A stretch of DNA of 64,000 bases from Calditrichia bacterium (GTDB lineage: Bacteria; Calditrichota; Calditrichia; RBG-13-44-9; J075). How positions within the stretch are numbered: the stretch's first letter is position 1; each line of letters opens with the position of its first letter. The position numbers and the translations under genes are program-made. Location of the stretch: contig JANQQU010000093.1 in NCBI GenBank assembly GCA_028284905.1, forward strand, positions 124,001 through 188,000. Reading direction: 5' to 3'. Positions 1-64,000 of this stretch are shown here, one piece after another. Below the pieces are notes generated by a model that had not been told where the DNA came from, did no database searches, and saw only the letters and a program-made list of their open reading frames with translations.

Positions 1-3000
1 TCTGATTGACATATTTCGGCAGTTCTTTCTCGATAAACTCACTCTTTTCAGTCGCTTTTCCATCGAAAGAGAGGGTCATCTGACCTTTGCGAATCTTCAC
101 CTGTTTAATGAATAAACGGCTGGCAAGTTTCTTGATTTTTACCATCTCGATAAGGTTCTCCGCCGGTACTGGCAGCGGACCGAAGCGGTCTTTTAATTCT
201 TCGACCAGATTGTCGATCATGTGCATCTCTTCCAAATTCAGCAGGCGATGGTAAATAACCACTTTCTCATTTGGGGAAACAATGTAGCCATCGGGCAAGT
301 GCATTTCTGCGTCGATCTCCACAGCGGCATCGACCCGCGGCATGCGATCCTGGATGAATTGCTCCGGTAATGTTTCGGCCTGAATGGCTTCCACCATCTC
401 GTGGAGAATCTTCTGGTAGAGATCATACCCAACAGCATTGATAAAGCCGCTCTGGTTATGCCCCAGCAAATTCCCCGCACCGCGAATTTCCAGATCCCGC
501 ATGGCGATCTTTAATCCGGCGCCGAGGTCGGAGAACTCTTCAATGGCGTAAAGACGTTTGATGGCAGTGCTGTTGAGGCGTTCCTGGGGAGGTATGATCA
601 GGTAAGCAAATGCCTGGCGATCCGAACGACCCACCCGGCCGCGTAACTGGTAGAGCTGGGCGAGGCCGAGGCGATCCGCACGGTCGATAATAATGGTGTT
701 GCAATTGGGAATATCTAGACCGTTTTCAATGATCATCGTGGCAACGAGAACATCATATTTTTTATGATGGAAGTTGTCCATGATCTTTTCCAGTTGCGTT
801 TCCTTCATTTGACCATGGCCAACCCCGATGCGTGCTTTCGGGACGATTGTTTTTAGCATACCGGCAACGGCATCGATCGTTTGCACCCGGTTGTGCACGA
901 AAAATACCTGCCCGCCCCGGCTCATCTCATAAGTGATCGCCTTGTAAATCAGCTGCTGATCCCAGGTGGTAATTTCCGTTAAAATCGGCAGGCGGTTGCC
1001 GGGCGGTGTATCGACAATGGAGAGGTCGCGGGCGCCCATCAGGGACATATGTAAGGTGCGGGGGATCGGCGTAGCGGTAAGCGTTAGCGTATCGACGGAA
1101 ACTTTCATTTCCTTCAGTTTTTCCTTGTGGCGAACCCCGAAGCGTTGTTCTTCATCGATCACCAATAAGCCCAGATCTTTGAACTGCACATCTTTCGAGA
1201 GCATGCGATGGGTACCGATGATAATATCTACCTGTCCGGTGGCGAGTTGCTCCAGGGTCGCTTTCTGCTCCGCCCGGGTTCTGAATCGTGAGATCACATC
1301 AACTGTGACTGGGAAGTTGATCATTCGTTCCTGAAAAGTAATAAAATGCTGCTGGGCGAGAATCGTGGTGGGCACCAATACAGCCACCTGCTTGCCGTCC
1401 ATTACTGCCTTGAAGGCGGCCCGCACCGCCACTTCTGTTTTGCCATAACCGACGTCCCCGCAAACGAGGCGATCCATTGGCTTGGTAGATTGCATATCTT
1501 CCTTGACGTCTTTGGCTGCTTTCGCCTGATCGGGGGTGTCTTCGAAGGGAAAAGAAGCTTCCATTTCTTTCTGCCAGAGCGTGTCTTCCGGATAGGCATG
1601 ACCTTTTTCGGAAAGGCGTTTCGCATAGAGTTCAACCAGTTCGCGGGCGATCTTTTCCACCGATTTACGGGTCTTACTCTTTGCCCGCTCCCACTCCACG
1701 CTGCCCAGTTTGGTCAGCTTTGGCTGGAAGCCTTCTTCACTGACGTAGCGCTGGATGCGATTGAGCTTATCCAGGGTTACGTAAAGCACATCTTTATTCT
1801 GATAAAACAGTTTAATGCATTCTTTTTCGAGCCCGGCAATTTTGATCCGTTCCGTGCCAACATATTTACCAACCCCATAATCCACATGGACGACAAAATC
1901 ACCATATTCCAACGTCTGCAGATTACGGATCAGGCTACCGGAGACGCGCAGCTTGCGCTTTTTCCGGCGCATTTTCAGACGATTAAAGATTTCGTGGTCG
2001 GTAAGGATTTCGATATTGTGCTGAGGTAAAGTGAAACCACCGTGCAGGGCGCCATCGACGAACTTTATGGGAGGAATGAGCCCCATCTCTTCTTCGAGAA
2101 TATCTTCCATGCGGTTGCGGGAGGTCGTCGATTCGTAGAGAATATGTACTTTCTGCCGATCTTCTTTTTTCGATTTTACCAGCACCTTCTGGAGATGCTC
2201 AACCAGTAGCTTGATGTTACCGTGAAAAGCGGCCGGTGGTCTGGCGTTAAAATCGACATCGATCTTTTCTTTGCTCTGAAAATGATCATGGACCAGTTGC
2301 TTAAACCCATCGATTGCTTTTTCCAGCGCCGGCAGGGGAATGTAATGATCTTCCGGGGATTCAAAGGGCAATTCTGCTTTTTGCTCTTCGAAGCGAACCG
2401 CCGCCTCTTCCCACCATTCTTTCAAGGTTTGCTTGCTGCGCAGGGAATCGTCCCAGAAAATACTGGTCGCCGCGGGAAGGTAGTCGAATATTGTAGAGCT
2501 CTCGCCCTCTTCCTTGTTCTTCCCAAGAATCCGCACATTGTTGATCTTCTCAATAGAGAGCTGGGAAAGAATATCAAATTCACGGATTGATTCAATCACG
2601 TCGTCAAAAAACTCCAGGCGATGCGGCACTTCCGATTCGAAAGAGAACACATCGAGAATTCCGCCCCGGGCACTAAATTGCCCGATCTCTTCGATAATGG
2701 AAACCCGCTCGTAGCCGCTTTCCGCCAGCCACTCGATCAGAAAATCCCGCTCGAACTCTTCACCAACTTTTAAGTGGAGAATGTTTTCTTTGAAAGAATC
2801 CGGATTGGGGACTTTCCGCAACAGGGCCGGTGGTGTCGTGACCAGAATCGGATCTTTTTGCTCGGCGATGGTGGCCAGGGCGTTCATTCGCATACTATAA
2901 AGTGCCGGGGTGAACATCCCTTTATCGAAGGGCACGACTTCGTCCGAAGGGAAATAGGCCACTTGCGTTTCCGGGATGAGAAAACGTAGGTCATCGACCA

Positions 3001-3193
3001 GTTTTTCCGCAGCATCGCCATCCGGTAAAATGACTAGCTGAGGGCGATGTTGGGTGTGGCGAATAAAATCGAGCATCAAGGCGGGGAAGGAGCCATAGAG
3101 GCCTTTCACGCGGATAAATTTTTTGTCCTTCAAAAGTCCATGAAAATGTTTAAATTCTGGCAACTCGTGAAGTAGGGGCTTCAGTTTCAGCAT
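1..3193 (-). CDS. mfd: Transcription-repair coupling factor Mfd, C-terminus cut by window edge
   Basis: Mfd is a DNA translocase that removes RNA polymerase stalled at lesions and recruits UvrA. Translating the minus strand from the ATG at 3193 gives about 1064 residues without a stop, running off the left edge; E. coli Mfd has 1148, so roughly the last hundred are outside. The N-terminal UvrB-like part (SARGGILDVFS) is followed by the RNA-polymerase-interacting domain (YGDFVVHVDYGVGKYVG, near residue 424), Walker A GDVGYGKTE (near 575), the DEEQRFG box (near 677) and the late helicase motif QLRGRVGRS. Antisense frames contain several long ORFs that are shadows. The neighbour ansA is divergent, with 118 bp between starts. 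Identification is secure; the start is the first ATG of the conserved frame. Confidence 0.97.
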   Translation of the reverse strand, partial: MLKLKPLLHELPEFKHFHGLLKDKKFIRVKGLYGSFPALMLDFIRHTQHRPQLVILPDGDAAEKLVDDLRFLIPETQVAYFPSDEVVPFDKGMFTPALYSMRMNALATIAEQKDPILVTTPPALLRKVPNPDSFKENILHLKVGEEFERDFLIEWLAESGYERVSIIEEIGQFSARGGILDVFSFESEVPHRLEFFDDVIESIREFDILSQLSIEKINNVRILGKNKEEGESSTIFDYLPAATSIFWDDSLRSKQTLKEWWEEAAVRFEEQKAELPFESPEDHYIPLPALEKAIDGFKQLVHDHFQSKEKIDVDFNARPPAAFHGNIKLLVEHLQKVLVKSKKEDRQKVHILYESTTSRNRMEDILEEEMGLIPPIKFVDGALHGGFTLPQHNIEILTDHEIFNRLKMRRKKRKLRVSGSLIRNLQTLEYGDFVVHVDYGVGKYVGTERIKIAGLEKECIKLFYQNKDVLYVTLDKLNRIQRYVSEEGFQPKLTKLGSVEWERAKSKTRKSVEKIARELVELYAKRLSEKGHAYPEDTLWQKEMEASFPFEDTPDQAKAAKDVKEDMQSTKPMDRLVCGDVGYGKTEVAVRAAFKAVMDGKQVAVLVPTTILAQQHFITFQERMINFPVTVDVISRFRTRAEQKATLEQLATGQVDIIIGTHRMLSKDVQFKDLGLLVIDEEQRFGVRHKEKLKEMKVSVDTLTLTATPIPRTLHMSLMGARDLSIVDTPPGNRLPILTEITTWDQQLIYKAITYEMSRGGQVFFVHNRVQTIDAVAGMLKTIVPKARIGVGHGQMKETQLEKIMDNFHHKKYDVLVATMIIENGLDIPNCNTIIIDRADRLGLAQLYQLRGRVGRSDRQAFAYLIIPPQERLNSTAIKRLYAIEEFSDLGAGLKIAMRDLEIRGAGNLLGHNQSGFINAVGYDLYQKILHEMVEAIQAETLPEQFIQDRMPRVDAAVEIDAEMHLPDGYIVSPNEKVVIYHRLLNLEEMHMIDNLVEELKDRFGPLPVPAENLIEMVKIKKLASRLFIKQVKIRKGQMTLSFDGKATEKSEFIEKELPKYVNQ

Positions 3194-3311
3194 TGTATAT
3201 AAAAAGTCCTGTTCTGCGTCCAGATAATGCAAATTTTACAAAGACCAGAAATTTAAGGGGGGAATGGGGGGAAACCAAATTGTTTGTGGGAACGACCAAC
3301 AACGAAAAAAC

Positions 3312-4307
3312 ATGAAAAAAATCCTGATCATCCACACCGGGGGCACATTTGGCATGGTGCCTATGAAACCGAAACCTACCCTGAAGCCACAGGAAGTGCA
3401 GGAGGCAATTACCCATTATATTCCTGAGTTGAATAAAATTGCCGATATCAGTTTCCAGATGGTTTTTAATATTGATAGCGCCGATATGTCTCCGGAGCAT
3501 TGGCAAAAGCTGGCAACAACAATATTCGATAATCTTGGTAGTTACGACGGTTTTGTGATTATCCACGGCACCGATTCGATGGCCTACACCGCTACAGCAC
3601 TTTCATTTATGCTGGAAAATCTCCCGAAACCGGTGATCCTTACCGGTTCGCAACGGCCGCTGGCGGAAATCCGTACCGATGCCCGAATGAATCTGGTCAA
3701 TGCCGTAGAGTTTGCTACCCGGGAGATTCCGGAGGTTTGCATCTTTTTCGATACGGATTTGCTGCGGGGAAATCGGGCGGTAAAAATATCCGGGAATGAT
3801 TATGGGGCATTTGTTAGCCCGAACTATCAACCCCTGGCCGAAGTCGGTGTGGATATTAAAATTCACAAACAATATTTTCATCGCCTTGGCGTGCCGCGCC
3901 TGCACACCGCTTTTTCCGAGCGAGTACTTGCTTTTCCCTACTTTCCAGGCTTGCAGCCGGATGCCCTGAACTGGCTCGTCGACGCACCGGTCGATGCGAT
4001 TGTATTACAGGCCCTGGGCATGGGGAATATGGCGATTGAGAATACCTCTATGGTGCCTTTGGTGGAAAAACTAACCGCTGCCGGGAAGCTGGTGGTAATC
4101 ACTTCCCAATGCCGCCGCGGCGAGGTGGACCTTACCCGTTACCAGAATGGGATGCTGATTGCCAAAGCTGGCGCAGTCGGTGCCGGGGACATGACTCACG
4201 AGGCAACCATCGTCAAACTAATGTTCCTGCTCGGGCGTTACAAAGGCAACATCAAGAAAGTGCGCGAAGCGGTTTGCAGCCAGTTGGCTGGGGAGATTAG
4301 TTTGTAG
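3312..4307 (+). CDS. ansA: L-asparaginase, type I (cytoplasmic)
   Basis: Hydrolyses L-asparagine to aspartate and ammonia. The 331-residue product starts MKKILIIHTGGTFGM, with the nucleophile threonine in HTGGT, and has the second active-site motif IIHGTDSMAYTA near residue 80. Length fits type I AnsA (E. coli 338). No signal peptide, so it is cytoplasmic, unlike type II enzymes. The frame stays open to an ATG at 3264, but those 16 extra residues (MGGNQIVCGNDQ...) are not family-like, so the ATG at 3312 is chosen; neither start has a strong Shine-Dalgarno sequence. Divergent from mfd. Confidence 0.93.
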   Translation: MKKILIIHTGGTFGMVPMKPKPTLKPQEVQEAITHYIPELNKIADISFQMVFNIDSADMSPEHWQKLATTIFDNLGSYDGFVIIHGTDSMAYTATALSFMLENLPKPVILTGSQRPLAEIRTDARMNLVNAVEFATREIPEVCIFFDTDLLRGNRAVKISGNDYGAFVSPNYQPLAEVGVDIKIHKQYFHRLGVPRLHTAFSERVLAFPYFPGLQPDALNWLVDAPVDAIVLQALGMGNMAIENTSMVPLVEKLTAAGKLVVITSQCRRGEVDLTRYQNGMLIAKAGAVGAGDMTHEATIVKLMFLLGRYKGNIKKVREAVCSQLAGEISL

Positions 4308-4382
4308 CATATTGTTTCATTCGATGAATTTGCAAAATATTTTCCCTTTCGGTAAATTGGAAAAATTCAACAAGCAGAAAAA

Positions 4383-6983
4383 ATGAACCAATATTGCAAT
4401 CCATTATTTCTCCTAGCAATATGCTTGAGCTATTTTTGCTATCCGGTAAATAATCAATTGTACGCTCAGGATATCGACACTTTCTCCAAAATCACTGACC
4501 ATAAAGTAGATTTTCAGTTCAAACGTATTGGCACGCAAGAAGGCCTTTCCCAAAATACCGTTTACACTATTTTACAAGACCATATAGGGTTTCTCTGGTT
4601 TGGTACCGAAGGTGGGTTGAATCGTTTCGATGGCTATAATTTTGTTACGTTTAATCCTAATCCTTCAGATACTAATTCAATTTCTCATGGTATTATATTT
4701 TCCCTATATGAAGATAATGCTGGGACGTTATGGATTGGTACAGCAAATGGTCTAAACAGATATAACCGTAGTGCTGGAAATTTTACTCGATTTGAGCAGG
4801 TTTTTCCTGGAGAGGAGACACAAAATGGCGGTGTCTCATATCTTCTAGAGGACAGGGAGAAAAATTTATGGTTGCGTACACATGAAGCTGGCACCGGGAT
4901 CAGGCGATTCTGTATAAATACCGGGGAAGTTTTTGTGTATGATAAAGATCGCCTTTCTGATAAAGGGCTGTATGATAAAAAGGTCTTAGCATTGCTAATC
5001 GATTCCGAAGGAATTGTTCGGATTGGCACTAATCGGGGATTGTATTCTTATAATTCTGAAAAAGATACATTTGAAGCGGGATTTGGAAACGAGAAAAATT
5101 CATTTGCTAATTCAGAATATGTTGTTACGGCGATACTGGAGTCTCAAAAACAGTCTGGCGTTTATTGGATTGGAACCGGTGACGAAAAACGCCTGAAAGG
5201 CGGTCATGGTTTATTCCGCTTTAACCTTTTGGAGAGAAGCGCAGATCACTATGAACAGATGGAAAATTCACTAAGAGGGCTACAAAGCAACTTTATCACG
5301 AGGCTTTATGAAGATAGGGTTGGTAGGCTATGGGTTGGGACAACAGCCGGGCTCCACCTAATCAATGAAAATATGGAAGTAACGCATCTCCTGCAACCCA
5401 GTTCGACTTCAAAATCAATTAATATTTACAACTCCATATCGAAAATCTTCGAAGATAATACCGGACTGCTTTGGGTTACAAGTTATGGGGATAATTTTGT
5501 CAGGATACCTACAAAAGAAGCATCATTGACAAGCCAATTGCAAATGAGATTGCCGGACGGCCTCTTCTGTGTCGATCCAAAGAAAAATGATTATCGCCAT
5601 TACAGGCAAATTCTGAACGATCCTGCCAGTCTTAGTCATAACGATATTATGTCAATTTATGAAGATCGTGGAAAAAGCCTCTGGATCGGTACTTTTACCG
5701 GTGGCATTTCCCGTATCGATCATCAGAAAATTGGTTTCAGGAATTTTACAAATCAACAACCTTTTGGAAATAATATAAACAGTAATAAGGTGCGCTCAGT
5801 GTATATCGACCCTCTGGATAATGGCAATACTTTATGGATTGGTACTATTGACGCCGGGATGAACCGCATTAATCGAAGTAATGGGGAAATCAGATATTAT
5901 CAACATGATTCAGAAAACAACAATAGCCTCGGTAATAATCGGGTCGATTTTATTCGGCGAAGCCATAATGGAGATTTATGGATTGCAACCGGTGGGGGCG
6001 GGTTGAATCTTTTTGATGACAACAATGAAACATTTCGAATATTTCGGGAACTTGTACAAGATACGGCTAGATATTCCCTTAAAGCTATCGGCCGATTTTA
6101 CGAAGATCCGGAAAACCCCGGTATATTCTGGTTTACCTGTGAAGAGAAAGGAATCATCGAATTTAATAATCTCGATTATTCATTTAATCATTATCCACTG
6201 AATGATATTCATGCCGCAAATATTGCTAAAGATTTTGATGGAAATTTCTGGATTGGCAGTTGGGGAAAAGGTTTACTAAAGTTCGATCCAAAACAAAAAA
6301 AACTGCTGAGGCGATATCAGGCGAATCCATTTCGTGCTGACAGCCTGATCAGTGATTTTTTATTTGGACTGCATATGGATAACTCGGGCATGCTTTGGAT
6401 TGGTACCTTTGATGGGGGATTGGTAAAATTTGATCCACTAGCAGAGAAATTTGTGACTATAGATAATCAATCAGGCTTAGGATTAACAAGTAATACTGTT
6501 TACAGCATTCTGGAAGATGATCATCAGGATTTTTGGTTAACAACCGGTGGTGGACTATTTAGATATAACCGCAAGCAAAACAATTTTACTATTTTCGATA
6601 TTCAGGATCAGCTAATTAACAGAGATCATAATGCCGACGCTTATTTTCAAAGTGAAGTAACCAGGGAAATTATAATCGGTGGAAATTTAGGTGCAAGCAT
6701 TTTTAACCCCTATGTAGAAAAAGACACTTTGCCTCCCCCAGTTGTTTTTACTGACTTTCGGGTGTTTAATCAGTCAATACCTGTCCGACCAGTTACTGAA
6801 TCGGGAGAAAAGTTTGAATTAATACGTATCGAAGAAGATACTATATCAGCAAGTTCGCAATTTTATCTACCACAGGACATGTCAGAATTAGATACATTAA
6901 TCCTTTCATACCAGGAAAATGTTATCTCTTTTCAGTTCGCAGCCCTGCATTATGCAATCCCGGGGAAAAATCAATATGCATAA
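4383..6983 (+). CDS. Hybrid two-component system, N-terminal sensor half (ends at an in-frame TAA)
   Basis: First 866 codons of an HTCS-type regulator. A signal peptide (LFLLAICLSYFCYPV, then QLYAQ) leads into many two-component-regulator propeller repeats with the typical pattern LWIGTxxGGLNRFD, forming two periplasmic beta-propellers. The end lies in the Y_Y_Y domain: the reading FAALHYAIPGKNQYA is followed by TAA at 6981-6983, and the same frame continues KLIGFQDNWL, as in family members that have Tyr at that place (QYAYKLEGF-like). So this is probably one gene of 1,508 sense codons (4383-8912) broken by a point mutation, an assembly error, or a recoded stop. Codon use is A/T-rich at third positions, more so than in the kinase half. 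Ligand unknown; HTCS sensors in Bacteroidota usually sense glycans. Confidence 0.85.
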   Translation: MNQYCNPLFLLAICLSYFCYPVNNQLYAQDIDTFSKITDHKVDFQFKRIGTQEGLSQNTVYTILQDHIGFLWFGTEGGLNRFDGYNFVTFNPNPSDTNSISHGIIFSLYEDNAGTLWIGTANGLNRYNRSAGNFTRFEQVFPGEETQNGGVSYLLEDREKNLWLRTHEAGTGIRRFCINTGEVFVYDKDRLSDKGLYDKKVLALLIDSEGIVRIGTNRGLYSYNSEKDTFEAGFGNEKNSFANSEYVVTAILESQKQSGVYWIGTGDEKRLKGGHGLFRFNLLERSADHYEQMENSLRGLQSNFITRLYEDRVGRLWVGTTAGLHLINENMEVTHLLQPSSTSKSINIYNSISKIFEDNTGLLWVTSYGDNFVRIPTKEASLTSQLQMRLPDGLFCVDPKKNDYRHYRQILNDPASLSHNDIMSIYEDRGKSLWIGTFTGGISRIDHQKIGFRNFTNQQPFGNNINSNKVRSVYIDPLDNGNTLWIGTIDAGMNRINRSNGEIRYYQHDSENNNSLGNNRVDFIRRSHNGDLWIATGGGGLNLFDDNNETFRIFRELVQDTARYSLKAIGRFYEDPENPGIFWFTCEEKGIIEFNNLDYSFNHYPLNDIHAANIAKDFDGNFWIGSWGKGLLKFDPKQKKLLRRYQANPFRADSLISDFLFGLHMDNSGMLWIGTFDGGLVKFDPLAEKFVTIDNQSGLGLTSNTVYSILEDDHQDFWLTTGGGLFRYNRKQNNFTIFDIQDQLINRDHNADAYFQSEVTREIIIGGNLGASIFNPYVEKDTLPPPVVFTDFRVFNQSIPVRPVTESGEKFELIRIEEDTISASSQFYLPQDMSELDTLILSYQENVISFQFAALHYAIPGKNQYA

Positions 6984-7010
6984 AAACTGATTGGGTTTCA
7001 GGATAACTGG

Positions 7011-8912
7011 TTGATGCTCGGTAATACCAGAGAAGTAAGCTTTACCAATCTCGATCCCGGCGACTATACCTTGTATGTAAAAGCTGCCAACAAAGATGGC
7101 TTTTGGAATGCTGAAGGAGCGTCGATCTATTTGATAATTACACCTCCCTGGTACGAGACCTGGTGGGCTTATCTGTTTTATGTATGTGCCTTATTTGTAT
7201 TGATTTATGTTCTGTGGAGCTACGAGCTTCGACGACAGCGTTTACGTGGTGAAGCGTTACGCTTGCAAGAACTTGACCGATTTAAATCCCGTTTTTTTGC
7301 TAATATTTCCCATGAATTCCGTACACCGCTAACGCTTATTCTCGGCCCCTTAAAAGATTTGGTCGATGGCAAATCGAATGGGGATACCAGCGAGCAATAC
7401 GAGACGATGATGCGCAATGGGCAACGCCTTTTAAAATTAATTGATGATATTCTAAATATTTCCCGCTTGGAAGCCGGCAAATTGGCTCTAACAGCTCAAT
7501 TAGTTGAAATTAATGGTTTAATAAGACGAATTATTGCTTCATTTAAATCCCATGCGGATAGCAAGGAAATCAATTTGAAATTTCGGCCGGCAGCAGAAGC
7601 AATAGAAGTTTTTGTCGACATCGATAAGATGGAAACCATCCTCTATAATCTCTTGGGAAATGCCTTGAAATTTACTCCAACCAAAGGTCGGGTGATTTTG
7701 GAATTGGGATTGGCGGCTTTAAAAAATGATCTCAACCCGAAATCCGAAATTCGAAATCCGCAATCGCAAATAGGAGATCATGTCGCTATTTCAATTCAAG
7801 ATACCGGCCCCGGCATTCCTCCCGATCAACTCATCCACGTCTTTGATCGTTTCCAACAGGGAGAGAATGGGTATGCGAAAGATGATATTGTTGGTAGTGG
7901 GATAGGCCTGGCCTTAACTAAGGAATTGGTAGAATTGCATCAGGGAAAAATTACTGTAGATAGTGAATTACATAAAGGAAGCACTTTTACGATTTATTTA
8001 CCATTGGGTAAAAATCATCTGAGTCCATCAGAAATTATTGAGAAGGAAACTCAAATAAGTCGCTCGTTGGAAAAGCGAATCGAGGGGATACTTGAGGGGA
8101 GCAGCAGAACCTCCGATTTTCGGAAGGATAACTCTAAGGCTGCCGCCAGCAAACTTCCTAAACTGTTGATTGTTGAAGATAACGCGGATATGCGTGCTTA
8201 CATCAAACAGCAATTCAGTCTACATTATCAAATCCTGGAAGCTGAAAATGGCGCGGAGGGCTTGAAGAGGATTCGAAAAGAATATCCCGATCTGGTCATC
8301 AGCGATGTGATGATGCCGGAAATGGATGGCAATGAGCTTTGCCGCCGAATTAAAGAAGATGAAGCAATTAGCCATACCCCGGTTATTTTGCTAACCGCTA
8401 AAGCTGGCGAAGAAGCGCAAGTGGAAGGATTGGGGTTTGGCGCTGATATCTATTTGGAAAAACCATTCAATGCAGAAATTCTTCGACTGACCGTAAAAAA
8501 TTTACTGGGTCAGCAGCGGCGCATTCAACAGTATCTGAAAGATAATTGGCCGGTTTTACCGGAAAATGTCGATAAGCTGAAGATCGGTGTGCGCGATCGG
8601 GAATTTCTGGATAAAGTGACTGGTATTGTCTATCAATATATGGCTGACGAATCTTTCGATATCAGCCGCCTGGCGAAAGAATGCGGCTATAGTAAAACTC
8701 AGCTAAATCGTAAACTTCAGAAACTCACCGATACTGATTCTACTACTTTCCTACGTACCTTACGACTGCGTAAAGCCAAACAGCTATTAGTCGAAGGGCA
8801 GGGTAACGTCACAGAAGTCGCTTTGCAGGTTGGTTTCAATAATTTTTCCTATTTTGCCCGGAAATTTAAAGAGGCGTTTGGAACGTCTCCCTCGACGTTC
8901 TTGAAAAATTAA
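7011..8912 (+). CDS. Hybrid two-component system, kinase-receiver-AraC half
   Basis: Continues the frame of the preceding ORF after one TAA codon; the first possible start is the TTG at 7011, with no Shine-Dalgarno, so independent translation is doubtful. Order: rest of Y_Y_Y domain, one membrane helix (WWAYLFYVCALFVLIYVLW), HisKA with H-box FFANISHEFRTPLTLILGP, HATPase with N-box LLGNALKFTP and G-boxes DTGPGIPP and GSGIGLALTKEL, receiver (LLIVEDNADMR, phospho-Asp in ISDVMMPEMDG, Lys in LEKPF), and an AraC-type DNA-binding domain (VTEVALQVGFNNFSYFARKF). All phosphorelay residues are intact. Between N-box and G1 box is an extra segment, LNPKSEIRNPQSQIG, encoded by five 7-bp repeats. The exported-protein cluster at 9211-15324 follows on the same strand and is the natural candidate target. 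Confidence 0.88.
   Translation: MMLGNTREVSFTNLDPGDYTLYVKAANKDGFWNAEGASIYLIITPPWYETWWAYLFYVCALFVLIYVLWSYELRRQRLRGEALRLQELDRFKSRFFANISHEFRTPLTLILGPLKDLVDGKSNGDTSEQYETMMRNGQRLLKLIDDILNISRLEAGKLALTAQLVEINGLIRRIIASFKSHADSKEINLKFRPAAEAIEVFVDIDKMETILYNLLGNALKFTPTKGRVILELGLAALKNDLNPKSEIRNPQSQIGDHVAISIQDTGPGIPPDQLIHVFDRFQQGENGYAKDDIVGSGIGLALTKELVELHQGKITVDSELHKGSTFTIYLPLGKNHLSPSEIIEKETQISRSLEKRIEGILEGSSRTSDFRKDNSKAAASKLPKLLIVEDNADMRAYIKQQFSLHYQILEAENGAEGLKRIRKEYPDLVISDVMMPEMDGNELCRRIKEDEAISHTPVILLTAKAGEEAQVEGLGFGADIYLEKPFNAEILRLTVKNLLGQQRRIQQYLKDNWPVLPENVDKLKIGVRDREFLDKVTGIVYQYMADESFDISRLAKECGYSKTQLNRKLQKLTDTDSTTFLRTLRLRKAKQLLVEGQGNVTEVALQVGFNNFSYFARKFKEAFGTSPSTFLKN
7737..7771. repeat. Five tandem 7-bp repeats inside the histidine kinase coding region
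   Basis: Units CCGAAAT, CCGAAAT, TCGAAAT, CCGCAAT, CGCAAAT lie head to tail and are translated as part of LNPKSEIRNPQSQI. They sit in the loop between the N-box and G1 box of the ATPase domain, where an insertion is likely tolerated. Low-complexity peptides of this kind are known from similar short repeats in other environmental genomes (recollection, not checked). Confidence 0.8.
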
Positions 8913-9210
8913 GTATTACCTTTTTTCCTACCTTAGATCATTCCCAAAGTCCCCAATTCTCGCAATATGTTTCCAAAGTGTTAGCTTTTGCATCCATCGT
9001 GTTAGCGATTGATGGGTGTGATTTGCTATGCTTTAGTGAAGCATTTATAGTCTGATATCTCTTGGAAAAATTTATCTTTGAGGAGGGAATACCCAATACC
9101 AAATAGCGGGTGCCTGTAATGTTCAGCGCCCGCTATGGGGGTAATTAAAAAGGGAGGCTAATTTTGTCAAGTAGATTTAGCAATGATAATCTGAAATTCA
9201 GGAGGTAAAT
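8913..9210 (+). promoter_or_regulatory. Leader region upstream of the exported-protein cluster, with hairpins
   Basis: This 298-bp gap holds no gene. It has two inverted repeats: ATGCTT/AAGCAT at 9028-9033 and 9039-9044, and a perfect 8-bp stem ATAGCGGG/CCCGCTAT at 9103-9110 and 9129-9136. A Shine-Dalgarno-like AGGAGGG near 9081 is not followed by a gene; the real one is AGGAGGT just before the ATG at 9211. No clear sigma-70 boxes were found. The region could be a structured 5' leader or hold regulator sites; that is inference. Confidence 0.45.
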
Positions 9211-10578
9211 ATGAAAGTGCTTAATTGGGGATTTATTTCTTTATTTTCATTTTTTCTAACTACTGCCACTTTTGCACAAATTCCTCAAATTCTTTCTTAT
9301 CAGGGAGTGTTAACAGATAGTGCAGGTGTTCCATTTGCCGATAACCCTTATGAAATAACCTTCCGCCTCTATGAGGAAGCAGAAGATGGAAGTGTTCTTT
9401 GGTCAGAAGCAGATATTGTTATGACAAGTAAGGGATTGTTTAATACTATTCTCGGCGACCAGAATAATTTCTATCCTACAATAAAATTTGATAGGCAGTA
9501 TTGGTTGAGTCTTCAGGTTGGGAATGAAGCCGAACTCTTGCCAAGAATTGCCCTTACAAGTACTCCCTATAGTATTCACAGTCTTAATGCCGATACAGCA
9601 CAATTCGCCTTGAGAAGCATTGCAGATTCTACATGGATTAATCAGGGAATAAATATTTATCGTTTGTCCGGATTTGTTGGAATTGGTAAGGCTGCACCTG
9701 AGGCCAGATTGCACCTTCGGGGATCAGAGAATAACGGAGCGAATGCTGCTTTAAAAATAGAATCTAGTAACTCATTGATGTTAATTGATGGCAATGAGAT
9801 TGATGAAGTTAACGGTGGACTTTTTTTGAATCATAATTCTCCTCATAAATTGATTCTTGCGACTGGAGGTGGATTAGTTGGAGTTGGTACTACAATTCCT
9901 TCAGGAGGTAAACTTCATGTAGTGGGGTCTGATAATAACGGTACAAGTGCCAGCTTAAAAATAGAATCCGGTGATCAGGTAATGCTGATCGATGGTAATG
10001 AAATAGACGTGACAACCGGTGCTTTATGGCTAAACAATAATTCACAAAATAGAGTATTAATATCACCGAACGGCGGTAATGTCGGTATTGGTACTTCCTC
10101 CCCTAATTCAACACTTCATGTAGAAGGCACTACACGAACTAAGATATTAGAGATTACCGGTGGGGCTGATTTAGCTGAGCCTTTTGAAATGACGGGCTCA
10201 ATAAATCTGACACCTGGTGCGTTGGTTGTGATTGATAAAGAGAACCCGGGTAAACTCAAAGTTAGTGAAACATCTTATGACAGTAAAGTAGCCGGGGTAA
10301 TAAGCGGTGCTGGAGGAATTGAACCAGGATTAACCTTAAAGCAAGATGGAGTTTTGGATAGTGGGCAAAATGTCGCCCTTACCGGGAGGGTATATGCCTT
10401 AGCCACGTCTCAAAACGGTGAAATCCAACCCGGAGATTTGTTAACTACTTCCAATATTGCCGGCCATGCTATGAAAGCCACCGATCTGCAAAAACGCTCC
10501 GGAGCTATTATTGGTAAAGCAATGTCTCCGCTTACAGATGGTGAAGGATTAGTCATGGTTTTAGTTAATTTGCAATGA
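9211..10578 (+). CDS. Exported tail-fibre-like protein with C-terminal GADLAEPF-type domain
   Basis: A 455-residue protein with a signal peptide (SLFSFFLTTATFAQ) and good Shine-Dalgarno AGGAGGT. The N-terminal domain (IPQILSYQGVLTDSAGVPF to ALTSTPYSIHSLNADTA) is typical of exported fibre-like proteins of FCB bacteria. The middle has two about 75-residue repeats (GSENNGANAALKIESS..., GSDNNGTSASLKIESG...) ending VGIGTxxPxxxLHVEG, a motif seen in trimeric phage-tail-like stalks. The last about 150 residues (GADLAEPFEM, GRVYALAT, PGDLLTTSNIAGHAM, GAIIGKAM, VMVLVNLQ) form a conserved domain shared with the paralogue at 11932-13656. No T9SS sorting domain, so export beyond the periplasm is unclear. 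Function unknown; a trimeric surface fibre is the best guess. First gene of an apparent operon. Confidence 0.8.
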   Translation: MKVLNWGFISLFSFFLTTATFAQIPQILSYQGVLTDSAGVPFADNPYEITFRLYEEAEDGSVLWSEADIVMTSKGLFNTILGDQNNFYPTIKFDRQYWLSLQVGNEAELLPRIALTSTPYSIHSLNADTAQFALRSIADSTWINQGINIYRLSGFVGIGKAAPEARLHLRGSENNGANAALKIESSNSLMLIDGNEIDEVNGGLFLNHNSPHKLILATGGGLVGVGTTIPSGGKLHVVGSDNNGTSASLKIESGDQVMLIDGNEIDVTTGALWLNNNSQNRVLISPNGGNVGIGTSSPNSTLHVEGTTRTKILEITGGADLAEPFEMTGSINLTPGALVVIDKENPGKLKVSETSYDSKVAGVISGAGGIEPGLTLKQDGVLDSGQNVALTGRVYALATSQNGEIQPGDLLTTSNIAGHAMKATDLQKRSGAIIGKAMSPLTDGEGLVMVLVNLQ

Positions 10579-10594
10579 TACAAGGAATATAAAT

Positions 10595-11887
10595 ATGAAT
10601 TCCAGTTTAATATTTGGCAATAAATATCATACTGCATTGATTGAAATCGTGCTGCTGTTTGTGCCATTTTTCCTGCTTTCACAAAACCATTCGAGAAAAT
10701 CTTATGAAGGTTACTACCTGAAATATGAGACATACCCGGAAGATGCAACGAATTGGTGGATGTACAATGGACTCGAAGTTCAAGGGGTAACGCATGACGA
10801 TGACAATTGGTATTTTACCCTTACATTTAAAGGTGGGGGGAACGGAATTTTGCGAAGAATACCACGATCCGTTCCATTGGCTTCCGGAGCAATTCAACCG
10901 TCAAACCCTGGCATTAAATCGATAACGATGCAAGAAGTACCGGAGCTGGCCGCTCATAATTATTGGCATTGGGGTGACCCTGACCATTATAGATATGATG
11001 AAGTTGATTATATACTCATCCCGATTCCTGGACCGATAATCGCCTGTTTCCGTGCATCAGACTTGGCATTCATCAATTATGCACATTTAGATGGGAATAT
11101 TCAAGATTATGCTGGCTGGTGTGCGGTTAATTCCGAAGGAAATATTTATACTTCAAGTAATCATGCTTGGGGAGTTTTGGAATATGAAGTTGACTGGCCA
11201 ACCTTATTAAACTCAAGTAGTCATAATGCATTGAGTTATGTTGCTGATTATCCATTTCATGATATAAACGGATCTCCAATACAACTTCTTCATATGCAGG
11301 GTGGAGAATTTACTCCCAGCGATGAATTACTCTATGTGGTATGTGGGAGTGCCGGATGTCTGGGCATTGGACCAGGGCAGCCTGAACCATCCGACGGTAT
11401 CCATGTTTTTGAAACAAATACCTGGAAAGATATAAAACGCTCTACCAATACAAGTGGTGGCAATTCACATTTCAATTATACTTTTGATAATAGCTGTGCA
11501 TGTTTCGTTTTTGGCTCACAAACTCCTGAAGGATTAACAATTTGGGATTTGGATGATGGCAGTGCCCCATTTATCAGTGGTCAGTTACATGTAATAGTTG
11601 ATCATTACAACATAAAATTTTGTGATGATGCTATAACGATGCAACATTTTGGAAAAAATATATATGTTGATAAAGTAACAGGCGTGGATCCACCGACAAC
11701 TCCCCTGACTGGAACAATTACCAAACCTTTTAAATCCATTGAGTCTGCGTACAATTTTTATCCGGTATGGGATGGTGCTCAATTGATAATCAAACCTGGA
11801 ATATATAGTGAGGTTGGCATCTTTGATACTCGTATTTTTCTGAAAAGTCAGGGATCAGGATCGGTTATAATAGGCCAAGGACTCTAA
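10595..11887 (+). CDS. Exported protein of unknown function with C-terminal beta-helix-like module
   Basis: A 430-residue protein starting 16 bp after the previous gene. A hydrophobic N-terminus (IEIVLLFVPFFLLSQ) looks like a signal peptide. The body (EVQGVTHDDDNWYFTLT, YILIPIPGPIIACFRASDL, LLHMQGGEFTPSDELLYVV) looks like repeated beta blades and may be a propeller; no family is recognised. The last about 55 residues (TGTITKPFKSIESAYN, LIIKPGIYSEVGI, GSVIIGQ) resemble a short right-handed beta-helix start and recur at the end of the astacin-like protease at 13694-14740. Codons are A/T-rich, like its neighbours. Start chosen at the ATG with an AAGGAATA stretch upstream. Confidence 0.75.
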   Translation: MNSSLIFGNKYHTALIEIVLLFVPFFLLSQNHSRKSYEGYYLKYETYPEDATNWWMYNGLEVQGVTHDDDNWYFTLTFKGGGNGILRRIPRSVPLASGAIQPSNPGIKSITMQEVPELAAHNYWHWGDPDHYRYDEVDYILIPIPGPIIACFRASDLAFINYAHLDGNIQDYAGWCAVNSEGNIYTSSNHAWGVLEYEVDWPTLLNSSSHNALSYVADYPFHDINGSPIQLLHMQGGEFTPSDELLYVVCGSAGCLGIGPGQPEPSDGIHVFETNTWKDIKRSTNTSGGNSHFNYTFDNSCACFVFGSQTPEGLTIWDLDDGSAPFISGQLHVIVDHYNIKFCDDAITMQHFGKNIYVDKVTGVDPPTTPLTGTITKPFKSIESAYNFYPVWDGAQLIIKPGIYSEVGIFDTRIFLKSQGSGSVIIGQGL

Positions 11888-11931
11888 ATTAATATCTTAT
11901 TTAATTTACAATTATACTGTTGAGGTGTGCG

Positions 11932-13656
11932 ATGAAATACTTTGGATCTATTTTGGCAATAGTTCTTTTCATCTTCTCTACAAACTTTGTTATTGCTCAA
12001 ATTCCTCAAACGCTTTCATATCAGGGTGTATTGACCAATCCTAATGGAGAACCTTACCCAAATGATACTTATATGATGACATTTCGTTTATATGTAACAG
12101 AAAATGGAGGCGATGCTTTATGGGCAGAAACAGACCCTGTGGAAACCAATCGTGGGCTATTTCATACGATATTAGGCAATCAAGTAAATTTCGAACCAAT
12201 TGTTAAATTTGACCGGCGCTACTGGCTTGGAATACAATTGGAGAATGAGCAGGAGCTTACCCCCCGGATTCCTTTGACTAGCGTTGCATACAGTTTCAAT
12301 GCTACTCGTGCAGATACAGCTAATGTTGCTTTAAATTCCATCTATAATTCTGCCTGGATGTCTAATGAGGACGATACTTATCTGATAAACGGGAATATAG
12401 GGATAGGGACTGCATCTCCCAGCAGAAAACTTCACATAAAAGATACGAATTATGTTGCTTTAGCAATAGAAAATGAAAATTCAGCATTTGCAAAACAACT
12501 ACAGTTCAGGGTGAATAACCAAACCCGTTGGTATTTTAGTGTGATCAATGAAGAGATTGGCAGTGATGAAGGTTCCGACTTTTATTTAGTGCGGAGGGGA
12601 GATAATAGCGCTGTATTGGGAACACCTCTGTTTATCGAACGGGCAACCGGTAATATCGGAATTGAGACTACTAATCCTACAACTAGGCTCGATGTTAATG
12701 GTGGAACGAAAGTTGGGAATGTATTTAGTAGCCCGAAATACGAAGATCATTTTGTCGTCCGATCTAATGGTAATTTGGCTTTTGAAGGTGGTCAAATTTT
12801 TACCAATGGAGACGGTGCTCAATATAATGGAATTAAATTTAGTTCTGCCTATTCTAGTGGTACACCCCAACTGCGGATTGGTGAAGTTGCATTAAATGCA
12901 CCAAATACTTTTACAAAAGACTATCTAAGCTTTCGGGTTGGTAATGTAGGAATTGGAACGACAAACCCGCTAGGTACGCTAGATGTATTATCTGGAAATT
13001 CCGCCGATGGGGTCGTACGTATAAGGTCACATCCTTCAATTCTTGATCAAGGAGGTATTGTTCATCATCAGGGTAGAGAATATGCCTGGCAGGAAGTTGC
13101 TCAAGGAACTGGTACGACAACAGGCTCTCTAAGCTATCATTATGTTTTAAATACATCGCCGGAAACTAAAGTCAAAGAGGATGTAATGGTATTGAATGCT
13201 AATGGAACAGTTAGTGTAAAAGTTCTACAAATAACCGGGGGGGCAGATTTAGCCGAGCCATTTGAAATGTCTGATTCGCAAAAACTGAAACCAGGGACGC
13301 TAGTTGTAATAGATGAAGTAAATCCAGGTAAACTAAAAATGAGCAATGCGCCTTATGATCGGAAAGTAGCCGGTATTATTAGCGGTGCAGGAGGGATTGA
13401 GCCTGGGCTGACTTTAAGCCAGGACAGTATTTGGGAAAATGGGCAAAATGTAGCCCTAACCGGTAGAGTATACGCTATGTCAACAACTGAAAATGGTCCG
13501 ATCAAACCAGGGGATTTATTGACAACATCAAACATACCCGGACATGCTATGAGAATTAAAGACAATAACAAAGCGCAAGGTGCAATTATCGGGAAAGCTA
13601 TGACTTCCTTGGAAAGCGGCCGCGGATTAGTTCTGGTATTAGTAACGCTCCAGTAA
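11932..13656 (+). CDS. Exported tail-fibre-like protein, paralogue of the 9211 gene
   Basis: About 574 residues. The ATG at 11932, after GAGGTG, gives a clean signal peptide (FGSILAIVLFIFSTNFVIAQ); a TTG at 11920 in the same frame is less likely. It has the same layout as the protein at 9211: N-terminal IPQTLSYQGVLTNPNGEPY, a middle with several NIGIGTxxPxxxLxV repeats, and the C-terminal domain GADLAEPFEM, GRVYAMST, PGDLLTTSNIPGHAM, GAIIGKAM, LVLVLVTLQ. The two C-terminal domains are also very similar at DNA level, so they are recent duplicates or under gene conversion, while the stalks differ. Role unknown; two related fibres with different shafts are suggested. Confidence 0.8.
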   Translation: MKYFGSILAIVLFIFSTNFVIAQIPQTLSYQGVLTNPNGEPYPNDTYMMTFRLYVTENGGDALWAETDPVETNRGLFHTILGNQVNFEPIVKFDRRYWLGIQLENEQELTPRIPLTSVAYSFNATRADTANVALNSIYNSAWMSNEDDTYLINGNIGIGTASPSRKLHIKDTNYVALAIENENSAFAKQLQFRVNNQTRWYFSVINEEIGSDEGSDFYLVRRGDNSAVLGTPLFIERATGNIGIETTNPTTRLDVNGGTKVGNVFSSPKYEDHFVVRSNGNLAFEGGQIFTNGDGAQYNGIKFSSAYSSGTPQLRIGEVALNAPNTFTKDYLSFRVGNVGIGTTNPLGTLDVLSGNSADGVVRIRSHPSILDQGGIVHHQGREYAWQEVAQGTGTTTGSLSYHYVLNTSPETKVKEDVMVLNANGTVSVKVLQITGGADLAEPFEMSDSQKLKPGTLVVIDEVNPGKLKMSNAPYDRKVAGIISGAGGIEPGLTLSQDSIWENGQNVALTGRVYAMSTTENGPIKPGDLLTTSNIPGHAMRIKDNNKAQGAIIGKAMTSLESGRGLVLVLVTLQ

Positions 13657-13693
13657 AACTTCTTTATCATTTTAAATCACGAGGAGTAAGAAC

Positions 13694-14740
13694 ATGAAGT
13701 ATAGAAATCCTCTCTTGTTAACCTTGTTAATTAGTGGTTGGGGAATTGCACTCTTCCCCAGAGTTGCTGAAGCGCAGACCTATTTGCCGCAAGAGTATTC
13801 GGAGCAAACAATCGCTTCCCAAACGGGTGAAATGACACCGCCGCTCAAGATACCTGAAGGTTATATGCTTTTTGAAGGCGATATACTGCTGCCGGAAGAT
13901 TATTTTGAAAATAACGAAGCAGCGTTTAATGTAAATCTGTGGCCTGATGGTATCGTTCCTTTTGAATTTAATGCCAATGTTTCCGCAAATAATCAAGACC
14001 GTATGCTCGATGCAATGGCTGAGATAGAAGGAGATGCACATATCGTTTTCATACCTAGGATCAACGAGTCCAACTATATCCATATTCAGAGTGACAGTTT
14101 TAACTACTCGACTGGCATTGGTATGCAGGAGGGGAAACAAACAATTGGTTTAATTAGTTGGTGGTCAAAAATTGTCATAATACATGAATTATTTCATGCT
14201 CTGGGAATATGGCATGAGCAAAGCAGGAGCGATCGCGATAACTTTATTCAAATAAACTGGCAAAACATGGGAACATCCAACGATACTACCTGGCAGTTTA
14301 CAAAACAAAATCACGCTGGCGTTTATCCCAAACAAGCATATGGCCTTCCTGATTCGCTCACTTATGATTTTGATTCTATGATGCACTATGGGCAGTTCGA
14401 TTTCTCTAATAATGGTCAGCGAACCATTACTGTTTTAGCGCCGAACCAAAGCTGGCAAAACCGGATTGGTCAAAGAAGTCATATCAGTTTTCTAGATTCG
14501 CTGACCTTGAATTTCCTTTATCCTGAAGATCATTGGCATTTTGTGGATATTACTCATATTGGATCTCAAACAGGAACGTTTTTAGAACCTTATATGGAAT
14601 TTATAAATGCTATTAACAATCCTAATGTTACAGCAGGTAGTAAGATGCTAATTCAACCGGCGCATTACTCAGCTGTCGGGATATATAATAAAGCTATAAG
14701 CATAACAGCACCACTCGGGAACGTTACACTCGGTCAATAA
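13694..14740 (+). CDS. Exported astacin-type (M12A) zinc metalloprotease
   Basis: A 348-residue protein with signal peptide (LLLTLLISGWGIALF, cleavage near VAEA) and Shine-Dalgarno GAGGAG. The zinc site HELFHALGIWHEQSRSDRD matches the astacin signature HExxHxxGxxHExxRxDRD, and the Met-turn SMMHYG follows, so all three His ligands, the catalytic Glu and the Met-turn are present. It should cut proteins or peptides outside the cytoplasm; the substrate is unknown but could be a neighbouring fibre protein. The last about 55 residues (TGTFLEPYMEFINAIN, YSAVGIYNKAI, GNVTLGQ) match the C-terminal module of the 10595 gene. No T9SS sorting domain. Confidence 0.88.
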   Translation: MKYRNPLLLTLLISGWGIALFPRVAEAQTYLPQEYSEQTIASQTGEMTPPLKIPEGYMLFEGDILLPEDYFENNEAAFNVNLWPDGIVPFEFNANVSANNQDRMLDAMAEIEGDAHIVFIPRINESNYIHIQSDSFNYSTGIGMQEGKQTIGLISWWSKIVIIHELFHALGIWHEQSRSDRDNFIQINWQNMGTSNDTTWQFTKQNHAGVYPKQAYGLPDSLTYDFDSMMHYGQFDFSNNGQRTITVLAPNQSWQNRIGQRSHISFLDSLTLNFLYPEDHWHFVDITHIGSQTGTFLEPYMEFINAINNPNVTAGSKMLIQPAHYSAVGIYNKAISITAPLGNVTLGQ

Positions 14741-14775
14741 ATAATCATGTAGATTATTAGCAGGAAGGAACTGTA

Positions 14776-15324
14776 ATGAACAGGTGTATAATATTCTTAA
14801 TATTTAATATAATTATCTTTTCACTTTGTGCTTATTCCCAGAGTTCAAGAATAGTTACCTACTCTTTCACTTCAGGCTTTGCTGTCCTGACGGATGCAAA
14901 TACAACTGTAACTTCTTCAGTTGGAGAAACTCTAGTGGGAATAAGCCAGGCTGAAAATACTATCCTCAGAAGCGGATTTCTTGGATATCATAGGATTACT
15001 GTAGGCTTAGACGGTGAACCACAACATGAAAATTTGCCGAAAACTTATTCATTAAGCCAGAATTATCCCAATCCATTCAATCCGTCAACAATTATTAAAT
15101 TTGGATTGCCGAAAGCGGGACATGCAATACTTGAAGTTTACAATATCCTCGGACAAAGAGTTGCGATTTTAATCGACGGTTATCAGCCAGCTGGTTATCA
15201 TGAAATAAGTTTTAATGCTCAGCACTTAGCCAGTGGCGTGTACGTTTACAGACTGACTACTGGTGAAACTGGAACTAATGCTGGTCAATTCTCTGCAGTT
15301 CGAAAGATGATATTTATGAAATAA
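14776..15324 (+). CDS. Small exported protein with T9SS C-terminal sorting domain
   Basis: A 182-residue protein. Signal peptide (IIFLIFNIIIFSLCAYSQ), a short N-terminal domain (SGFAVLTDANTTVTSSVGE, ILRSGFLGY) seen in many sorted proteins, then the sorting domain SQNYPNPFNPSTIIKF, LEVYNILGQRV, GYHEISFNAQHLASGVYVYR, ending KMIFMK. Such domains direct transfer through the type IX secretion system and surface attachment; porU and porV homologues are at 43120-49245. With about 90 residues outside the sorting domain it may serve as an anchor rather than an enzyme. Last gene of the A/T-rich cluster; no terminator hairpin was seen after it. Confidence 0.85.
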   Translation: MNRCIIFLIFNIIIFSLCAYSQSSRIVTYSFTSGFAVLTDANTTVTSSVGETLVGISQAENTILRSGFLGYHRITVGLDGEPQHENLPKTYSLSQNYPNPFNPSTIIKFGLPKAGHAILEVYNILGQRVAILIDGYQPAGYHEISFNAQHLASGVYVYRLTTGETGTNAGQFSAVRKMIFMK

Positions 15325-15422
15325 ATTTTAAGGCTCTTGAATTAAAGGGAGACTTGAGTATAAACACATCTGGATTCCAAAATTGTGTTTAGGAACAGGG
15401 GATAGCCGAGGTAAATATACTA

Positions 15423-15582
15423 TCACTCCATCAACCATTCTATCTCATCCAGAAAACGATCCATCAACTGCGCGGTAGCTTGGATGGGCGCTGGGGGAGG
15501 TCATGCCCACATCAGCATCTTAGAAGAGATCTATGGAGCCGGTGGAATTATCCGGTAAAGGAAGCCTGGAGAAGCGTTGTGG
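15423..15582 (-). pseudogene. Decayed copy of the 3' end of pepF
   Basis: The minus strand of 15423-15582 aligns over about 155 bp with the 3' end of the intact pepF at 22017-23855. Read back from its stop, this copy gives APIQATAQLMDRFLDEIE then WLME; the intact gene gives APIEATAQLMDRLLDKME then GLMG. Both keep the stop in the same place. Upstream the copy is out of frame and has a TGA, and similarity fades near 15590, so it is a non-coding remnant. The rest of the 15325-15734 gap shows no gene; it ends with the Shine-Dalgarno AAAGAGGTGA of the next gene. Confidence 0.85.
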
Positions 15583-15734
15583 GCAGCTGTTATTTGTAGC
15601 GCCCTCAATTGGTGAGATAAAATTATCTGATTAAGTAAAATCAGACATATTAAAAACTAATGATTTATCTGTGTCAAAAACTTGCTCATATAACCAATAT
15701 TCGCAGCAATTACAATCCACAAAGAGGTGACTCT

Positions 15735-18590
15735 ATGCGAAAAACTACTTCAATTATCTTGTTAGTCGCTTTTATAAATCTCCTGCTGGCGGATTTGCAT
15801 CTCTACGCCCAGGATGAGCAGCCGAAGAAAGAAAAAGTTGAGGTGAAGGAAAAGAAGAAAAAAACAGCATCCGAGGAAAAAAAGAAAAAGCGGCAATTGC
15901 TACCGGCCGACGATGCCAGCCGGAAAATCTCTCTTTCTCAAGACAAGCAATCTGATGAGAGGGAGGTGCTGGGTGTCCTGAAATCCCTTGCCAATATCCC
16001 CCCGGCGGAAATCCCGGTTTTAGAAAATGCCCTCGGGGATATGAACCAGGATAGCGTGGTGAATATCCTCGATCTTTTGCGGGTGCGGGATATTGTGATT
16101 GGGCAAGGGCCGTCGCCTTCGGCTTATGAGTTGGTGGAAGGAGATTTGAATATTGATGGGGCTATAACAGATAGTGATTTATCGGATATGCAGGAAATAA
16201 TATTGTTCAAAAATGGAGTGCCTTCAACAATAGACAGTTCCGGTGGGGTTTTAGTAAACGGGACAACAAGCATTGTTATTCCTCCAGGAGCAATTAATGA
16301 ACCTATGGTATTAAGCGTTTCACAGATTCCAGATGAAGAAGTTGAAGATAAATCTGGTTTGAATTTTAACACCCTGACCAATCAAGGTTATTCACACATG
16401 GCATCCTTTGAGTTAAATTCTCCAAATGGAATTCAAACGGATTTACCGTTTCAGCTACAAGAGACTTTTTTAGGAGATACTACTAATTTTACAGCAGGTT
16501 TTAATGCCTTATATCAATCATATCCAGATGCAGATGGTGATGGGCAGCCAGAGTTAAGGCTGGTCAGCAAATTAAGTGTTATTGAAGATACAGTTATAAA
16601 TAATCATTTAGAATCAAATACTGCTATAATTATTGTTAGCCAACCGGTTACAGAGCCACCAATAATAGGGTTTGAAGGAACTCCTCCAATTGGTATACCT
16701 GGTGATACGATTGACATTACAATGAATTCAACTATGGGGGCATCTTTCCCTGTTGACTTGGTTCTATTTATTGAAGATCAGGTTAGCGGCAATTACTTAA
16801 AAATTAATGGAGATGAGTGGCTAATCGAAAAAAATATTATAACCGGAATCCGATTAGTTATTCCGCCAATATTACCGGGAGATTATTATATAAAAATAAA
16901 AGCTCTTCAAAATAATCTTTCCTCTAATACCATTCCACTAACTGTTTTGCACCCGATAGGAATTGTCAACCCAGATACAATTATCCAAGTTTTTTATGAT
17001 GACTTGCTAGAAATATATTCTTATGAAGATGAAGATTCGTCTTTCTATGAAAATTATTTGGAGTATAAATATTTTGTTGAACAAGGTTTGTTATTTGAAA
17101 TGCGTGATTCAATATTAGCACTTGATTTGCAATTTAAGGAAAGGATCGCAGCTTATGTTTTACCGCTCTATTTAAATATTAATCCCCAGAATGAATCACC
17201 TCAGTTTGCCACTGCAAATACCTGTCGAAAATTGATCAAAGATAAGTTTAATCGGCAAAATCCTCAACCCGTACCTCAACTAGACGACTGCGATTATTGT
17301 TTAGAATGTATTAGGGTTCTAGAGGATGAAAAACCTTGGCGGCGAAAAATTAAAATGATTATAGATCTTGCCCTATTCGTAGGACCCCCTATTGCTTTCT
17401 TTTGTGGTTCTCCTTTCGTAGGATTTACTCTTACTGCAATTGCAGGTGCTTATATTTTTTTTCCAGTAGAAGATAATTATGATATTTTAAAAAGATTGAT
17501 TGTACATTGTACTAAACAGCCTGATTGCGATCCATTTGATCCCGACCCTGAGCCTGAAGAAGAGGAAGGGTGCGATAATCGTACTTCGAAAGTTACGGTT
17601 GAAAATTATAATCCTACACCAAACGGACCAACATTCCATTGTATGACATTCGACGGTTGCAACCAGGATGGTAATACTGATGATTGCCCTAGTGGAAGCG
17701 GGAATTCCGGAAACAAATTTTCACCCCAAATAAGTTCCGCATTAGAAAAGGGTTCTTCTCCTATAGCTGGAGCTATCATTTCCAGTGCTTCTGGGCTAGT
17801 ACGCTCGAGTATTATTGATAAAAATGGAAAGTTTTCTCTCCAAATCCCCACCTTTTTGGATACACTTAGCCTCAGGATTTATGATCCACAAACTGGATTG
17901 TTTGATGATGACTTTTGGCATGGCCCATTAGTGGAAATAGAAGGAAATTTTGTGCCAATTCAAGGGAAATTTGAACCCGATACCACAAGAACTATTTTCA
18001 CTCTTACCCGAGGTGAATGGGCGGAAGATTCAATAACAGTTACAAGTCATCGTTTAGAATATAACTTTTTTGTATCACCCGACTCTATCGGTAAAGAGTT
18101 TAATTTCGGGTTAAGTGCTGAAAACCCTCTGTTCTTTATGATTCAAGATCCAAATGGCAATGAAATTTACAGAAATACAGATGTAGCTTGTGAGTATGTC
18201 TTAAGTGATACACTAAGCATGTCGGGAACTTATGTTATCGTAGTTACAAAAGGTTTACTTGGCGGCGAAGGCCCATTCACCATCGGCGTAAACTATACTC
18301 CCTATCCCCCCATCCCATACCTCTGCGAAGAAATACCCTACGACACCCTATACGCCGGATTCGATTACATCAGCAAAGATACCCCCTACATCACACCAAA
18401 CGATACCATAACGATGGAGGCCGGCGCGGCGCTACAACTGGAAAGCAGAGGCAGTGTTACAGTGAATGGTGCGCTGCAAGGGCAGGCCAGTGCGGAAAAT
18501 CCGATCATCCTCAAACCGGCGGATAGTGCAAACAAAACCGCATCCCGGAAACCTACTAACAACCGAAAAGCAAAACTGCGGAGGCAATAA
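15735..18590 (+). CDS. Large exported protein with dockerin-like domain
   Basis: About 951 residues from the ATG at 15735, which follows AAAGAGGTGA and opens a signal peptide (SIILLVAFINLLLADLHLYAQ); the frame is open back to 15660 without good signals. Next come a lysine-rich linker and a dockerin-like pair of calcium repeats, DMNQDSVVNILD and DLNIDGAITDSD (Asp1, Asn3, Asp5, Asp12 pattern in both). Further on are Ig-like segments, a cysteine- and hydrophobic-rich stretch near residue 540 (LALFVGPPIAFFCG, VGFTLTAIAGAYIFFP) that may form a membrane hairpin, an acidic PDPEPEEEEG linker and a carboxypeptidase-regulatory-like domain (GAIISSASGLVRSSIIDKNG). The tail (ENPIILKPADSANK, then basic residues) looks cut off. 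Codons are G/C-richer at both ends than in the middle (about 16150-18240). Function unknown. Confidence 0.75.
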   Translation: MRKTTSIILLVAFINLLLADLHLYAQDEQPKKEKVEVKEKKKKTASEEKKKKRQLLPADDASRKISLSQDKQSDEREVLGVLKSLANIPPAEIPVLENALGDMNQDSVVNILDLLRVRDIVIGQGPSPSAYELVEGDLNIDGAITDSDLSDMQEIILFKNGVPSTIDSSGGVLVNGTTSIVIPPGAINEPMVLSVSQIPDEEVEDKSGLNFNTLTNQGYSHMASFELNSPNGIQTDLPFQLQETFLGDTTNFTAGFNALYQSYPDADGDGQPELRLVSKLSVIEDTVINNHLESNTAIIIVSQPVTEPPIIGFEGTPPIGIPGDTIDITMNSTMGASFPVDLVLFIEDQVSGNYLKINGDEWLIEKNIITGIRLVIPPILPGDYYIKIKALQNNLSSNTIPLTVLHPIGIVNPDTIIQVFYDDLLEIYSYEDEDSSFYENYLEYKYFVEQGLLFEMRDSILALDLQFKERIAAYVLPLYLNINPQNESPQFATANTCRKLIKDKFNRQNPQPVPQLDDCDYCLECIRVLEDEKPWRRKIKMIIDLALFVGPPIAFFCGSPFVGFTLTAIAGAYIFFPVEDNYDILKRLIVHCTKQPDCDPFDPDPEPEEEEGCDNRTSKVTVENYNPTPNGPTFHCMTFDGCNQDGNTDDCPSGSGNSGNKFSPQISSALEKGSSPIAGAIISSASGLVRSSIIDKNGKFSLQIPTFLDTLSLRIYDPQTGLFDDDFWHGPLVEIEGNFVPIQGKFEPDTTRTIFTLTRGEWAEDSITVTSHRLEYNFFVSPDSIGKEFNFGLSAENPLFFMIQDPNGNEIYRNTDVACEYVLSDTLSMSGTYVIVVTKGLLGGEGPFTIGVNYTPYPPIPYLCEEIPYDTLYAGFDYISKDTPYITPNDTITMEAGAALQLESRGSVTVNGALQGQASAENPIILKPADSANKTASRKPTNNRKAKLRRQ

Positions 18591-18591
18591 A

Positions 18592-21138
18592 ATGATCTCA
18601 AGAACTGTTCGCTTAATAATAGCAACCATTTTATGCATTTCCTCCGCGGCTATTGCGGATTCTTTAACAGTGGTTGGTCAGGTAACCATAAATGCCGATA
18701 CGACATTTGAGCATATCCGTGTCACTTCAACCGGCGTGCTTATCGGAGATGCTGCCATCAACGTCAGTGGAGATATGCTGATAGAATCCGGGGGCATCGT
18801 TACCCACACGCTTCGCTTGTTAGAAGGATTACGCTTGACGGTGAATGGCACCCTGGAAATACAGCCGGACGGATTCATCGATTTGAATGCAAAAGGTCTG
18901 CGGGGTGGGAATAATGGCCACCAGTTTGGTATTGACGGGGAAGTTTTTGATGAAAATGGGATGATTGTTGGTGCTAACGGTGGTCGTCATCAGGGAGCGG
19001 GCGCTAGCTATGGCGGACGCGGCGCAAACGGCACTGGCGGTGGATTTAATGGGATAGCTAACTTGCCTTATGGTTTATTGGAAGATGCCAATTATTTAGG
19101 TTCCGGCGGTGGGGGAACTGACTGGGCATCCGTTTTTCATAAGGGCGGAAATGGCGGGGGGAAGCTACGAGTTACCGCTGGCACCGTAATTAATAATGGC
19201 GTGATTCGCGCAAATGGCGGCAATGGCGTTAGTGGCGGTGGTCCCAGCTCTGGCGCTGGCTCCGGGGGAAGCATTCGCCTGGAAGTTGATGCACTTTCCG
19301 GCTCGGGATTTATCACCGCCTACGGTGGTGTTGGGGCCCAACAGAGTGGGCGCAGCGGCGCTGGTGGTGGCGGCAGAATTGCCATTTTTTATAATCAATC
19401 GACATCTCCGCTAGAAAATATTTTTGTTCGCGGCGGCAGTGGCGGTAATAGAGGTTCCACAGGTACCATTTACTTAAAAAACAATGCCGAAATAAGTGGC
19501 TCCGTGATCATCGATAACAGCAATTTAACCAGCAGCTTTGCTACGCCTCTGAAATCAGCTTTGGATACTTTTCAAAGATTAACAGTGCTCAATCAAGCAG
19601 TATTGGACATCACCCAAACGGACATTACAGCATTTACACTAGAGCAGCAGCTCGAACTAAAGAATTCCGCTCATCTGCTGTTAGGCAGCGGCGTTAGTAT
19701 GACGGTGCTCAATAACAGCGGATTTGACGTTGATATACAGAGTGGCGCAGCACTAACTTTTCGGCCAGGTGCTTCCTTTAACGCAAACTCAATACTGTTG
19801 AGCGGAGGGATACTAAATTCAGGCATCGATCTGGATTTTCCGGATCCTACAGATTTTCAACTTACTGCATCCAGCACAGTTAACATCCTCGATAGCACCA
19901 TTTTTAGCATCAGTCAGTTTGATACGACCAGTTTTCTATCAGGCATATTTAATTTGACTGATGGTTCCCGGCTGGATGTTGGGACCAATGAAATCTTTAT
20001 TGGGGGAGGATTTACCTTAAGTAAGGATGGCTCATTTGGCGTAGCGGATCAATTGAACAACATCGTCATAGATGCAGATGGTGCGCTTACCCATTCTACC
20101 CGTTTCCTGAAAGGATTGATCCTGAATATCGGTGGCACCCTGGAAATAAGATCCGGGGGACTCATCGATCTGAATGCGAAAGGTCTCCGGGGTGGAAACA
20201 ATGGCCACCAATTTGGTATTGATGGGGAAGTTTTTGATGAAAATGGAATGATTGTTGGGGCTAATGGTGGCCGCGATCAGGGAGCGGGGGCTAGTTATGG
20301 CGGACGCGGCGCAAACGGCACTGGCGGTGGGATTAATGGGATATCTAATTCGCCTTATGGTTTATTAGAAGATGCAGTTTATTTAGGTTCCGGAGGTGGA
20401 GGGACTGACCGAGCATCCATTTTTCACAAGGGGGGAAATGGCGGAGGGAGATTGTCGCTTAGCGCCGAAACTTTAATTAACAATGGCATCATACGGGCGA
20501 ATGGCGGCAATGGCGTTAGTGGCGGTGGCCCTAGCTCCGGAGGGGGCTCCGGGGGAAGTCTCCGCATGGAGGTCAATACGCTTTCCGGTACGGGGTTTAT
20601 TACAGCCTATGGTGGCACTGGCGCGCAGCAGAGTGGGCGCAGCGGCGCTGGTGGTGGTGGGAGAATCGCCATCTATTATAATCAATCGACATTTCCGGCA
20701 GAAAATATTTTTGCCCGCGGTGGCAGCGGAGGTAACAGTGCTTCAACAGGTACTGTTTATCTAAAAAAGAATACTGAGGCGAATGGCACCGTAATTATTG
20801 ATAATACCAATATCGCTAGCAGCTTGTTTACCCCTTTACAAACCAATATAACCACTTTCGATCTTATCAAAGTTGCGAAACAAGGCCGTTATAGACCATC
20901 CGACAACAGCACGACCATTCAGTTAGATTTGTTAGAAATCGAAGAGGGCGCATTGTTTAACGCTGATGCTTTTCTGTCGGTAGAAACCATTACGCTGAAG
21001 AATGGGATTATTGAGTTAAATACACCATTTCAGACAGAAAACTTTACTGCTCAAGAAAACAGTGTTATAAGAGTGAACGCGGCGTTCTCGGTAAAATCCA
21101 TTTTCAATATTTCCAGTGGAAGTATTATCGAAAAATAA
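18592..21138 (+). CDS. Exported glycine-rich repeat protein
   Basis: About 848 residues. The ATG at 18592 follows GGAGG overlapping the previous stop and opens a signal peptide (RLIIATILCISSAAIADS); an upstream start in the same frame at 18466 is a shadow of the previous gene. The protein has two long, near-identical units rich in Gly-Gly (LRGGNNGHQFGIDGEVF, ASYGGRGANGTGGG, GSGGGGTD, SGRSGAGGGGRIAIFYNQ), separated by a beta-solenoid-like stretch (LSGGILNSGIDLDFP, NILDSTIFSISQFD). The pattern suggests a filamentous or matrix surface protein. No sorting domain is seen at the C-terminus (SIFNISSGSIIEK). No enzyme motif. Sits between the dockerin and cohesin genes, with spacing that suggests one operon. 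Confidence 0.75.
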   Translation: MISRTVRLIIATILCISSAAIADSLTVVGQVTINADTTFEHIRVTSTGVLIGDAAINVSGDMLIESGGIVTHTLRLLEGLRLTVNGTLEIQPDGFIDLNAKGLRGGNNGHQFGIDGEVFDENGMIVGANGGRHQGAGASYGGRGANGTGGGFNGIANLPYGLLEDANYLGSGGGGTDWASVFHKGGNGGGKLRVTAGTVINNGVIRANGGNGVSGGGPSSGAGSGGSIRLEVDALSGSGFITAYGGVGAQQSGRSGAGGGGRIAIFYNQSTSPLENIFVRGGSGGNRGSTGTIYLKNNAEISGSVIIDNSNLTSSFATPLKSALDTFQRLTVLNQAVLDITQTDITAFTLEQQLELKNSAHLLLGSGVSMTVLNNSGFDVDIQSGAALTFRPGASFNANSILLSGGILNSGIDLDFPDPTDFQLTASSTVNILDSTIFSISQFDTTSFLSGIFNLTDGSRLDVGTNEIFIGGGFTLSKDGSFGVADQLNNIVIDADGALTHSTRFLKGLILNIGGTLEIRSGGLIDLNAKGLRGGNNGHQFGIDGEVFDENGMIVGANGGRDQGAGASYGGRGANGTGGGINGISNSPYGLLEDAVYLGSGGGGTDRASIFHKGGNGGGRLSLSAETLINNGIIRANGGNGVSGGGPSSGGGSGGSLRMEVNTLSGTGFITAYGGTGAQQSGRSGAGGGGRIAIYYNQSTFPAENIFARGGSGGNSASTGTVYLKKNTEANGTVIIDNTNIASSLFTPLQTNITTFDLIKVAKQGRYRPSDNSTTIQLDLLEIEEGALFNADAFLSVETITLKNGIIELNTPFQTENFTAQENSVIRVNAAFSVKSIFNISSGSIIEK
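18790..19590 (+). repeat. Internal duplication, copy A
   Basis: First of two long repeats within the glycine-rich gene. Matching points are 1287 bp (429 codons) apart, for example LRGGNNGHQFGIDGEVF at about 18900 and again at about 20187. Limits are approximate. Confidence 0.8.
20077..20877 (+). repeat. Internal duplication, copy B
   Basis: Second long repeat of the glycine-rich gene. Differences from copy A are mostly at third codon positions in the core, which suggests selection on the protein. Limits are approximate. Confidence 0.8.
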
Positions 21139-21187
21139 CATCATCTAGCCGGAAAAATATAAGATCAATTTTAATGGGGATTATACA

Positions 21188-21991
21188 ATGTCGAAAAAAT
21201 ACATCACATTTATTCTGAGCTTTTTTTTCCTGACAGTCTCAACTATCGCTGACAATATCTTCAATATCGAAACCAGTTTTGTCACCATAAAAGACACTGG
21301 CAAATTTCACATCATCCTGGAAAATGATGTTGCCGTTAATGGGGCAAATGTTATAATTCAGTACGATCCTGCGTTAATAAAACCATTGGAAATAAAATTG
21401 GCGGAAAGAATACTCAGCTTAAATGGACCTGATGCCAACACTTACGATGGCGATAAAATCAGTTTTCTACTTTTTGATCAAACCGGAAGCTTCTTAGATG
21501 CTGACTCCGGGAAGATTTTTGAAGTAACCTATATGGTGGCCGATACGGCGCTAGGCTCCGACACAACTACCCAGGTAACATTTTTTCAGGGAATTGTTGC
21601 GGATGAAAATCTGGCGGCTATCCCTTTCGAATATGTCGATGGGGAAATTCATATTCAAGGTCCCACTGGTACTGGTGAGGACGAAAAGAAGCCAATTATC
21701 CCGAAACAATTCGCCCTTGGGCAGAACTATCCGAACCCATTTAATCCATCGACAACAATTCCGTTTGCTGTACCGCTGAAGTCCCGGATTACGGTTAAGC
21801 TATATAATGTGTTGGGGCAGCAAGTCAATGTGCTGCTTAAAAAACAAGCTTTTGAACCGGGCTGGCATGAGTTGTTCTTCGACTATTCCCAATATGCCAG
21901 TGGGGTCTATTTCTATCGCATCGAGGCTCAGCCGTTTAGTCGTGGAGAAAAAAGATTTATTGATACGAAAAAGATGGTTTTGATAAAGTAA
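21188..21991 (+). CDS. Exported cohesin-like protein with T9SS sorting domain
   Basis: A 267-residue protein with signal peptide (FILSFFFLTVSTIAD). Residues about 25-155 look like a cohesin-type beta-sandwich (FHIILENDVAVNGANVIIQY, then DPALIKPLE, GKIFEVTYMVAD, VTFFQGIVAD). A short linker leads to a sorting domain, LGQNYPNPFNPSTTIPF, VKLYNVLGQQV, YASGVYFYRIE, ending KKMVLIK. The sorting domain predicts T9SS export and surface attachment. Cohesins bind dockerins, and a dockerin-like domain is encoded two genes upstream (15735-18590), so a surface complex can be proposed; this is inference, and cohesin folds also occur without dockerin partners. Confidence 0.82.
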   Translation: MSKKYITFILSFFFLTVSTIADNIFNIETSFVTIKDTGKFHIILENDVAVNGANVIIQYDPALIKPLEIKLAERILSLNGPDANTYDGDKISFLLFDQTGSFLDADSGKIFEVTYMVADTALGSDTTTQVTFFQGIVADENLAAIPFEYVDGEIHIQGPTGTGEDEKKPIIPKQFALGQNYPNPFNPSTTIPFAVPLKSRITVKLYNVLGQQVNVLLKKQAFEPGWHELFFDYSQYASGVYFYRIEAQPFSRGEKRFIDTKKMVLIK

Positions 21992-22000
21992 TCTCTTCGT

Positions 22001-22026
22001 GATGGGGTAATGAAAGTCACCCCATC
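22001..22026. terminator. Hairpin between convergent genes
   Basis: An 8-bp perfect stem GATGGGGT/ACCCCATC with a 10-nt loop, lying between the cohesin gene and the convergent pepF and overlapping the pepF stop codon. No T-tract follows, so termination activity is uncertain. Confidence 0.45.
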
Positions 22027-23855
22027 AACCCTTCCATCTTATCCAACAACCGATCCATCAACTGCGCAGTCGCTTCGATCGGTGCGGGGGAGGTCATATC
22101 CACTCCGGCATCTTTCAGGAGATCGATGGAGTAGGCGGAATTGCCCCGGGAAAGGAAACGCAGGTAAGCGTCCCGCGCGTTGGTATCTCCGTCAAGGATA
22201 TTCCGGGAAAGCGCCGTCGCTGCAGAAAAGCCGGTGGCATATTGATAGACGTAAAAGTTGTAATAAAAGTGCGGAATCCGGCACCAGTTGATCTGGTAAT
22301 CCGGGTGCATGTTAAATGCCGGACCGAAATAACGCTCGTAGAGATCCTTAGTTAAGGCGCTCATCGCATCCGCAGTCAACGCTTCCCCGCCTTCTACTTT
22401 TTCGTGAATGGTTTTTTCAAACACGGCGAAAAGCGCCTGGATGAAAACGGTGCCGCGAATCTGGTCGATATATTCGTTGAGGAGATACATCTTCTGTTTA
22501 CGGTCCTCGCAGGTTTTCAGTAGATGATCCATCAGTAGCGCTTCATTGAGTGTCGAAGCGACTTCCGCGACAAATATAGTGTAATGACTATAGTGATAAG
22601 GCTGATGGCGATGGGTTAAATGAGAGTGCAGGGCATGCCCCAGCTCATGGGCGGTGGTGAACATATCGTTCAGGGTATTATTATAGTTCAGGAGAATGAA
22701 CGGATGTACGCCGTAAGTCGACCAGGAATAGGCCCCGGAGCGTTTTCCCTGATTTTCATAGACATCAATCCAGCCATCATTAAAGCTTTGTTTTAAATCA
22801 TTTAGATAAGTATCACCCAAAGGCGCCAGCGCGGTTTCGATAGTCTTCAACGCTTCTGCGTAGGGAATCTCAAATTTGACGTCGCTGAGCAGCGGCACGG
22901 AAAGATCCCACGGCTGTAACTCGTCCACGCCGAGCATGCGCTTGCGCAACGTCATGTAGCGATGAAGTGGCTTGATGTTGCGGTTAATACTACCCACCAC
23001 ATTTTCGTAAACCGAAACCGGAATATTATCATTATCGAGCGCAGCGGCGAGGGCACTGGGATATTTCCGGGCGCGGGCATAAAAAATGTCCCGTTTCACT
23101 GCGCCGGAGAGGGTGGCAGCTAAAGTATTCGTCCACTTACCGTAAGTTTGATACATCCCTTTAAAGGCATCCTGGCGCACTTGCCGGTTGGGCGATTCCA
23201 TAAAACGGGCGTAGCGGCCCTTGGTAAGTTCTACCATATTGCCATCTTCATCCTTGATGGAAGGGAATTTAATATCTGCATTATTGAACATTGAAAAAGT
23301 ATTGTAGGGACCCTGGGCAATTTCGCCGGTCATGGCGAGGAGCCGCTCTTCCGCCGGTGGCAGCACATGCGCTTTCCCGCGGAGAATATTCTCCAGCAGA
23401 TGACGATAGTTCGCCAGACCTTCATGTGTGTCGATAAATCCGCGCAAGGTTGTTTCTGCCAAAGACAAAATCTCCGGCTGAATAAAAGCAATCGCCTGGT
23501 TAAACTGTACCACCAGGGAAGATACCAGATCGCGAAAGGCCTGGTATTCTGCGACCCGAGTATCCTGATCATTCTTTAATCCGGCGTAAAGATAAAGTTG
23601 ATACAGCTGCTCTTCCAGTCGATCTTTGCTCTGCAAACATTCGTGCAAACGTTCTGCCGATTCTCCAAGCTTTCCCTGGAATTCCGGAATCGTTTTCATT
23701 CTGCTTTCAATTTCGCTAAAGGTTGCTTCCCATCTTTCATCTGTATCAAATATATCACTGAGTTGCCACTTGTGCTCTTCTGCAATCGTCTCGCGTTCCG
23801 GCAGCGCTGCTACTGCAGGCGTTTCCGTGTTGTAAAGGGGGAAGGTTTTGATCAT
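22017..23855 (-). CDS. pepF: Oligoendopeptidase F (M3B family)
   Basis: A 612-residue cytoplasmic zinc peptidase that cuts oligopeptides. The zinc site TTAHELGHALHSHLTH (HExxH near residue 400) is followed by the third-ligand region FVAEVASTLNEALL. The N-terminal part (KWQLSDIFDTDERWEATFSE) and C-terminal part (YATGFSAATALSRNIL) are typical, and length fits the family (about 600). No signal peptide. It lies downstream of the aminotransferase gene on the same strand but with a 132-bp gap holding a large palindrome, so co-transcription is unclear. A decayed copy of its last about 155 bp is at 15423-15582. Confidence 0.96.
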   Translation of the reverse strand: MIKTFPLYNTETPAVAALPERETIAEEHKWQLSDIFDTDERWEATFSEIESRMKTIPEFQGKLGESAERLHECLQSKDRLEEQLYQLYLYAGLKNDQDTRVAEYQAFRDLVSSLVVQFNQAIAFIQPEILSLAETTLRGFIDTHEGLANYRHLLENILRGKAHVLPPAEERLLAMTGEIAQGPYNTFSMFNNADIKFPSIKDEDGNMVELTKGRYARFMESPNRQVRQDAFKGMYQTYGKWTNTLAATLSGAVKRDIFYARARKYPSALAAALDNDNIPVSVYENVVGSINRNIKPLHRYMTLRKRMLGVDELQPWDLSVPLLSDVKFEIPYAEALKTIETALAPLGDTYLNDLKQSFNDGWIDVYENQGKRSGAYSWSTYGVHPFILLNYNNTLNDMFTTAHELGHALHSHLTHRHQPYHYSHYTIFVAEVASTLNEALLMDHLLKTCEDRKQKMYLLNEYIDQIRGTVFIQALFAVFEKTIHEKVEGGEALTADAMSALTKDLYERYFGPAFNMHPDYQINWCRIPHFYYNFYVYQYATGFSAATALSRNILDGDTNARDAYLRFLSRGNSAYSIDLLKDAGVDMTSPAPIEATAQLMDRLLDKMEGLMG

Positions 23856-23869
23856 GGGGTGATTCCTGT

Positions 23870-23910
23870 TTCGTTAATCGTTTTTTGTTGATCGTTATTC
23901 GTTGATCGTT
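23870..23910. repeat. Three tandem 13-14-bp repeats
   Basis: TTCGTTAATCGTT, TTTTGTTGATCGTT and ATTCGTTGATCGTT follow each other directly upstream of pepF (minus strand). No protein or regulator site is recognised in them. Confidence 0.7.
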
Positions 23911-23922
23911 TGTTTGTTGTTT

Positions 23923-23958
23923 ATCCGTAGAGAAAATTCATGAATTTTCTTTACGGAT
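23923..23958. repeat. 36-bp near-perfect palindrome
   Basis: The two 18-bp halves are reverse complements except for one position, which would be a G-U pair in RNA read from the plus strand. The core AGAAAATTCATGAATTTTCT is a perfect 20-bp palindrome. It lies in the gap between the aminotransferase and pepF genes, both minus strand. No T-tract follows on that strand, so a classic terminator is not supported; processing site, protein-binding site or repeat element are alternatives. Confidence 0.85.
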
Positions 23959-23987
23959 ACCGTTTAACGATCTGCGAACAACAGTAT

Positions 23988-25148
23988 CTATCGTCGGTAC
24001 AACGCCACTGCAGATTTCAAAGCACCAAGCAGCAGGGCCACACTGGAGGAACGGCTGTTATATCCCATCAGGCCAACCCGCCAGACTTTCCCGCTGAGTT
24101 CGCCCAATCCACCAGCGATTTCAATATTGTATTCTTCTAAAAGGTGTTTATGGACTGCACGGCCATCGACATCCTCGGGAATTTTAACCGTCGTGAGGCT
24201 GGAGAGGCGATAGCGTTTTTCCACAAAGCATTCCAGGCCAATGCCTTCCAGGCCTTCCCAGAAAGATTCTCCGATGGTTTGATGGCGCTCCCAGCGCTCT
24301 TCCAAACCTTCTTCGGCAACAATGCGCAGCGCTTCCCGCAAGCCATAATTCATGTTAATCGGAGCGGTGTGATGATAGGTGCGATTATCACCCCAGTAAT
24401 CCATGAGCATGGTCATATCAAGATACCAGTTGGCAACTTTGCTTTTCCGCTTTTTTAATTTGGCAATCGCCCGTTCCCCAAAGGTGAGGGGGGCAATGCC
24501 CGGAGGGCAATTCAAGCATTTTTGGCTGCCGCTGTAGGCTGCATCAATCTTCCATTCGTCCAGCAGCAGAGGAATGCCGCCGAGGCTGGTAACGGTATCG
24601 ACGAGCAATAAGCAATCATATTTGCGGCAGAGATCGCCAATCTCGTCAAATGGTTGACAGGCGCCGGTAGAGGTTTCTGCATGCACCAGACCAAGGATCG
24701 CCGGGCGATGCTTTTCCAGGCCCTGGCGAATTTCGTCTACGGAAAAAACAGTGCCCCAGGGGCGATGCAGCTGATGCACTTCCGCACCATAACGCTCGGC
24801 CATGTCGGTCATTCGATTCCCGAAATAGCCATTAACGCCGATTAATACTTTATCGCCGGATTCAAGCAGGTTTGCAAGGCTGGCTTCCATTGCCGCGCTA
24901 CCGGTGCCGCTCACTGGAATTGTAAACTCATTGTCGGTTTGCCAGGCGTAACGTAACAATTCTTGTATCTCATCCATTAATGCTAAAAATTGTGGATCAA
25001 GATGCCCGACCTGACGCATTCCCATTGCCTGAAGAATGCGGGGGTGAGCGTTGGAAGGTCCGGGGCCAAACAGGAACCGGGGATAAACGTCTAGCTGTTG
25101 GGTTTGTTTTCGATGGGCATTATTGATGTTGTAAGACTTTTGTGCCAT
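23988..25148 (-). CDS. Class V aminotransferase, alanine/serine-glyoxylate type
   Basis: A 386-residue PLP enzyme of the alanine-glyoxylate/serine-pyruvate aminotransferase group. The start region FLFGPGPSNAHPRILQAMG, the middle LLLVDTVTSLGGIPLLLDEW and the PLP-lysine motif AYSGSQKCLNCPPGIAP (Lys near residue 206) are characteristic, as is the later NMNYGLREALRIVAEEGLE. It likely transfers an amino group to glyoxylate or pyruvate; the true substrate cannot be read from sequence. Start ATG at 25148. The upstream gap (25149-25293) carries an inverted octamer array; the gene may have its own promoter. Confidence 0.9.
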   Translation of the reverse strand: MAQKSYNINNAHRKQTQQLDVYPRFLFGPGPSNAHPRILQAMGMRQVGHLDPQFLALMDEIQELLRYAWQTDNEFTIPVSGTGSAAMEASLANLLESGDKVLIGVNGYFGNRMTDMAERYGAEVHQLHRPWGTVFSVDEIRQGLEKHRPAILGLVHAETSTGACQPFDEIGDLCRKYDCLLLVDTVTSLGGIPLLLDEWKIDAAYSGSQKCLNCPPGIAPLTFGERAIAKLKKRKSKVANWYLDMTMLMDYWGDNRTYHHTAPINMNYGLREALRIVAEEGLEERWERHQTIGESFWEGLEGIGLECFVEKRYRLSSLTTVKIPEDVDGRAVHKHLLEEYNIEIAGGLGELSGKVWRVGLMGYNSRSSSVALLLGALKSAVALYRR

Positions 25149-25229
25149 GCTGTCGCTCCTCTCTGCTGTAAGTCCACACTAAATGTGCGAGGATGGAATA
25201 TAGGATGTCCAGCTTTTTGATGCCAGTGT

Positions 25230-25303
25230 AAATGAGCAAATGAGCAGATGAGCATTGTTCTCTATTTGCATATTAGCATATTTGCCCATTTGCTCATTTG
25301 CCT
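25230..25303. repeat. Inverted array of 8-bp tandem repeats at the 3' end of the photolyase gene
   Basis: Left arm: AAATGAGC, AAATGAGC, AGATGAGC (25230-25253). Right arm: TATTTGCA, TATTAGCA, TATTTGCC, CATTTGCT, CATTTGCC (about 25264-25303). The arms pair over 24 bp with four mismatches, the outer 13 perfectly. The right arm contains the stop codon and last two codons of the photolyase gene. No T-tract follows on the minus strand. Confidence 0.8.
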
Positions 25304-26778
25304 CTTCTTCGACGATCCGGATTTACATGACGGGCAAGAATCCGTCGCTTTTCGGAAATCACATTTGCTGATTTTGCAATTTCCCAGAGTTCTTTGCGAG
25401 CGTGCCGGGCGGCGGCTTCGTGGTCAACAATTGGTGCGGGATAATCTTTGCCGATAATGCAGTCGTAGCTTTGTTGCTCTATGGGGCCAAGCTGCCATGG
25501 GGCATGTACCAATTGGAAAGGAATGTTGCGCAGTTCCGGCAGCCATTGATAAATAAATTCTCCCCCAGGATCATGGTCCTGCGATTGTTTTACCGGATTG
25601 TAAATGCGAAAAGTATTTACGCCCATTACGCCGGCCTGCATCTGAAACTGTGGATAGTGAATGCCTGGCTCATAGTCGAGAAATTGCCGGGCAAGGTGAT
25701 GCACCCCGGCCTGCCAGGGTTGCCAGAGGTGATGAGTGAGGAAAGAAACCAGCAAGGCGCGCATACGAAAGTTGAGATAACCGGTCGCCCGTACGCAGCG
25801 CATGCAGGCATCGATCAGGGGAAAGCCAGTGCGGCCATCTTCCCAGGCATTAGCCAGTTCGGGATTAATAGCCGTGCGAATATTGTCGAAACCTCGATTA
25901 AGGTTTTCGAATTCCATCCGCTCTTCCATCTCAAATTTTTGAATGAAATGGCAGTGCCAGAACAGGCGCGATTGAAAATTGGCAAGCGCCCGCCGGAAGG
26001 GAGAGTTATCCATTTCGCTGAGCAACGCCTGGTAAACCTGCCGCATGGATAAATTACCGTAAGCCAAATAGGGGGAGATGCGACTGCAGCCCCGCCGGCT
26101 GGCCAGTGGCTTCGAAATACTCTTGGTATAATTCGCTGCCCGGGATTCGAGAAAATCTGTCAGATAATGCCAGGCAAATCTTTCCCCGCCCGGCTGAAAA
26201 GCGCTGTCTTTTTCTTTATAGCCATGGGGAAGATCTTCCCCGCGTAATTTCTCGTAAATTGTTTTTGATAGCAGGCAGGGCTTAAGCTGCTGCCATTGTG
26301 GCTGTGCCTGCGGTTGCGCCATCATCGATATCCATTTTTCCGACCAGTGATCGCGATTTCGCAGCCCACGAATGATGCCATTGCTTTGAAATTCCCACCA
26401 ATGGATATCATTATCTTTGCAGAATCGCTGAAAAGCGATATCCCGGCGATAGGTAATTGCATTGCCGGTTTCCCGGTAGGAGAAAACAGTGTGAATATCG
26501 AAAGTTTGCTGAAGCTGATCGAAAACAGGGCGCACTTCACTGTGGAAAAAGTAGATATCGCTGCCATATTTGTCGAGCTGGCCGCGCATTTCCTGCAGCG
26601 ATTGATAAATGAAACGCCAGTGTCGAACATCAGCATCCGGCGCGCTGGTTACCGATGGCTCAAAAAAGTAGACAATCAACAACGGTAATTTTGCCTTGAT
26701 TGCTTCCCGGAAGGGGACATGATCGTTCAGGCGTAAATCTCGTTTTAGCCAGACGATGTTAACTTTTTCTCGATGCAT
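25294..26778 (-). CDS. DNA photolyase/cryptochrome family flavoprotein
   Basis: A 494-residue FAD protein. The N-terminal antenna-type domain begins [18 protein letters not shown]; the FAD-binding part has [19 protein letters not shown], then [20 protein letters not shown] and the late block [19 protein letters not shown]. Length and motifs fit the photolyase/cryptochrome superfamily; repair of cyclobutane dimers is likely but a signalling or other repair role cannot be excluded. Basic tail DRRRRGK. It follows the FeS photolyase gene by 24 bp on the same strand, the third gene of a ribA operon. The 3' end overlaps an inverted octamer array. Confidence 0.92.
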
Positions 26779-26802
26779 GTTAACGACCTGCCAGGTTAAT
26801 TA

Positions 26803-28341
26803 TTACAAATTATCAGCATTTGCCCGGTAGATTGCCGCCTGCTTACGAATGGCCGCTAGCTCTTCCGGTGCCATGCGAGCGAGATTGCGATAGGCCATTC
26901 CGATACGCGGATTATTCGCCAGTTTATCGCGATGGCGCTCAAAATAATCCCAGTATAAACTGTTAAAAGGGCAGGCGCCTTCGCCATACCGCTGCTTATT
27001 ATTGTAGAAGCAGCTTTTACAATAATTACTCATTTTGTTGATATAATTGGCCGAAGAAACATAAGGCTTGGTGGCAGTAATACCGCCGTCCGCGAACTGA
27101 CTCATCCCACGGGTGTTGGTAATCTCTACCCATTGAATGGCATCGATATAAATACCCAGATACCATTCATCCACTGCATCGGGGTGAACGCCGAGCAAGT
27201 TTGCAAAGTTACCGGTAACCATCAATCGCTGAATATGATGAGCATAGGCATGATCCAATGACTGCTTGATCGCATGATGGAGACAATTCATGCGGGTATC
27301 GCCAGTCCAGAAAAATGCCGGTAATTTTGCTTCATGGCCAAGATGATTCAGCTCTTGGTAGCCGGGCATATAATGCCAGTAAACGCCGCGCATAAATTCC
27401 CGCCAGCCAAGGATTTGGCGAATAAACCCTTCCACCTGGGCGATGTCAACCGTTTCGGTATTTGCCTCCCAAAATTGCAGGGTCTTTTTCAATACTTCAT
27501 CCGGACCTATCAATTTTATATTCATCGCAAAAGATAGGCGCGAATGAAAAATAAAAGCATGATCGCTGTGCATAGCATCCTGATAGGCGCCAAATTTTGC
27601 CAGGCAATCGGAGAGAAAAAAATCCAGCAGGCGAAGGGCTTCACCGCGGGTTAGCGGCCAGGGAAAATTTTTCGCCTCAATATTGCCGATGGTCTCAACT
27701 TTCATTACTGCAATCATATCTGTAATATCGCTGACATCATGCGCAAAATTGAGATGATTAGGCACCTGAATATCTTTTGGGAGTGACTTCCGGTTTTCCG
27801 CATCATAATTCCAACGGCCGCTGAGTGGTTTGTGGCCGTCCATCAAAATGCCGGTTTGGCGGCGCATATAGCGATAGAAAGTTTCCATCAACGGGTTTTG
27901 ATCTTTTCGAAAAACAGTTGAGAAAATATTCCGGGGGGCGAGAAAATGTTCGCTGTCGACGGCAGATGTGGGAATCGGCAGACTGGCCGCAAAATCTGCC
28001 AATAATCGATCCAGCCGATATTCGTCCGGTTCTTGATACTCAAATCGGGAAATATGGTGATGGGATATCAGTCGGAGAATGTTTTCCTCAAAAGACTGAG
28101 CATTGTCCGGGCTATCCAGCGTAAGATAGATAAAACGATGGCCCGCCTGCCGCATGCGATCACAGAAGGCACGCATCGCTCCGAAGAAACCGCAAACCTT
28201 CTGGATGTGATGTTTCACGTAGTTGGTTTCCCCTAAAACTTCCATCATGACATAAGTAACATTGTTGTCAGTCTGGGAAAACCATGAATGTTGTTCGTTG
28301 AGCTGGTCTCCAAGAACCAGGCGAAGCGTTCTGTTTTTCAT
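26803..28341 (-). CDS. Iron-sulfur bacterial photolyase/cryptochrome (FeS-BCP, (6-4)-type)
   Basis: A 512-residue protein starting RTLRLVLGDQLNEQHSWF, the hallmark of the FeS-BCP group. Four cysteines can ligate a 4Fe-4S cluster: Cys353 (MNCLHHA), Cys441 and Cys444 (NYCKSCFYNN) and Cys457 (GACPFN). Their spacing equals that of Agrobacterium PhrB (350, 438, 441, 454), each shifted by three. PhrB repairs (6-4) photoproducts and uses 6,7-dimethyl-8-ribityllumazine as antenna (established for that protein). The gene starts 3 bp after ribA, whose product feeds lumazine and flavin synthesis, which supports the same cofactor use here. Highly confident on family; the exact lesion repaired is inferred. 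Confidence 0.94.
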   Translation of the reverse strand: MKNRTLRLVLGDQLNEQHSWFSQTDNNVTYVMMEVLGETNYVKHHIQKVCGFFGAMRAFCDRMRQAGHRFIYLTLDSPDNAQSFEENILRLISHHHISRFEYQEPDEYRLDRLLADFAASLPIPTSAVDSEHFLAPRNIFSTVFRKDQNPLMETFYRYMRRQTGILMDGHKPLSGRWNYDAENRKSLPKDIQVPNHLNFAHDVSDITDMIAVMKVETIGNIEAKNFPWPLTRGEALRLLDFFLSDCLAKFGAYQDAMHSDHAFIFHSRLSFAMNIKLIGPDEVLKKTLQFWEANTETVDIAQVEGFIRQILGWREFMRGVYWHYMPGYQELNHLGHEAKLPAFFWTGDTRMNCLHHAIKQSLDHAYAHHIQRLMVTGNFANLLGVHPDAVDEWYLGIYIDAIQWVEITNTRGMSQFADGGITATKPYVSSANYINKMSNYCKSCFYNNKQRYGEGACPFNSLYWDYFERHRDKLANNPRIGMAYRNLARMAPEELAAIRKQAAIYRANADNL

Positions 28342-28344
28342 CGC

Positions 28345-28986
28345 TTATATGACCGTTGCTTCCTCGTTATACTGACGTTCGAAATCAAACAAGTGTCCGG
28401 ATTTTTCTGCTTTTGTATGTAAATAGAAGCGATTTACCGGATTCGGCTCAATTTGTAAAGGTGTGCGTTCGTTTACCCGAATACCAAACTTTTCTAAACC
28501 GGCAACCTTTAGCGGATTATTTGTGAGCAAGTTGACGCTTTCTACCTGCAGAATATCGAGCATTTTTGCAGCGACGTTGTATTCGCGTAAATCATCAGGA
28601 AAACCGAGCAGGCTATTCGCTTCAACTGTATCATAGCCTTCTTCCTGCAAAGCATACGCACGAATTTTATTGCCCAGGCCAATTCCCCGGCCTTCCTGAC
28701 GCATGTAAAGCACCACGCCCGCCGGTGTTTTAGCGATGTGCTGCAGTGCGCTTTCCAATTGTTCCCGGCAGTCACACTTCATGGAACCAAGCACTTCGCT
28801 GGTTAAACATTCCGAATGAATACGGGTAACAACGTCACTTTTACCGGAAACATTACCATTGACGATTGCCAGGTGTTCTTTATAATCGATTGTATTCCGG
28901 AAAACATAAACGTCGAAAGTACCATGAAGTGTTGGAAGTGTCGTTTTTGCGTAGATATATACTGGATCTTTAGTGCCTTTTAACAT
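28345..28986 (-). CDS. ribA: GTP cyclohydrolase II
   Basis: A 213-residue enzyme opening GTP to the first riboflavin-pathway intermediate, releasing formate and pyrophosphate. Zinc cysteines are in RIHSECLTSEVLGSMKCDC; the active-site motif MRQEGRGIGLGNKI and the C-terminal LLTNNPLKVAGLEKFGI are canonical. No fused RibB domain. First gene of the ribA / FeS photolyase / photolyase run, with a 3-bp gap to the next. Its upstream region (28987-29290), shared with the divergent FAS1 gene, contains nonamer repeats that may be regulatory. A light-related role in cofactor supply is inferred from context. Confidence 0.96.
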   Translation of the reverse strand: MLKGTKDPVYIYAKTTLPTLHGTFDVYVFRNTIDYKEHLAIVNGNVSGKSDVVTRIHSECLTSEVLGSMKCDCREQLESALQHIAKTPAGVVLYMRQEGRGIGLGNKIRAYALQEEGYDTVEANSLLGFPDDLREYNVAAKMLDILQVESVNLLTNNPLKVAGLEKFGIRVNERTPLQIEPNPVNRFYLHTKAEKSGHLFDFERQYNEEATVI

Positions 28987-29027
28987 GATTATCCCTTTTC
29001 ATAAAAGTGAAGTTTAATTTTTCGCAA

Positions 29028-29238
29028 TGAGCGTTTTGAACGTTTTTAGTTTAAGAAACTTCAGTAAAAAAGTCAAGAACAAAACGCTCAAAACGCTCGT
29101 TTTGGTTTTTTGCTTCTCAAATACGCCGGGATTTTACGTTTTTGAAAGTTGAAGAGCAAAAGTATTCGGGCACTATTTCTTGTAACCAATTTTAATTGCT
29201 GGCGTAAGAGATTTGAAATGAGCGTTTTGGGCGTTTTT
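29028..29238. repeat. Three 18-bp nonamer-pair repeats in the divergent ribA / FAS1 intergenic region
   Basis: Copy 1 GAGCGTTTTGAACGTTTT at 29029-29046; copy 2, inverted, AAAACGCTCAAAACGCTC at 29081-29098; copy 3 GAGCGTTTTGGGCGTTTT at 29220-29237. Each copy is two 9-bp half-units (GNGCGTTTT-like). A half unit, GAGCGTTTT, is also at about 31170. The 28987-29290 gap (304 bp) has no gene. They could be operator sites for divergent promoters or repeat elements. Confidence 0.75.
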
Positions 29239-29290
29239 GAAACGTGTAATCTTCAAACAATCACTTACTGAATAATTCTGAGGAGACAAT

Positions 29291-30487
29291 ATGTCTGGAA
29301 AAATTCGTTTATTATCAACCTTTTTAAGTCTGGCAATTGTAACGCTGCTAATTTTGCCGGCAACTGCCGGAAAAAAACGCGGGAAAGACATTATCGACAC
29401 CGCTGTCGCAGCAGGTAACTTTACAACACTGGCTAAAGCTCTGACTGCAGCTGATTTGATCGATGCTTTGAAAGGCCATGGACCCTTCACTGTTTTTGCA
29501 CCAACGGATGAAGCTTTTGCCAAGCTTCCTGAGAAAGTACTGACCGAATTACTGAAGCCCGAAAATAAAGACCGGCTGACCGCTATTCTTACCTATCACG
29601 TTGTTTCCGGGAAAGTTACCGCTGCCCAGGCAGGTGGACTAACCAGCGCGGAAACTTTAAATGGACAACGGATCGATATCACCGCCGGTAATGGAAAATT
29701 ACAAATCGAGGAATCCACGGTGCTGACGGCAGATATCCGGGCAAGTAACGGCATTATCCACGTTATTGATCAAGTGTTGATCCCGGAAACAGATAATATT
29801 CTTACGATTGCTGGCAACGCCGGATCTTTTAAAACACTGGCTGCGGCGATAAAAGCGGCAGGATTAATCGATGCGCTTAATGGTGAAGGGCCGTTTACGG
29901 TATTCGCACCAACTGATGAAGCGTTTGCCAGCTTGCCGGATGGCACTGTAGAAAATCTACTGAAGCCGGAAAATCGCGAAAAACTTCAGGATATTCTGAA
30001 ATATCATGTCGTTTCCGGCCGGATCTATTCCAGCCAGGTGCTTGGTAATGGTACCCTGAATACTCTAAATGGACAGGCTGTTCGCGCGGCACTGGAAAAC
30101 GGACAAGCCCGGATAAATGCAGCTGCCCTTACAGCAACTGATATCGAGGCTTCGAATGGGGTCATTCATGTCATCGATCAGGTTTTATTGCCTCAGGAAA
30201 AATCTGCAGAAACGGCTGCCATGGACCTGATTGAATATGCAATTGATCGTGGCGTGCCGTTATACAACCATGGTCAAACCAGCGCTTGTGCAGCAATTTA
30301 TGAAGTGACTGCCCAGGCATTACTGATGCTCGATGCGGATCTGCCTGCCAGTGCGAAAACACCTTTAAAGCGTGCGCTGCGCAGTGCGAAGAATGATCGC
30401 AATAGCTCTGAGAGAGCCTGGACTTTACGGTATGGACTGGATGATGCTTACAATGCATTACGGAAGGAAATGACGGCTGGTTTATAA
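29291..30487 (+). CDS. Exported protein with two fasciclin (FAS1) domains
   Basis: A 398-residue protein with Shine-Dalgarno GAGGAG and a signal-like N-terminus (LLSTFLSLAIVTLLILPATA). Two FAS1 domains follow, each with the HGPFTVFAPTDEAFAKLP / GEGPFTVFAPTDEAFASLP motif, the YHVVSGK/YHVVSGR motif, and ASNGIIHVIDQVLIP / ASNGVIHVIDQVLLP. FAS1 domains mediate adhesion or matrix contacts. The C-terminal about 95 residues (MDLIEYAIDRGVPLYNHGQ, TSACAAIYEVTAQALLML) are a helical domain of unknown family. Divergent from ribA. Followed by a strong terminator. Confidence 0.93.
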   Translation: MSGKIRLLSTFLSLAIVTLLILPATAGKKRGKDIIDTAVAAGNFTTLAKALTAADLIDALKGHGPFTVFAPTDEAFAKLPEKVLTELLKPENKDRLTAILTYHVVSGKVTAAQAGGLTSAETLNGQRIDITAGNGKLQIEESTVLTADIRASNGIIHVIDQVLIPETDNILTIAGNAGSFKTLAAAIKAAGLIDALNGEGPFTVFAPTDEAFASLPDGTVENLLKPENREKLQDILKYHVVSGRIYSSQVLGNGTLNTLNGQAVRAALENGQARINAAALTATDIEASNGVIHVIDQVLLPQEKSAETAAMDLIEYAIDRGVPLYNHGQTSACAAIYEVTAQALLMLDADLPASAKTPLKRALRSAKNDRNSSERAWTLRYGLDDAYNALRKEMTAGL

Positions 30488-30514
30488 TCCGGCTTGAATC
30501 TAATACTGTAAAAC

Positions 30515-30550
30515 AAAAAAGCCGCCGGGCATCTGCTCGGCGGCTTTTTT
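30515..30550. terminator. Bidirectional intrinsic terminator
   Basis: Stem GCCGCCG/CGGCGGC with a 10-nt loop at 30521-30544, flanked by A-run on the left and T-run on the right, so it can stop transcription from both the FAS1 gene and the convergent small membrane protein gene. Confidence 0.92.
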
Positions 30551-30568
30551 ATTGAAAAAATGTTTTAC

Positions 30569-31042
30569 TTACACGAGGTCGATCAATCCCTGAGCGTTCA
30601 GGAAGGTGATCGCCGCACCAATCAGTAAACCATAAATAACGTGGCCAACAGTGTGTGCAGTAGCGGATTTGAAATCCGCGTTACGGAATTGCTCCAGCGG
30701 ATGCTGGCCGGAAAGGAAAGCCATTCCGAAGCTAAAAATAAATCCATGAATAAAACCGGCAATGCTTCCTAATGCTAAGAAGGAAAGACCGGTATCATTA
30801 TTAAAGAAATTGATGAAAATAAGCAGATAAATACCGGAAAAGATGATACCGGCGATGAAGTGGACAATTTGTCCGACACCGTAAGACTTTTCATAAGAAC
30901 GACTATAGAAACCACCGACGGCACGAATCATATCTGCATTAGCCATACCACTGCGGGTAACCAGGAAGGAATAAAGCGACAATCCAATGGTCGCAAGAAT
31001 TCCGGAAATTAACGCTGCGATCAGAAAATCGAATAAATTCAT
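30569..31042 (-). CDS. Small integral membrane protein, unknown function
   Basis: A 157-residue protein with about four membrane helices (FLIAALISGILATIGLSLYS, IAGIIFSGIYLLIFINFF, FLALGSIAGFIHGFIFSFG, VGHVIYGLLIGAAITFL). Conserved-looking polar spots are GHVIYG, IHGF and the loop FRNADFKSATAHTVGH. Shine-Dalgarno AAGGAG sits upstream of the ATG on the minus strand. No family recognised with confidence. Convergent with the FAS1 gene and sharing its terminator; transcribed alone. Confidence 0.8.
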   Translation of the reverse strand: MNLFDFLIAALISGILATIGLSLYSFLVTRSGMANADMIRAVGGFYSRSYEKSYGVGQIVHFIAGIIFSGIYLLIFINFFNNDTGLSFLALGSIAGFIHGFIFSFGMAFLSGQHPLEQFRNADFKSATAHTVGHVIYGLLIGAAITFLNAQGLIDLV

Positions 31043-31308
31043 TTTATACTCCTTATATTTTATCTTTTTTTATGCGTTTTTTATTTTCTGTTACCAAAAA
31101 ATAGTGAAAACATTAACAAACAAAAATGTGATAGTCAAGAACAAGATAAAAAAATCACAAACGTTTATTGAGCGTTTTCAAGTGCCTGTTTATTTATGGC
31201 TTATAGTGTTCACCTTGTTGCTACTAAATTGGAGATAAGAGCGTTGTAAAATGAAACTTTTCATGTTAGTTTAGAAGAAATCAAATCGGAATTAAAGGAG
31301 CAATGTAA

Positions 31309-32328
31309 ATGCGAAGGATTGAAGGCGCGCAGGGTGAAGGCGGCGGGCAAATTTTGCGCTCGTCCATTACACTATCTCTCCTGACAGGAACGCCTTTTCA
31401 GATTACATCTATTCGTGCCGGGCGGAAAAAGCCGGGATTGATGCGGCAGCATTTAACGGCGGTTAAAGCTGCGGTGGAAATCAGTGGTGCAACCGTGGAA
31501 GGCGCTGAAATGGGTTCCCAGTCCTTGACGTTTCATCCCGGGGAAGTAGCAGGAGGAGAATATCATTTTGCAGTGGGAACCGCGGGCAGTGCCACGCTGG
31601 TGCTGCAAACAATTCTTCCCACGTTACTAATAGCGAAGAATCCCAGCAAAATAGTTCTTGAAGGTGGCACACACAATCCTTATGCGCCTCCCTATCCTTT
31701 TCTGGAAAAAGCCTTCCTGCCGTTGCTTCGTAAAATGGGAGCCGGCATTGAGATTCGCCTGGAAAGAGCCGGTTTTTACCCGGCGGGCGGTGGAAAGTTT
31801 GTCATCGAGGTCGATCCGGTGAAAAAGCTGAAGCGTCTGGATATTCTCGAGAGAGGAACGATTCTGCGTCGTCAGGCAAGAGCGATCGTATCTGCATTGC
31901 CTGGCCATATTGCCGACAGGGAGCTGGCTGTTATCGGAAAAAAACTGGGCTGGGAAGCGGATTGCCTGCAAAAAGAGGTGCTGCGAAAACCACGCGGGCC
32001 GGGAAATATTCTTTCCCTGGAGGTTGAATCGGAATATGTTACCGAAGTTTTTACCGGTTTTGGGGAAGTGAAAAAGTCTGCGGAAATGGTGGCGGAATAT
32101 GCGCTCCGCCAGGCGAAGAAATATTTGAGCAGCAATGCTGCAGTTGGCCGTTTCCTCGCCGATCAGTTGATTATTCCCATGGCGATGGCGGGTGGCGGCG
32201 AATTTTCAACGCTGCCCTTGTCCCGCCATACAGAAACAAATATTGAAATTACGAAAACTTTTCTGGATATCGATGTTACTATCGAGCCTTCGGAAAAATA
32301 CGACCATATTATCAGGATTGATGCCTAG
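31309..32328 (+). CDS. rtcA: RNA 3'-terminal phosphate cyclase
   Basis: A 339-residue enzyme converting RNA 3'-phosphate to 2',3'-cyclic phosphate with ATP. N-terminal RRIEGAQGEGGGQILRSS, then RAGRKKPGLMRQHLTAVK and the FAVGTAGSATLVLQT glycine-rich block are hallmarks. The nucleophile histidine that becomes adenylylated is in LSRHTETNIEI (His307). Length equals the bacterial family. Shine-Dalgarno AAAGGAG upstream. No rtcB or rtcR is next to it in this window, unlike the E. coli layout. RNA repair or end modification is the likely role. Confidence 0.95.
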   Translation: MRRIEGAQGEGGGQILRSSITLSLLTGTPFQITSIRAGRKKPGLMRQHLTAVKAAVEISGATVEGAEMGSQSLTFHPGEVAGGEYHFAVGTAGSATLVLQTILPTLLIAKNPSKIVLEGGTHNPYAPPYPFLEKAFLPLLRKMGAGIEIRLERAGFYPAGGGKFVIEVDPVKKLKRLDILERGTILRRQARAIVSALPGHIADRELAVIGKKLGWEADCLQKEVLRKPRGPGNILSLEVESEYVTEVFTGFGEVKKSAEMVAEYALRQAKKYLSSNAAVGRFLADQLIIPMAMAGGGEFSTLPLSRHTETNIEITKTFLDIDVTIEPSEKYDHIIRIDA

Positions 32329-32933
32329 CGTCGCATGGAAATTGAAGTATTCTCCTGAGCCGCATTGGGATCTGCACGGCCAACTTTCTTTACTTCGAGC
32401 ATGTCGACTAAAATGCCACCTTCAACGAGCATGCCGGCATGGAGTGTTAGCATCAAACTTTTATTCGGCGGGCAATAGAGGATGCCGTCGGCAGTTACCG
32501 GTTGCCATTCCGGTTCAACGATATGCGCCTGAATTGCTTCGCTAATGTCATGGTCCGCAACAGTCGACAGTTCGATGTATCCGCCGAAGTCGAGGCTTTT
32601 TCCCCAGCATTGCACCGTAAAATATCCTCCATTGCGAAGCGGCTGGCTTACAAAGGTGCCGGATGGCAACAGCATACCGCCTTCAACTTTCAATGAGCGC
32701 GTGCCACCGCCGGGAGGGGTATCCGCGGAAAAAGAGGGGGACTCGGTCCAATACCAGCGCAAAGTATCCTGCGTGGATTCAAAAGAGTTGAAAAAGACGG
32801 TATTCATTTTCGTCTCCACTTTCTGGCGTAATTGCTGGGAACAGCTCATCAATAGAAAAACGCCCAGGATTAGTAAACAGAATTTCAGATAATTTTTTTT
32901 CGAGTAAAATTGATTCATTCTTTCCGCGCTCAT
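32325..32933 (-). CDS. Putative lipoprotein, unknown function
   Basis: About 202 residues from the ATG at 32933, which has GGAG upstream; the frame is open to 33059 but that extension lacks signals. A lipoprotein signal FCLLILGVFLLMSC (lipobox LMSC) predicts outer or inner membrane anchoring. The mature part (VFFNSFESTQDTLRWYW, GTRSLKVEGGMLLPSG, GYFTVQCWGKSLDFGG) reads like a carbohydrate-binding or jelly-roll beta-sandwich, but no family is certain. Its stop overlaps that of the convergent rtcA by a few bases. Confidence 0.75.
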   Translation of the reverse strand: MSAERMNQFYSKKNYLKFCLLILGVFLLMSCSQQLRQKVETKMNTVFFNSFESTQDTLRWYWTESPSFSADTPPGGGTRSLKVEGGMLLPSGTFVSQPLRNGGYFTVQCWGKSLDFGGYIELSTVADHDISEAIQAHIVEPEWQPVTADGILYCPPNKSLMLTLHAGMLVEGGILVDMLEVKKVGRADPNAAQENTSISMRR

Positions 32934-33123
32934 TTCGTTGCTCCAATCGATTTTATTATGTATAATTTTTGCACTTTTTATTCTTATAATTTTTGCATCA
33001 AAATTCTTTAAGCCTTTACCGGATGCGGTTTTGAGAACAATCTTTATTGCAGATATCATTTATTTTGCAATTGCTATGCCTGAAATAGAAGGAACAGTAA
33101 ATAACCAGGAATAAGCAGCGAAT

Positions 33124-34191
33124 ATGACCGTCCTTTCCAAAATTATTAAGTCACTTCGATGGCTCCTGTTGCCATTAGGAATTGTCCATTGGTGCATCTT
33201 GCAAATCAGACATTTTTGTTTTGATCGGGGAGTATTTGCTGTCAAAAAATTACCTGTGCCGGTTATATCCATTGGCAATATTCAAATGGGAGGGACTGGC
33301 AAAACGCCATTTGTGCAAATGTGTATCGATTTGTTGCAGGAAGAGTATCGTTTGGGAATATTATCCCGCGGATATGGCCGTAAATCCCGGGAGCATTTTA
33401 TCATTTCCGCAAATCCGGAGCAAAAGAACTTGCCGGAAATTGACGAAATTGGTGACGAGCCCAGTATGCTTTTATGGCGATTGAAGACTGGTGCGCTGGG
33501 GATTGGTGCGGGGAGATATCAGGTCGGTAGAAAATTATTAGCGGCACAAGCTGTCGATCTTATCTTGCTCGATGATGGATTTCAGCACCGTGGTTTGGAG
33601 CGAGATTTGGATATCTGCCTGATTGATGTTTCCCGATGGCACTCTCATCCTTTTCTTTTTCCATTTAGTCAACTTCGAGATGTAAAAAATGCATTAAGGC
33701 GTGCCGGCATTATTGTGCTTACCAAGGGGGGAAATTTCCCGGAACGGGAAAGTAAACTGACTGCCTGGATTTCTGAGAAATATCAACAAACAGTGTTTAT
33801 TGGCCGTTTTCAGACGGACCAGTTCGAGAAATTAGATGGCAGGATTATTTCCCGTGACGCTATTAAAAAAGGAAGAGTTGGTGCATTTTGCGGGATTGCA
33901 AATCCCTTAAATTTTTTCAACGGTATTGAACGGGAGGGGATGACGCTGAGCTATCGCCGACATTTCTCCGATCATCAGGAATATAATAAAATAGTGCTGG
34001 AAAAAATTAACCATGAAACGGCTGAATTATCCTCAGTTCTCGTCACCGAAAAAGATGCGGTTAAGCTTCTCAATAATCCCTGGTTGCCGGAAGCACTGGC
34101 TGCGAAAATTGTGGTGATGAAAATTCACTTTAAAGTAACCAATGAAAAATTGTTTCTGAAAAAAATGCAGTTAATCTTAGAAAAAATATAG
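33124..34191 (+). CDS. lpxK: Tetraacyldisaccharide 4'-kinase
   Basis: A 355-residue enzyme phosphorylating the 4' position of the lipid A precursor. The P-loop GNIQMGGTGKTPFVQMC lies near residue 55; GILSRGYGRKS, LLDDGFQHRGLERDLDICL and CGIANPLNFF are characteristic. An N-terminal hydrophobic helix (WLLLPLGIVHWCILQIRHF) would attach it to the inner membrane, as known for LpxK. It shows the organism makes lipid A and so has an outer membrane. Divergent from the lipoprotein gene; no terminator seen before the tRNA promoter. Confidence 0.95.
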   Translation: MTVLSKIIKSLRWLLLPLGIVHWCILQIRHFCFDRGVFAVKKLPVPVISIGNIQMGGTGKTPFVQMCIDLLQEEYRLGILSRGYGRKSREHFIISANPEQKNLPEIDEIGDEPSMLLWRLKTGALGIGAGRYQVGRKLLAAQAVDLILLDDGFQHRGLERDLDICLIDVSRWHSHPFLFPFSQLRDVKNALRRAGIIVLTKGGNFPERESKLTAWISEKYQQTVFIGRFQTDQFEKLDGRIISRDAIKKGRVGAFCGIANPLNFFNGIEREGMTLSYRRHFSDHQEYNKIVLEKINHETAELSSVLVTEKDAVKLLNNPWLPEALAAKIVVMKIHFKVTNEKLFLKKMQLILEKI

Positions 34192-34237
34192 CTTTGTAGG
34201 GTGTTTAATTGTTGTGTGTAAAAGTTATAATTAACAG

Positions 34238-34266
34238 TTGACAACCCAACAAACGCATACTATATT
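34238..34266 (+). promoter_or_regulatory. Sigma-70 promoter of the tRNA / tilS operon
   Basis: A consensus -35 box TTGACA at 34238-34243, a 17-bp spacer, and a -10 box TATATT at 34261-34266. The first tRNA starts at 34279, so transcription would begin a few bases before it. This is the best promoter visible in the window. Confidence 0.88.
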
Positions 34267-34278
34267 GGGAGCCTTGAT

Positions 34279-34352
<74 letters not shown>

Positions 34353-34383
34353 CTAAGTCTGGCAAAAGCCAGTATGATAAGAA

Positions 34384-34457
34384 GGCGGCATAGCTCAGTT
34401 GGTTAGAGCATCGGAATCATAATCCGAGTGTCCGGGGTTCGAGTCCCTGTGCCGCCA
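34384..34457 (+). tRNA. tRNA-Met (CAT), elongator
   Basis: Cloverleaf of 74 nt without encoded CCA; acceptor stem GGCGGCA/TGCCGCC, T-loop TTCGAGT, anticodon loop ATCATAA giving CAT. Such a tRNA is either elongator Met or the Ile2 species whose C34 becomes lysidine by TilS. G4 and G5 in the acceptor stem, instead of the C4/C5 known to favour TilS in E. coli, argue for Met; this is not proof. tilS is the next gene. Confidence 0.9.
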
Positions 34458-34476
34458 CTTTCTTTCCTTCCAGTTT

Positions 34477-35874
34477 ATGAATAATTCACTTAAATTTTCT
34501 TTTCTAAATTTTGTCAATCATCATCAATTGATTGAACGAAATCAGCATTTGCTTGTTGCTGTTAGCGGCGGTGTCGATTCGATGGTTTTGTTGCACTTGC
34601 TCAGGACCTGGCAACAATATTTTGCCCTGCAGATCACTGTGGCGCATTTTAATCATCAATTGCGTGGTTCCGCAGCCGATGCAGATGAGAAATTCGTGCG
34701 GACCTTTTGCGAAAAAAATCAGCTACCTGTGCTAACTGGCCGGGGCGATGTGAAAAAATTTGCCCATTCCGAAAAACAATCTCCGGAAGCGGCTGCAAGA
34801 ATACTGCGGGAAAGATTCTTGCGGGAAGCACTTGAGTCATCCGGGTGTGATGCAATTGTCACCGGTCATCACCTGGATGATCAGATCGAGACATTGCTAA
34901 TGCGGCTGCTCAGTGGCAGTGGATTGGATGGCCTGGCGGGAATTCGTATTCGTCGGGATCAATTCATTCGCCCTATGCTTTTTGCCCGCCGGCAGGAGAT
35001 CGTGGATTACGCCGAAGCGAATAATATTGCCTTTGTAGAAGACGTATCTAATCAGGATTTGAATTTTCGGCGAAATCAGATCCGCCATCAATTGCTTCCC
35101 TTTTTGAATGAACATTTTGACTATTATAATCCGGCATCTTTTTTAAATATCGGACTTTTGATTCAGGAGTGGTTGCCCTACATTGAAAACCAGGCTGAAT
35201 TATGCTTCCTTCCGCCCCAAAAAAGCGGCAGCGAAAATAAAATTCGCCTTGATATACCGACGTTCAAAGGGTATTTTTCCGGGATACAGATTAAAGCGTT
35301 GGAATTAGCTTTGTCTCGTTTATGCGGTGAAGAAAAAAAAATGACCACCCGGCAGTTTCAAAATTTTTCCCGCTGGTTAAACAAAGCAAAATTTTCCGGG
35401 GAATATCGCTTGGATGAATCTGTGATTATCCGCCGGGAAAAAAGCGAATTGGTCTTTGAGAAGCGCATTAAAAAAGCGATAGATATTATCCCGCTTACGG
35501 AAATCCATAATGGCGAATCGTATCTTTTTCCGGAATTGGGAATCTCTTTAAGGACAGATTTCGTTGAGAGGGAAGCAGCAGTGTTTAATAACGTTCCCGA
35601 AGAAGAGTATTTGGATGCTGCAAAATTGACATTTCCGCTTCTACTAAGAAGCTGGCAGGCTGGCGATAGATTTCAGCCGCTGGGTATGAAGCAGGAAAAA
35701 AAGATCAGCGACTTTTTAACGGATGACAAGCAGCTTCGTTATCCGAAAAAAATAACACCGGTAATGCTCAATCAGACAGAAATCATCTGTGTGCCCGGTA
35801 TGAGAATCAGTGAGAACTACAAAATTAATCCTAAAACGGAAATGGTGCTAAAAATTAAAGTTACGAAACTATGA
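34477..35874 (+). CDS. tilS: tRNA(Ile)-lysidine synthase
   Basis: Converts C34 of tRNA-Ile2(CAU) to lysidine, using ATP. The P-loop motif VAVSGGVDSMVLLHLL (SGGVDS near residue 30), HFNHQLRGSAADADE and TGHHLDDQIETLLMRL are typical, followed by the C-terminal domain WQAGDRFQPLGMKQEKKISD. At 465 residues it is a full-length TilS. It starts 19 bp after the second tRNA with no Shine-Dalgarno, so it is probably transcribed from the tRNA promoter. Its stop overlaps the hpt start (ATGA). Confidence 0.96.
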   Translation: MNNSLKFSFLNFVNHHQLIERNQHLLVAVSGGVDSMVLLHLLRTWQQYFALQITVAHFNHQLRGSAADADEKFVRTFCEKNQLPVLTGRGDVKKFAHSEKQSPEAAARILRERFLREALESSGCDAIVTGHHLDDQIETLLMRLLSGSGLDGLAGIRIRRDQFIRPMLFARRQEIVDYAEANNIAFVEDVSNQDLNFRRNQIRHQLLPFLNEHFDYYNPASFLNIGLLIQEWLPYIENQAELCFLPPQKSGSENKIRLDIPTFKGYFSGIQIKALELALSRLCGEEKKMTTRQFQNFSRWLNKAKFSGEYRLDESVIIRREKSELVFEKRIKKAIDIIPLTEIHNGESYLFPELGISLRTDFVEREAAVFNNVPEEEYLDAAKLTFPLLLRSWQAGDRFQPLGMKQEKKISDFLTDDKQLRYPKKITPVMLNQTEIICVPGMRISENYKINPKTEMVLKIKVTKL

Positions 35875-36419
35875 AAAAAGACGAGAATATTTTTATTGAC
35901 AATATGGAGTTTCAGGTATCAATCTCCTCCGAAACTATTCAGGCACGTATTCGGGAGATCGGCAAAGAGATTTCTGAAGAATACAAGGGAAAAGTGCCAA
36001 TAATGATTGGTGTCCTGAATGGTGGCGTGCTTTTTATGGCGGACCTGATTCGTACTTTGACTGTCGACTGCGAAATGGATTTTATCAAGATCTCCAGTTA
36101 TGGGAATCAGCGGGTTTCTTCCGGTGAAATTACCATGATTAAAGACTTTAGCGCAGACCTGCATGGGCGTGATATTATTGTTGTTGAAGACATCGTCGAT
36201 TCCGGTTTATCTATCCAATATTTAAAAAGACGAATCTTGAACATGAAACCTTCGTCTTTGAAGTTTGTAGCATTATTGACGAAGAAGGGGGCAGCAAAGG
36301 TCGATTTAACGATCGATTATGTTGGATTCGACATTGAAAACAAGTTTGTAATCGGTTACGGACTGGATTATAAACAACTGAAAAGAAACGTAAATGCTAT
36401 TTATCAACTGGTAGAATAG
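35871..36419 (+). CDS. hpt: Hypoxanthine phosphoribosyltransferase
   Basis: A 182-residue purine salvage enzyme making IMP or GMP from hypoxanthine or guanine and PRPP. The PRPP loop IIVVEDIVDSGLS is near residue 103; PIMIGVLNGGVLFMADLI and KISSYGNQRVSSGE are also diagnostic. The ATG overlaps the tilS stop by 4 bp, indicating translational coupling. tilS-hpt-ftsH is a common bacterial order, seen here intact. Confidence 0.96.
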   Translation: MKKDENIFIDNMEFQVSISSETIQARIREIGKEISEEYKGKVPIMIGVLNGGVLFMADLIRTLTVDCEMDFIKISSYGNQRVSSGEITMIKDFSADLHGRDIIVVEDIVDSGLSIQYLKRRILNMKPSSLKFVALLTKKGAAKVDLTIDYVGFDIENKFVIGYGLDYKQLKRNVNAIYQLVE

Positions 36420-36461
36420 AAATCTTATTACCATATAAAATTATCTGACTGGTGGAAAAAT

Positions 36462-38570
36462 ATGAAAGAAAACCCCAATAACATGTTTAACAACAAAAAC
36501 AATAATGACAATAAAAACAACAAAGACGACTTCCAGTGGAAGAAAGGTACCCGGTCGATGTTGTTTTGGGTAATCCTTTTTCTCGGGATTCTTTTCTTCG
36601 CTACCGTATTTCCGGTTGGCGGAAAAAACCCGATTGAAATTGATTACTCTACCTTTTTGAAGCACATGGAGAATGGTACTATCAAAAAGGGGGAAATTGT
36701 TGTTAAAGAAGGTGCCAACGATTTCATTGGCTACCTCGAGCCACCTTACCGGGAAATCCTTCCCAATGGCAAAGAACAAAGCTATGACAATTTCAAAACC
36801 ACTTTGCCCCCGGAATATGTAACCAGCGAAATAATTACTGATTGGCAGAACAAAGGCATTGTTATCGAATTTAAGCAGCTTTCGACCGAATGGCTGGAGG
36901 TGCTTGGTAATTTTCTCCCATGGGTATTATTACTGGGATTCTGGGTCTTTCTCTTCCGGCGAATGCAGGGAGGTGGCACCGGCAAGAATATATTCTCTTT
37001 CGGAAAAAGTCGCGCCCGTATGCTTATGGAAAATGAAACACGGGTAACTTTTGATGACGTTGCCGGCTGCGATGAAGCGAAGGAAGAGCTTCAGGAAATT
37101 ATTGAATTTTTGAAAAACCCCGGAAAATTCACCAAGCTTGGTGGAAAAATTCCGAAGGGTGCATTGTTGCTTGGCCCTCCAGGGACTGGTAAAACCTTGC
37201 TTGCCCGGGCAGTTGCCGGCGAAGCAGGCGTCCCGTTCTTTTCCATGAGCGGTGCGGATTTCGTTGAGATGTTTGTTGGTGTCGGTGCCAGCCGTGTGCG
37301 TGATCTTTTCGAACAAGGCCGCAAGCATGCCCCTTGTATCATTTTTATCGACGAGATGGATGCCGTTGGCCGTCAGCGTGGTGCTGGGCTTGGTGGTGGA
37401 CACGACGAGCGCGAGCAAACCCTTAACGCTTTGTTAGTTGAGATGGATGGTTTTGATACTGCAGAAGGCGTGATCATTCTGGCCGCAACAAACCGCCCGG
37501 ATGTGCTTGATACAGCATTGCTGCGTCCCGGTCGCTTCGATCGTCAGATTGTTGTAGATCGTCCGGACGTGCGTGGCCGCGAAGGCATCCTGCGCGTGCA
37601 CACCAAAAAAATCCCGTTGGCTGAAGATGTCGATTTGTTCGTAATTGCTAAAGGTACACCGGGACTGGCTGGTGCGGAACTGGCCAACTTGGTTAATGAA
37701 TCGGTATTGTTTGCCGCCCGTAATGACCAGGAAAAGGTCACCATGGAAGATTTTGAAATGGCCAAAGACAAAATCATGATGGGAATGGAACGGAAAAGCA
37801 TGATAATGAGCGATGAAGAAAAACGCAGTACCGCTTATCATGAAGCTGGCCATGCCCTTATTTCTAAATTGATTCCCGGCGCCGATCCGGTACATAAGGT
37901 GACGATTATTCCCCGCGGCCGTGCTTTGGGTGTTACCCATTATCTGCCCATCGATGAAAATCATACCTACAGCCGGAAATATCTGGAAACCCGCCTTTGT
38001 GCACTAATGGGGGGCCGGATTGCTGAAAAGCTGGTGCTTTCTCATTATACCACTGGCGCTAGTAATGACATTGAACGAGCGACGGAAATTGCCCGGAAAA
38101 TGGTTACTGAATGGGGAATGAGCACTAAAATGGGGCCGTTAGCGTTCGGCAAAAAAGACGAAGAAATTTTCCTTGGCCGGGAAATTGCGACCCATCGCGA
38201 TTATAGCGAAAAAACCGCTCAGGAAATCGATGCGGAAATTCGTAAGATTATTATCGACTCTGAAAAGAAAACCGAGAAGCTGCTTACCGATAATATTGAT
38301 AAGCTGCATGCTTTGACCGAAGCACTGCTCGATCGGGAAATTCTCGACTCGGAAGAAATCGATCTGATTTTGGAAGGGAAGCCATTGCCGAATCGCACTG
38401 CCGGTAGACGGTATGCCACTTTCAAAAACTCGAACGGTTCAGTGAAAAAGAAGACTACCCGGAAGGCAGCACCGAAAAAAGCCGCGCCGAAGAAAAAGGA
38501 TCCCAAACCGGACAAGGATGCACCGGAAGGCGATTCCGACAAGAAAAATGATGATAAAGATAAAGAATAA
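36462..38570 (+). CDS. ftsH: ATP-dependent zinc metalloprotease FtsH
   Basis: A 702-residue membrane AAA+ protease for quality control of membrane and regulatory proteins. Two membrane helices ([20 protein letters not shown] and [15 protein letters not shown]) flank a periplasmic domain; Walker A GPPGTGKT is near residue 238, Walker [33 protein letters not shown], and the zinc site HEAGH near 460. An asparagine-rich N-terminus ([16 protein letters not shown]) and a long Lys/Asp-rich tail are unusual but likely disordered. Shine-Dalgarno GGTGG upstream. Ends the operon; a strong terminator follows. Confidence 0.98.
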
Positions 38571-38611
38571 AATCTGCGTTTAAATACCAGGCTGTTCTTT
38601 TCTACTTTTTT

Positions 38612-38650
38612 AAATATGGCAAGGAAAAAAATCTTCCTTGCCATATTTTT
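38612..38650 (+). terminator. Intrinsic terminator after ftsH
   Basis: A perfect 15-bp stem (38612-38626 with 38634-38648), 7-nt loop and T-run to 38650. It ends the tRNA-tilS-hpt-ftsH unit. Confidence 0.92.
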
Positions 38651-38812
38651 ATATACGGTTTCTGCTATTTGAAGGATATGAAAACAGGTTTATTTGCCTG
38701 TGAATAAGTTAGTATTTTTATTGATTTTTATTCATAAAAATTGATTTTGATAAAGTCATCACTTGCCTCTAAAGCATTTTTGATATTTTAATACAGAAAA
38801 AGCGGCGGTTAA

Positions 38813-39358
38813 ATGGATCTGAAAAAAATTGAACAGGGGGTTCGCTTAATCCTGGAAGGTGTGGGAGAGACGATGGACCGCCAGGGGTTAAATAATACGC
38901 CTTCCCGGGTTGCCGAAATGTATGAGGAAATTTTGGGCAGCACCGGCAAGTCTTTAGATTTGGGTACGCCGCTGATCGAAAAAATGCATGGAGAAAATAT
39001 TATCTCTGTCCGTGATATTGACTTTTATTCCATTTGTGAGCATCATTTTTTACCGTTTTTTGGAAAAATAAATGTTTTTTATATGCCGGCTGGAAATCGG
39101 GTGGCGGGCTTCTCGAAAATTGGGAAAATTGTCGATCATTATTCCCGGCGCTTGCAAATCCAGGAGCGGTTGACAGATCAAATCGCGGATACAATTATGG
39201 AATTTCTTCAACCGAAAGGTGTTTTGGTCTGCGCGGAAGCCACCCAACTCTGTGTATCAATGCGCGGAGAGCATAAAAAGAATGTTCGAACCATTACTGA
39301 AACGGTACGGGGAGAAATTTCTTTTGAACGGATTGCCCAACTAAAACAGGGAAGCTAG
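38813..39358 (+). CDS. folE: GTP cyclohydrolase I
   Basis: A 181-residue enzyme making dihydroneopterin triphosphate, first step of folate synthesis. The zinc/active-site region SICEHHFLPFFGKINVFYMP is near residue 75; the second cysteine lies in LVCAEATQLCVSMRGE, and GFSKIGKIVDHYSRRLQIQE is typical. Full length. The A/T-rich 242-bp gap before it, after the ftsH terminator, should hold its promoter, but no convincing boxes were found. First gene of a long same-strand run to 51882. Confidence 0.97.
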   Translation: MDLKKIEQGVRLILEGVGETMDRQGLNNTPSRVAEMYEEILGSTGKSLDLGTPLIEKMHGENIISVRDIDFYSICEHHFLPFFGKINVFYMPAGNRVAGFSKIGKIVDHYSRRLQIQERLTDQIADTIMEFLQPKGVLVCAEATQLCVSMRGEHKKNVRTITETVRGEISFERIAQLKQGS

Positions 39359-39373
39359 AGTAGCTGAATAATT

Positions 39374-40999
39374 ATGAGTGATATTATTTCATTTCTTAGT
39401 GGGAATGTGCCCGGCGGTATAGGTTTATACCTGGCTTTCTTGCTGGTGCTGTTTGCGGTGCTCTTCAGTATTTCCCGCGGTAATGATCTTTTTACCCCAT
39501 CTTTGTTTAAAAAATGGTTCGCCGGAATCTGGCTGGTAGTAACATTAATATATATGGCCTTTTGGTACAGCGATCCTCCCCCGGCAGTCTTTAGCCGCTA
39601 TACTACTTCTTTTTCTGCTGAAAATTCTACCAATAATTGGCTAGCCTACTATTTTCGTGATGAGCTTGATGGCCTTATGGAGGCCAATACAAGCGGAACA
39701 GATTATTTCTTCCGTGAACGCTGGAATTACCTGGCAGATGCCGATTATGCTTCCCCGGAAAACCGCGCAGAACAACGGCGAATTGCAGGTTCACTTCCTA
39801 TTAATAAATTTTTAAGTGGTGTCGTTTTCGTAGAATCCGGGCATTATATGCTTCGACTGGAAGTAATCGAGAATCCCGGTGAAAAAGTTATTGATAAAAC
39901 AACACTCACATTTCCGGAAAACGCCCCGGAAAAAGCAATGCTTGATTTGTATAATTGGGCGAAAAAGTATTTGCCGTTGAAGGAACAGCGATTTTTGTCA
40001 GAGCCCGCATCGAAGAAGATGGTGCTGGGGAAAGATGCTTTTTACCGCGGTGAATATCTGAAAAGCCGCGATCTCTTTGCCCGGGTATTGCAAGAACAAC
40101 CGGACAATGAAGATGCGCAAAAATGGTATCAGTATAGTGAAATACGTTACGCCGGTGTGTTAAAACCGGCCGAGAAAGCCGATCCGCATCAAATTAAGAA
40201 AACCACCTGGCAAAAGATGCTCGATGGTGCCCGCAGAAAACTCCTGCCAATTGTCAAGACGAACTACGAACGGAATATCGAAGATCCGATGCTGAGTAAT
40301 ATGATCGCGGAAAGTTTTTTGCTAGACGATTTCAACAGCGATGCCGAAGAGTTCCTGAAGATCGCTTTCGGAGAAGACCCGTTTTTCTTAGAGGTGCTGG
40401 AAAACCTCAGCCTGCTGCATCAATCCCGGTATGCGGGATTGCCTTTTCAAGATGAGGACGATCTCTTACGCCGTATCCTCAATATTACGCCGTATAATGT
40501 AAAAATTCTCGAACGGTATCTGGGCAAGCTGCTCCTGAATGTTCAGATTACCGATTCCGAAGCGGAAGAAATTCGTATGCGCATTGAACGGGCCTTAATA
40601 ATTAAACCGAATTCTGTGCCGGTGCTTTCTCTGCAGGGTGAATATGCGTTGTTAAGATTTGCCTACGAAGATGCCCTGCTTCATTATCAGAAAGTGGATG
40701 AGCTGGCGCCCAATGACGCACTGACGCAATACAATCTTGGCGTGACCCACTTCAAGCTAAAAGATGAAGCTACTGCCGAGAAATATTTTCAAAATGCAGT
40801 GAAATATGCCGATTATCTTGATGCGCATCTTTACCTCGGGGTCATTTATAAGAACCGCGGAGAATACGAGAAAGCATTGGAACGTTTCCGTTACCGGGTT
40901 GCGAACAAAACCGGTCCGGATGACTATTACGCCATTCAGGCGATGAAAGGCACGCGGGAGTGCCTGAAAGCATTAAATATCCCAATCCCAACACAATAA
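39374..40999 (+). CDS. Membrane-anchored TPR protein, unknown function
   Basis: A 541-residue protein with two N-terminal membrane helices (LYLAFLLVLFAVLFSIS and FAGIWLVVTLIYMAFWY), then a periplasmic or cytoplasmic mixed domain and several TPR units toward the end (KMVLGKDAFYRGEYLKSRDL, LTQYNLGVTHFKLKDEATAE, AHLYLGVIYKNRGEYEKALE). The role is unknown; TPRs point to protein-protein contacts. It lies 15 bp after folE and 9 bp before folP, so it is probably part of that operon. Confidence 0.85.
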   Translation: MSDIISFLSGNVPGGIGLYLAFLLVLFAVLFSISRGNDLFTPSLFKKWFAGIWLVVTLIYMAFWYSDPPPAVFSRYTTSFSAENSTNNWLAYYFRDELDGLMEANTSGTDYFFRERWNYLADADYASPENRAEQRRIAGSLPINKFLSGVVFVESGHYMLRLEVIENPGEKVIDKTTLTFPENAPEKAMLDLYNWAKKYLPLKEQRFLSEPASKKMVLGKDAFYRGEYLKSRDLFARVLQEQPDNEDAQKWYQYSEIRYAGVLKPAEKADPHQIKKTTWQKMLDGARRKLLPIVKTNYERNIEDPMLSNMIAESFLLDDFNSDAEEFLKIAFGEDPFFLEVLENLSLLHQSRYAGLPFQDEDDLLRRILNITPYNVKILERYLGKLLLNVQITDSEAEEIRMRIERALIIKPNSVPVLSLQGEYALLRFAYEDALLHYQKVDELAPNDALTQYNLGVTHFKLKDEATAEKYFQNAVKYADYLDAHLYLGVIYKNRGEYEKALERFRYRVANKTGPDDYYAIQAMKGTRECLKALNIPIPTQ

Positions 41000-41008
41000 G
41001 TTTATTCG

Positions 41009-42226
41009 ATGATTCGTTTTTTAGATGGTCTAAATCAGCAAGATGCTTTACAGGAACTGCAGCTAATTGGCGGTGAGATTTCGCCTGCTGCAGAAATCTC
41101 TTTACAGACAGGGATCAATTTCCGCCTTAGTGCGTTTGATAAAACGTGGGTGGAGAGATTTACTGACTGGTGCGGCGTGCAGAAAGGTCTGATTCCTATG
41201 CCCAAAGTGCTGGCCTACCACCCGCCACAGGAGTTGATTCTCCATTTTCCTGCAACTGATCTTGTGGACTTTCACGAACATCACCTTCCGAGAATAACCG
41301 CTAATTTCCCCCAACTTTCGGCATTGCTTACGGATACTTCTAGTAGGGTGCAACAGCAGTCCTGGCAGTATTCTTGTCATGGTAAGCCGTGGCAAATTGA
41401 TCGACCGCTGGTTATGGGTATTTTGAATATTACGCCGGATTCCTTTAGCGATGGCGGTACGTACTACTCACCGGATGCTGCGATAGCACATGCGAAAGCG
41501 ATGATCGCAGCGGGTGCAGAAATTATCGATCTTGGTGCGGAATCTACCCGGCCGGGCGCGGAAGAAGTGTCCCTGGAAGAAGAGTGGCGGCGCCTGGCAC
41601 CGGTACTGGAGAATTTGGCGGAATTGAATAACTGTCTGCTATCCGTCGATACTTATAAAAGCGAAATCGCCCGCAGGGCTTTGAATGCCGGTTGCCATAT
41701 AATAAATGATATCAGTGGATTAACAGCTGATCCTGAAATGGTAAAAGTTGTCGGAGCATTTGATGCGCCCTTGATAATTATGCATATTAAAGGGCAGCCG
41801 CGCACGATGCAAAAAAATCCGCGCTATGAAGATCTCATCGGGGATATCTTTGAATGGCTGGCGCGGCAGTGCCGTCTGGCAGCGGATAATGGTGTGGGCC
41901 AAATTATCATTGATCCGGGCATCGGTTTCGGGAAGCGGGTAGGAGATAATTTTGAGCTAATCCGGCGCCTGAAAGAGTTTAAAAGTTTGGGATATCCATT
42001 ACTGTTGGGCGCCTCCCGAAAATCCTTTATTGGGGCAATTAGCGATGCCCCTGCCGATGAACGGTTGGGCGGATCATTGGCCGCGGCTTTAATTGGCGTC
42101 TCGCGGGGCGCAAATATCGTTCGTGTGCATGACGTAGATCATACAAAACAATTATTAAAAGTTTATAATGCCATTCACCAGGAAAAAGCCGAATCGGGGA
42201 AAAATTCCCCACCGGTTTACTCGTAG
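41009..42226 (+). CDS. folP: Dihydropteroate synthase with long N-terminal extension
   Basis: A 405-residue protein. The DHPS core begins near residue 130: RPLVMGILNITPDSFSDGG, AEIIDLGAESTRPGAEEV, NDISGLTADPEM, IIDPGIGFGKRVGDNFELIR, and the final GASRKSFIG and SRGANIVRVHDV motifs. It condenses pABA with hydroxymethyldihydropterin diphosphate. The first about 130 residues (FLDGLNQQDALQELQLIG, LAYHPPQELILHFPA) are not part of the usual enzyme (about 280 residues); their function is unknown. Starts 9 bp after the TPR gene. Confidence 0.95.
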   Translation: MIRFLDGLNQQDALQELQLIGGEISPAAEISLQTGINFRLSAFDKTWVERFTDWCGVQKGLIPMPKVLAYHPPQELILHFPATDLVDFHEHHLPRITANFPQLSALLTDTSSRVQQQSWQYSCHGKPWQIDRPLVMGILNITPDSFSDGGTYYSPDAAIAHAKAMIAAGAEIIDLGAESTRPGAEEVSLEEEWRRLAPVLENLAELNNCLLSVDTYKSEIARRALNAGCHIINDISGLTADPEMVKVVGAFDAPLIIMHIKGQPRTMQKNPRYEDLIGDIFEWLARQCRLAADNGVGQIIIDPGIGFGKRVGDNFELIRRLKEFKSLGYPLLLGASRKSFIGAISDAPADERLGGSLAAALIGVSRGANIVRVHDVDHTKQLLKVYNAIHQEKAESGKNSPPVYS

Positions 42227-42259
42227 CCATTTTGAACCGATAATAGATACGGATAACTT

Positions 42260-43081
42260 ATGCGCTTAAATATCGGTTTTTTAACGATTACCATCATCGA
42301 TTTACTCGATATTACCTTGATAACCCTGATGTTCTACAAGGTTTATCAGTTTATTCGGGATAGTGTCGCAGCACGGATGATGCTCGGTCTGCTGTTGATC
42401 CTGCTCTTTTCCGTATTGGCCGATTTTATCAATTTGAGTGGTATCTCCTGGATTTTTTCCAATTTAAAAACGGTATGGGTGATCGCTTTTGTTATTGTTT
42501 TTCAACCGGAATTTCGGCGCCTGCTGCTTTACCTGGGACAAAATCCGGTGATACAAAAACTATTAAAAGTGGAATCGCCCCGTTTTATTGAAGATGTTGT
42601 CGGCGCTGCGTCCGAATTGGCGAAAAAGAATTTTGGTGCATTGATCGTTCTCCTGCGGGATACCGGCATCCGGGCAGTGACCGAAACCGGTATATCTATG
42701 AAGGCTGAAGTCAGTAAACCATTGTTGATTTCGATCTTCAATCCCCGTTCCCCCTTGCATGACGGGGCTGTTGTGGTGCAGGGAGATGTCATTCTGGCAG
42801 CGGGATGTCAGCTGCCATTGACACAAAATCCCAAGCTGGATCCTTCGCTGGGAATGCGTCATCGCGCCGCACTGGGATTATCCGAGGAAACCGATGCAAT
42901 CATTTTGGTGGTCAGTGAAGAAACCGGCATGCTCTCTTTAGCGGAAAATGGTATTTTGACCCGGGGACTTTCCGAAGTATCTTTGCTGGCCCGTTTGCAG
43001 GAGGCCTTTTCACCGAAAGAGCAAAAGAAAAAATTACTTACAGAATTGTTGAGTTGGAACAACATACAATTACGAAAATGA
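42260..43081 (+). CDS. cdaA: Diadenylate cyclase (c-di-AMP synthase), CdaA type
   Basis: A 273-residue membrane enzyme making c-di-AMP from two ATP. Three N-terminal membrane helices (LLDITLITLMFYKVYQFI; MLGLLLILLFSVLADFI; TVWVIAFVIVF) precede the DAC domain with SPLHDGAVVVQGD (DGA near residue 170) and LGMRHRAALGLSEETDA (RHR near 200), both catalytic motifs intact. folP followed by cdaA is common in FCB bacteria. The next gene, porU, overlaps its stop if the ATG at 43078 is used. Confidence 0.95.
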   Translation: MRLNIGFLTITIIDLLDITLITLMFYKVYQFIRDSVAARMMLGLLLILLFSVLADFINLSGISWIFSNLKTVWVIAFVIVFQPEFRRLLLYLGQNPVIQKLLKVESPRFIEDVVGAASELAKKNFGALIVLLRDTGIRAVTETGISMKAEVSKPLLISIFNPRSPLHDGAVVVQGDVILAAGCQLPLTQNPKLDPSLGMRHRAALGLSEETDAIILVVSEETGMLSLAENGILTRGLSEVSLLARLQEAFSPKEQKKKLLTELLSWNNIQLRK

Positions 43082-43119
43082 CGAATAATAGAGCGGTTCT
43101 AATGACATACAAGGGTATT

Positions 43120-46100
43120 ATGAGAATTGAATTGAATCCTGTTCTAAAGATAGTGTTGATGCTATTGTTGCTTGCGCCGGTTGGTCAAAGCCTGGCCCAG
43201 CAGCAGGTAAATGTGGAAAATTACTACACCATCACCTCCCAATCCTCCCGCGGAATAACCATCGAGTTTGATTTTACCGGGTTAAAAATCGAAAAAGCCG
43301 GCGATGCGCAATCGGCTGTCAATGTTTTCGAGATTCCGGGACTAACCTTCAACTATATAGACAAAGCGCCTTTGCTGCCAGTACTTTCTCTGCCGCTATC
43401 TTTACCGGCTGGCAAGATGAATACACAACTGACGGTTCATGAAGCATTGGATTATCCCGGCCTTTTTCCGATGGTATTCGAGGATAAGCCGACGCAGCCG
43501 AATGTATCCCGTGATGTTCAGCAGCAGGCGCTTACCCGGGAAAACCCACCACGGCCGTATACTCAGCAATATCCCGACAATATTTGTACGATTGCTTCTA
43601 TCGGGCAATATCGTGATTATTTGCTTTCCGGATTGCAGGTATATCCCGTTGAAGTAACAAAGGGCGGCACCCGTTTTTATCAGAAGTTTACCCTGAATAT
43701 TATTTTTCCTGCCGGGGGAACGATTCCGAAGGGAAGTACATTTGCAACTCCGGAAACCAAAATGCTCGGGAAGCTGGTTGCAAATAAGTCCCAGGTCCAT
43801 CTAAATGCGGTCGCAGCGCCGCAAACAGCGCTCAATAAAGAAGGCGGCAGCAGTATCGATCACGACCGTCGTTTACGGGTGATTGTCGTCGAAGACGGTA
43901 TTTATCAAATTACCGGCCAGGATCTGGAAGATATCGGTCTGGATATTTCCACAATTCCTCCGAAATCTTTTAAGGTCACCAACAAAGGTCAAGATGTTGC
44001 GATTTTTCTGCGTGGAGAGCAGGATGATGTCCTCGATCCGGAAGATTATCTCGAATTTTGGGGAGAGCGAAACGAGCAGACCCTGACCGAAGAAATTCCG
44101 GAATTATACTCCGATCCCTTTTCCGATGAAAATGTTTACTGGCTGGAATGGGGAGGCGGTAACGGACTGCGGATGGTTGAAGAGAATGGCGGTATTGTCA
44201 CTGCCCAACCGGGACAGTTTAATCCCGCTTTCTATTTTTCCTCGACCCAGCATGTTGAAAAAAACAATCACTTTGAACGCCTTGGCGATGCAGATCAGGA
44301 AAGCCTCTCCTATCGCCGGGATTTGTGGTTTTTTGACTCCGGAATTCGTGCCATTGGTAAAAAGCCTTACCGTTTCGATCTGATTTACCCGGAAGAGTCC
44401 TCTACCGAGCCGGTAACTGTGACGACGATGTTGTCCGGAAAATCGTTCGGGCGGCACAATGTTATGGTTTGGTTGAATAATAGCTTTGTCGGGCAAAAAT
44501 CAGACAATTGGTTTTCCCAGGCGGCAGCGAGTATTAGTAATGAAGGTGCCTCCAGTATTCGTAACAACGATTTGCTCCATGGCGAGAATGTGCTGGAAGT
44601 GCAAATGCCCGAACTGTCCGGCGGCGCAATCGATATTGTTCTGCTGAATTGGTTCAGTATTACTTACAGCCGTGCGTACCGGGCATATAACAATGAAATA
44701 GACTTTATCCGCCCAACCTTTATTCCTTTCCCCAATACCGACTTATTCCAATTCGATATCGATGGCTTTGCTTCTCAGGATATCGAAATTTATAAAAAGG
44801 GAATTAGTAAGATCGTCAACTTCCGTATTGATGCAGAAAACGTCGGTGACAGTATCAGTTACAAAGTCTCTTTTCAGGACAATCTTACCTCGGATGATGT
44901 TGAATTTATCGCTATTACCTCGGACAAAAAGAAAAAGCCGCTGCGCATCGAGAGAGATCAGCCTTTTGATCCCGATGCACCGGAACGTTTTCTGAGAGAC
45001 GTCAATAATAGCGCGGAATTTTTGATTATTACCCACGAACGCTTTTTCGATAATGTGCGGGAATATCGCGATTACCGCCGTGGGCAGGGCATTGCCGCGG
45101 AAGTTGTGCGCGTGCAGGATATTTACGACGAATTTAATGATGGTATAAAATCGCCCCTGGCAATTCAGGAATTCCTGCGGTATGCCTTCTTCAACTGGCA
45201 GCGCACGCCGCGATTGTCTTACGTGTTGATGTTCGGCGATGCCAGTTTTAACTATAAATCTACAGATCCGGTCGCACAGGATTACGTACCGACGTTCTTC
45301 TATCAAACCCAGCAGTTTGGCGCTACCGCTACCGATTTTCCTTATGCGTTAATCGCCGGTGAAGATAACATTCCGGATTTGTTTGTGGGTAGAATTCCCG
45401 CGGCAACAAATACGAACGTGCAGAATGTAACGGCGAAGATAATAGAATATGAGCAAGGCCTTACGGTAGATGCCTGGCGAAATTCAGCGCTGTTTATCAG
45501 TGGTAACGATCGGATTACTTTCGAAACCGGGAGTCCTTTGAATAATCCCCGTCCCGCCTTTCGTTCCCAGAATTCCCGGATTATTGAATCGCTGGTTCCC
45601 AATCATATTTCCGCTATTCGTCTGAACACAATCCGCGATCAGAATTTGCCCTTCGACCCCAATTTTGGTTCCAGCAGTGATCTTGAGCGATACTTGCAGG
45701 ATGGTTTGTTCCTCGTGAATTTTATGGGACATGGTGGCGGTGGCATCTGGGCGGATGTGGATTTGATGCGCCTGGAAGATGTCGATAATTTACGGAATAA
45801 AGGGAAATATCCATTTATTACCAGTATGACCTGTTTTACCGGGGCTTTTGAAAACCCGCAAAGTTTTGGTCTGGCGCAAAAAATGTTACTGGCACCGGAA
45901 CGTGGCGCTATCGGCGTGCTGGCATCTTCCGGGCTTGGTTATTTGCATAACGACTATGCCATGATGTGGAATATTGGCCGCCTGCTATTCGATAATTCCC
46001 TGACAATCGGTGAAGTTTACACCCTGGGATCAATCCTATATTACGCGAATGGCCGTCAATATCTGGTGCAAAACGGACAGGTAATTACTACACCGGAATT

Positions 46101-48174
46101 TAACGGCGTCAAAAATGAAATGGTCTACCAATACAACTTAATTGGAGATCCCTACATCCGCCTGAATTTTTCAGAGGAAAATCTGACCCTGGAGATGGAT
46201 ACACGTAATCCGCAGCGCGGTGATACGCTGGTTATCGATGTTACTACCACCTTATCAAATGCAAATGGCTACGTCGAACTGGTTGACAGTAAATTTGATA
46301 TCTATAATAGCCTGCCGCTTTTTGGCGTTAACCAAAGTCGCAGTGTAAATCTGATTGTGCCGGAAGAATTTCCCGAGGGGACCGGCTTGGTTCGAGTATA
46401 TCTCAGCAACGGTAGCGAAGACGCTGCCGGCAAAGGGTTTATCGCGGTTAATCACTCCGCGGTAAGTTTAGTAGATGTTACCCCGGCAAACCCCGCAGTG
46501 GATGATACTGTACAAATTCTCCTGAAAATTGAAGACAAGTTTGGCGTAGATCAAGTAACGCTGACGCGTATCGATACGCCATTCATATATACCGCCACGC
46601 AGCCGGGGCCGGACACCACACTGTTTCTGGCGAAAATTCCCCCGACTTTTAAATTACAATCGGTGCCATTTGAAGTAAAAATTGAGAACAATATCGGGAA
46701 TACCAGCTTTTTTAAAGGGCTGGGCTACGTGGTTACCGATGTTCGCCCGGACGTGTATCCATTGGGAAGTTCATTAACATTTACCGGCAACCAGCAGGCC
46801 CAGCTGAAGGTCGCAGTGATCAACGACGCCGGGGCCGGTGGAGACAATACCGTCGAAGTCGACGTTAAATTTGCCGATGGTGCGGATAATCTCGCCAATA
46901 ATACCTTCTTTGCAGAAGGGCGGGTTAGTTTGAACGCCTCTGACAGTAGTTCCGTCGTTGTAGATTTTCCATTGCCGCTGGAAAGAGATAGCTTCCATGT
47001 TTTTGTGCAGACCGATATCGCACCCGGGGAAGATGTGGAGGATTTTAATCCCGCAAACAATACTTCTTCCAATGTATTGCTGCCGGTAGTCTTCAATGTA
47101 AATGCGGAAGGGCTGGATACGGTAATTGTTGGGGAGACGCATTATGCGGTTCATTTTCCTGCGGGTAGTCTTAGCGAGCCGTCTGCTGTCCGAATAGAGG
47201 TGAAGGAATTCCTCGCACCATCGGACCAAACCGGTTTAACTCCGGTTTCTCTGATTAGCCAGTCACGTTTTGACGCGTTGGAAGTGACACTGTTAAATCC
47301 GAATGCAGCTGTGCTGTCTCCATACACTATCAAGGTTGCTCTGGAACCGAATTTATTGGATCCGGAAAATGGTGATGTTACCGATATTGTTTTATACGAA
47401 CAGACCACCGAAGCACAACCGTGGATTTCTACACTCGCCCGGGCAGATGGCAATACGGGAATGATCGAAGCTTCGTTGAGCAAAAGTGCTCGATTCGCAC
47501 CATTTTTTAATAATGACAGCCGGTCACCGGCAATCGAGCTAACGGTGGATGGCAGACCGCTGCTGGAGAGTGGGTTGGTAGCATCCAATCCTTCCTTATA
47601 TATTGTTGCCCAGGATGAGAGCGGGATAAATCTGCAAAAAGAGAAAATAAATATCACCTTGAATAATCAGACGTTACCAGATGAGCAGGTGTTTATTCCT
47701 GATTCTGTTCAGCAGAACAATGTGCTGGGAATTACCCTCTTTCCGGAACTATCCCAGGGAAAACATTTGCTCAATATCAGTTTGCAGGATGTGAACGGAA
47801 ATTTCAGTCAAAAGGAATTTGAGCTGGTTGTGGCCGATGGTTTTGATATTCATGTTTACGGAAATTACCCCAATCCTTTTCGGGACGAAACGATCTTCTC
47901 GTATTTTGTGGTGCTGAATGACGACCTTGACGAGTTTGAAATCCGCTTATATACCGTTAGCGGACGCTTTATTCGCAAGATCGATTCAGACATAAATAAC
48001 CGCATCGACGACCCTGATGGGGGTGCTCGCAGAAAAGGATATAACGAATTAGTTTGGGATGGCCGGGACGAACGTGGCTACGAAGTTGCCAATGGTCTTT
48101 ATTTTGCGGTACTGAAAGGCACTTATGAAGGCCAGACGATTGAAAAGATTTTGAAAGTAGTTAAACTGAAATAA
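43120..48174 (+). CDS. porU: PorU-like type IX secretion sortase (C25 peptidase family)
   Basis: About 1,684 residues. Starts at 43078 (ATGA overlap with cdaA), 43102 and 43120 are all in frame; 43120 gives the best signal peptide (ELNPVLKIVLMLLLLAPVG, then QSLAQ). The gingipain-like C25 domain has the catalytic His in NFMGHGGGG (near residue 871) and Cys in ITSMTCFTGAF (near 905). In Bacteroidota PorU cleaves the sorting domain of T9SS cargo and attaches the cargo to the surface. After the C25 domain come Ig-like/CARDB-like segments and a FlgD-like end (YGNYPNPFRDETIFSYF, VWDGRDERGYEVANGLYF). It is longer than Bacteroidota PorU. The next gene is a PorV homologue, which strengthens the call. 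Confidence 0.9.
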   Translation: MRIELNPVLKIVLMLLLLAPVGQSLAQQQVNVENYYTITSQSSRGITIEFDFTGLKIEKAGDAQSAVNVFEIPGLTFNYIDKAPLLPVLSLPLSLPAGKMNTQLTVHEALDYPGLFPMVFEDKPTQPNVSRDVQQQALTRENPPRPYTQQYPDNICTIASIGQYRDYLLSGLQVYPVEVTKGGTRFYQKFTLNIIFPAGGTIPKGSTFATPETKMLGKLVANKSQVHLNAVAAPQTALNKEGGSSIDHDRRLRVIVVEDGIYQITGQDLEDIGLDISTIPPKSFKVTNKGQDVAIFLRGEQDDVLDPEDYLEFWGERNEQTLTEEIPELYSDPFSDENVYWLEWGGGNGLRMVEENGGIVTAQPGQFNPAFYFSSTQHVEKNNHFERLGDADQESLSYRRDLWFFDSGIRAIGKKPYRFDLIYPEESSTEPVTVTTMLSGKSFGRHNVMVWLNNSFVGQKSDNWFSQAAASISNEGASSIRNNDLLHGENVLEVQMPELSGGAIDIVLLNWFSITYSRAYRAYNNEIDFIRPTFIPFPNTDLFQFDIDGFASQDIEIYKKGISKIVNFRIDAENVGDSISYKVSFQDNLTSDDVEFIAITSDKKKKPLRIERDQPFDPDAPERFLRDVNNSAEFLIITHERFFDNVREYRDYRRGQGIAAEVVRVQDIYDEFNDGIKSPLAIQEFLRYAFFNWQRTPRLSYVLMFGDASFNYKSTDPVAQDYVPTFFYQTQQFGATATDFPYALIAGEDNIPDLFVGRIPAATNTNVQNVTAKIIEYEQGLTVDAWRNSALFISGNDRITFETGSPLNNPRPAFRSQNSRIIESLVPNHISAIRLNTIRDQNLPFDPNFGSSSDLERYLQDGLFLVNFMGHGGGGIWADVDLMRLEDVDNLRNKGKYPFITSMTCFTGAFENPQSFGLAQKMLLAPERGAIGVLASSGLGYLHNDYAMMWNIGRLLFDNSLTIGEVYTLGSILYYANGRQYLVQNGQVITTPEFNGVKNEMVYQYNLIGDPYIRLNFSEENLTLEMDTRNPQRGDTLVIDVTTTLSNANGYVELVDSKFDIYNSLPLFGVNQSRSVNLIVPEEFPEGTGLVRVYLSNGSEDAAGKGFIAVNHSAVSLVDVTPANPAVDDTVQILLKIEDKFGVDQVTLTRIDTPFIYTATQPGPDTTLFLAKIPPTFKLQSVPFEVKIENNIGNTSFFKGLGYVVTDVRPDVYPLGSSLTFTGNQQAQLKVAVINDAGAGGDNTVEVDVKFADGADNLANNTFFAEGRVSLNASDSSSVVVDFPLPLERDSFHVFVQTDIAPGEDVEDFNPANNTSSNVLLPVVFNVNAEGLDTVIVGETHYAVHFPAGSLSEPSAVRIEVKEFLAPSDQTGLTPVSLISQSRFDALEVTLLNPNAAVLSPYTIKVALEPNLLDPENGDVTDIVLYEQTTEAQPWISTLARADGNTGMIEASLSKSARFAPFFNNDSRSPAIELTVDGRPLLESGLVASNPSLYIVAQDESGINLQKEKINITLNNQTLPDEQVFIPDSVQQNNVLGITLFPELSQGKHLLNISLQDVNGNFSQKEFELVVADGFDIHVYGNYPNPFRDETIFSYFVVLNDDLDEFEIRLYTVSGRFIRKIDSDINNRIDDPDGGARRKGYNELVWDGRDERGYEVANGLYFAVLKGTYEGQTIEKILKVVKLK

Positions 48175-48186
48175 GAGAATAGTTTT

Positions 48187-49245
48187 ATGCCAAGAAAATG
48201 GTTCTTGCTTGCAAGTTGTTTATTGATCATCGGAATGGTACCGGGAAATGCCCAGGATGGCACCCGTTATGCCGGCGCTTTTTTGGAATTGGGGATTGGC
48301 GCGCGCGGTATGGCGATGGGGGAAGCATATGTCTCTATAGCCAATGATGGCTCCGCTTTTTACTGGAATCCTGCCGGTGCTTCCAGCCTGGTTCGTACCG
48401 AAGTTTCCGGGATGTACGCTTCTTTATTTAAGGGATTAGTTAAGCACTCGCATGTTGGTTTTACCCGACCGCTTTATGGTGCTGGTGCTATTTCTGTCAA
48501 TTGGGTACGATTGTCGGTGCCGGATATTCCCGAATTTGATTCAATCTTATTATATGATAATACTTCTTCCTATGATACCCGGGTGCGGGAAGCGGGGGAG
48601 ACACCCCTGGGCGTTTGGAACGAAAATGCCCTGACTGACCCGGCGTTGGGCTTTTCCGACAACAATGATGATGCGTTGTTCATAACACTTTCCAAGCAAA
48701 ATAAGGTTGATCTTGATTTTGGTTGGCAGTACTTTGTGATACCGATAACGATTCCGGTAGGATTTAACGTTAAATTAATCAGGCAATCCCTTTTAGATAA
48801 CCGGGGTTCAGCCTTAGGTTTTGACTTTGGCACCATGTTTCAATTTGGTATTGATGACTTGCTGGATGACAGTCGACTTGGAAAAATTAGTTTCGGATTA
48901 GCTGTGAAAGATTTGTGGAATACAAAAATAACCTGGAACACTCAATCCCGTCATGCTGATGAGATTAAACGCAGTTGGCATATTGGCGGATCTTATCTCC
49001 AGCCCCTGCCGCAAATTGGTGGGCAACTTACCCTCGCTTATTCAGTACAGAAAAGATATCGCTCGGTAAACAACCTGGGGTTGGAATACTTGTATTACAA
49101 TCGACTGGCAGTACGATTTGGTTTAACCAAGGAAAAATTTACGGCCGGGATTGGCCTGAAATTGTCTTTATTTAATATTGATTATGCCTTCCGTAGCCAT
49201 GAACTGGGCGGTAGTCATCGAATCAATACTTCGATACATTTATAA
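48187..49245 (+). CDS. porV: PorV/PorQ-family outer-membrane protein
   Basis: A 352-residue beta-barrel protein. Signal peptide (WFLLASCLLIIGMVPGNAQ), then the family motif GARGMAMGEAYVSIANDG followed by SAFYWNPAGASSLV, and a barrel-like remainder ending in an aromatic/hydrophobic strand. In T9SS, PorV carries folded cargo from the translocon to PorU. PorQ is a close relative, so V versus Q is not settled, but the 12-bp spacing after porU favours a PorU partner. Confidence 0.85.
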   Translation: MPRKWFLLASCLLIIGMVPGNAQDGTRYAGAFLELGIGARGMAMGEAYVSIANDGSAFYWNPAGASSLVRTEVSGMYASLFKGLVKHSHVGFTRPLYGAGAISVNWVRLSVPDIPEFDSILLYDNTSSYDTRVREAGETPLGVWNENALTDPALGFSDNNDDALFITLSKQNKVDLDFGWQYFVIPITIPVGFNVKLIRQSLLDNRGSALGFDFGTMFQFGIDDLLDDSRLGKISFGLAVKDLWNTKITWNTQSRHADEIKRSWHIGGSYLQPLPQIGGQLTLAYSVQKRYRSVNNLGLEYLYYNRLAVRFGLTKEKFTAGIGLKLSLFNIDYAFRSHELGGSHRINTSIHL

Positions 49246-49254
49246 AGTGGCTTT

Positions 49255-50025
49255 ATGAGAAAGATTGTTTTATTTGTTCTGGTGACAGGACTGATCTGTA
49301 TAATACTCGGATGTACTCAATCGACAACGGCTGATAATCCGCCTCCCAATAAAGTGCGTTTGGTTGAAAAATCGCCTAACAGTGCGCCAGTGGAAAGAGG
49401 TATCGATGCGGAGCATCCTACCGATATTTTTCCGGTGCCGGACGAGAACGGTATCTTCCTGGAATGGTATGGTTCGGACGAAACTGATTTAATCGCTTAT
49501 GATATCTACAGACGTGCCGAAAATCTAAATGGAAATTTTACCCGTGTCGGTCAGGTCTTTCAGCGGTTTGGTGAAATAGACACCTCTTTCCTGGACATGA
49601 CAGCAGGCGTTGATACGATATATTATTACTATGTCGTTGCCCGGGATGAAGATAACCAGGAAAGTGATTCGTCTGATATTGAGCAGTATAAATTGCTGCC
49701 CAAACCGGAGTCTTTAAATGCCCCGATTGGTAACAGTTTATTCGCTGGCGCCTTCGATTGGAAGTTCTCTGACGACTTCATTGCACAGTATTTTATTTTT
49801 CGTTTGGAAAAAATTGATGCAAATAACGACTACCAGCCTCATTTTCTTGCTTTGTTAGATACCGAAGGGCGTACTCAGGCCGATCAGGTTTGGACACAAA
49901 CTGAATTAGGAATAACAAGCCTGACCCCCGGAAATTATCGCTGGCGAATTGATGTGCGCAGATTCGATGAAAGGCTCAACCGGGAAGGTGCAGAGTCCGA
50001 ATGGGGAGAATTTCGAGTAGAGTAA
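49255..50025 (+). CDS. Lipoprotein with fibronectin type III-like domains
   Basis: A 256-residue protein. Signal VLFVLVTGLICIILGC with lipobox ILGC predicts lipidation. The mature part has an FnIII-like domain (IFLEWYGSDETDLIAYDIYR, YYYYVVARDEDNQESDSSD) and a second similar beta domain (FDWKFSDDFIAQYFIFRLE, GNYRWRIDVRRFDE). Starts 9 bp after porV, so it may be an accessory of the secretion apparatus or only co-transcribed. No known T9SS lipoprotein is matched. Confidence 0.8.
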   Translation: MRKIVLFVLVTGLICIILGCTQSTTADNPPPNKVRLVEKSPNSAPVERGIDAEHPTDIFPVPDENGIFLEWYGSDETDLIAYDIYRRAENLNGNFTRVGQVFQRFGEIDTSFLDMTAGVDTIYYYYVVARDEDNQESDSSDIEQYKLLPKPESLNAPIGNSLFAGAFDWKFSDDFIAQYFIFRLEKIDANNDYQPHFLALLDTEGRTQADQVWTQTELGITSLTPGNYRWRIDVRRFDERLNREGAESEWGEFRVE

Positions 50026-50118
50026 GAAAGCTTTTGTTCTTTGAATAATATTGATTAAACTATCGGCTGGATACGTTTGGCCGGGATGAACACGGTAATA
50101 GGAAGATTAAGGACTGTA

Positions 50119-50610
50119 ATGCGGGAAATGAGAATTCGTTCACTTTTATTTTGTTTTGTGATATTAAGTTGCATTTTTACAGATATTTATTCACAGGAAA
50201 ATCAATCCCGTCTAAACATAGACTATCAAGGGCGACCCGCTCAGTATGTGCTAGGGAGCGGCGATCAACTGCTAATTACAGTTAACCTGTGGGGACATAT
50301 TCTTAAACCCGGTATATACAGTGTACCGAGTTCTTATGGCATCATTGACTTGCTGTCATCTGCCGGCGGTCCCTTAAAAACAGCACGATTAAACGATGTC
50401 CGGGTGATCCGGAAAAACCAGGAAGTAATTACGGTGAACATCGAAGAGTTTATCAAAACCGGCAACCAGGATTTATTGGTTTCCCTGCAACCGGGAGATG
50501 TAATTATCGTTTCCGGAAGCATCTCTGACATTTTTGGCAGGGTGGTTGGTTTTATTCGAGATATTGCAATTATTGTAAATGTGATCGTCTTGGCTACACG
50601 CGTAAATTAG
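50119..50610 (+). CDS. SLBB-domain exported protein
   Basis: About 163 residues from the ATG at 50119, after AAGGA; TTG 50077 and ATG 50086 are upstream in frame. A signal-like segment (SLLFCFVILSCIFTDIYSQ) is followed by an SLBB domain (GSGDQLLITVNLWGHILKPG, YSVPSSYGIIDLLSSAGG, LQPGDVIIVSG) and a hydrophobic C-terminal helix (VVGFIRDIAIIVNVIVLA). SLBB domains occur in polysaccharide export proteins such as Wza, but the Poly_export domain is missing, and no capsule genes lie nearby. It may bind glycan or act in envelope assembly. Confidence 0.78.
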   Translation: MREMRIRSLLFCFVILSCIFTDIYSQENQSRLNIDYQGRPAQYVLGSGDQLLITVNLWGHILKPGIYSVPSSYGIIDLLSSAGGPLKTARLNDVRVIRKNQEVITVNIEEFIKTGNQDLLVSLQPGDVIIVSGSISDIFGRVVGFIRDIAIIVNVIVLATRVN

Positions 50611-50727
50611 ATGATTATATTGAGTCCGTTTATATAGCATAGAGTATATATTAGTATAAAGGAAAGAACGTTGAAATTAACTAGGTATAACTTTGGTCAA
50701 TCGCTTAAAACATGCGGGAGGTCACCC

Positions 50728-51882
50728 ATGTCTAAAGGTTTCGCATTGTTATTCATGCTTGTTTTATTAACAGGTATTGCTCTGGGAGAGGGGATCGGTA
50801 GCAACGGCAGTAAAGGATTACTGCACGTGCAAAGTGCCTCGACGCTGAACGCAAAAAGATTAGATTTTCGCTCGAATATGAACTTTTTTACGAAAGTCGG
50901 AGATTTTCTGGGACAGACAAAACCAGCAAATTTTACAGTGGTGAATTTCTGGGCTGTTCAGGGAAATGCATTATTAACTTATGGTATTGCTGATCATATC
51001 GATGCAACCATTACTACCCGGGTTTATCAGGATGTTCACAAAACGAACGAATTTAATACGCCTGGTGACTTATTCTTGGATATTAAAGCCGGTTCATTTA
51101 ATGTCTTAAATAATCGGATCAATCTTGGCGCCCAAACATCTTTTCGCTTTCCTACCGGTGAAGATGTGAATTATCCATTTGAAAATTATACTGCTGGCGC
51201 TCTGGAATTCGGGATTAAAGGCTTGTTCTCTTACTATGCCGATCCATTCCTGAATCACCGTGATATTAGCTTTCATGCCAATGTCGGTTGGTACAATTAT
51301 AATGATGCTGGTAAAACAATTTTTACGGCTGTTGCTCAGGATTCTTCTCTGATCGAATTTACTGCTGGGAATAACGCTACTTCATTGCAGTATGGTCTTG
51401 GTTTTATTTATCCGACAGAATTGTTTGATCTTAACTTAGAATTATGGGGAAATACATTTCTCAATCAACCGGACTCCCTGGCTCTAAGTCGCGAAGATTT
51501 TCTTTATATAACGCCATCGGTTCGTTTTAAGCCGAAATGGTGGTTCAATCTTGATCTGGGATTGGATGTTCGGGTTTCGACAGATAAAGATGAAACTGCT
51601 GCACCAGCTACATTCCTTAATCAGTTGGAATTACCGAACTATTCATCCTGGAGACTTCACTTTGGCCTGAACTTTGTTCTCAATGCCGGTGATGACCGTA
51701 TCCGTGGTGGTATCAGCGAGAATGCCGATATTCGTGACAAGGTTGATTTCTATGAGCGTTTACTCCAGGAAAGAGAGAAAACCCGCTCTATTGAAGAAGA
51801 GCTTCGCCGTCTGAAGCAGGAAAGAGAACGTGCTGAGCGCGAGCTGGAAGAACTCCGACAATTGCTGGAAGAAGAAGGCTAA
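50728..51882 (+). CDS. Outer-membrane beta-barrel-like protein with C-terminal coiled coil
   Basis: About 384 residues from the ATG at 50728, preceded by GGGAGG; the open frame to 50671 is less likely. Signal peptide (FALLFMLVLLTGIALGE), then alternating beta-strand segments (FRSNMNFFTKVGD, LGAQTSFRFPTGED, WWFNLDLGLDVRVSTD, WRLHFGLNFVLNAGDD). The end is a charged coiled coil of about 45 residues (RLLQEREKTRSIEEELRRL). A barrel followed by a coiled coil would suit a protein spanning from the outer membrane into the periplasm. Last gene before a terminator. Confidence 0.78.
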   Translation: MSKGFALLFMLVLLTGIALGEGIGSNGSKGLLHVQSASTLNAKRLDFRSNMNFFTKVGDFLGQTKPANFTVVNFWAVQGNALLTYGIADHIDATITTRVYQDVHKTNEFNTPGDLFLDIKAGSFNVLNNRINLGAQTSFRFPTGEDVNYPFENYTAGALEFGIKGLFSYYADPFLNHRDISFHANVGWYNYNDAGKTIFTAVAQDSSLIEFTAGNNATSLQYGLGFIYPTELFDLNLELWGNTFLNQPDSLALSREDFLYITPSVRFKPKWWFNLDLGLDVRVSTDKDETAAPATFLNQLELPNYSSWRLHFGLNFVLNAGDDRIRGGISENADIRDKVDFYERLLQEREKTRSIEEELRRLKQERERAERELEELRQLLEEEG

Positions 51883-51920
51883 GATTTAAAATTTGATTTT
51901 TTTTCGAAAAATACCTAAAA

Positions 51921-51949
51921 TCCCTCAGGAACCTGAGGGATTTTTTTTT
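51921..51949 (+). terminator. Intrinsic terminator
   Basis: Stem TCCCTCAG/CTGAGGGA with a GAAC loop (51921-51940) followed by nine T. It closes the folE to OMP run. Confidence 0.95.
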
Positions 51950-52080
51950 CGTTAAGACTTTATTCGCAGGAATAATCGACGCCGCCAATTTGAGGTAAGC
52001 CATAGGAATTATAGATATATGGATTGCTTGAAAAGGGAATCCGGCCGGCAAATACGGACGCTAAACCGGGAGTATGTGGG

Positions 52081-52476
52081 ATGACTGAGGTAGAAATTAT
52101 CCAACGACTACAGGCAATCAAAGCAAATGCGCTGGCTTTATATTCCAATTTTCATGTATCGGCAATCGTCGAAACCGATGACGGTAAGTTCTATGAAGGA
52201 TTTAATATAGAAAGCAGTTCCTACGGACTGACTATCTGCGCAGAAAGAGTTGCCATCTTTAAAGCATTAAGTGAAGGTGAGCGTGAATTTAGCCGGGTGT
52301 ATGTAATGAGTGACGGAGATATGCCCTGCCCACCTTGCGGTGCCTGCCGGCAAGTGTTGATGGATTATGCCCCGAATGCCGAAATCGTAATGTTTTCTGA
52401 AGATGGTGAGAAAAAAGCCGCTCCGCTAAAATCATTATTGCCCTACGCATTCGATGATTCCAAATTGCGGAAATAA
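52081..52476 (+). CDS. cdd: Cytidine deaminase
   Basis: A 131-residue enzyme deaminating cytidine and deoxycytidine. Zinc and catalytic motifs are TICAERVAIFKA (Cys and Glu) and MPCPPCGACRQVLMD (two Cys). The size fits the tetrameric short form. The ATG at 52081 is chosen because the family begins near there; the frame is open to 52024 but the extra residues are not family-like. Separate from the previous operon by the terminator. Confidence 0.93.
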   Translation: MTEVEIIQRLQAIKANALALYSNFHVSAIVETDDGKFYEGFNIESSSYGLTICAERVAIFKALSEGEREFSRVYVMSDGDMPCPPCGACRQVLMDYAPNAEIVMFSEDGEKKAAPLKSLLPYAFDDSKLRK

Positions 52477-52578
52477 TAATCGCCTGGACATCGGGCTATT
52501 TCAAAAGAAAAAGTTTAAATTTTCCCCGCCAGCTTAATATTTTCCCGCCTGCAATTTCGTAACTATCTAAAAAAAATT

Positions 52579-52607
52579 TTGGTTAGACAGCATACCATTA
52601 TTATGTT
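52579..52607 (+). promoter_or_regulatory. Possible sigma-70 promoter for proS
   Basis: TTGGTT, 17-bp spacer, TATGTT at 52602-52607, 48 bp before the proS ATG. Boxes are moderate matches only. Confidence 0.35.
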
Positions 52608-52654
52608 ATTGCTTCACTAGAATTAAACGGCTATAAATTCAGCAAAGGAAGATA

Positions 52655-54178
52655 ATGGGTAAGAAACAACGTACCGCAATCGAACCGACTCGCGAACAAA
52701 ACTATCCTGAATGGTATCAACAAGTTATCCGTGCTGCAGACCTGGCGGAAAATTCCCCGGTTCGGGGTTGTATGGTTATTAAACCCTGGGGATACAGCCT
52801 CTGGGAAAACATGCAACAGGGCCTGGATAAAATGTTTAAGGATACCGGACATAAAAACGCCTACTTCCCATTATTTATCCCGATGCGTTTTATGCAAAAA
52901 GAAGCCCAACACGTGGAGGGATTTGCGAAGGAGTGTGCAGTCGTTACTCATCATCGTTTAGAAGCCGATGATGATGGCATGCTGCAACCGGCCGGCAAAT
53001 TAGATGAGCCGTTAGTGGTTCGCCCGACCTCGGAAACGATTATCGGAGAAATGTTCGCCAAATGGATTCATTCTTATCGCGATTTGCCTTTACTGATTAA
53101 CCAATGGGCGAATGTCGTCCGCTGGGAAATGCGTACCCGTTTGTTTCTCAGAACAACCGAGTTTTTATGGCAAGAAGGGCATACCGCCCATGCGACTGCC
53201 GAAGAAGCCCAGGCGGAAACGATCCAGATGCTCAATATTTATGCCCAGTTTGCCGAAGAACAAATGGCAATGCCGGTCATCAAGGGTGAGAAGAGTGAGA
53301 GTGAGCGATTTCCTGGTGCCTTACGCACTTACTCGATTGAGGCAATGATGCAGGATCGGAAGGCGCTGCAAGCAGGCACTTCCCATTTTTTGGGACAAAA
53401 TTTCTCGAAAGCAGCGGATATCAAATTCCTCGATGATGAAGGTCAGCTTCGCCATGCCTGGACAACTTCCTGGGGCGTTTCTACCCGTTTGATCGGGGCG
53501 TTAATTATGACCCATTCCGATGATGATGGCATGATAATTCCTCCGCGCCTTGCGCCGGCACATGTGGTAATTCTCCCGATTCTTCATGATGATGAGCATC
53601 ATAGTGCTATTCTCGATTATTGTCACCAGCTGCGCCGTGAGTTGCAGGATGTCAACTACGCCGGTAGAAACCTGACTATTGAACTGGATGATCGCGATAT
53701 CCGCGGTGGCGAGAAAACCTGGTCCTGGATTAAGAAAGGTGTGCCGATTCGCCTGGAAGTCGGGCGCCGGGAATATGAAGAAGGTAATGTCTTTATGGGA
53801 CGTCGCGATAAAGGACATCGCGATCGCAAGACGCTCAGTAAGGGAGAATTCGTCGCTACTGCCGCTGATATTTTAGCAGATATTCAACAAACAATTTTCA
53901 ATAAAGCCCGTAAATTTCGGGATGAAAATATTGTCAAAATTGATTCCCGGGAAGACTTTTACGACTACTTCACTCCGAAGAATAAAGATAAAGCGGAAAT
54001 TCACGGTGGCTTCGCTCTCTGCCATTGGGATGGCAGTGTAGAGACTGAGGAGAAGATTAAGGACGAATTAAGCGTCACCATTCGGAATATTCCTGAAACT
54101 TCCGAAGAAGAAGATGGTAAATGTGTAATGACCGGAAAACCCAGTAAAAGACGGGTGATATTTGCTAAAGCTTATTAA
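52655..54178 (+). CDS. proS: Prolyl-tRNA synthetase, short archaeal/eukaryote-type (type 3)
   Basis: A 507-residue class II synthetase. Motif region GCMVIKPWGYSLWENMQQGL, HVEGFAKECAVVTHH, motif 2 WANVVRWEMRTRLFLRTTEF, motif 3 region and the short anticodon-binding part leading to the zinc-like C-terminal domain ending KRRVIFAKAY. It lacks the editing insertion of the long bacterial ProS; the archaeal-like short form is known in several bacterial phyla. Shine-Dalgarno AAAGGAAG upstream. A single gene between promoter-like sequence and rhomboid gene. Confidence 0.96.
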   Translation: MGKKQRTAIEPTREQNYPEWYQQVIRAADLAENSPVRGCMVIKPWGYSLWENMQQGLDKMFKDTGHKNAYFPLFIPMRFMQKEAQHVEGFAKECAVVTHHRLEADDDGMLQPAGKLDEPLVVRPTSETIIGEMFAKWIHSYRDLPLLINQWANVVRWEMRTRLFLRTTEFLWQEGHTAHATAEEAQAETIQMLNIYAQFAEEQMAMPVIKGEKSESERFPGALRTYSIEAMMQDRKALQAGTSHFLGQNFSKAADIKFLDDEGQLRHAWTTSWGVSTRLIGALIMTHSDDDGMIIPPRLAPAHVVILPILHDDEHHSAILDYCHQLRRELQDVNYAGRNLTIELDDRDIRGGEKTWSWIKKGVPIRLEVGRREYEEGNVFMGRRDKGHRDRKTLSKGEFVATAADILADIQQTIFNKARKFRDENIVKIDSREDFYDYFTPKNKDKAEIHGGFALCHWDGSVETEEKIKDELSVTIRNIPETSEEEDGKCVMTGKPSKRRVIFAKAY

Positions 54179-54240
54179 TCTGAATGACCTCCTAAGATAT
54201 ATAGTGTGGCTACAGAAAGTGACAAATAGAAGGATTTGGA

Positions 54241-54990
54241 ATGAATGTCCAGTTTGGAAATAGTATGATGACCTCAGCAGTAAAAAACATAATGCTCTCT
54301 TGCCTGGCGATTTTTCTTTTCCAGACACTAATTGCATTTAACCTGAATGAAGCATTAATAGATCTACTGCCACGAGATTACCATCAGGTGATTCGCCGGG
54401 CATCGCCGCAAAGCACGACCAGTTTTGATTTGCTTTTTGGGTTGGTGCCATTCATCGTGCTATCAAAATTATATATCTGGCAGTTTGTCAGCTATATGTT
54501 CCTGCATGGAGGCATCGGGCATATTTTCTTTAATATGTTCGCATTATGGCTGTTTGGTATCGAACTGGAAAGAACCTGGGGAACGAAAGAATTCCTTAAG
54601 TATTATTTTCTAACCGGAACGATTGCCGGTGTAACAACCTTTATGTGGCATGTGCTTTCAAACCTGGATGTGAACCAGGCATCAGGAGGATTTTTTATTC
54701 CGACGATTGGCGCCTCGGGGGCAATCTTTGGTATTCTTGCTGCTTATGCTTTGTTTTTCCCGGATCGTGAAATCTACTTAAACTTTCTTTTTCCGATCAA
54801 AGCAAAGTATTTGGTTGTGATTTATGGTTTGCTGGAATTATTCAGTTTGCCTCGCCAGGATGGCATTTCACACATCAGCCATCTCGGTGGCATGGTTGCC
54901 GGTTATTTCTATCTGAGAAATAAGTGGCGTGCCTATGGCATCGGCCAGCATTTTTTCCGTGACTTCTTTAAGCGGCAGGACAGGTGGTAA
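54241..54990 (+). CDS. Rhomboid-family intramembrane serine protease
   Basis: A 249-residue membrane protease. The catalytic Ser is in IGASGAIFGI (near residue 159), and the His in ISHISHLGGMVAG (near 213). The HGGIGHIFFNMFALWLFG motif of the loop/TM2 region is also typical. About six membrane helices. Substrates are unknown. Preceded by AAGGA; lies 62 bp after proS. A terminator follows at 55038-55067. Confidence 0.94.
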   Translation: MNVQFGNSMMTSAVKNIMLSCLAIFLFQTLIAFNLNEALIDLLPRDYHQVIRRASPQSTTSFDLLFGLVPFIVLSKLYIWQFVSYMFLHGGIGHIFFNMFALWLFGIELERTWGTKEFLKYYFLTGTIAGVTTFMWHVLSNLDVNQASGGFFIPTIGASGAIFGILAAYALFFPDREIYLNFLFPIKAKYLVVIYGLLELFSLPRQDGISHISHLGGMVAGYFYLRNKWRAYGIGQHFFRDFFKRQDRW

Positions 54991-55037
54991 AGATCCACAC
55001 TTTATCCTTCATTTATCATTTCTTTAATGTCAATTCC

Positions 55038-55067
55038 GGGTGAGATGAAATTATCTCACCCTTTTTT
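55038..55067 (+). terminator. Intrinsic terminator after rhomboid gene
   Basis: Stem GGGTGAGAT/ATCTCACCC (55038-55046, 55053-55061), 6-nt loop, followed by six T. Confidence 0.93.
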
Positions 55068-55215
55068 GTTCGTATTCCCAGCCGGTAGCATCAAATTTCT
55101 TAAGATATTGTTTTCGTTGCGAATGAAGTGAAATATCGGAAACTCGTTTCTAATTCTGCCGTATTGAGAGTCGGTAGTTATTCTGCACCTGGCTTGAGCG
55201 CCACGGATCCACTTT

Positions 55216-55233
55216 AATGCTTACTGAAGCATT
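55216..55233. repeat. Inverted repeat AATGCTT-ACTG-AAGCATT
   Basis: Perfect 7-bp arms, 22 bp before the start of the next gene. A similar element (ATGCTT, 5 nt, AAGCAT) is at 9028-9044 upstream of another exported protein. May be an operator or a mRNA hairpin. Confidence 0.6.
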
Positions 55234-55254
55234 CACTACTCAAAAGGAGACGCA

Positions 55255-55701
55255 ATGCAAAAAGTTAAACGAATTGGCTGGATTATTCTGTCTTTACTGT
55301 TATTTCAAACCCTTACGGCTTTTGCCGGACCGGTTGATGATGCAATCAAAGCGGTGGTAAAGAGTGCCTATATCGAAGGTATTCATATCGAAAGGGATAC
55401 AGATAAGATTAAGGCAGGTTTTCACCCGGATTTCACGATGTCAGTATTAAGGGATGACAAGATTGTGAAGGTTTCCCTGACAGATTGGGTTAGTCGTATT
55501 GAAGAAGGAAAGAAGAAAAATCCCAATCCGCCGAAAAAGGATGTCAAATATGATTTCACCCTGGTTGATTTCAACGGTAATGCTGCTGTTGCAAGGGTCG
55601 AATTGTACAAAGATGGGAAGCATGTATTCACCGACTATTTATCCCTGTATCAATTCGAAGATGGCTGGAAAATCGTCGCTAAAATTTTTCAGCGCCATTA
55701 G
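55255..55701 (+). CDS. Exported NTF2-like protein (lumazine-binding-like fold)
   Basis: A 148-residue protein with Shine-Dalgarno AAGGAGACG and signal peptide (GWIILSLLLFQTLTAFA). The mature protein (DDAIKAVVKSAYIEGIHIER, AGFHPDFTMSVLRDD, AARVELYKDG-like strand VARVELYKDGKHVFTDYLSL, DGWKIVAKIFQRH) fits the SnoaL/NTF2-like group often labelled putative lumazine-binding. Exported members have no established function. Stands alone between two terminator-like hairpins. Confidence 0.85.
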   Translation: MQKVKRIGWIILSLLLFQTLTAFAGPVDDAIKAVVKSAYIEGIHIERDTDKIKAGFHPDFTMSVLRDDKIVKVSLTDWVSRIEEGKKKNPNPPKKDVKYDFTLVDFNGNAAVARVELYKDGKHVFTDYLSLYQFEDGWKIVAKIFQRH

Positions 55702-55733
55702 TATAATTTTTTTCATTGATTAGTAAAATTTTG

Positions 55734-55776
55734 AATACAAGGATCGATCCGGAAACTGCCGGTTGGTCCTTGTATT
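55734..55776. terminator. Hairpin downstream of the NTF2-like gene
   Basis: Arms AATACAAGGA/TCCTTGTATT (10 bp, perfect) with an inner CCGG/CCGG pair. No long T-tract, so termination is only possible, not certain. Confidence 0.5.
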
Positions 55777-55980
55777 ATCCCACCAAAAGATTTCATAGCT
55801 CCCAAAAAGAAACTTGATTTTCTCCCGCCGGAAGGCGATGTTTTTTATTACTGTTAAAATGTGTATAATCTTGTAATCAGAGAATTCGTTTCTTTATAAC
55901 AGTAGTATTATTCCCCGGATAATTTTCCGATTTAAATCAATTGTCAATTAAGCCAGAAGAACAAACGGGAATAAGTTCAT

Positions 55981-58900
55981 ATGATTGGTAAATCTATACT
56001 GCATTATCAGATCATTAAAGAACTCGGACGCGGCGGAATGGGCGTTGTTTACCTTGCAATTGATCGAAAATTGAATCGGCAGGTGGCAATTAAATTTCTG
56101 CCAACAGCTGTTTCCGCCGATCTGGATTTACAAGCGCGTTTTCGCACGGAAGCGCGCGCTGCTGCCGCCTTAAATCACCCTAATATTGCTACTGTGCACG
56201 CCTTTGAAGAGAGTGAAGACGGCACATTCATTGTTATGGAATATATTGATGGTCAGCCAATCAATACTTATAGCGAAGCCTGGTCATTGGCACGGACGAT
56301 TGGTGCAGTACTGGAAATTGCAGACGGATTAGCTGCTGCCCATGCGCACGGCGTTATTCATCGGGATATAAAACCGGATAATATTCTGATCACCAAAAAT
56401 AACCAGGTGAAAATATTGGATTTCGGTTTGGCCAGACTGCACGATGATGTTCGAAAAACACGCTCTGGCACGGTAATGGGAACGCTTGCGTATATGTCCC
56501 CGGAGCAGATCCAGGGAGAAACCGTCGATCATCGCAGTGACATTTGGGCGCTGGGGATTCTGATGTATGAATTGCTCGTAGGAAAGCGGCCTTTCGATGA
56601 AGAACATGATCAGGCCTTGGTTTATGCTATATTGAACGAGCCCCCTAATAAGCTGGATCGCCCGGATTTACCTGAGGAGTTAACGGCGTTAATAAGAGAA
56701 ATGCTCGCCAAAGAAGTAGAGCAACGAATGCAATCTATGACCGCCGTCTATGATAACCTGAAGGCTGTTTCACTCTCGATAACAGCTGGCGAAAGCAAAA
56801 CAATAGAAAAATCGGCCTTTGATAATTCCGGCCTGACCCAAATCGGCGATTATAAAATTTTGAGAATGTTAGGTGAAGGAGGAATGGGAGAGGTATATCT
56901 GGCTGAACAGGAAAAACCGGTTCGCCGCCAGGTGGCGCTTAAGATCATCAAATTGGGGATGGATAGTAAAAGAATTATTGCCCGTTTTGAAATGGAGCGG
57001 CAGGCGTTGGCGATGATGAATCATCCCGGCATTGCCAGCGTTTTCGAAGCGGGAACGACAGATAAAGGGCGCCCTTACTTTGTGATGGAGTATGTTCCCG
57101 GCAAACCACTGTCTGCGTTTTGTGATGATGAAAGGATGTCGACAGATGCACGCTTGCGTCTCTTCGCAGATATTTGCCGGGCAGTGCAACATGCGCATCA
57201 AAAAGGAGTGATTCACCGCGATTTAAAACCATCCAATATTCTGGTTGCCCGGCAGGATGGCCAGCCGATACCGAAAATTATTGACTTTGGCATCGCGAAG
57301 GCGATTGACACACAGTTGACCGATCAATCCCGGTTGACGGCAATTGGCGAGAATGTCGGCACCCCGGCCTATATGTCTCCGGAGCAATTAGGTAACAATT
57401 CGGAAGACATCGATACGCGCAGTGATATTTATGCACTCGGGGTTATTCTCTATGAGTTATTGAGCGGTGTATTGCCGTTTCAGCTGAGTGATTATCAGTC
57501 CCGGGGAGCGGCTTTCCAAAATTTTCTGGAAGAGACTGATCCCCCGACACCAAGCAAAAGATTACAAACCCTGGAGAAAGTTCGGAAAACAATTGCGCAC
57601 AACCGTCGTACCGAACCGGAGGCATTGCTGAAAATATTGAAAGGGGATCCCGACTGGATAACCATGAAAGCAATGGAAAGAGAGCGGGAACGGCGCTATG
57701 AGACTGCCAATGGCCCCGCTTTGGATATCGAACGCTATTTGAACGATGAGCCGATATCTGCCCGATCCCCCAGTAATAGCTATAAACTGAAGAAGTTTGC
57801 CCGGCGAAATAAAAGGGCAGTTGCTGCTGCTGCAATTGCGATTTCCGGTTTGATTATCGGACTGGTGATGGCGACTGTTGGTCTTTGGCGAGCAACCCAA
57901 GCAGAAATGAAGGCGGCCAATGAAGCGGAAGCGGCCCGGCAAGTCTCGGAATTTCTCATCGAAATCTTTAAAGTCTCTGATCCTACCGAGGCAGTTGGCG
58001 ACACAATCTCCGCCCGTCAGCTGCTTGATAAAAGCGCTGGCCGTATTCATCAGGAACTGAGCGGGGAACCGGCTATTCAGGCCCGCTTAATGTCCACTAT
58101 GGGGAAAGTATATGCCGAGCTGGGGCTTTTCCAGCAAGGGAAAGCACTGCTGGATTCCGCCTTGCACAAGCAGACGGCATTTGCCGATTCGCTCGATCCT
58201 GAATTGGGAAATACGCTGCATAATCTGGGCTCCCTGCATTATCAATTAGGGGAATTTGACCCGGCCCTAGTAATGCTGGAAAAATCTTTGCGAATTTTTC
58301 AGGAACGAGCGCTGCATGAGAAAGTCGTGCAAAACCTTCGGCAACTCGGTAATATCTGGGAAGAAAAAGAAGATTTACCAAAAGCCGAACAGTATCATCG
58401 CGAGTCGGTAGCGCATGCGGAAAAGACCATGGGTAAGGACAATTTGCAGTTCGCCGAATCGCAATCGAAATTGTCTTTTGTGCTGGCCTACCAGGGCAAA
58501 TATGAAGCTGCGGAACCACTGGTGCGAGAGGCATTGGCGATCGCCCGCGAACTGGTCGGAGATGACCACTGGCTGACCAGTCGCATTAAGAATGATCTTG
58601 CCTGGTGGTTGCTGGACCTGAATCGTAATGATGAAGCGGTTCTCTTGCTAAATGAAGTTCTTGCTTCATTTAAAAAGATTTATGGGGAAGCGCATTCGGA
58701 AACAGCAATAAGCATGAGTAATTTAGCATCCACTTATACAGCGTTGAAACGCCACGATGAAGCCATCGCACTTCATGAAGACGCCGTTGCCATCTTCAAA
58801 AAGCTTTACGGAGAAGTGCATTATGATGTGGCGACGGCGATGAATAATTTTGGACGTTCGCTGGTGTTGAAAGGCGATTACCTGCCCGCCGAAAAGGTGC

Positions 58901-59307
58901 TGTGGGAAGTGGTGAATATCTATGAGACGATTTATGGAAAGGATACGCCTAAACCGGCGGCGGCGTATACCAATCTGGGGCGTTCCATGCTGGCGCGGGG
59001 AGAATACATTACCGCGGAAAAAAATCTGAAAAAATCAGTGGCTTTATTTGAGGAAATGGCCGGGCCGACGCATCCTATTATCAGCTATCCTGCTTATGAG
59101 CTGGCGAAGTTAAAAAACATTACTGGCGATCATCAGACTGCGGATGAATATTATCAGCGGGTTGTTCAGCTAAGAGAAGCTGCATATGGCAGTGATAATG
59201 AAGAAGTGATTGCAGCAAGAAAAGCATATAGCGAGCTTCTTCGGAAGATGGGAAATAGTGTTAAGGCGGATAGCTTGATCAAAATTAACGATGCACTGGA
59301 AGAATAA
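55981..59307 (+). CDS. Membrane protein with two tandem Ser/Thr kinase domains and TPRs
   Basis: An 1,108-residue protein. Kinase 1 (about 8-270): GRGGMGVVYLA, VAIKFLP, VIHRDIKPDNIL, LDFGLAR, GTLAYMSPEQ. Kinase 2 (about 290-560): GEGGMGEVYLAE, VALKIIK, VIHRDLKPSNIL, IDFGIAK, GTPAYMSPEQ. Both keep the glycine loop, catalytic Lys, HRD and DFG, so both look active. A membrane helix follows (AIAISGLIIGLVMATVGLW, about 611-635), then about 450 residues of TPRs that would be outside the cytoplasm. One kinase plus TPRs is common; two complete kinases is unusual. A TATAAT at 55864-55869 could be its -10 box. The sigma-54 activator starts 34 bp downstream. Confidence 0.92.
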   Translation: MIGKSILHYQIIKELGRGGMGVVYLAIDRKLNRQVAIKFLPTAVSADLDLQARFRTEARAAAALNHPNIATVHAFEESEDGTFIVMEYIDGQPINTYSEAWSLARTIGAVLEIADGLAAAHAHGVIHRDIKPDNILITKNNQVKILDFGLARLHDDVRKTRSGTVMGTLAYMSPEQIQGETVDHRSDIWALGILMYELLVGKRPFDEEHDQALVYAILNEPPNKLDRPDLPEELTALIREMLAKEVEQRMQSMTAVYDNLKAVSLSITAGESKTIEKSAFDNSGLTQIGDYKILRMLGEGGMGEVYLAEQEKPVRRQVALKIIKLGMDSKRIIARFEMERQALAMMNHPGIASVFEAGTTDKGRPYFVMEYVPGKPLSAFCDDERMSTDARLRLFADICRAVQHAHQKGVIHRDLKPSNILVARQDGQPIPKIIDFGIAKAIDTQLTDQSRLTAIGENVGTPAYMSPEQLGNNSEDIDTRSDIYALGVILYELLSGVLPFQLSDYQSRGAAFQNFLEETDPPTPSKRLQTLEKVRKTIAHNRRTEPEALLKILKGDPDWITMKAMERERERRYETANGPALDIERYLNDEPISARSPSNSYKLKKFARRNKRAVAAAAIAISGLIIGLVMATVGLWRATQAEMKAANEAEAARQVSEFLIEIFKVSDPTEAVGDTISARQLLDKSAGRIHQELSGEPAIQARLMSTMGKVYAELGLFQQGKALLDSALHKQTAFADSLDPELGNTLHNLGSLHYQLGEFDPALVMLEKSLRIFQERALHEKVVQNLRQLGNIWEEKEDLPKAEQYHRESVAHAEKTMGKDNLQFAESQSKLSFVLAYQGKYEAAEPLVREALAIARELVGDDHWLTSRIKNDLAWWLLDLNRNDEAVLLLNEVLASFKKIYGEAHSETAISMSNLASTYTALKRHDEAIALHEDAVAIFKKLYGEVHYDVATAMNNFGRSLVLKGDYLPAEKVLWEVVNIYETIYGKDTPKPAAAYTNLGRSMLARGEYITAEKNLKKSVALFEEMAGPTHPIISYPAYELAKLKNITGDHQTADEYYQRVVQLREAAYGSDNEEVIAARKAYSELLRKMGNSVKADSLIKINDALEE

Positions 59308-59341
59308 GGGTTTTTCGCCTTAATAAAAGAACAGGAACGCA

Positions 59342-60856
59342 ATGCAAGCAGAGAATGCCAAAACAGAAATTCTATTTGAGCTGGCTGATATATTAGGACA
59401 GCAAACGGACTTTGAAGAGATATTGCGCGTAGTGTCGGAAACTGCTGCGACGCTCTTCAATGCGACTGTTGCTTCGATTGTGATGATTAATCCCAGCACT
59501 AAAAACACAGTAAAAACTGTGATTAGCGGGGGGGAAGATAAAAAATCGCGCGGGCGCCAGCTGTTGCAAACGAATATGATTGGCTGGTGCCTGAAAAATC
59601 AGCAGTCCTATTTTAGCGCTGATCTATCCGCTGATGACAGATTTGCCAGTAGCATCGCGTCTAAGTTTAATGCGGACTGTGCGATGTGTGTCCCTTTGCG
59701 CAGCGGCGGGAGCGTCATTGGCTATTTGCTGGCAATCGACCGGGAAGATGGTCACCCATTTCATTCCGGAGAGCTGTCTTTGTTAGAAAAAATGGCCGCA
59801 ATTGCTGCACCATTTCTCGATAATGTACAACACATACAAACCTATTTTGAGCAGCAGTTACCGAAAGACGCCCTGATCCGGAAATATGAAGGCATGGGAA
59901 TGCTGGGGAATAGCCCGGCATTTGTTGAATTACTCAAAGCGATCGAAGCAGCCGCCCGCTGCGAAGTCCGGGTATTGCTGATGGGGAAAAGCGGCACCGG
60001 AAAGGAAAAGGTCGCCCGGGCAATTCATCGATTGAGCAGTCGGGAAAAACAACCGTTTGTAGCTATCGATTGCGGAGCCATTCCGGAAAACCTGATCGAG
60101 AGCGAGCTTTTCGGGCATGTAAAAGGCGCATTTACCGGAGCGAATTATGATCGAAAAGGCCTAATTGAAGAAGCGAATCATGGCGTCCTGTTTATGGATG
60201 AAGTCGCCAATCTGCCCTATGATATGCAGGCGAAGTTACTGCGGGTGCTTCAGGAAGGGGAAATTCGTAAGATCGGTAGTAATAAACCGCAAGCAGTAAA
60301 TGTGCGCATTATTTCCGCGGCCAGCAGTAATTTAAGATTACAGGTAGAAGCGGGGAAATTCCGGGAAGATCTTTTCTATCGGCTGCATGTCTATCCGATA
60401 CAAGTGCCAACGCTGAATGAACGTAGTGAAGATATTCCCCGACTGGCCGGCCATTTTTTGCAGCGTTTTGCCGGGGAACAGGGAAAGGAAATTGCAGCAT
60501 TTCACGAATATATGCTGGATTATATGCAGCTGCGCCACTGGCCGGGGAATATCCGTGAGCTGGAAAATTTTGTCGAACGGCTAGTTGCAATGGCACCGGA
60601 AAATACTGTTACCCTGGACGAAACTGTGTTACCGAAAGAGTATCGCCAGGAATTTGAATCCCTGGTTTTTAGCGGGGCGGGTCATCCGCTTCGCAAATCT
60701 TTACAGGCAACGCTGGAGGAGACTGAGGCGGATTTAATCCGAACTGCGTTAATTCAAAACGACTGGAATCAATCCCAGGCAGCACGGGCTTTGCAGATCT
60801 CCGAACGGGCGATTCGCTACAAAATGGAAAAACTGGGCATTCATAAGCCTGCTTAA
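59342..60856 (+). CDS. Sigma-54-dependent transcriptional activator with GAF domain
   Basis: A 504-residue regulator. An N-terminal GAF sensor (about 10-165: LADILGQQTDFEEILRVV, CAMCVPLRSGGSVIGYLLA) precedes the AAA+ domain with Walker A GKSGTGKEKVARAIH (near residue 215), the sigma-54 contact motif GAFTGA (near 263), and VLFMDEVANLPYDMQAKLLR. The C-terminal Fis-type helix-turn-helix is WNQSQAARALQISERAIRYK. No receiver domain, so it is not activated by a response-regulator phosphorylation; phosphorylation by the adjacent kinase or GAF ligand binding are candidates. The GAF/FHA kinase-activator pairing is known in myxobacteria. Targets unknown; no sigma-54 promoter was found in the window. 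Confidence 0.95.
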   Translation: MQAENAKTEILFELADILGQQTDFEEILRVVSETAATLFNATVASIVMINPSTKNTVKTVISGGEDKKSRGRQLLQTNMIGWCLKNQQSYFSADLSADDRFASSIASKFNADCAMCVPLRSGGSVIGYLLAIDREDGHPFHSGELSLLEKMAAIAAPFLDNVQHIQTYFEQQLPKDALIRKYEGMGMLGNSPAFVELLKAIEAAARCEVRVLLMGKSGTGKEKVARAIHRLSSREKQPFVAIDCGAIPENLIESELFGHVKGAFTGANYDRKGLIEEANHGVLFMDEVANLPYDMQAKLLRVLQEGEIRKIGSNKPQAVNVRIISAASSNLRLQVEAGKFREDLFYRLHVYPIQVPTLNERSEDIPRLAGHFLQRFAGEQGKEIAAFHEYMLDYMQLRHWPGNIRELENFVERLVAMAPENTVTLDETVLPKEYRQEFESLVFSGAGHPLRKSLQATLEETEADLIRTALIQNDWNQSQAARALQISERAIRYKMEKLGIHKPA

Positions 60857-60861
60857 AAAAA

Positions 60862-62025
60862 CTACAATAAGCCTGCGACTAAAAATCCCAAATAAGTACC
60901 GATACCATTCCCCAGGGAACCTACCAAAATACCCGGCAGCAATAAATCGTTGCGGGAGAGGCTTTTTGCCAATGCCAGTGCCGAAGTGGAGCCACCAATA
61001 TTCGCCTGGGAGGCAACGGCAATGAGATCCCAATCCCGGGAAATTAGCATACCTCCGCCAAAGCAAATCAGTCCGTGTATTAACACCAGCACTGATGCAA
61101 ATATTAATAATGCCACGCCAATGGCACCAATTTCCGCCAGGGCAAAAATTTCGCAGTAAGCACCAACAACCGCAAGAAAGAGGTAAACGCTAAACATGCC
61201 AAGCACTTTCGCCCCCTTCAATTGTTGAAAAAAAGGCATTTGTGCCATAAAAAGGGCGATAGTTGTAATAATAATAATTGAAGGTATGGGAAAACCGGCA
61301 GCACCGGAGATGCTCGCAAGCCCTTCGGAAACCCAAAGGGCTGCTACGCCCAATCCGGCCATTATCCCAAAATCCAGGGGATTTAAAGTCTCGGTTTCCA
61401 AATCAGAACTATTGACAGCGGCAGCGGATGCATTTGTTTCCTGAATGGACTTTTCCCGGGGAAAAAGGGCAAAGAGCAGCTTCGGTAGAGCGATCGTAAT
61501 AATCATCCAAAGCGTGGTCATTATGTTGTCAACGGCAATTGCTCCGGCAAAGAGATTTCCGGTTTTCATAATATCATAGTGCAAAGCAACAGCATTGAAG
61601 TTTATTCCCCCGCCAATATAAGTGCCAGTGAACATACCGCCGATTGCCGCATAGTGTTCGCCCAATGCTGTCGACCCGGAGATAATCCACATGCCGGTAA
61701 GCACGCCGAGGATCGTTCCCAGCGCGCCCAAAAGGAAAATTAACAGCATCGGTGGGCCAGCCTGTTTCAATTCGCGAAGATTGACGCCGAGCAGCAAATA
61801 AAAGATCGAAATCGGGGCGACATAATGAAAGATACCCTCATACAAAGGCGTGGCATTGGAAGCAGTGGGAATCAGGGAAAAATTGGCTAAAATCGCCGCA
61901 ATGACAATAACCAGCAGCGCCGATCCAAGATGACGAAATGAGGTGTTGTTGGATAACCATTCGGAAAGAACGACACAGAAACATAGAACAGTTAAGACAT
62001 AGAGGGGATCGGAAGTGAATGTCAT
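60862..62025 (-). CDS. DUF819-family membrane protein
   Basis: A 387-residue protein with about ten membrane helices (LYVLTVLCFCVVLSEWLS, GSALLVIVIAAILANFSLI, GIMAGLGVAALWVSEGLASI). Motifs YAAIGGMFTGTYIGGGINFN and QANIGGSTSALALAKSLSR are characteristic of DUF819, which resembles transporters of the 2-keto-gluconate/anion permease fold. No substrate is known. The stop lies 5 bp from the convergent sigma-54 activator gene. Likely last gene of the 62903-60862 run. Confidence 0.88.
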   Translation of the reverse strand: MTFTSDPLYVLTVLCFCVVLSEWLSNNTSFRHLGSALLVIVIAAILANFSLIPTASNATPLYEGIFHYVAPISIFYLLLGVNLRELKQAGPPMLLIFLLGALGTILGVLTGMWIISGSTALGEHYAAIGGMFTGTYIGGGINFNAVALHYDIMKTGNLFAGAIAVDNIMTTLWMIITIALPKLLFALFPREKSIQETNASAAAVNSSDLETETLNPLDFGIMAGLGVAALWVSEGLASISGAAGFPIPSIIIITTIALFMAQMPFFQQLKGAKVLGMFSVYLFLAVVGAYCEIFALAEIGAIGVALLIFASVLVLIHGLICFGGGMLISRDWDLIAVASQANIGGSTSALALAKSLSRNDLLLPGILVGSLGNGIGTYLGFLVAGLL

Positions 62026-62088
62026 AGTTGCCTCATCAATAAGAATGATTTCAAGGAGCTAGAAAATCGAGTAATTATCGCTTTTCCT

Positions 62089-62490
62089 TTAACCCAACCA
62101 TTTCCCAATCAAGAATGAACATGCTGCCACCGAAGCACATAACACCGAGCCCCAGATAATATCAACAATTACGACGATCAGGGGCCAATCTTTAATCGTT
62201 GCCATGTTGGTGAGGTCGTAGGTGGCATAGGTGAAAAAACCGAAAAGGGCGCCCAGCAGTAAAGCATTACCGATAGTGCCTTTCTCCAGCGCAGGTAACA
62301 CAGCAAAAAACAGGATACCAGCGATAAAAATGAGGTAGAAAATGATTGCTGCCGTCCAGTTAACCGAGGGGCTGAGAATAAAGCCAAGATGTTCTCGATA
62401 AAATCCCCTGGCCAGGAAACCAAGCCAGATGATATCAATCGCAAAGAAAACCGGAACGGTCAGCAGATAAAGCTTGATATAAAAAGCCAT
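62089..62490 (-). CDS. DUF2177-family membrane protein
   Basis: A 133-residue protein with four membrane helices. Motifs FFAIDIIWLGFLARGFY and FTYATYDLTNMATIKDWPL, with conserved Asp in IDIIW and YDLTN, fit DUF2177. Function unknown. Starts 11 bp after the DsrE-like gene and is followed by the DUF819 gene after 63 bp, so the three may be co-transcribed. Confidence 0.9.
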   Translation of the reverse strand: MAFYIKLYLLTVPVFFAIDIIWLGFLARGFYREHLGFILSPSVNWTAAIIFYLIFIAGILFFAVLPALEKGTIGNALLLGALFGFFTYATYDLTNMATIKDWPLIVVIVDIIWGSVLCASVAACSFLIGKWLG

Positions 62491-62501
62491 TATCTCTCCT
62501 T

Positions 62502-62903
62502 TTAGAGGGTGATTACCTGATCGGGGGGATTACCGCCCAATGCTTCGTACAGATCGGGAAAACAGCCGACCGCTACGCCATCCACAGTATCTTTAGTGCG
62601 GACAACACCCGGCTCGGTTCGTCCCTTACCATCGGGGCCACACCAGCGCGGTTCCCCTTCCGCAAGATTCCTTTCCAGGGCACACATGTCGCACATCATC
62701 AGGAGCATACCGGTGTCCTTCGCTACTTTGGCGAGGCGTTCGCCAATCGGATCCCCTTTCCGTAATACAAAATTGTTGTCATCAAAAAAGAACATTCCGA
62801 CGACTTCTACTCTGTGCGTACCGGCTTCCAATTGGGGAAGAATCATTTGCCCCAGCTTGTAACTGGCCGAGCGGGGATGGGCGAATACATAAGCTATTTT
62901 CAT
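62502..62903 (-). CDS. Small DsrE-like cysteine-containing protein
   Basis: A 133-residue cytoplasmic protein starting MKIAYVFAHPRSASYKLGQM. The Rossmann-like N-terminus and strand pattern resemble DsrE/DsrF sulfur-carrier proteins. Cysteines are in MMCDMCALERNL, EPRWCGPDG and VAVGCFPDLYEAL, so a redox or sulfur role is possible. Family assignment is moderate. First gene of a minus-strand run with DUF2177 and DUF819 membrane proteins. Confidence 0.65.
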   Translation of the reverse strand: MKIAYVFAHPRSASYKLGQMILPQLEAGTHRVEVVGMFFFDDNNFVLRKGDPIGERLAKVAKDTGMLLMMCDMCALERNLAEGEPRWCGPDGKGRTEPGVVRTKDTVDGVAVGCFPDLYEALGGNPPDQVITL

Positions 62904-63038
62904 AAATCTAATCCTTCTATTAAAACGTTAATACTTGATGAAGTTATTTAAGGTGACTAGGGGCTGATTAAGCGAAAAAATAAGCGATGGGGATGAGATA
63001 TCAAATTGCTTTCGCGGATTTTTTCCAAAATATGAATA

Positions 63039-63569
63039 CTAGTCTTCTTCACCAGTAGAATGAAGTAGTTGTAAATCCGGCTGCGCCACTTTAAACACTT
63101 TCAGATACATATTTGTTTTAGTTTGATGGATGCCGTCAATTTTATAAAGTCGTTCATTCATGAGAGTGGTGAGATGATTATTATCCCGGCACATGACGTT
63201 AATCTCCAGATCAAACTCTCCGGCAATTTGTGCAACGAAACTTACTTCCGGAAAAGCGGCGATCTGCTCAGCAATTTCCGCGAGACGATTCACTGGCCGG
63301 ATAGCAATAAATATCTGCGCATAGGCATTGAATCCAATTCGATTGGGGTCAACCTGCCCAAACACCATAAATACTTCTTCATCCATCAGGCGGGAAAGCC
63401 GATTGCGGGCAGTGCCGACGGATATATTCAGCGCCTTGGCGATGTCAGTAAGCGATTTGCGACCATCCTCAATCAAGTGTTGCATGATGTGAAAATCTAA
63501 ACGGTCGATATTGGAACCGGAAGAGTGGGAAGGCGGCTCTCCGTAAGTATTGGTTTTGAGATTTTTCAT
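63039..63569 (-). CDS. Lrp/AsnC-family transcriptional regulator
   Basis: A 176-residue regulator. N-terminal helix-turn-helix IDRLDFHIMQHLIEDGRKSL / VGTARNRLSRLMDEEV, then the RAM ligand-binding domain (GFNAYAQIFIAIRPVNRLAE, FVAQIAGEFDLEINVMCRD). Members sense amino acids and act as octamers. Length is standard with an extra about 20-residue N-terminus. Divergent from a class III aminotransferase gene (183 bp apart), its likely target. Confidence 0.92.
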   Translation of the reverse strand: MKNLKTNTYGEPPSHSSGSNIDRLDFHIMQHLIEDGRKSLTDIAKALNISVGTARNRLSRLMDEEVFMVFGQVDPNRIGFNAYAQIFIAIRPVNRLAEIAEQIAAFPEVSFVAQIAGEFDLEINVMCRDNNHLTTLMNERLYKIDGIHQTKTNMYLKVFKVAQPDLQLLHSTGEED

Positions 63570-63751
63570 TTTTACCGTCGAATTTTATCGTATGTTGAAT
63601 ATTTCGTTGATATTTTGCATATTTTGTAATATTGCCATGTTTTAGTGTAGAATATGGAAAAAAAGGATATTAGAAAAGTGCTTTCTAAGCTATTCTTAAA
63701 ATTGTGTAAAAATTCTGACTCAAATTCGACAAACAAAATTAAAAGGAAATC

Positions 63752-64000
63752 ATGCAGACTCCCAAATCCCGCGCACTTTTTCAGCGTGCCATGAATGTTA
63801 TGCCTTATGGTGTTAATTCCAATTATCGCTACTTCTCAGATGAGGATACCCTGGTATTTTCCGATGCGAAGGGAGGTTATGTCTACGATCCGGATGGCAA
63901 CGCTTTTCTCGACTATCGCCTCGGTTGGGGGCCAGTGATTGTCGGTCATGCAGACGAATATATCAATGATTATGTGAAGGCTGCGCTTGATCGTGGTCAG
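63752..64000 (+). CDS. Class III aminotransferase, glutamate-1-semialdehyde aminomutase-like, cut by window edge
   Basis: The first 83 residues are in the window: MQTPKSRALFQRAMNVMPYG, then FSDAKGGYVYDPDGNAFLDY, RLGWGPVIVGHADEY. This matches the N-terminal region of GSA-like PLP enzymes; the PLP lysine is outside. Shine-Dalgarno AAAAGGAAA. Whether it is the haem-pathway enzyme HemL or another aminotransferase cannot be told from this part; the divergent Lrp-type regulator favours amino-acid metabolism. Confidence 0.85.
   Translation, partial: MQTPKSRALFQRAMNVMPYGVNSNYRYFSDEDTLVFSDAKGGYVYDPDGNAFLDYRLGWGPVIVGHADEYINDYVKAALDRGQ

Follow-up and report, generated by a model that had tools for sequence, protein, structure and literature searches.

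A short stretch of minus-strand DNA lying three genes away from the intact pepF gene is probably a pseudogene fragment, copied in direct orientation from the last ~141–185 nt of the genome's own pepF, and sits as a seam within a larger insertion (probability roughly 0.7). The copy resembles its parent, its reading frame is broken, its changes are those of unconstrained DNA and its origin lies in the same lineage. The insertion in which it is embedded comprises 17.7 kb of AT-rich DNA between pepF and the asparaginase gene that adjoins pepF in relatives. All positions below refer to the window, that is, the whole stretch of 64,000 nucleotides that was analysed, and the features are collected in Table 1.

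Table 1. Features of the asparaginase–pepF region in window coordinates.
Feature	Position	Strand	Basis
Type I asparaginase, which adjoins pepF in relatives	3264–4307	+	TIGR00519 above cut-off; convergent adjacency in G002, G003 and G011
Left part of the insertion: sensor kinase genes, paralogous secreted genes, astacin peptidase, T9SS gene	4308–15324		Missing from the asparaginase–pepF gap of relatives
Decayed copy of the final ~141 nt of pepF down to the stop codon, with a broken frame	15423–15563	-	BLASTN and codon-level comparison
Possible further decayed pepF sequence (uncertain)	15564–15608	-	Within the optimal alignment, not significant alone
Right part of the insertion, three genes: dockerin-containing protein, Gly-rich repeat protein, cohesin and T9SS protein	15735–21991	+	Pfam
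Terminator-like hairpin that spans the stop codon of pepF, with convergent genes on either side	22001–22028		RNA fold
pepF, oligoendopeptidase F, 612 amino acids, intact	22017–23855	-	TIGR00181 equivalog above cut-off; Peptidase_M3

The decayed pepF end and its ancestry

When positions 15201–15800 were used as a BLASTN query against the window, the only match besides the self-match was the 3′ end of pepF: positions 15423–15563 align with 22017–22157 on the same strand, with 80% identity over 142 nt, two gaps and an E value of 8e-29. The match starts precisely with the stop codon of pepF (plus-strand TCA, at 15423–15425 and at 22017–22019), and the frame of the copy is broken by one single-base insertion, one single-base deletion and an in-frame TAA. 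The sequence-only reading, which had described a minus-strand match to the end of pepF down to the stop codon with a broken frame, is thus borne out. Its estimate of about 155 bp holds in part: ~141 bp are secure and 155–160 bp are plausible, but although the alignment can be extended to ~15608, the extension beyond 15563 is not significant alone (p = 0.19). Chance similarity, which the same reading had proposed to check by alignment, is rejected by the E value and by a second, independent local alignment covering a broader region, whose score of 167 compares with no more than 34 in 300 shuffles. An assembly duplication is unlikely, as the copies are 20% different and both lie on a 392 kb contig.

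Divergence of the remnant from pepF (~20%) is spread over the whole length of the repeat, and a search of the 8.55 Mb genome with positions 15325–15734 gave matches only at the remnant and at the pepF end. The remnant, with a GC content of 51%, forms an island within the AT-rich insertion. No readable junction or duplicated border was obtained, because the flanks of the remnant (15325–15422 and 15609–15734) have no match in the window that exceeds those of shuffled sequence. No piece of pepF beyond 15608 rose above shuffles either, and no further pepF piece was seen in the window.

The intact gene passes the NCBIfam cut-off for the pepF equivalog, and those of its nearest relatives that have a named record are for the most part metagenome assemblies of Calditrichota. 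Folding of the RNA from 21985–22035 gave −14.9 kcal/mol; the hairpin of the pepF end was not seen at the remnant, the border of which folds weakly. On the other side of pepF, between this gene and an aminotransferase gene (23856–23987), lies a palindromic sequence of ~31 bp, which recurs intergenically on contigs C13 and C89 and resembles a small interspersed palindromic repeat.

Maximum-likelihood trees, built on fewer than 180 sites, place the remnant as the sister of the genome's own pepF, with a support of 96 when only the tail is used and of 99 when the remnant is aligned to the tail of the full gene. Changes were polarized against G005, G006 and G003; six were ambiguous and 36 could be assigned, 29 of them to the remnant, where they are distributed 7/10/12 over the codon positions, and seven to the intact gene, where five fall at third positions, the numbers being small for a codon-position test. 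By the tree and this spread over codon positions, the remnant is most likely the lineage's own copy, a duplicate made in this lineage which has since evolved mostly free of coding constraint.

The 17.7 kb insertion and its contents

Asparaginase and pepF are convergent, with ~20–50 bp between the matched frames, in three genomes belonging to two families: G002 and G003, of the same family as the source genome, and G011, of another family of the order. In the source genome the two genes are separated by the 17.7 kb that begin after the end of asparaginase at 4307. A different neighbour adjoins pepF in G005 and G006, which represent another genus of the family, and the asparaginase of G005 lies on another contig; the relatives used for gene order and for the trees were all drawn from genera other than that of the source genome. 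By parsimony, the convergent pair would be the ancestral order and positions 4308–22016 would have been gained in this lineage, the insertion being taken as derived because the genes that flank it stand next to each other without the block in G002, G003 and G011. Composition sets the inserted genes apart as well, their GC3 being 28–44% against 56–57% in asparaginase and pepF. No duplicate of the asparaginase end was detected within the insertion above shuffles, no second pepF end was found in ten relatives within 7–20 kb around pepF, and a tRNA gene as attachment site was considered and rejected, since the window contains no tRNA other than two tRNA-Met at 34279–34458.

The remnant is a seam within this insertion and separates the left part from the three-gene block. 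The sequence-only reading had placed the block between a decayed and an intact pepF end, and the three genes do lie there, but the block is only part of the insertion, since positions 4308–15324 are extra too. Its further proposal, that the block arrived by duplication or recombination with a pepF border of its own, agrees with the finding of a true direct-orientation duplicate of this lineage and of two long genes without homologues in the relatives searched; it has to be amended in that the remnant marks a seam inside a larger insertion. A relative carrying the remnant without the block, which would have spoken against the proposal, was not found among the ten relatives checked.

Genes of the left part have a GC content of 37–43% and a GC3 of 28–41%. 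The sensor at 4383–8912 (propeller/hybrid two-component, with an AraC-type output) is present as two ORFs split by a single in-frame TAA at about 6981–6983, which may be a recent nonsense mutation, a sequencing error or the sign of a pseudogene. The paralogous genes 9211–10578 and 11920–13656 share 68% amino-acid identity at their C-termini and have related N-termini; a similar C-terminal motif occurs in the genes 10595–11887 and 13694–14740, each of which follows one of these paralogues.

Within the right part, the gene 15735–18590 has no homologue in 39 other genomes of the phylum nor in plasmids, and none was found for the gene 18571–21138 in 16 genomes of the phylum nor in plasmids. The latter gene, whose Gly-rich product weakly resembles the gliding-motility protein AgmC, contains a 694 bp internal repeat (18846–19538 and 20133–20825; 82%). 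A type I dockerin domain (in 15735–18590) and a cohesin domain (in 21188–21991) are encoded in the same block, beside a T9SS sorting signal, and may interact as a cohesin–dockerin pair on the cell surface. Around the three-gene block, neither a recombinase or transposase nor a terminal repeat was recognized.

Both pepF ends lie just downstream of a gene that ends in a T9SS sorting domain, as had been noted from the sequence: the stop codon of 14776–15324 is 98 bp from the remnant and that of 21188–21991 is 25 bp from intact pepF. These two genes show no detectable DNA homology, and the 41% amino-acid identity of their products is confined to the sorting domain; tandem duplication of a unit made up of a T9SS gene and a pepF end is rejected on this ground. 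At least 150 T9SS sorting domains in the genome pass the cut-off (150 of 347 candidates scored). Given this number and the lack of DNA homology between the neighbours, the parallel carries little weight; it is weak evidence, better explained by the abundance of such genes. A literature search found nothing on T9SS in Calditrichota.

Proposed origin and alternative explanations

The gap between the convergent genes would have collected genes for secreted proteins in at least two steps, in one of which the DNA now at 15735–21991 would have come between two copies of the pepF end. This could have happened by a local (tandem-type) duplication of the pepF end followed by insertion between the copies, or through one crossover inside the pepF 3′ end with DNA that brought both the block and a pepF end. 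Either route would leave one complete pepF and one orphan end, functionless and decaying. The intermediate state is carried by no relative examined, and we infer the mechanism because no junction signature is left and no recombinase was recognized in the insertion. A duplication of a gene end is present elsewhere on the same contig (C39:217918–218237, or 93918–94237 from the start of the window and outside it): a 160 bp tandem duplication, 98% identical, which comprises 57 nt of the 3′ end of a glycosyltransferase-like gene together with downstream DNA. It is younger than the pepF remnant and shows that gene-end duplication occurs in this genome. Besides these two, no clear intergenic copy of a gene end was seen in the 1.09 Mb (13% of the genome) scanned, so that the pepF case does not belong to a pattern that is frequent in that part. 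The broader notion that the asparaginase–pepF gap is a recurrent landing site for cassettes of secreted-protein genes, each arrival using homology at the 3′ end of pepF, rebuilding an intact pepF and leaving the old ends behind as time-stamped seams, is very improbable.

Two other histories would also leave a partial pepF at this place. The remnant could be the pepF end of a donor, if DNA of a close relative comprising the left block and its own pepF end had been joined here by homology-facilitated illegitimate recombination, with homology acting at one end and an illegitimate join at the other. This would yield the observed layout in one step through a process that is on record (PMC3240628), and the composition of the insertion does differ from that of its borders. 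A functional donor pepF, however, would be expected to differ mainly at third positions, and the 7/10/12 distribution on the remnant argues against a divergent donor, though less so against a very close one; nor is any of the genomes compared closer to the remnant than the genome's own pepF, and we regard a donor origin as rather unlikely. Alternatively, a complete second pepF may once have stood here, of which a deletion accompanying the gain or rearrangement of the blocks left only the last ~150 nt. The sister position of the remnant fits this, and several relatives carry two pepF homologues, although in the same family the additional homologue is, where seen, a distant paralogue (43%). With no other pepF piece in the window, flanks that match pepF nowhere else and an extra deletion to be postulated, such a history appears quite unlikely.

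The layout of a gene end, cargo and an intact gene with the same end in direct orientation is also what a site-specific integrative element would produce, if a recombinase used the 3′ end of pepF as its attachment site and the element carried a replacement end. Against it, no integrase family was found among the insertion genes tested (Pfam and NCBIfam), the cargo looks like secreted cell-surface genes and the repeat has no sharp conserved core, being ~20% diverged across its length, so that we consider an element of this kind highly improbable. It is scarcely credible that the remnant is retained because of a function, such as that of a terminator or of an RNA that acts on pepF: its intergenic position and its persisting resemblance to the pepF end would be in keeping with such a role, but its changes are spread as in unconstrained DNA, the hairpin of the intact end is missing from it and it has no Rfam match. 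A copy of the lineage's own pepF end, decaying as a pseudogene fragment at a seam of the insertion, remains our preferred reading.

Significance and comparison with known systems

Scars of gene ends are an ordinary outcome of bacterial genome rearrangement. The remnant is ordinary in this sense, a rearrangement seam that most likely does nothing; no new mechanism is shown and there is no sign of a recurrent system in the 1.09 Mb scanned. What it documents is that an AT-rich, lineage-specific run of genes for secreted proteins has grown in steps within a single gap between two genes, where the decaying pepF end marks a seam that can be dated. This helps in tracing how this large genome of the Calditrichota has expanded.

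Three known systems invite comparison. Genomic islands of the integrative-element type have direct repeats of a gene 3′ end at both borders, and here too such a repeat stands on both sides of inserted genes; they differ from the present case, in which no recombinase was recognized, there is no short conserved core, the repeat is diverged throughout and the insertion extends beyond one of the repeats. In homology-facilitated illegitimate recombination, a homologous join on one side only can strand a gene end beside new DNA (PMC3240628), whereas the substitution pattern of the remnant does not favour a donor origin, in particular not one from a divergent donor. The bacterial pseudogene fragment arising from partial gene duplication likewise copies only the end of a nearby gene, with a broken frame, and decays without constraint; unlike it, the copy described here lies three genes from its parent, inside a larger lineage-specific insertion.
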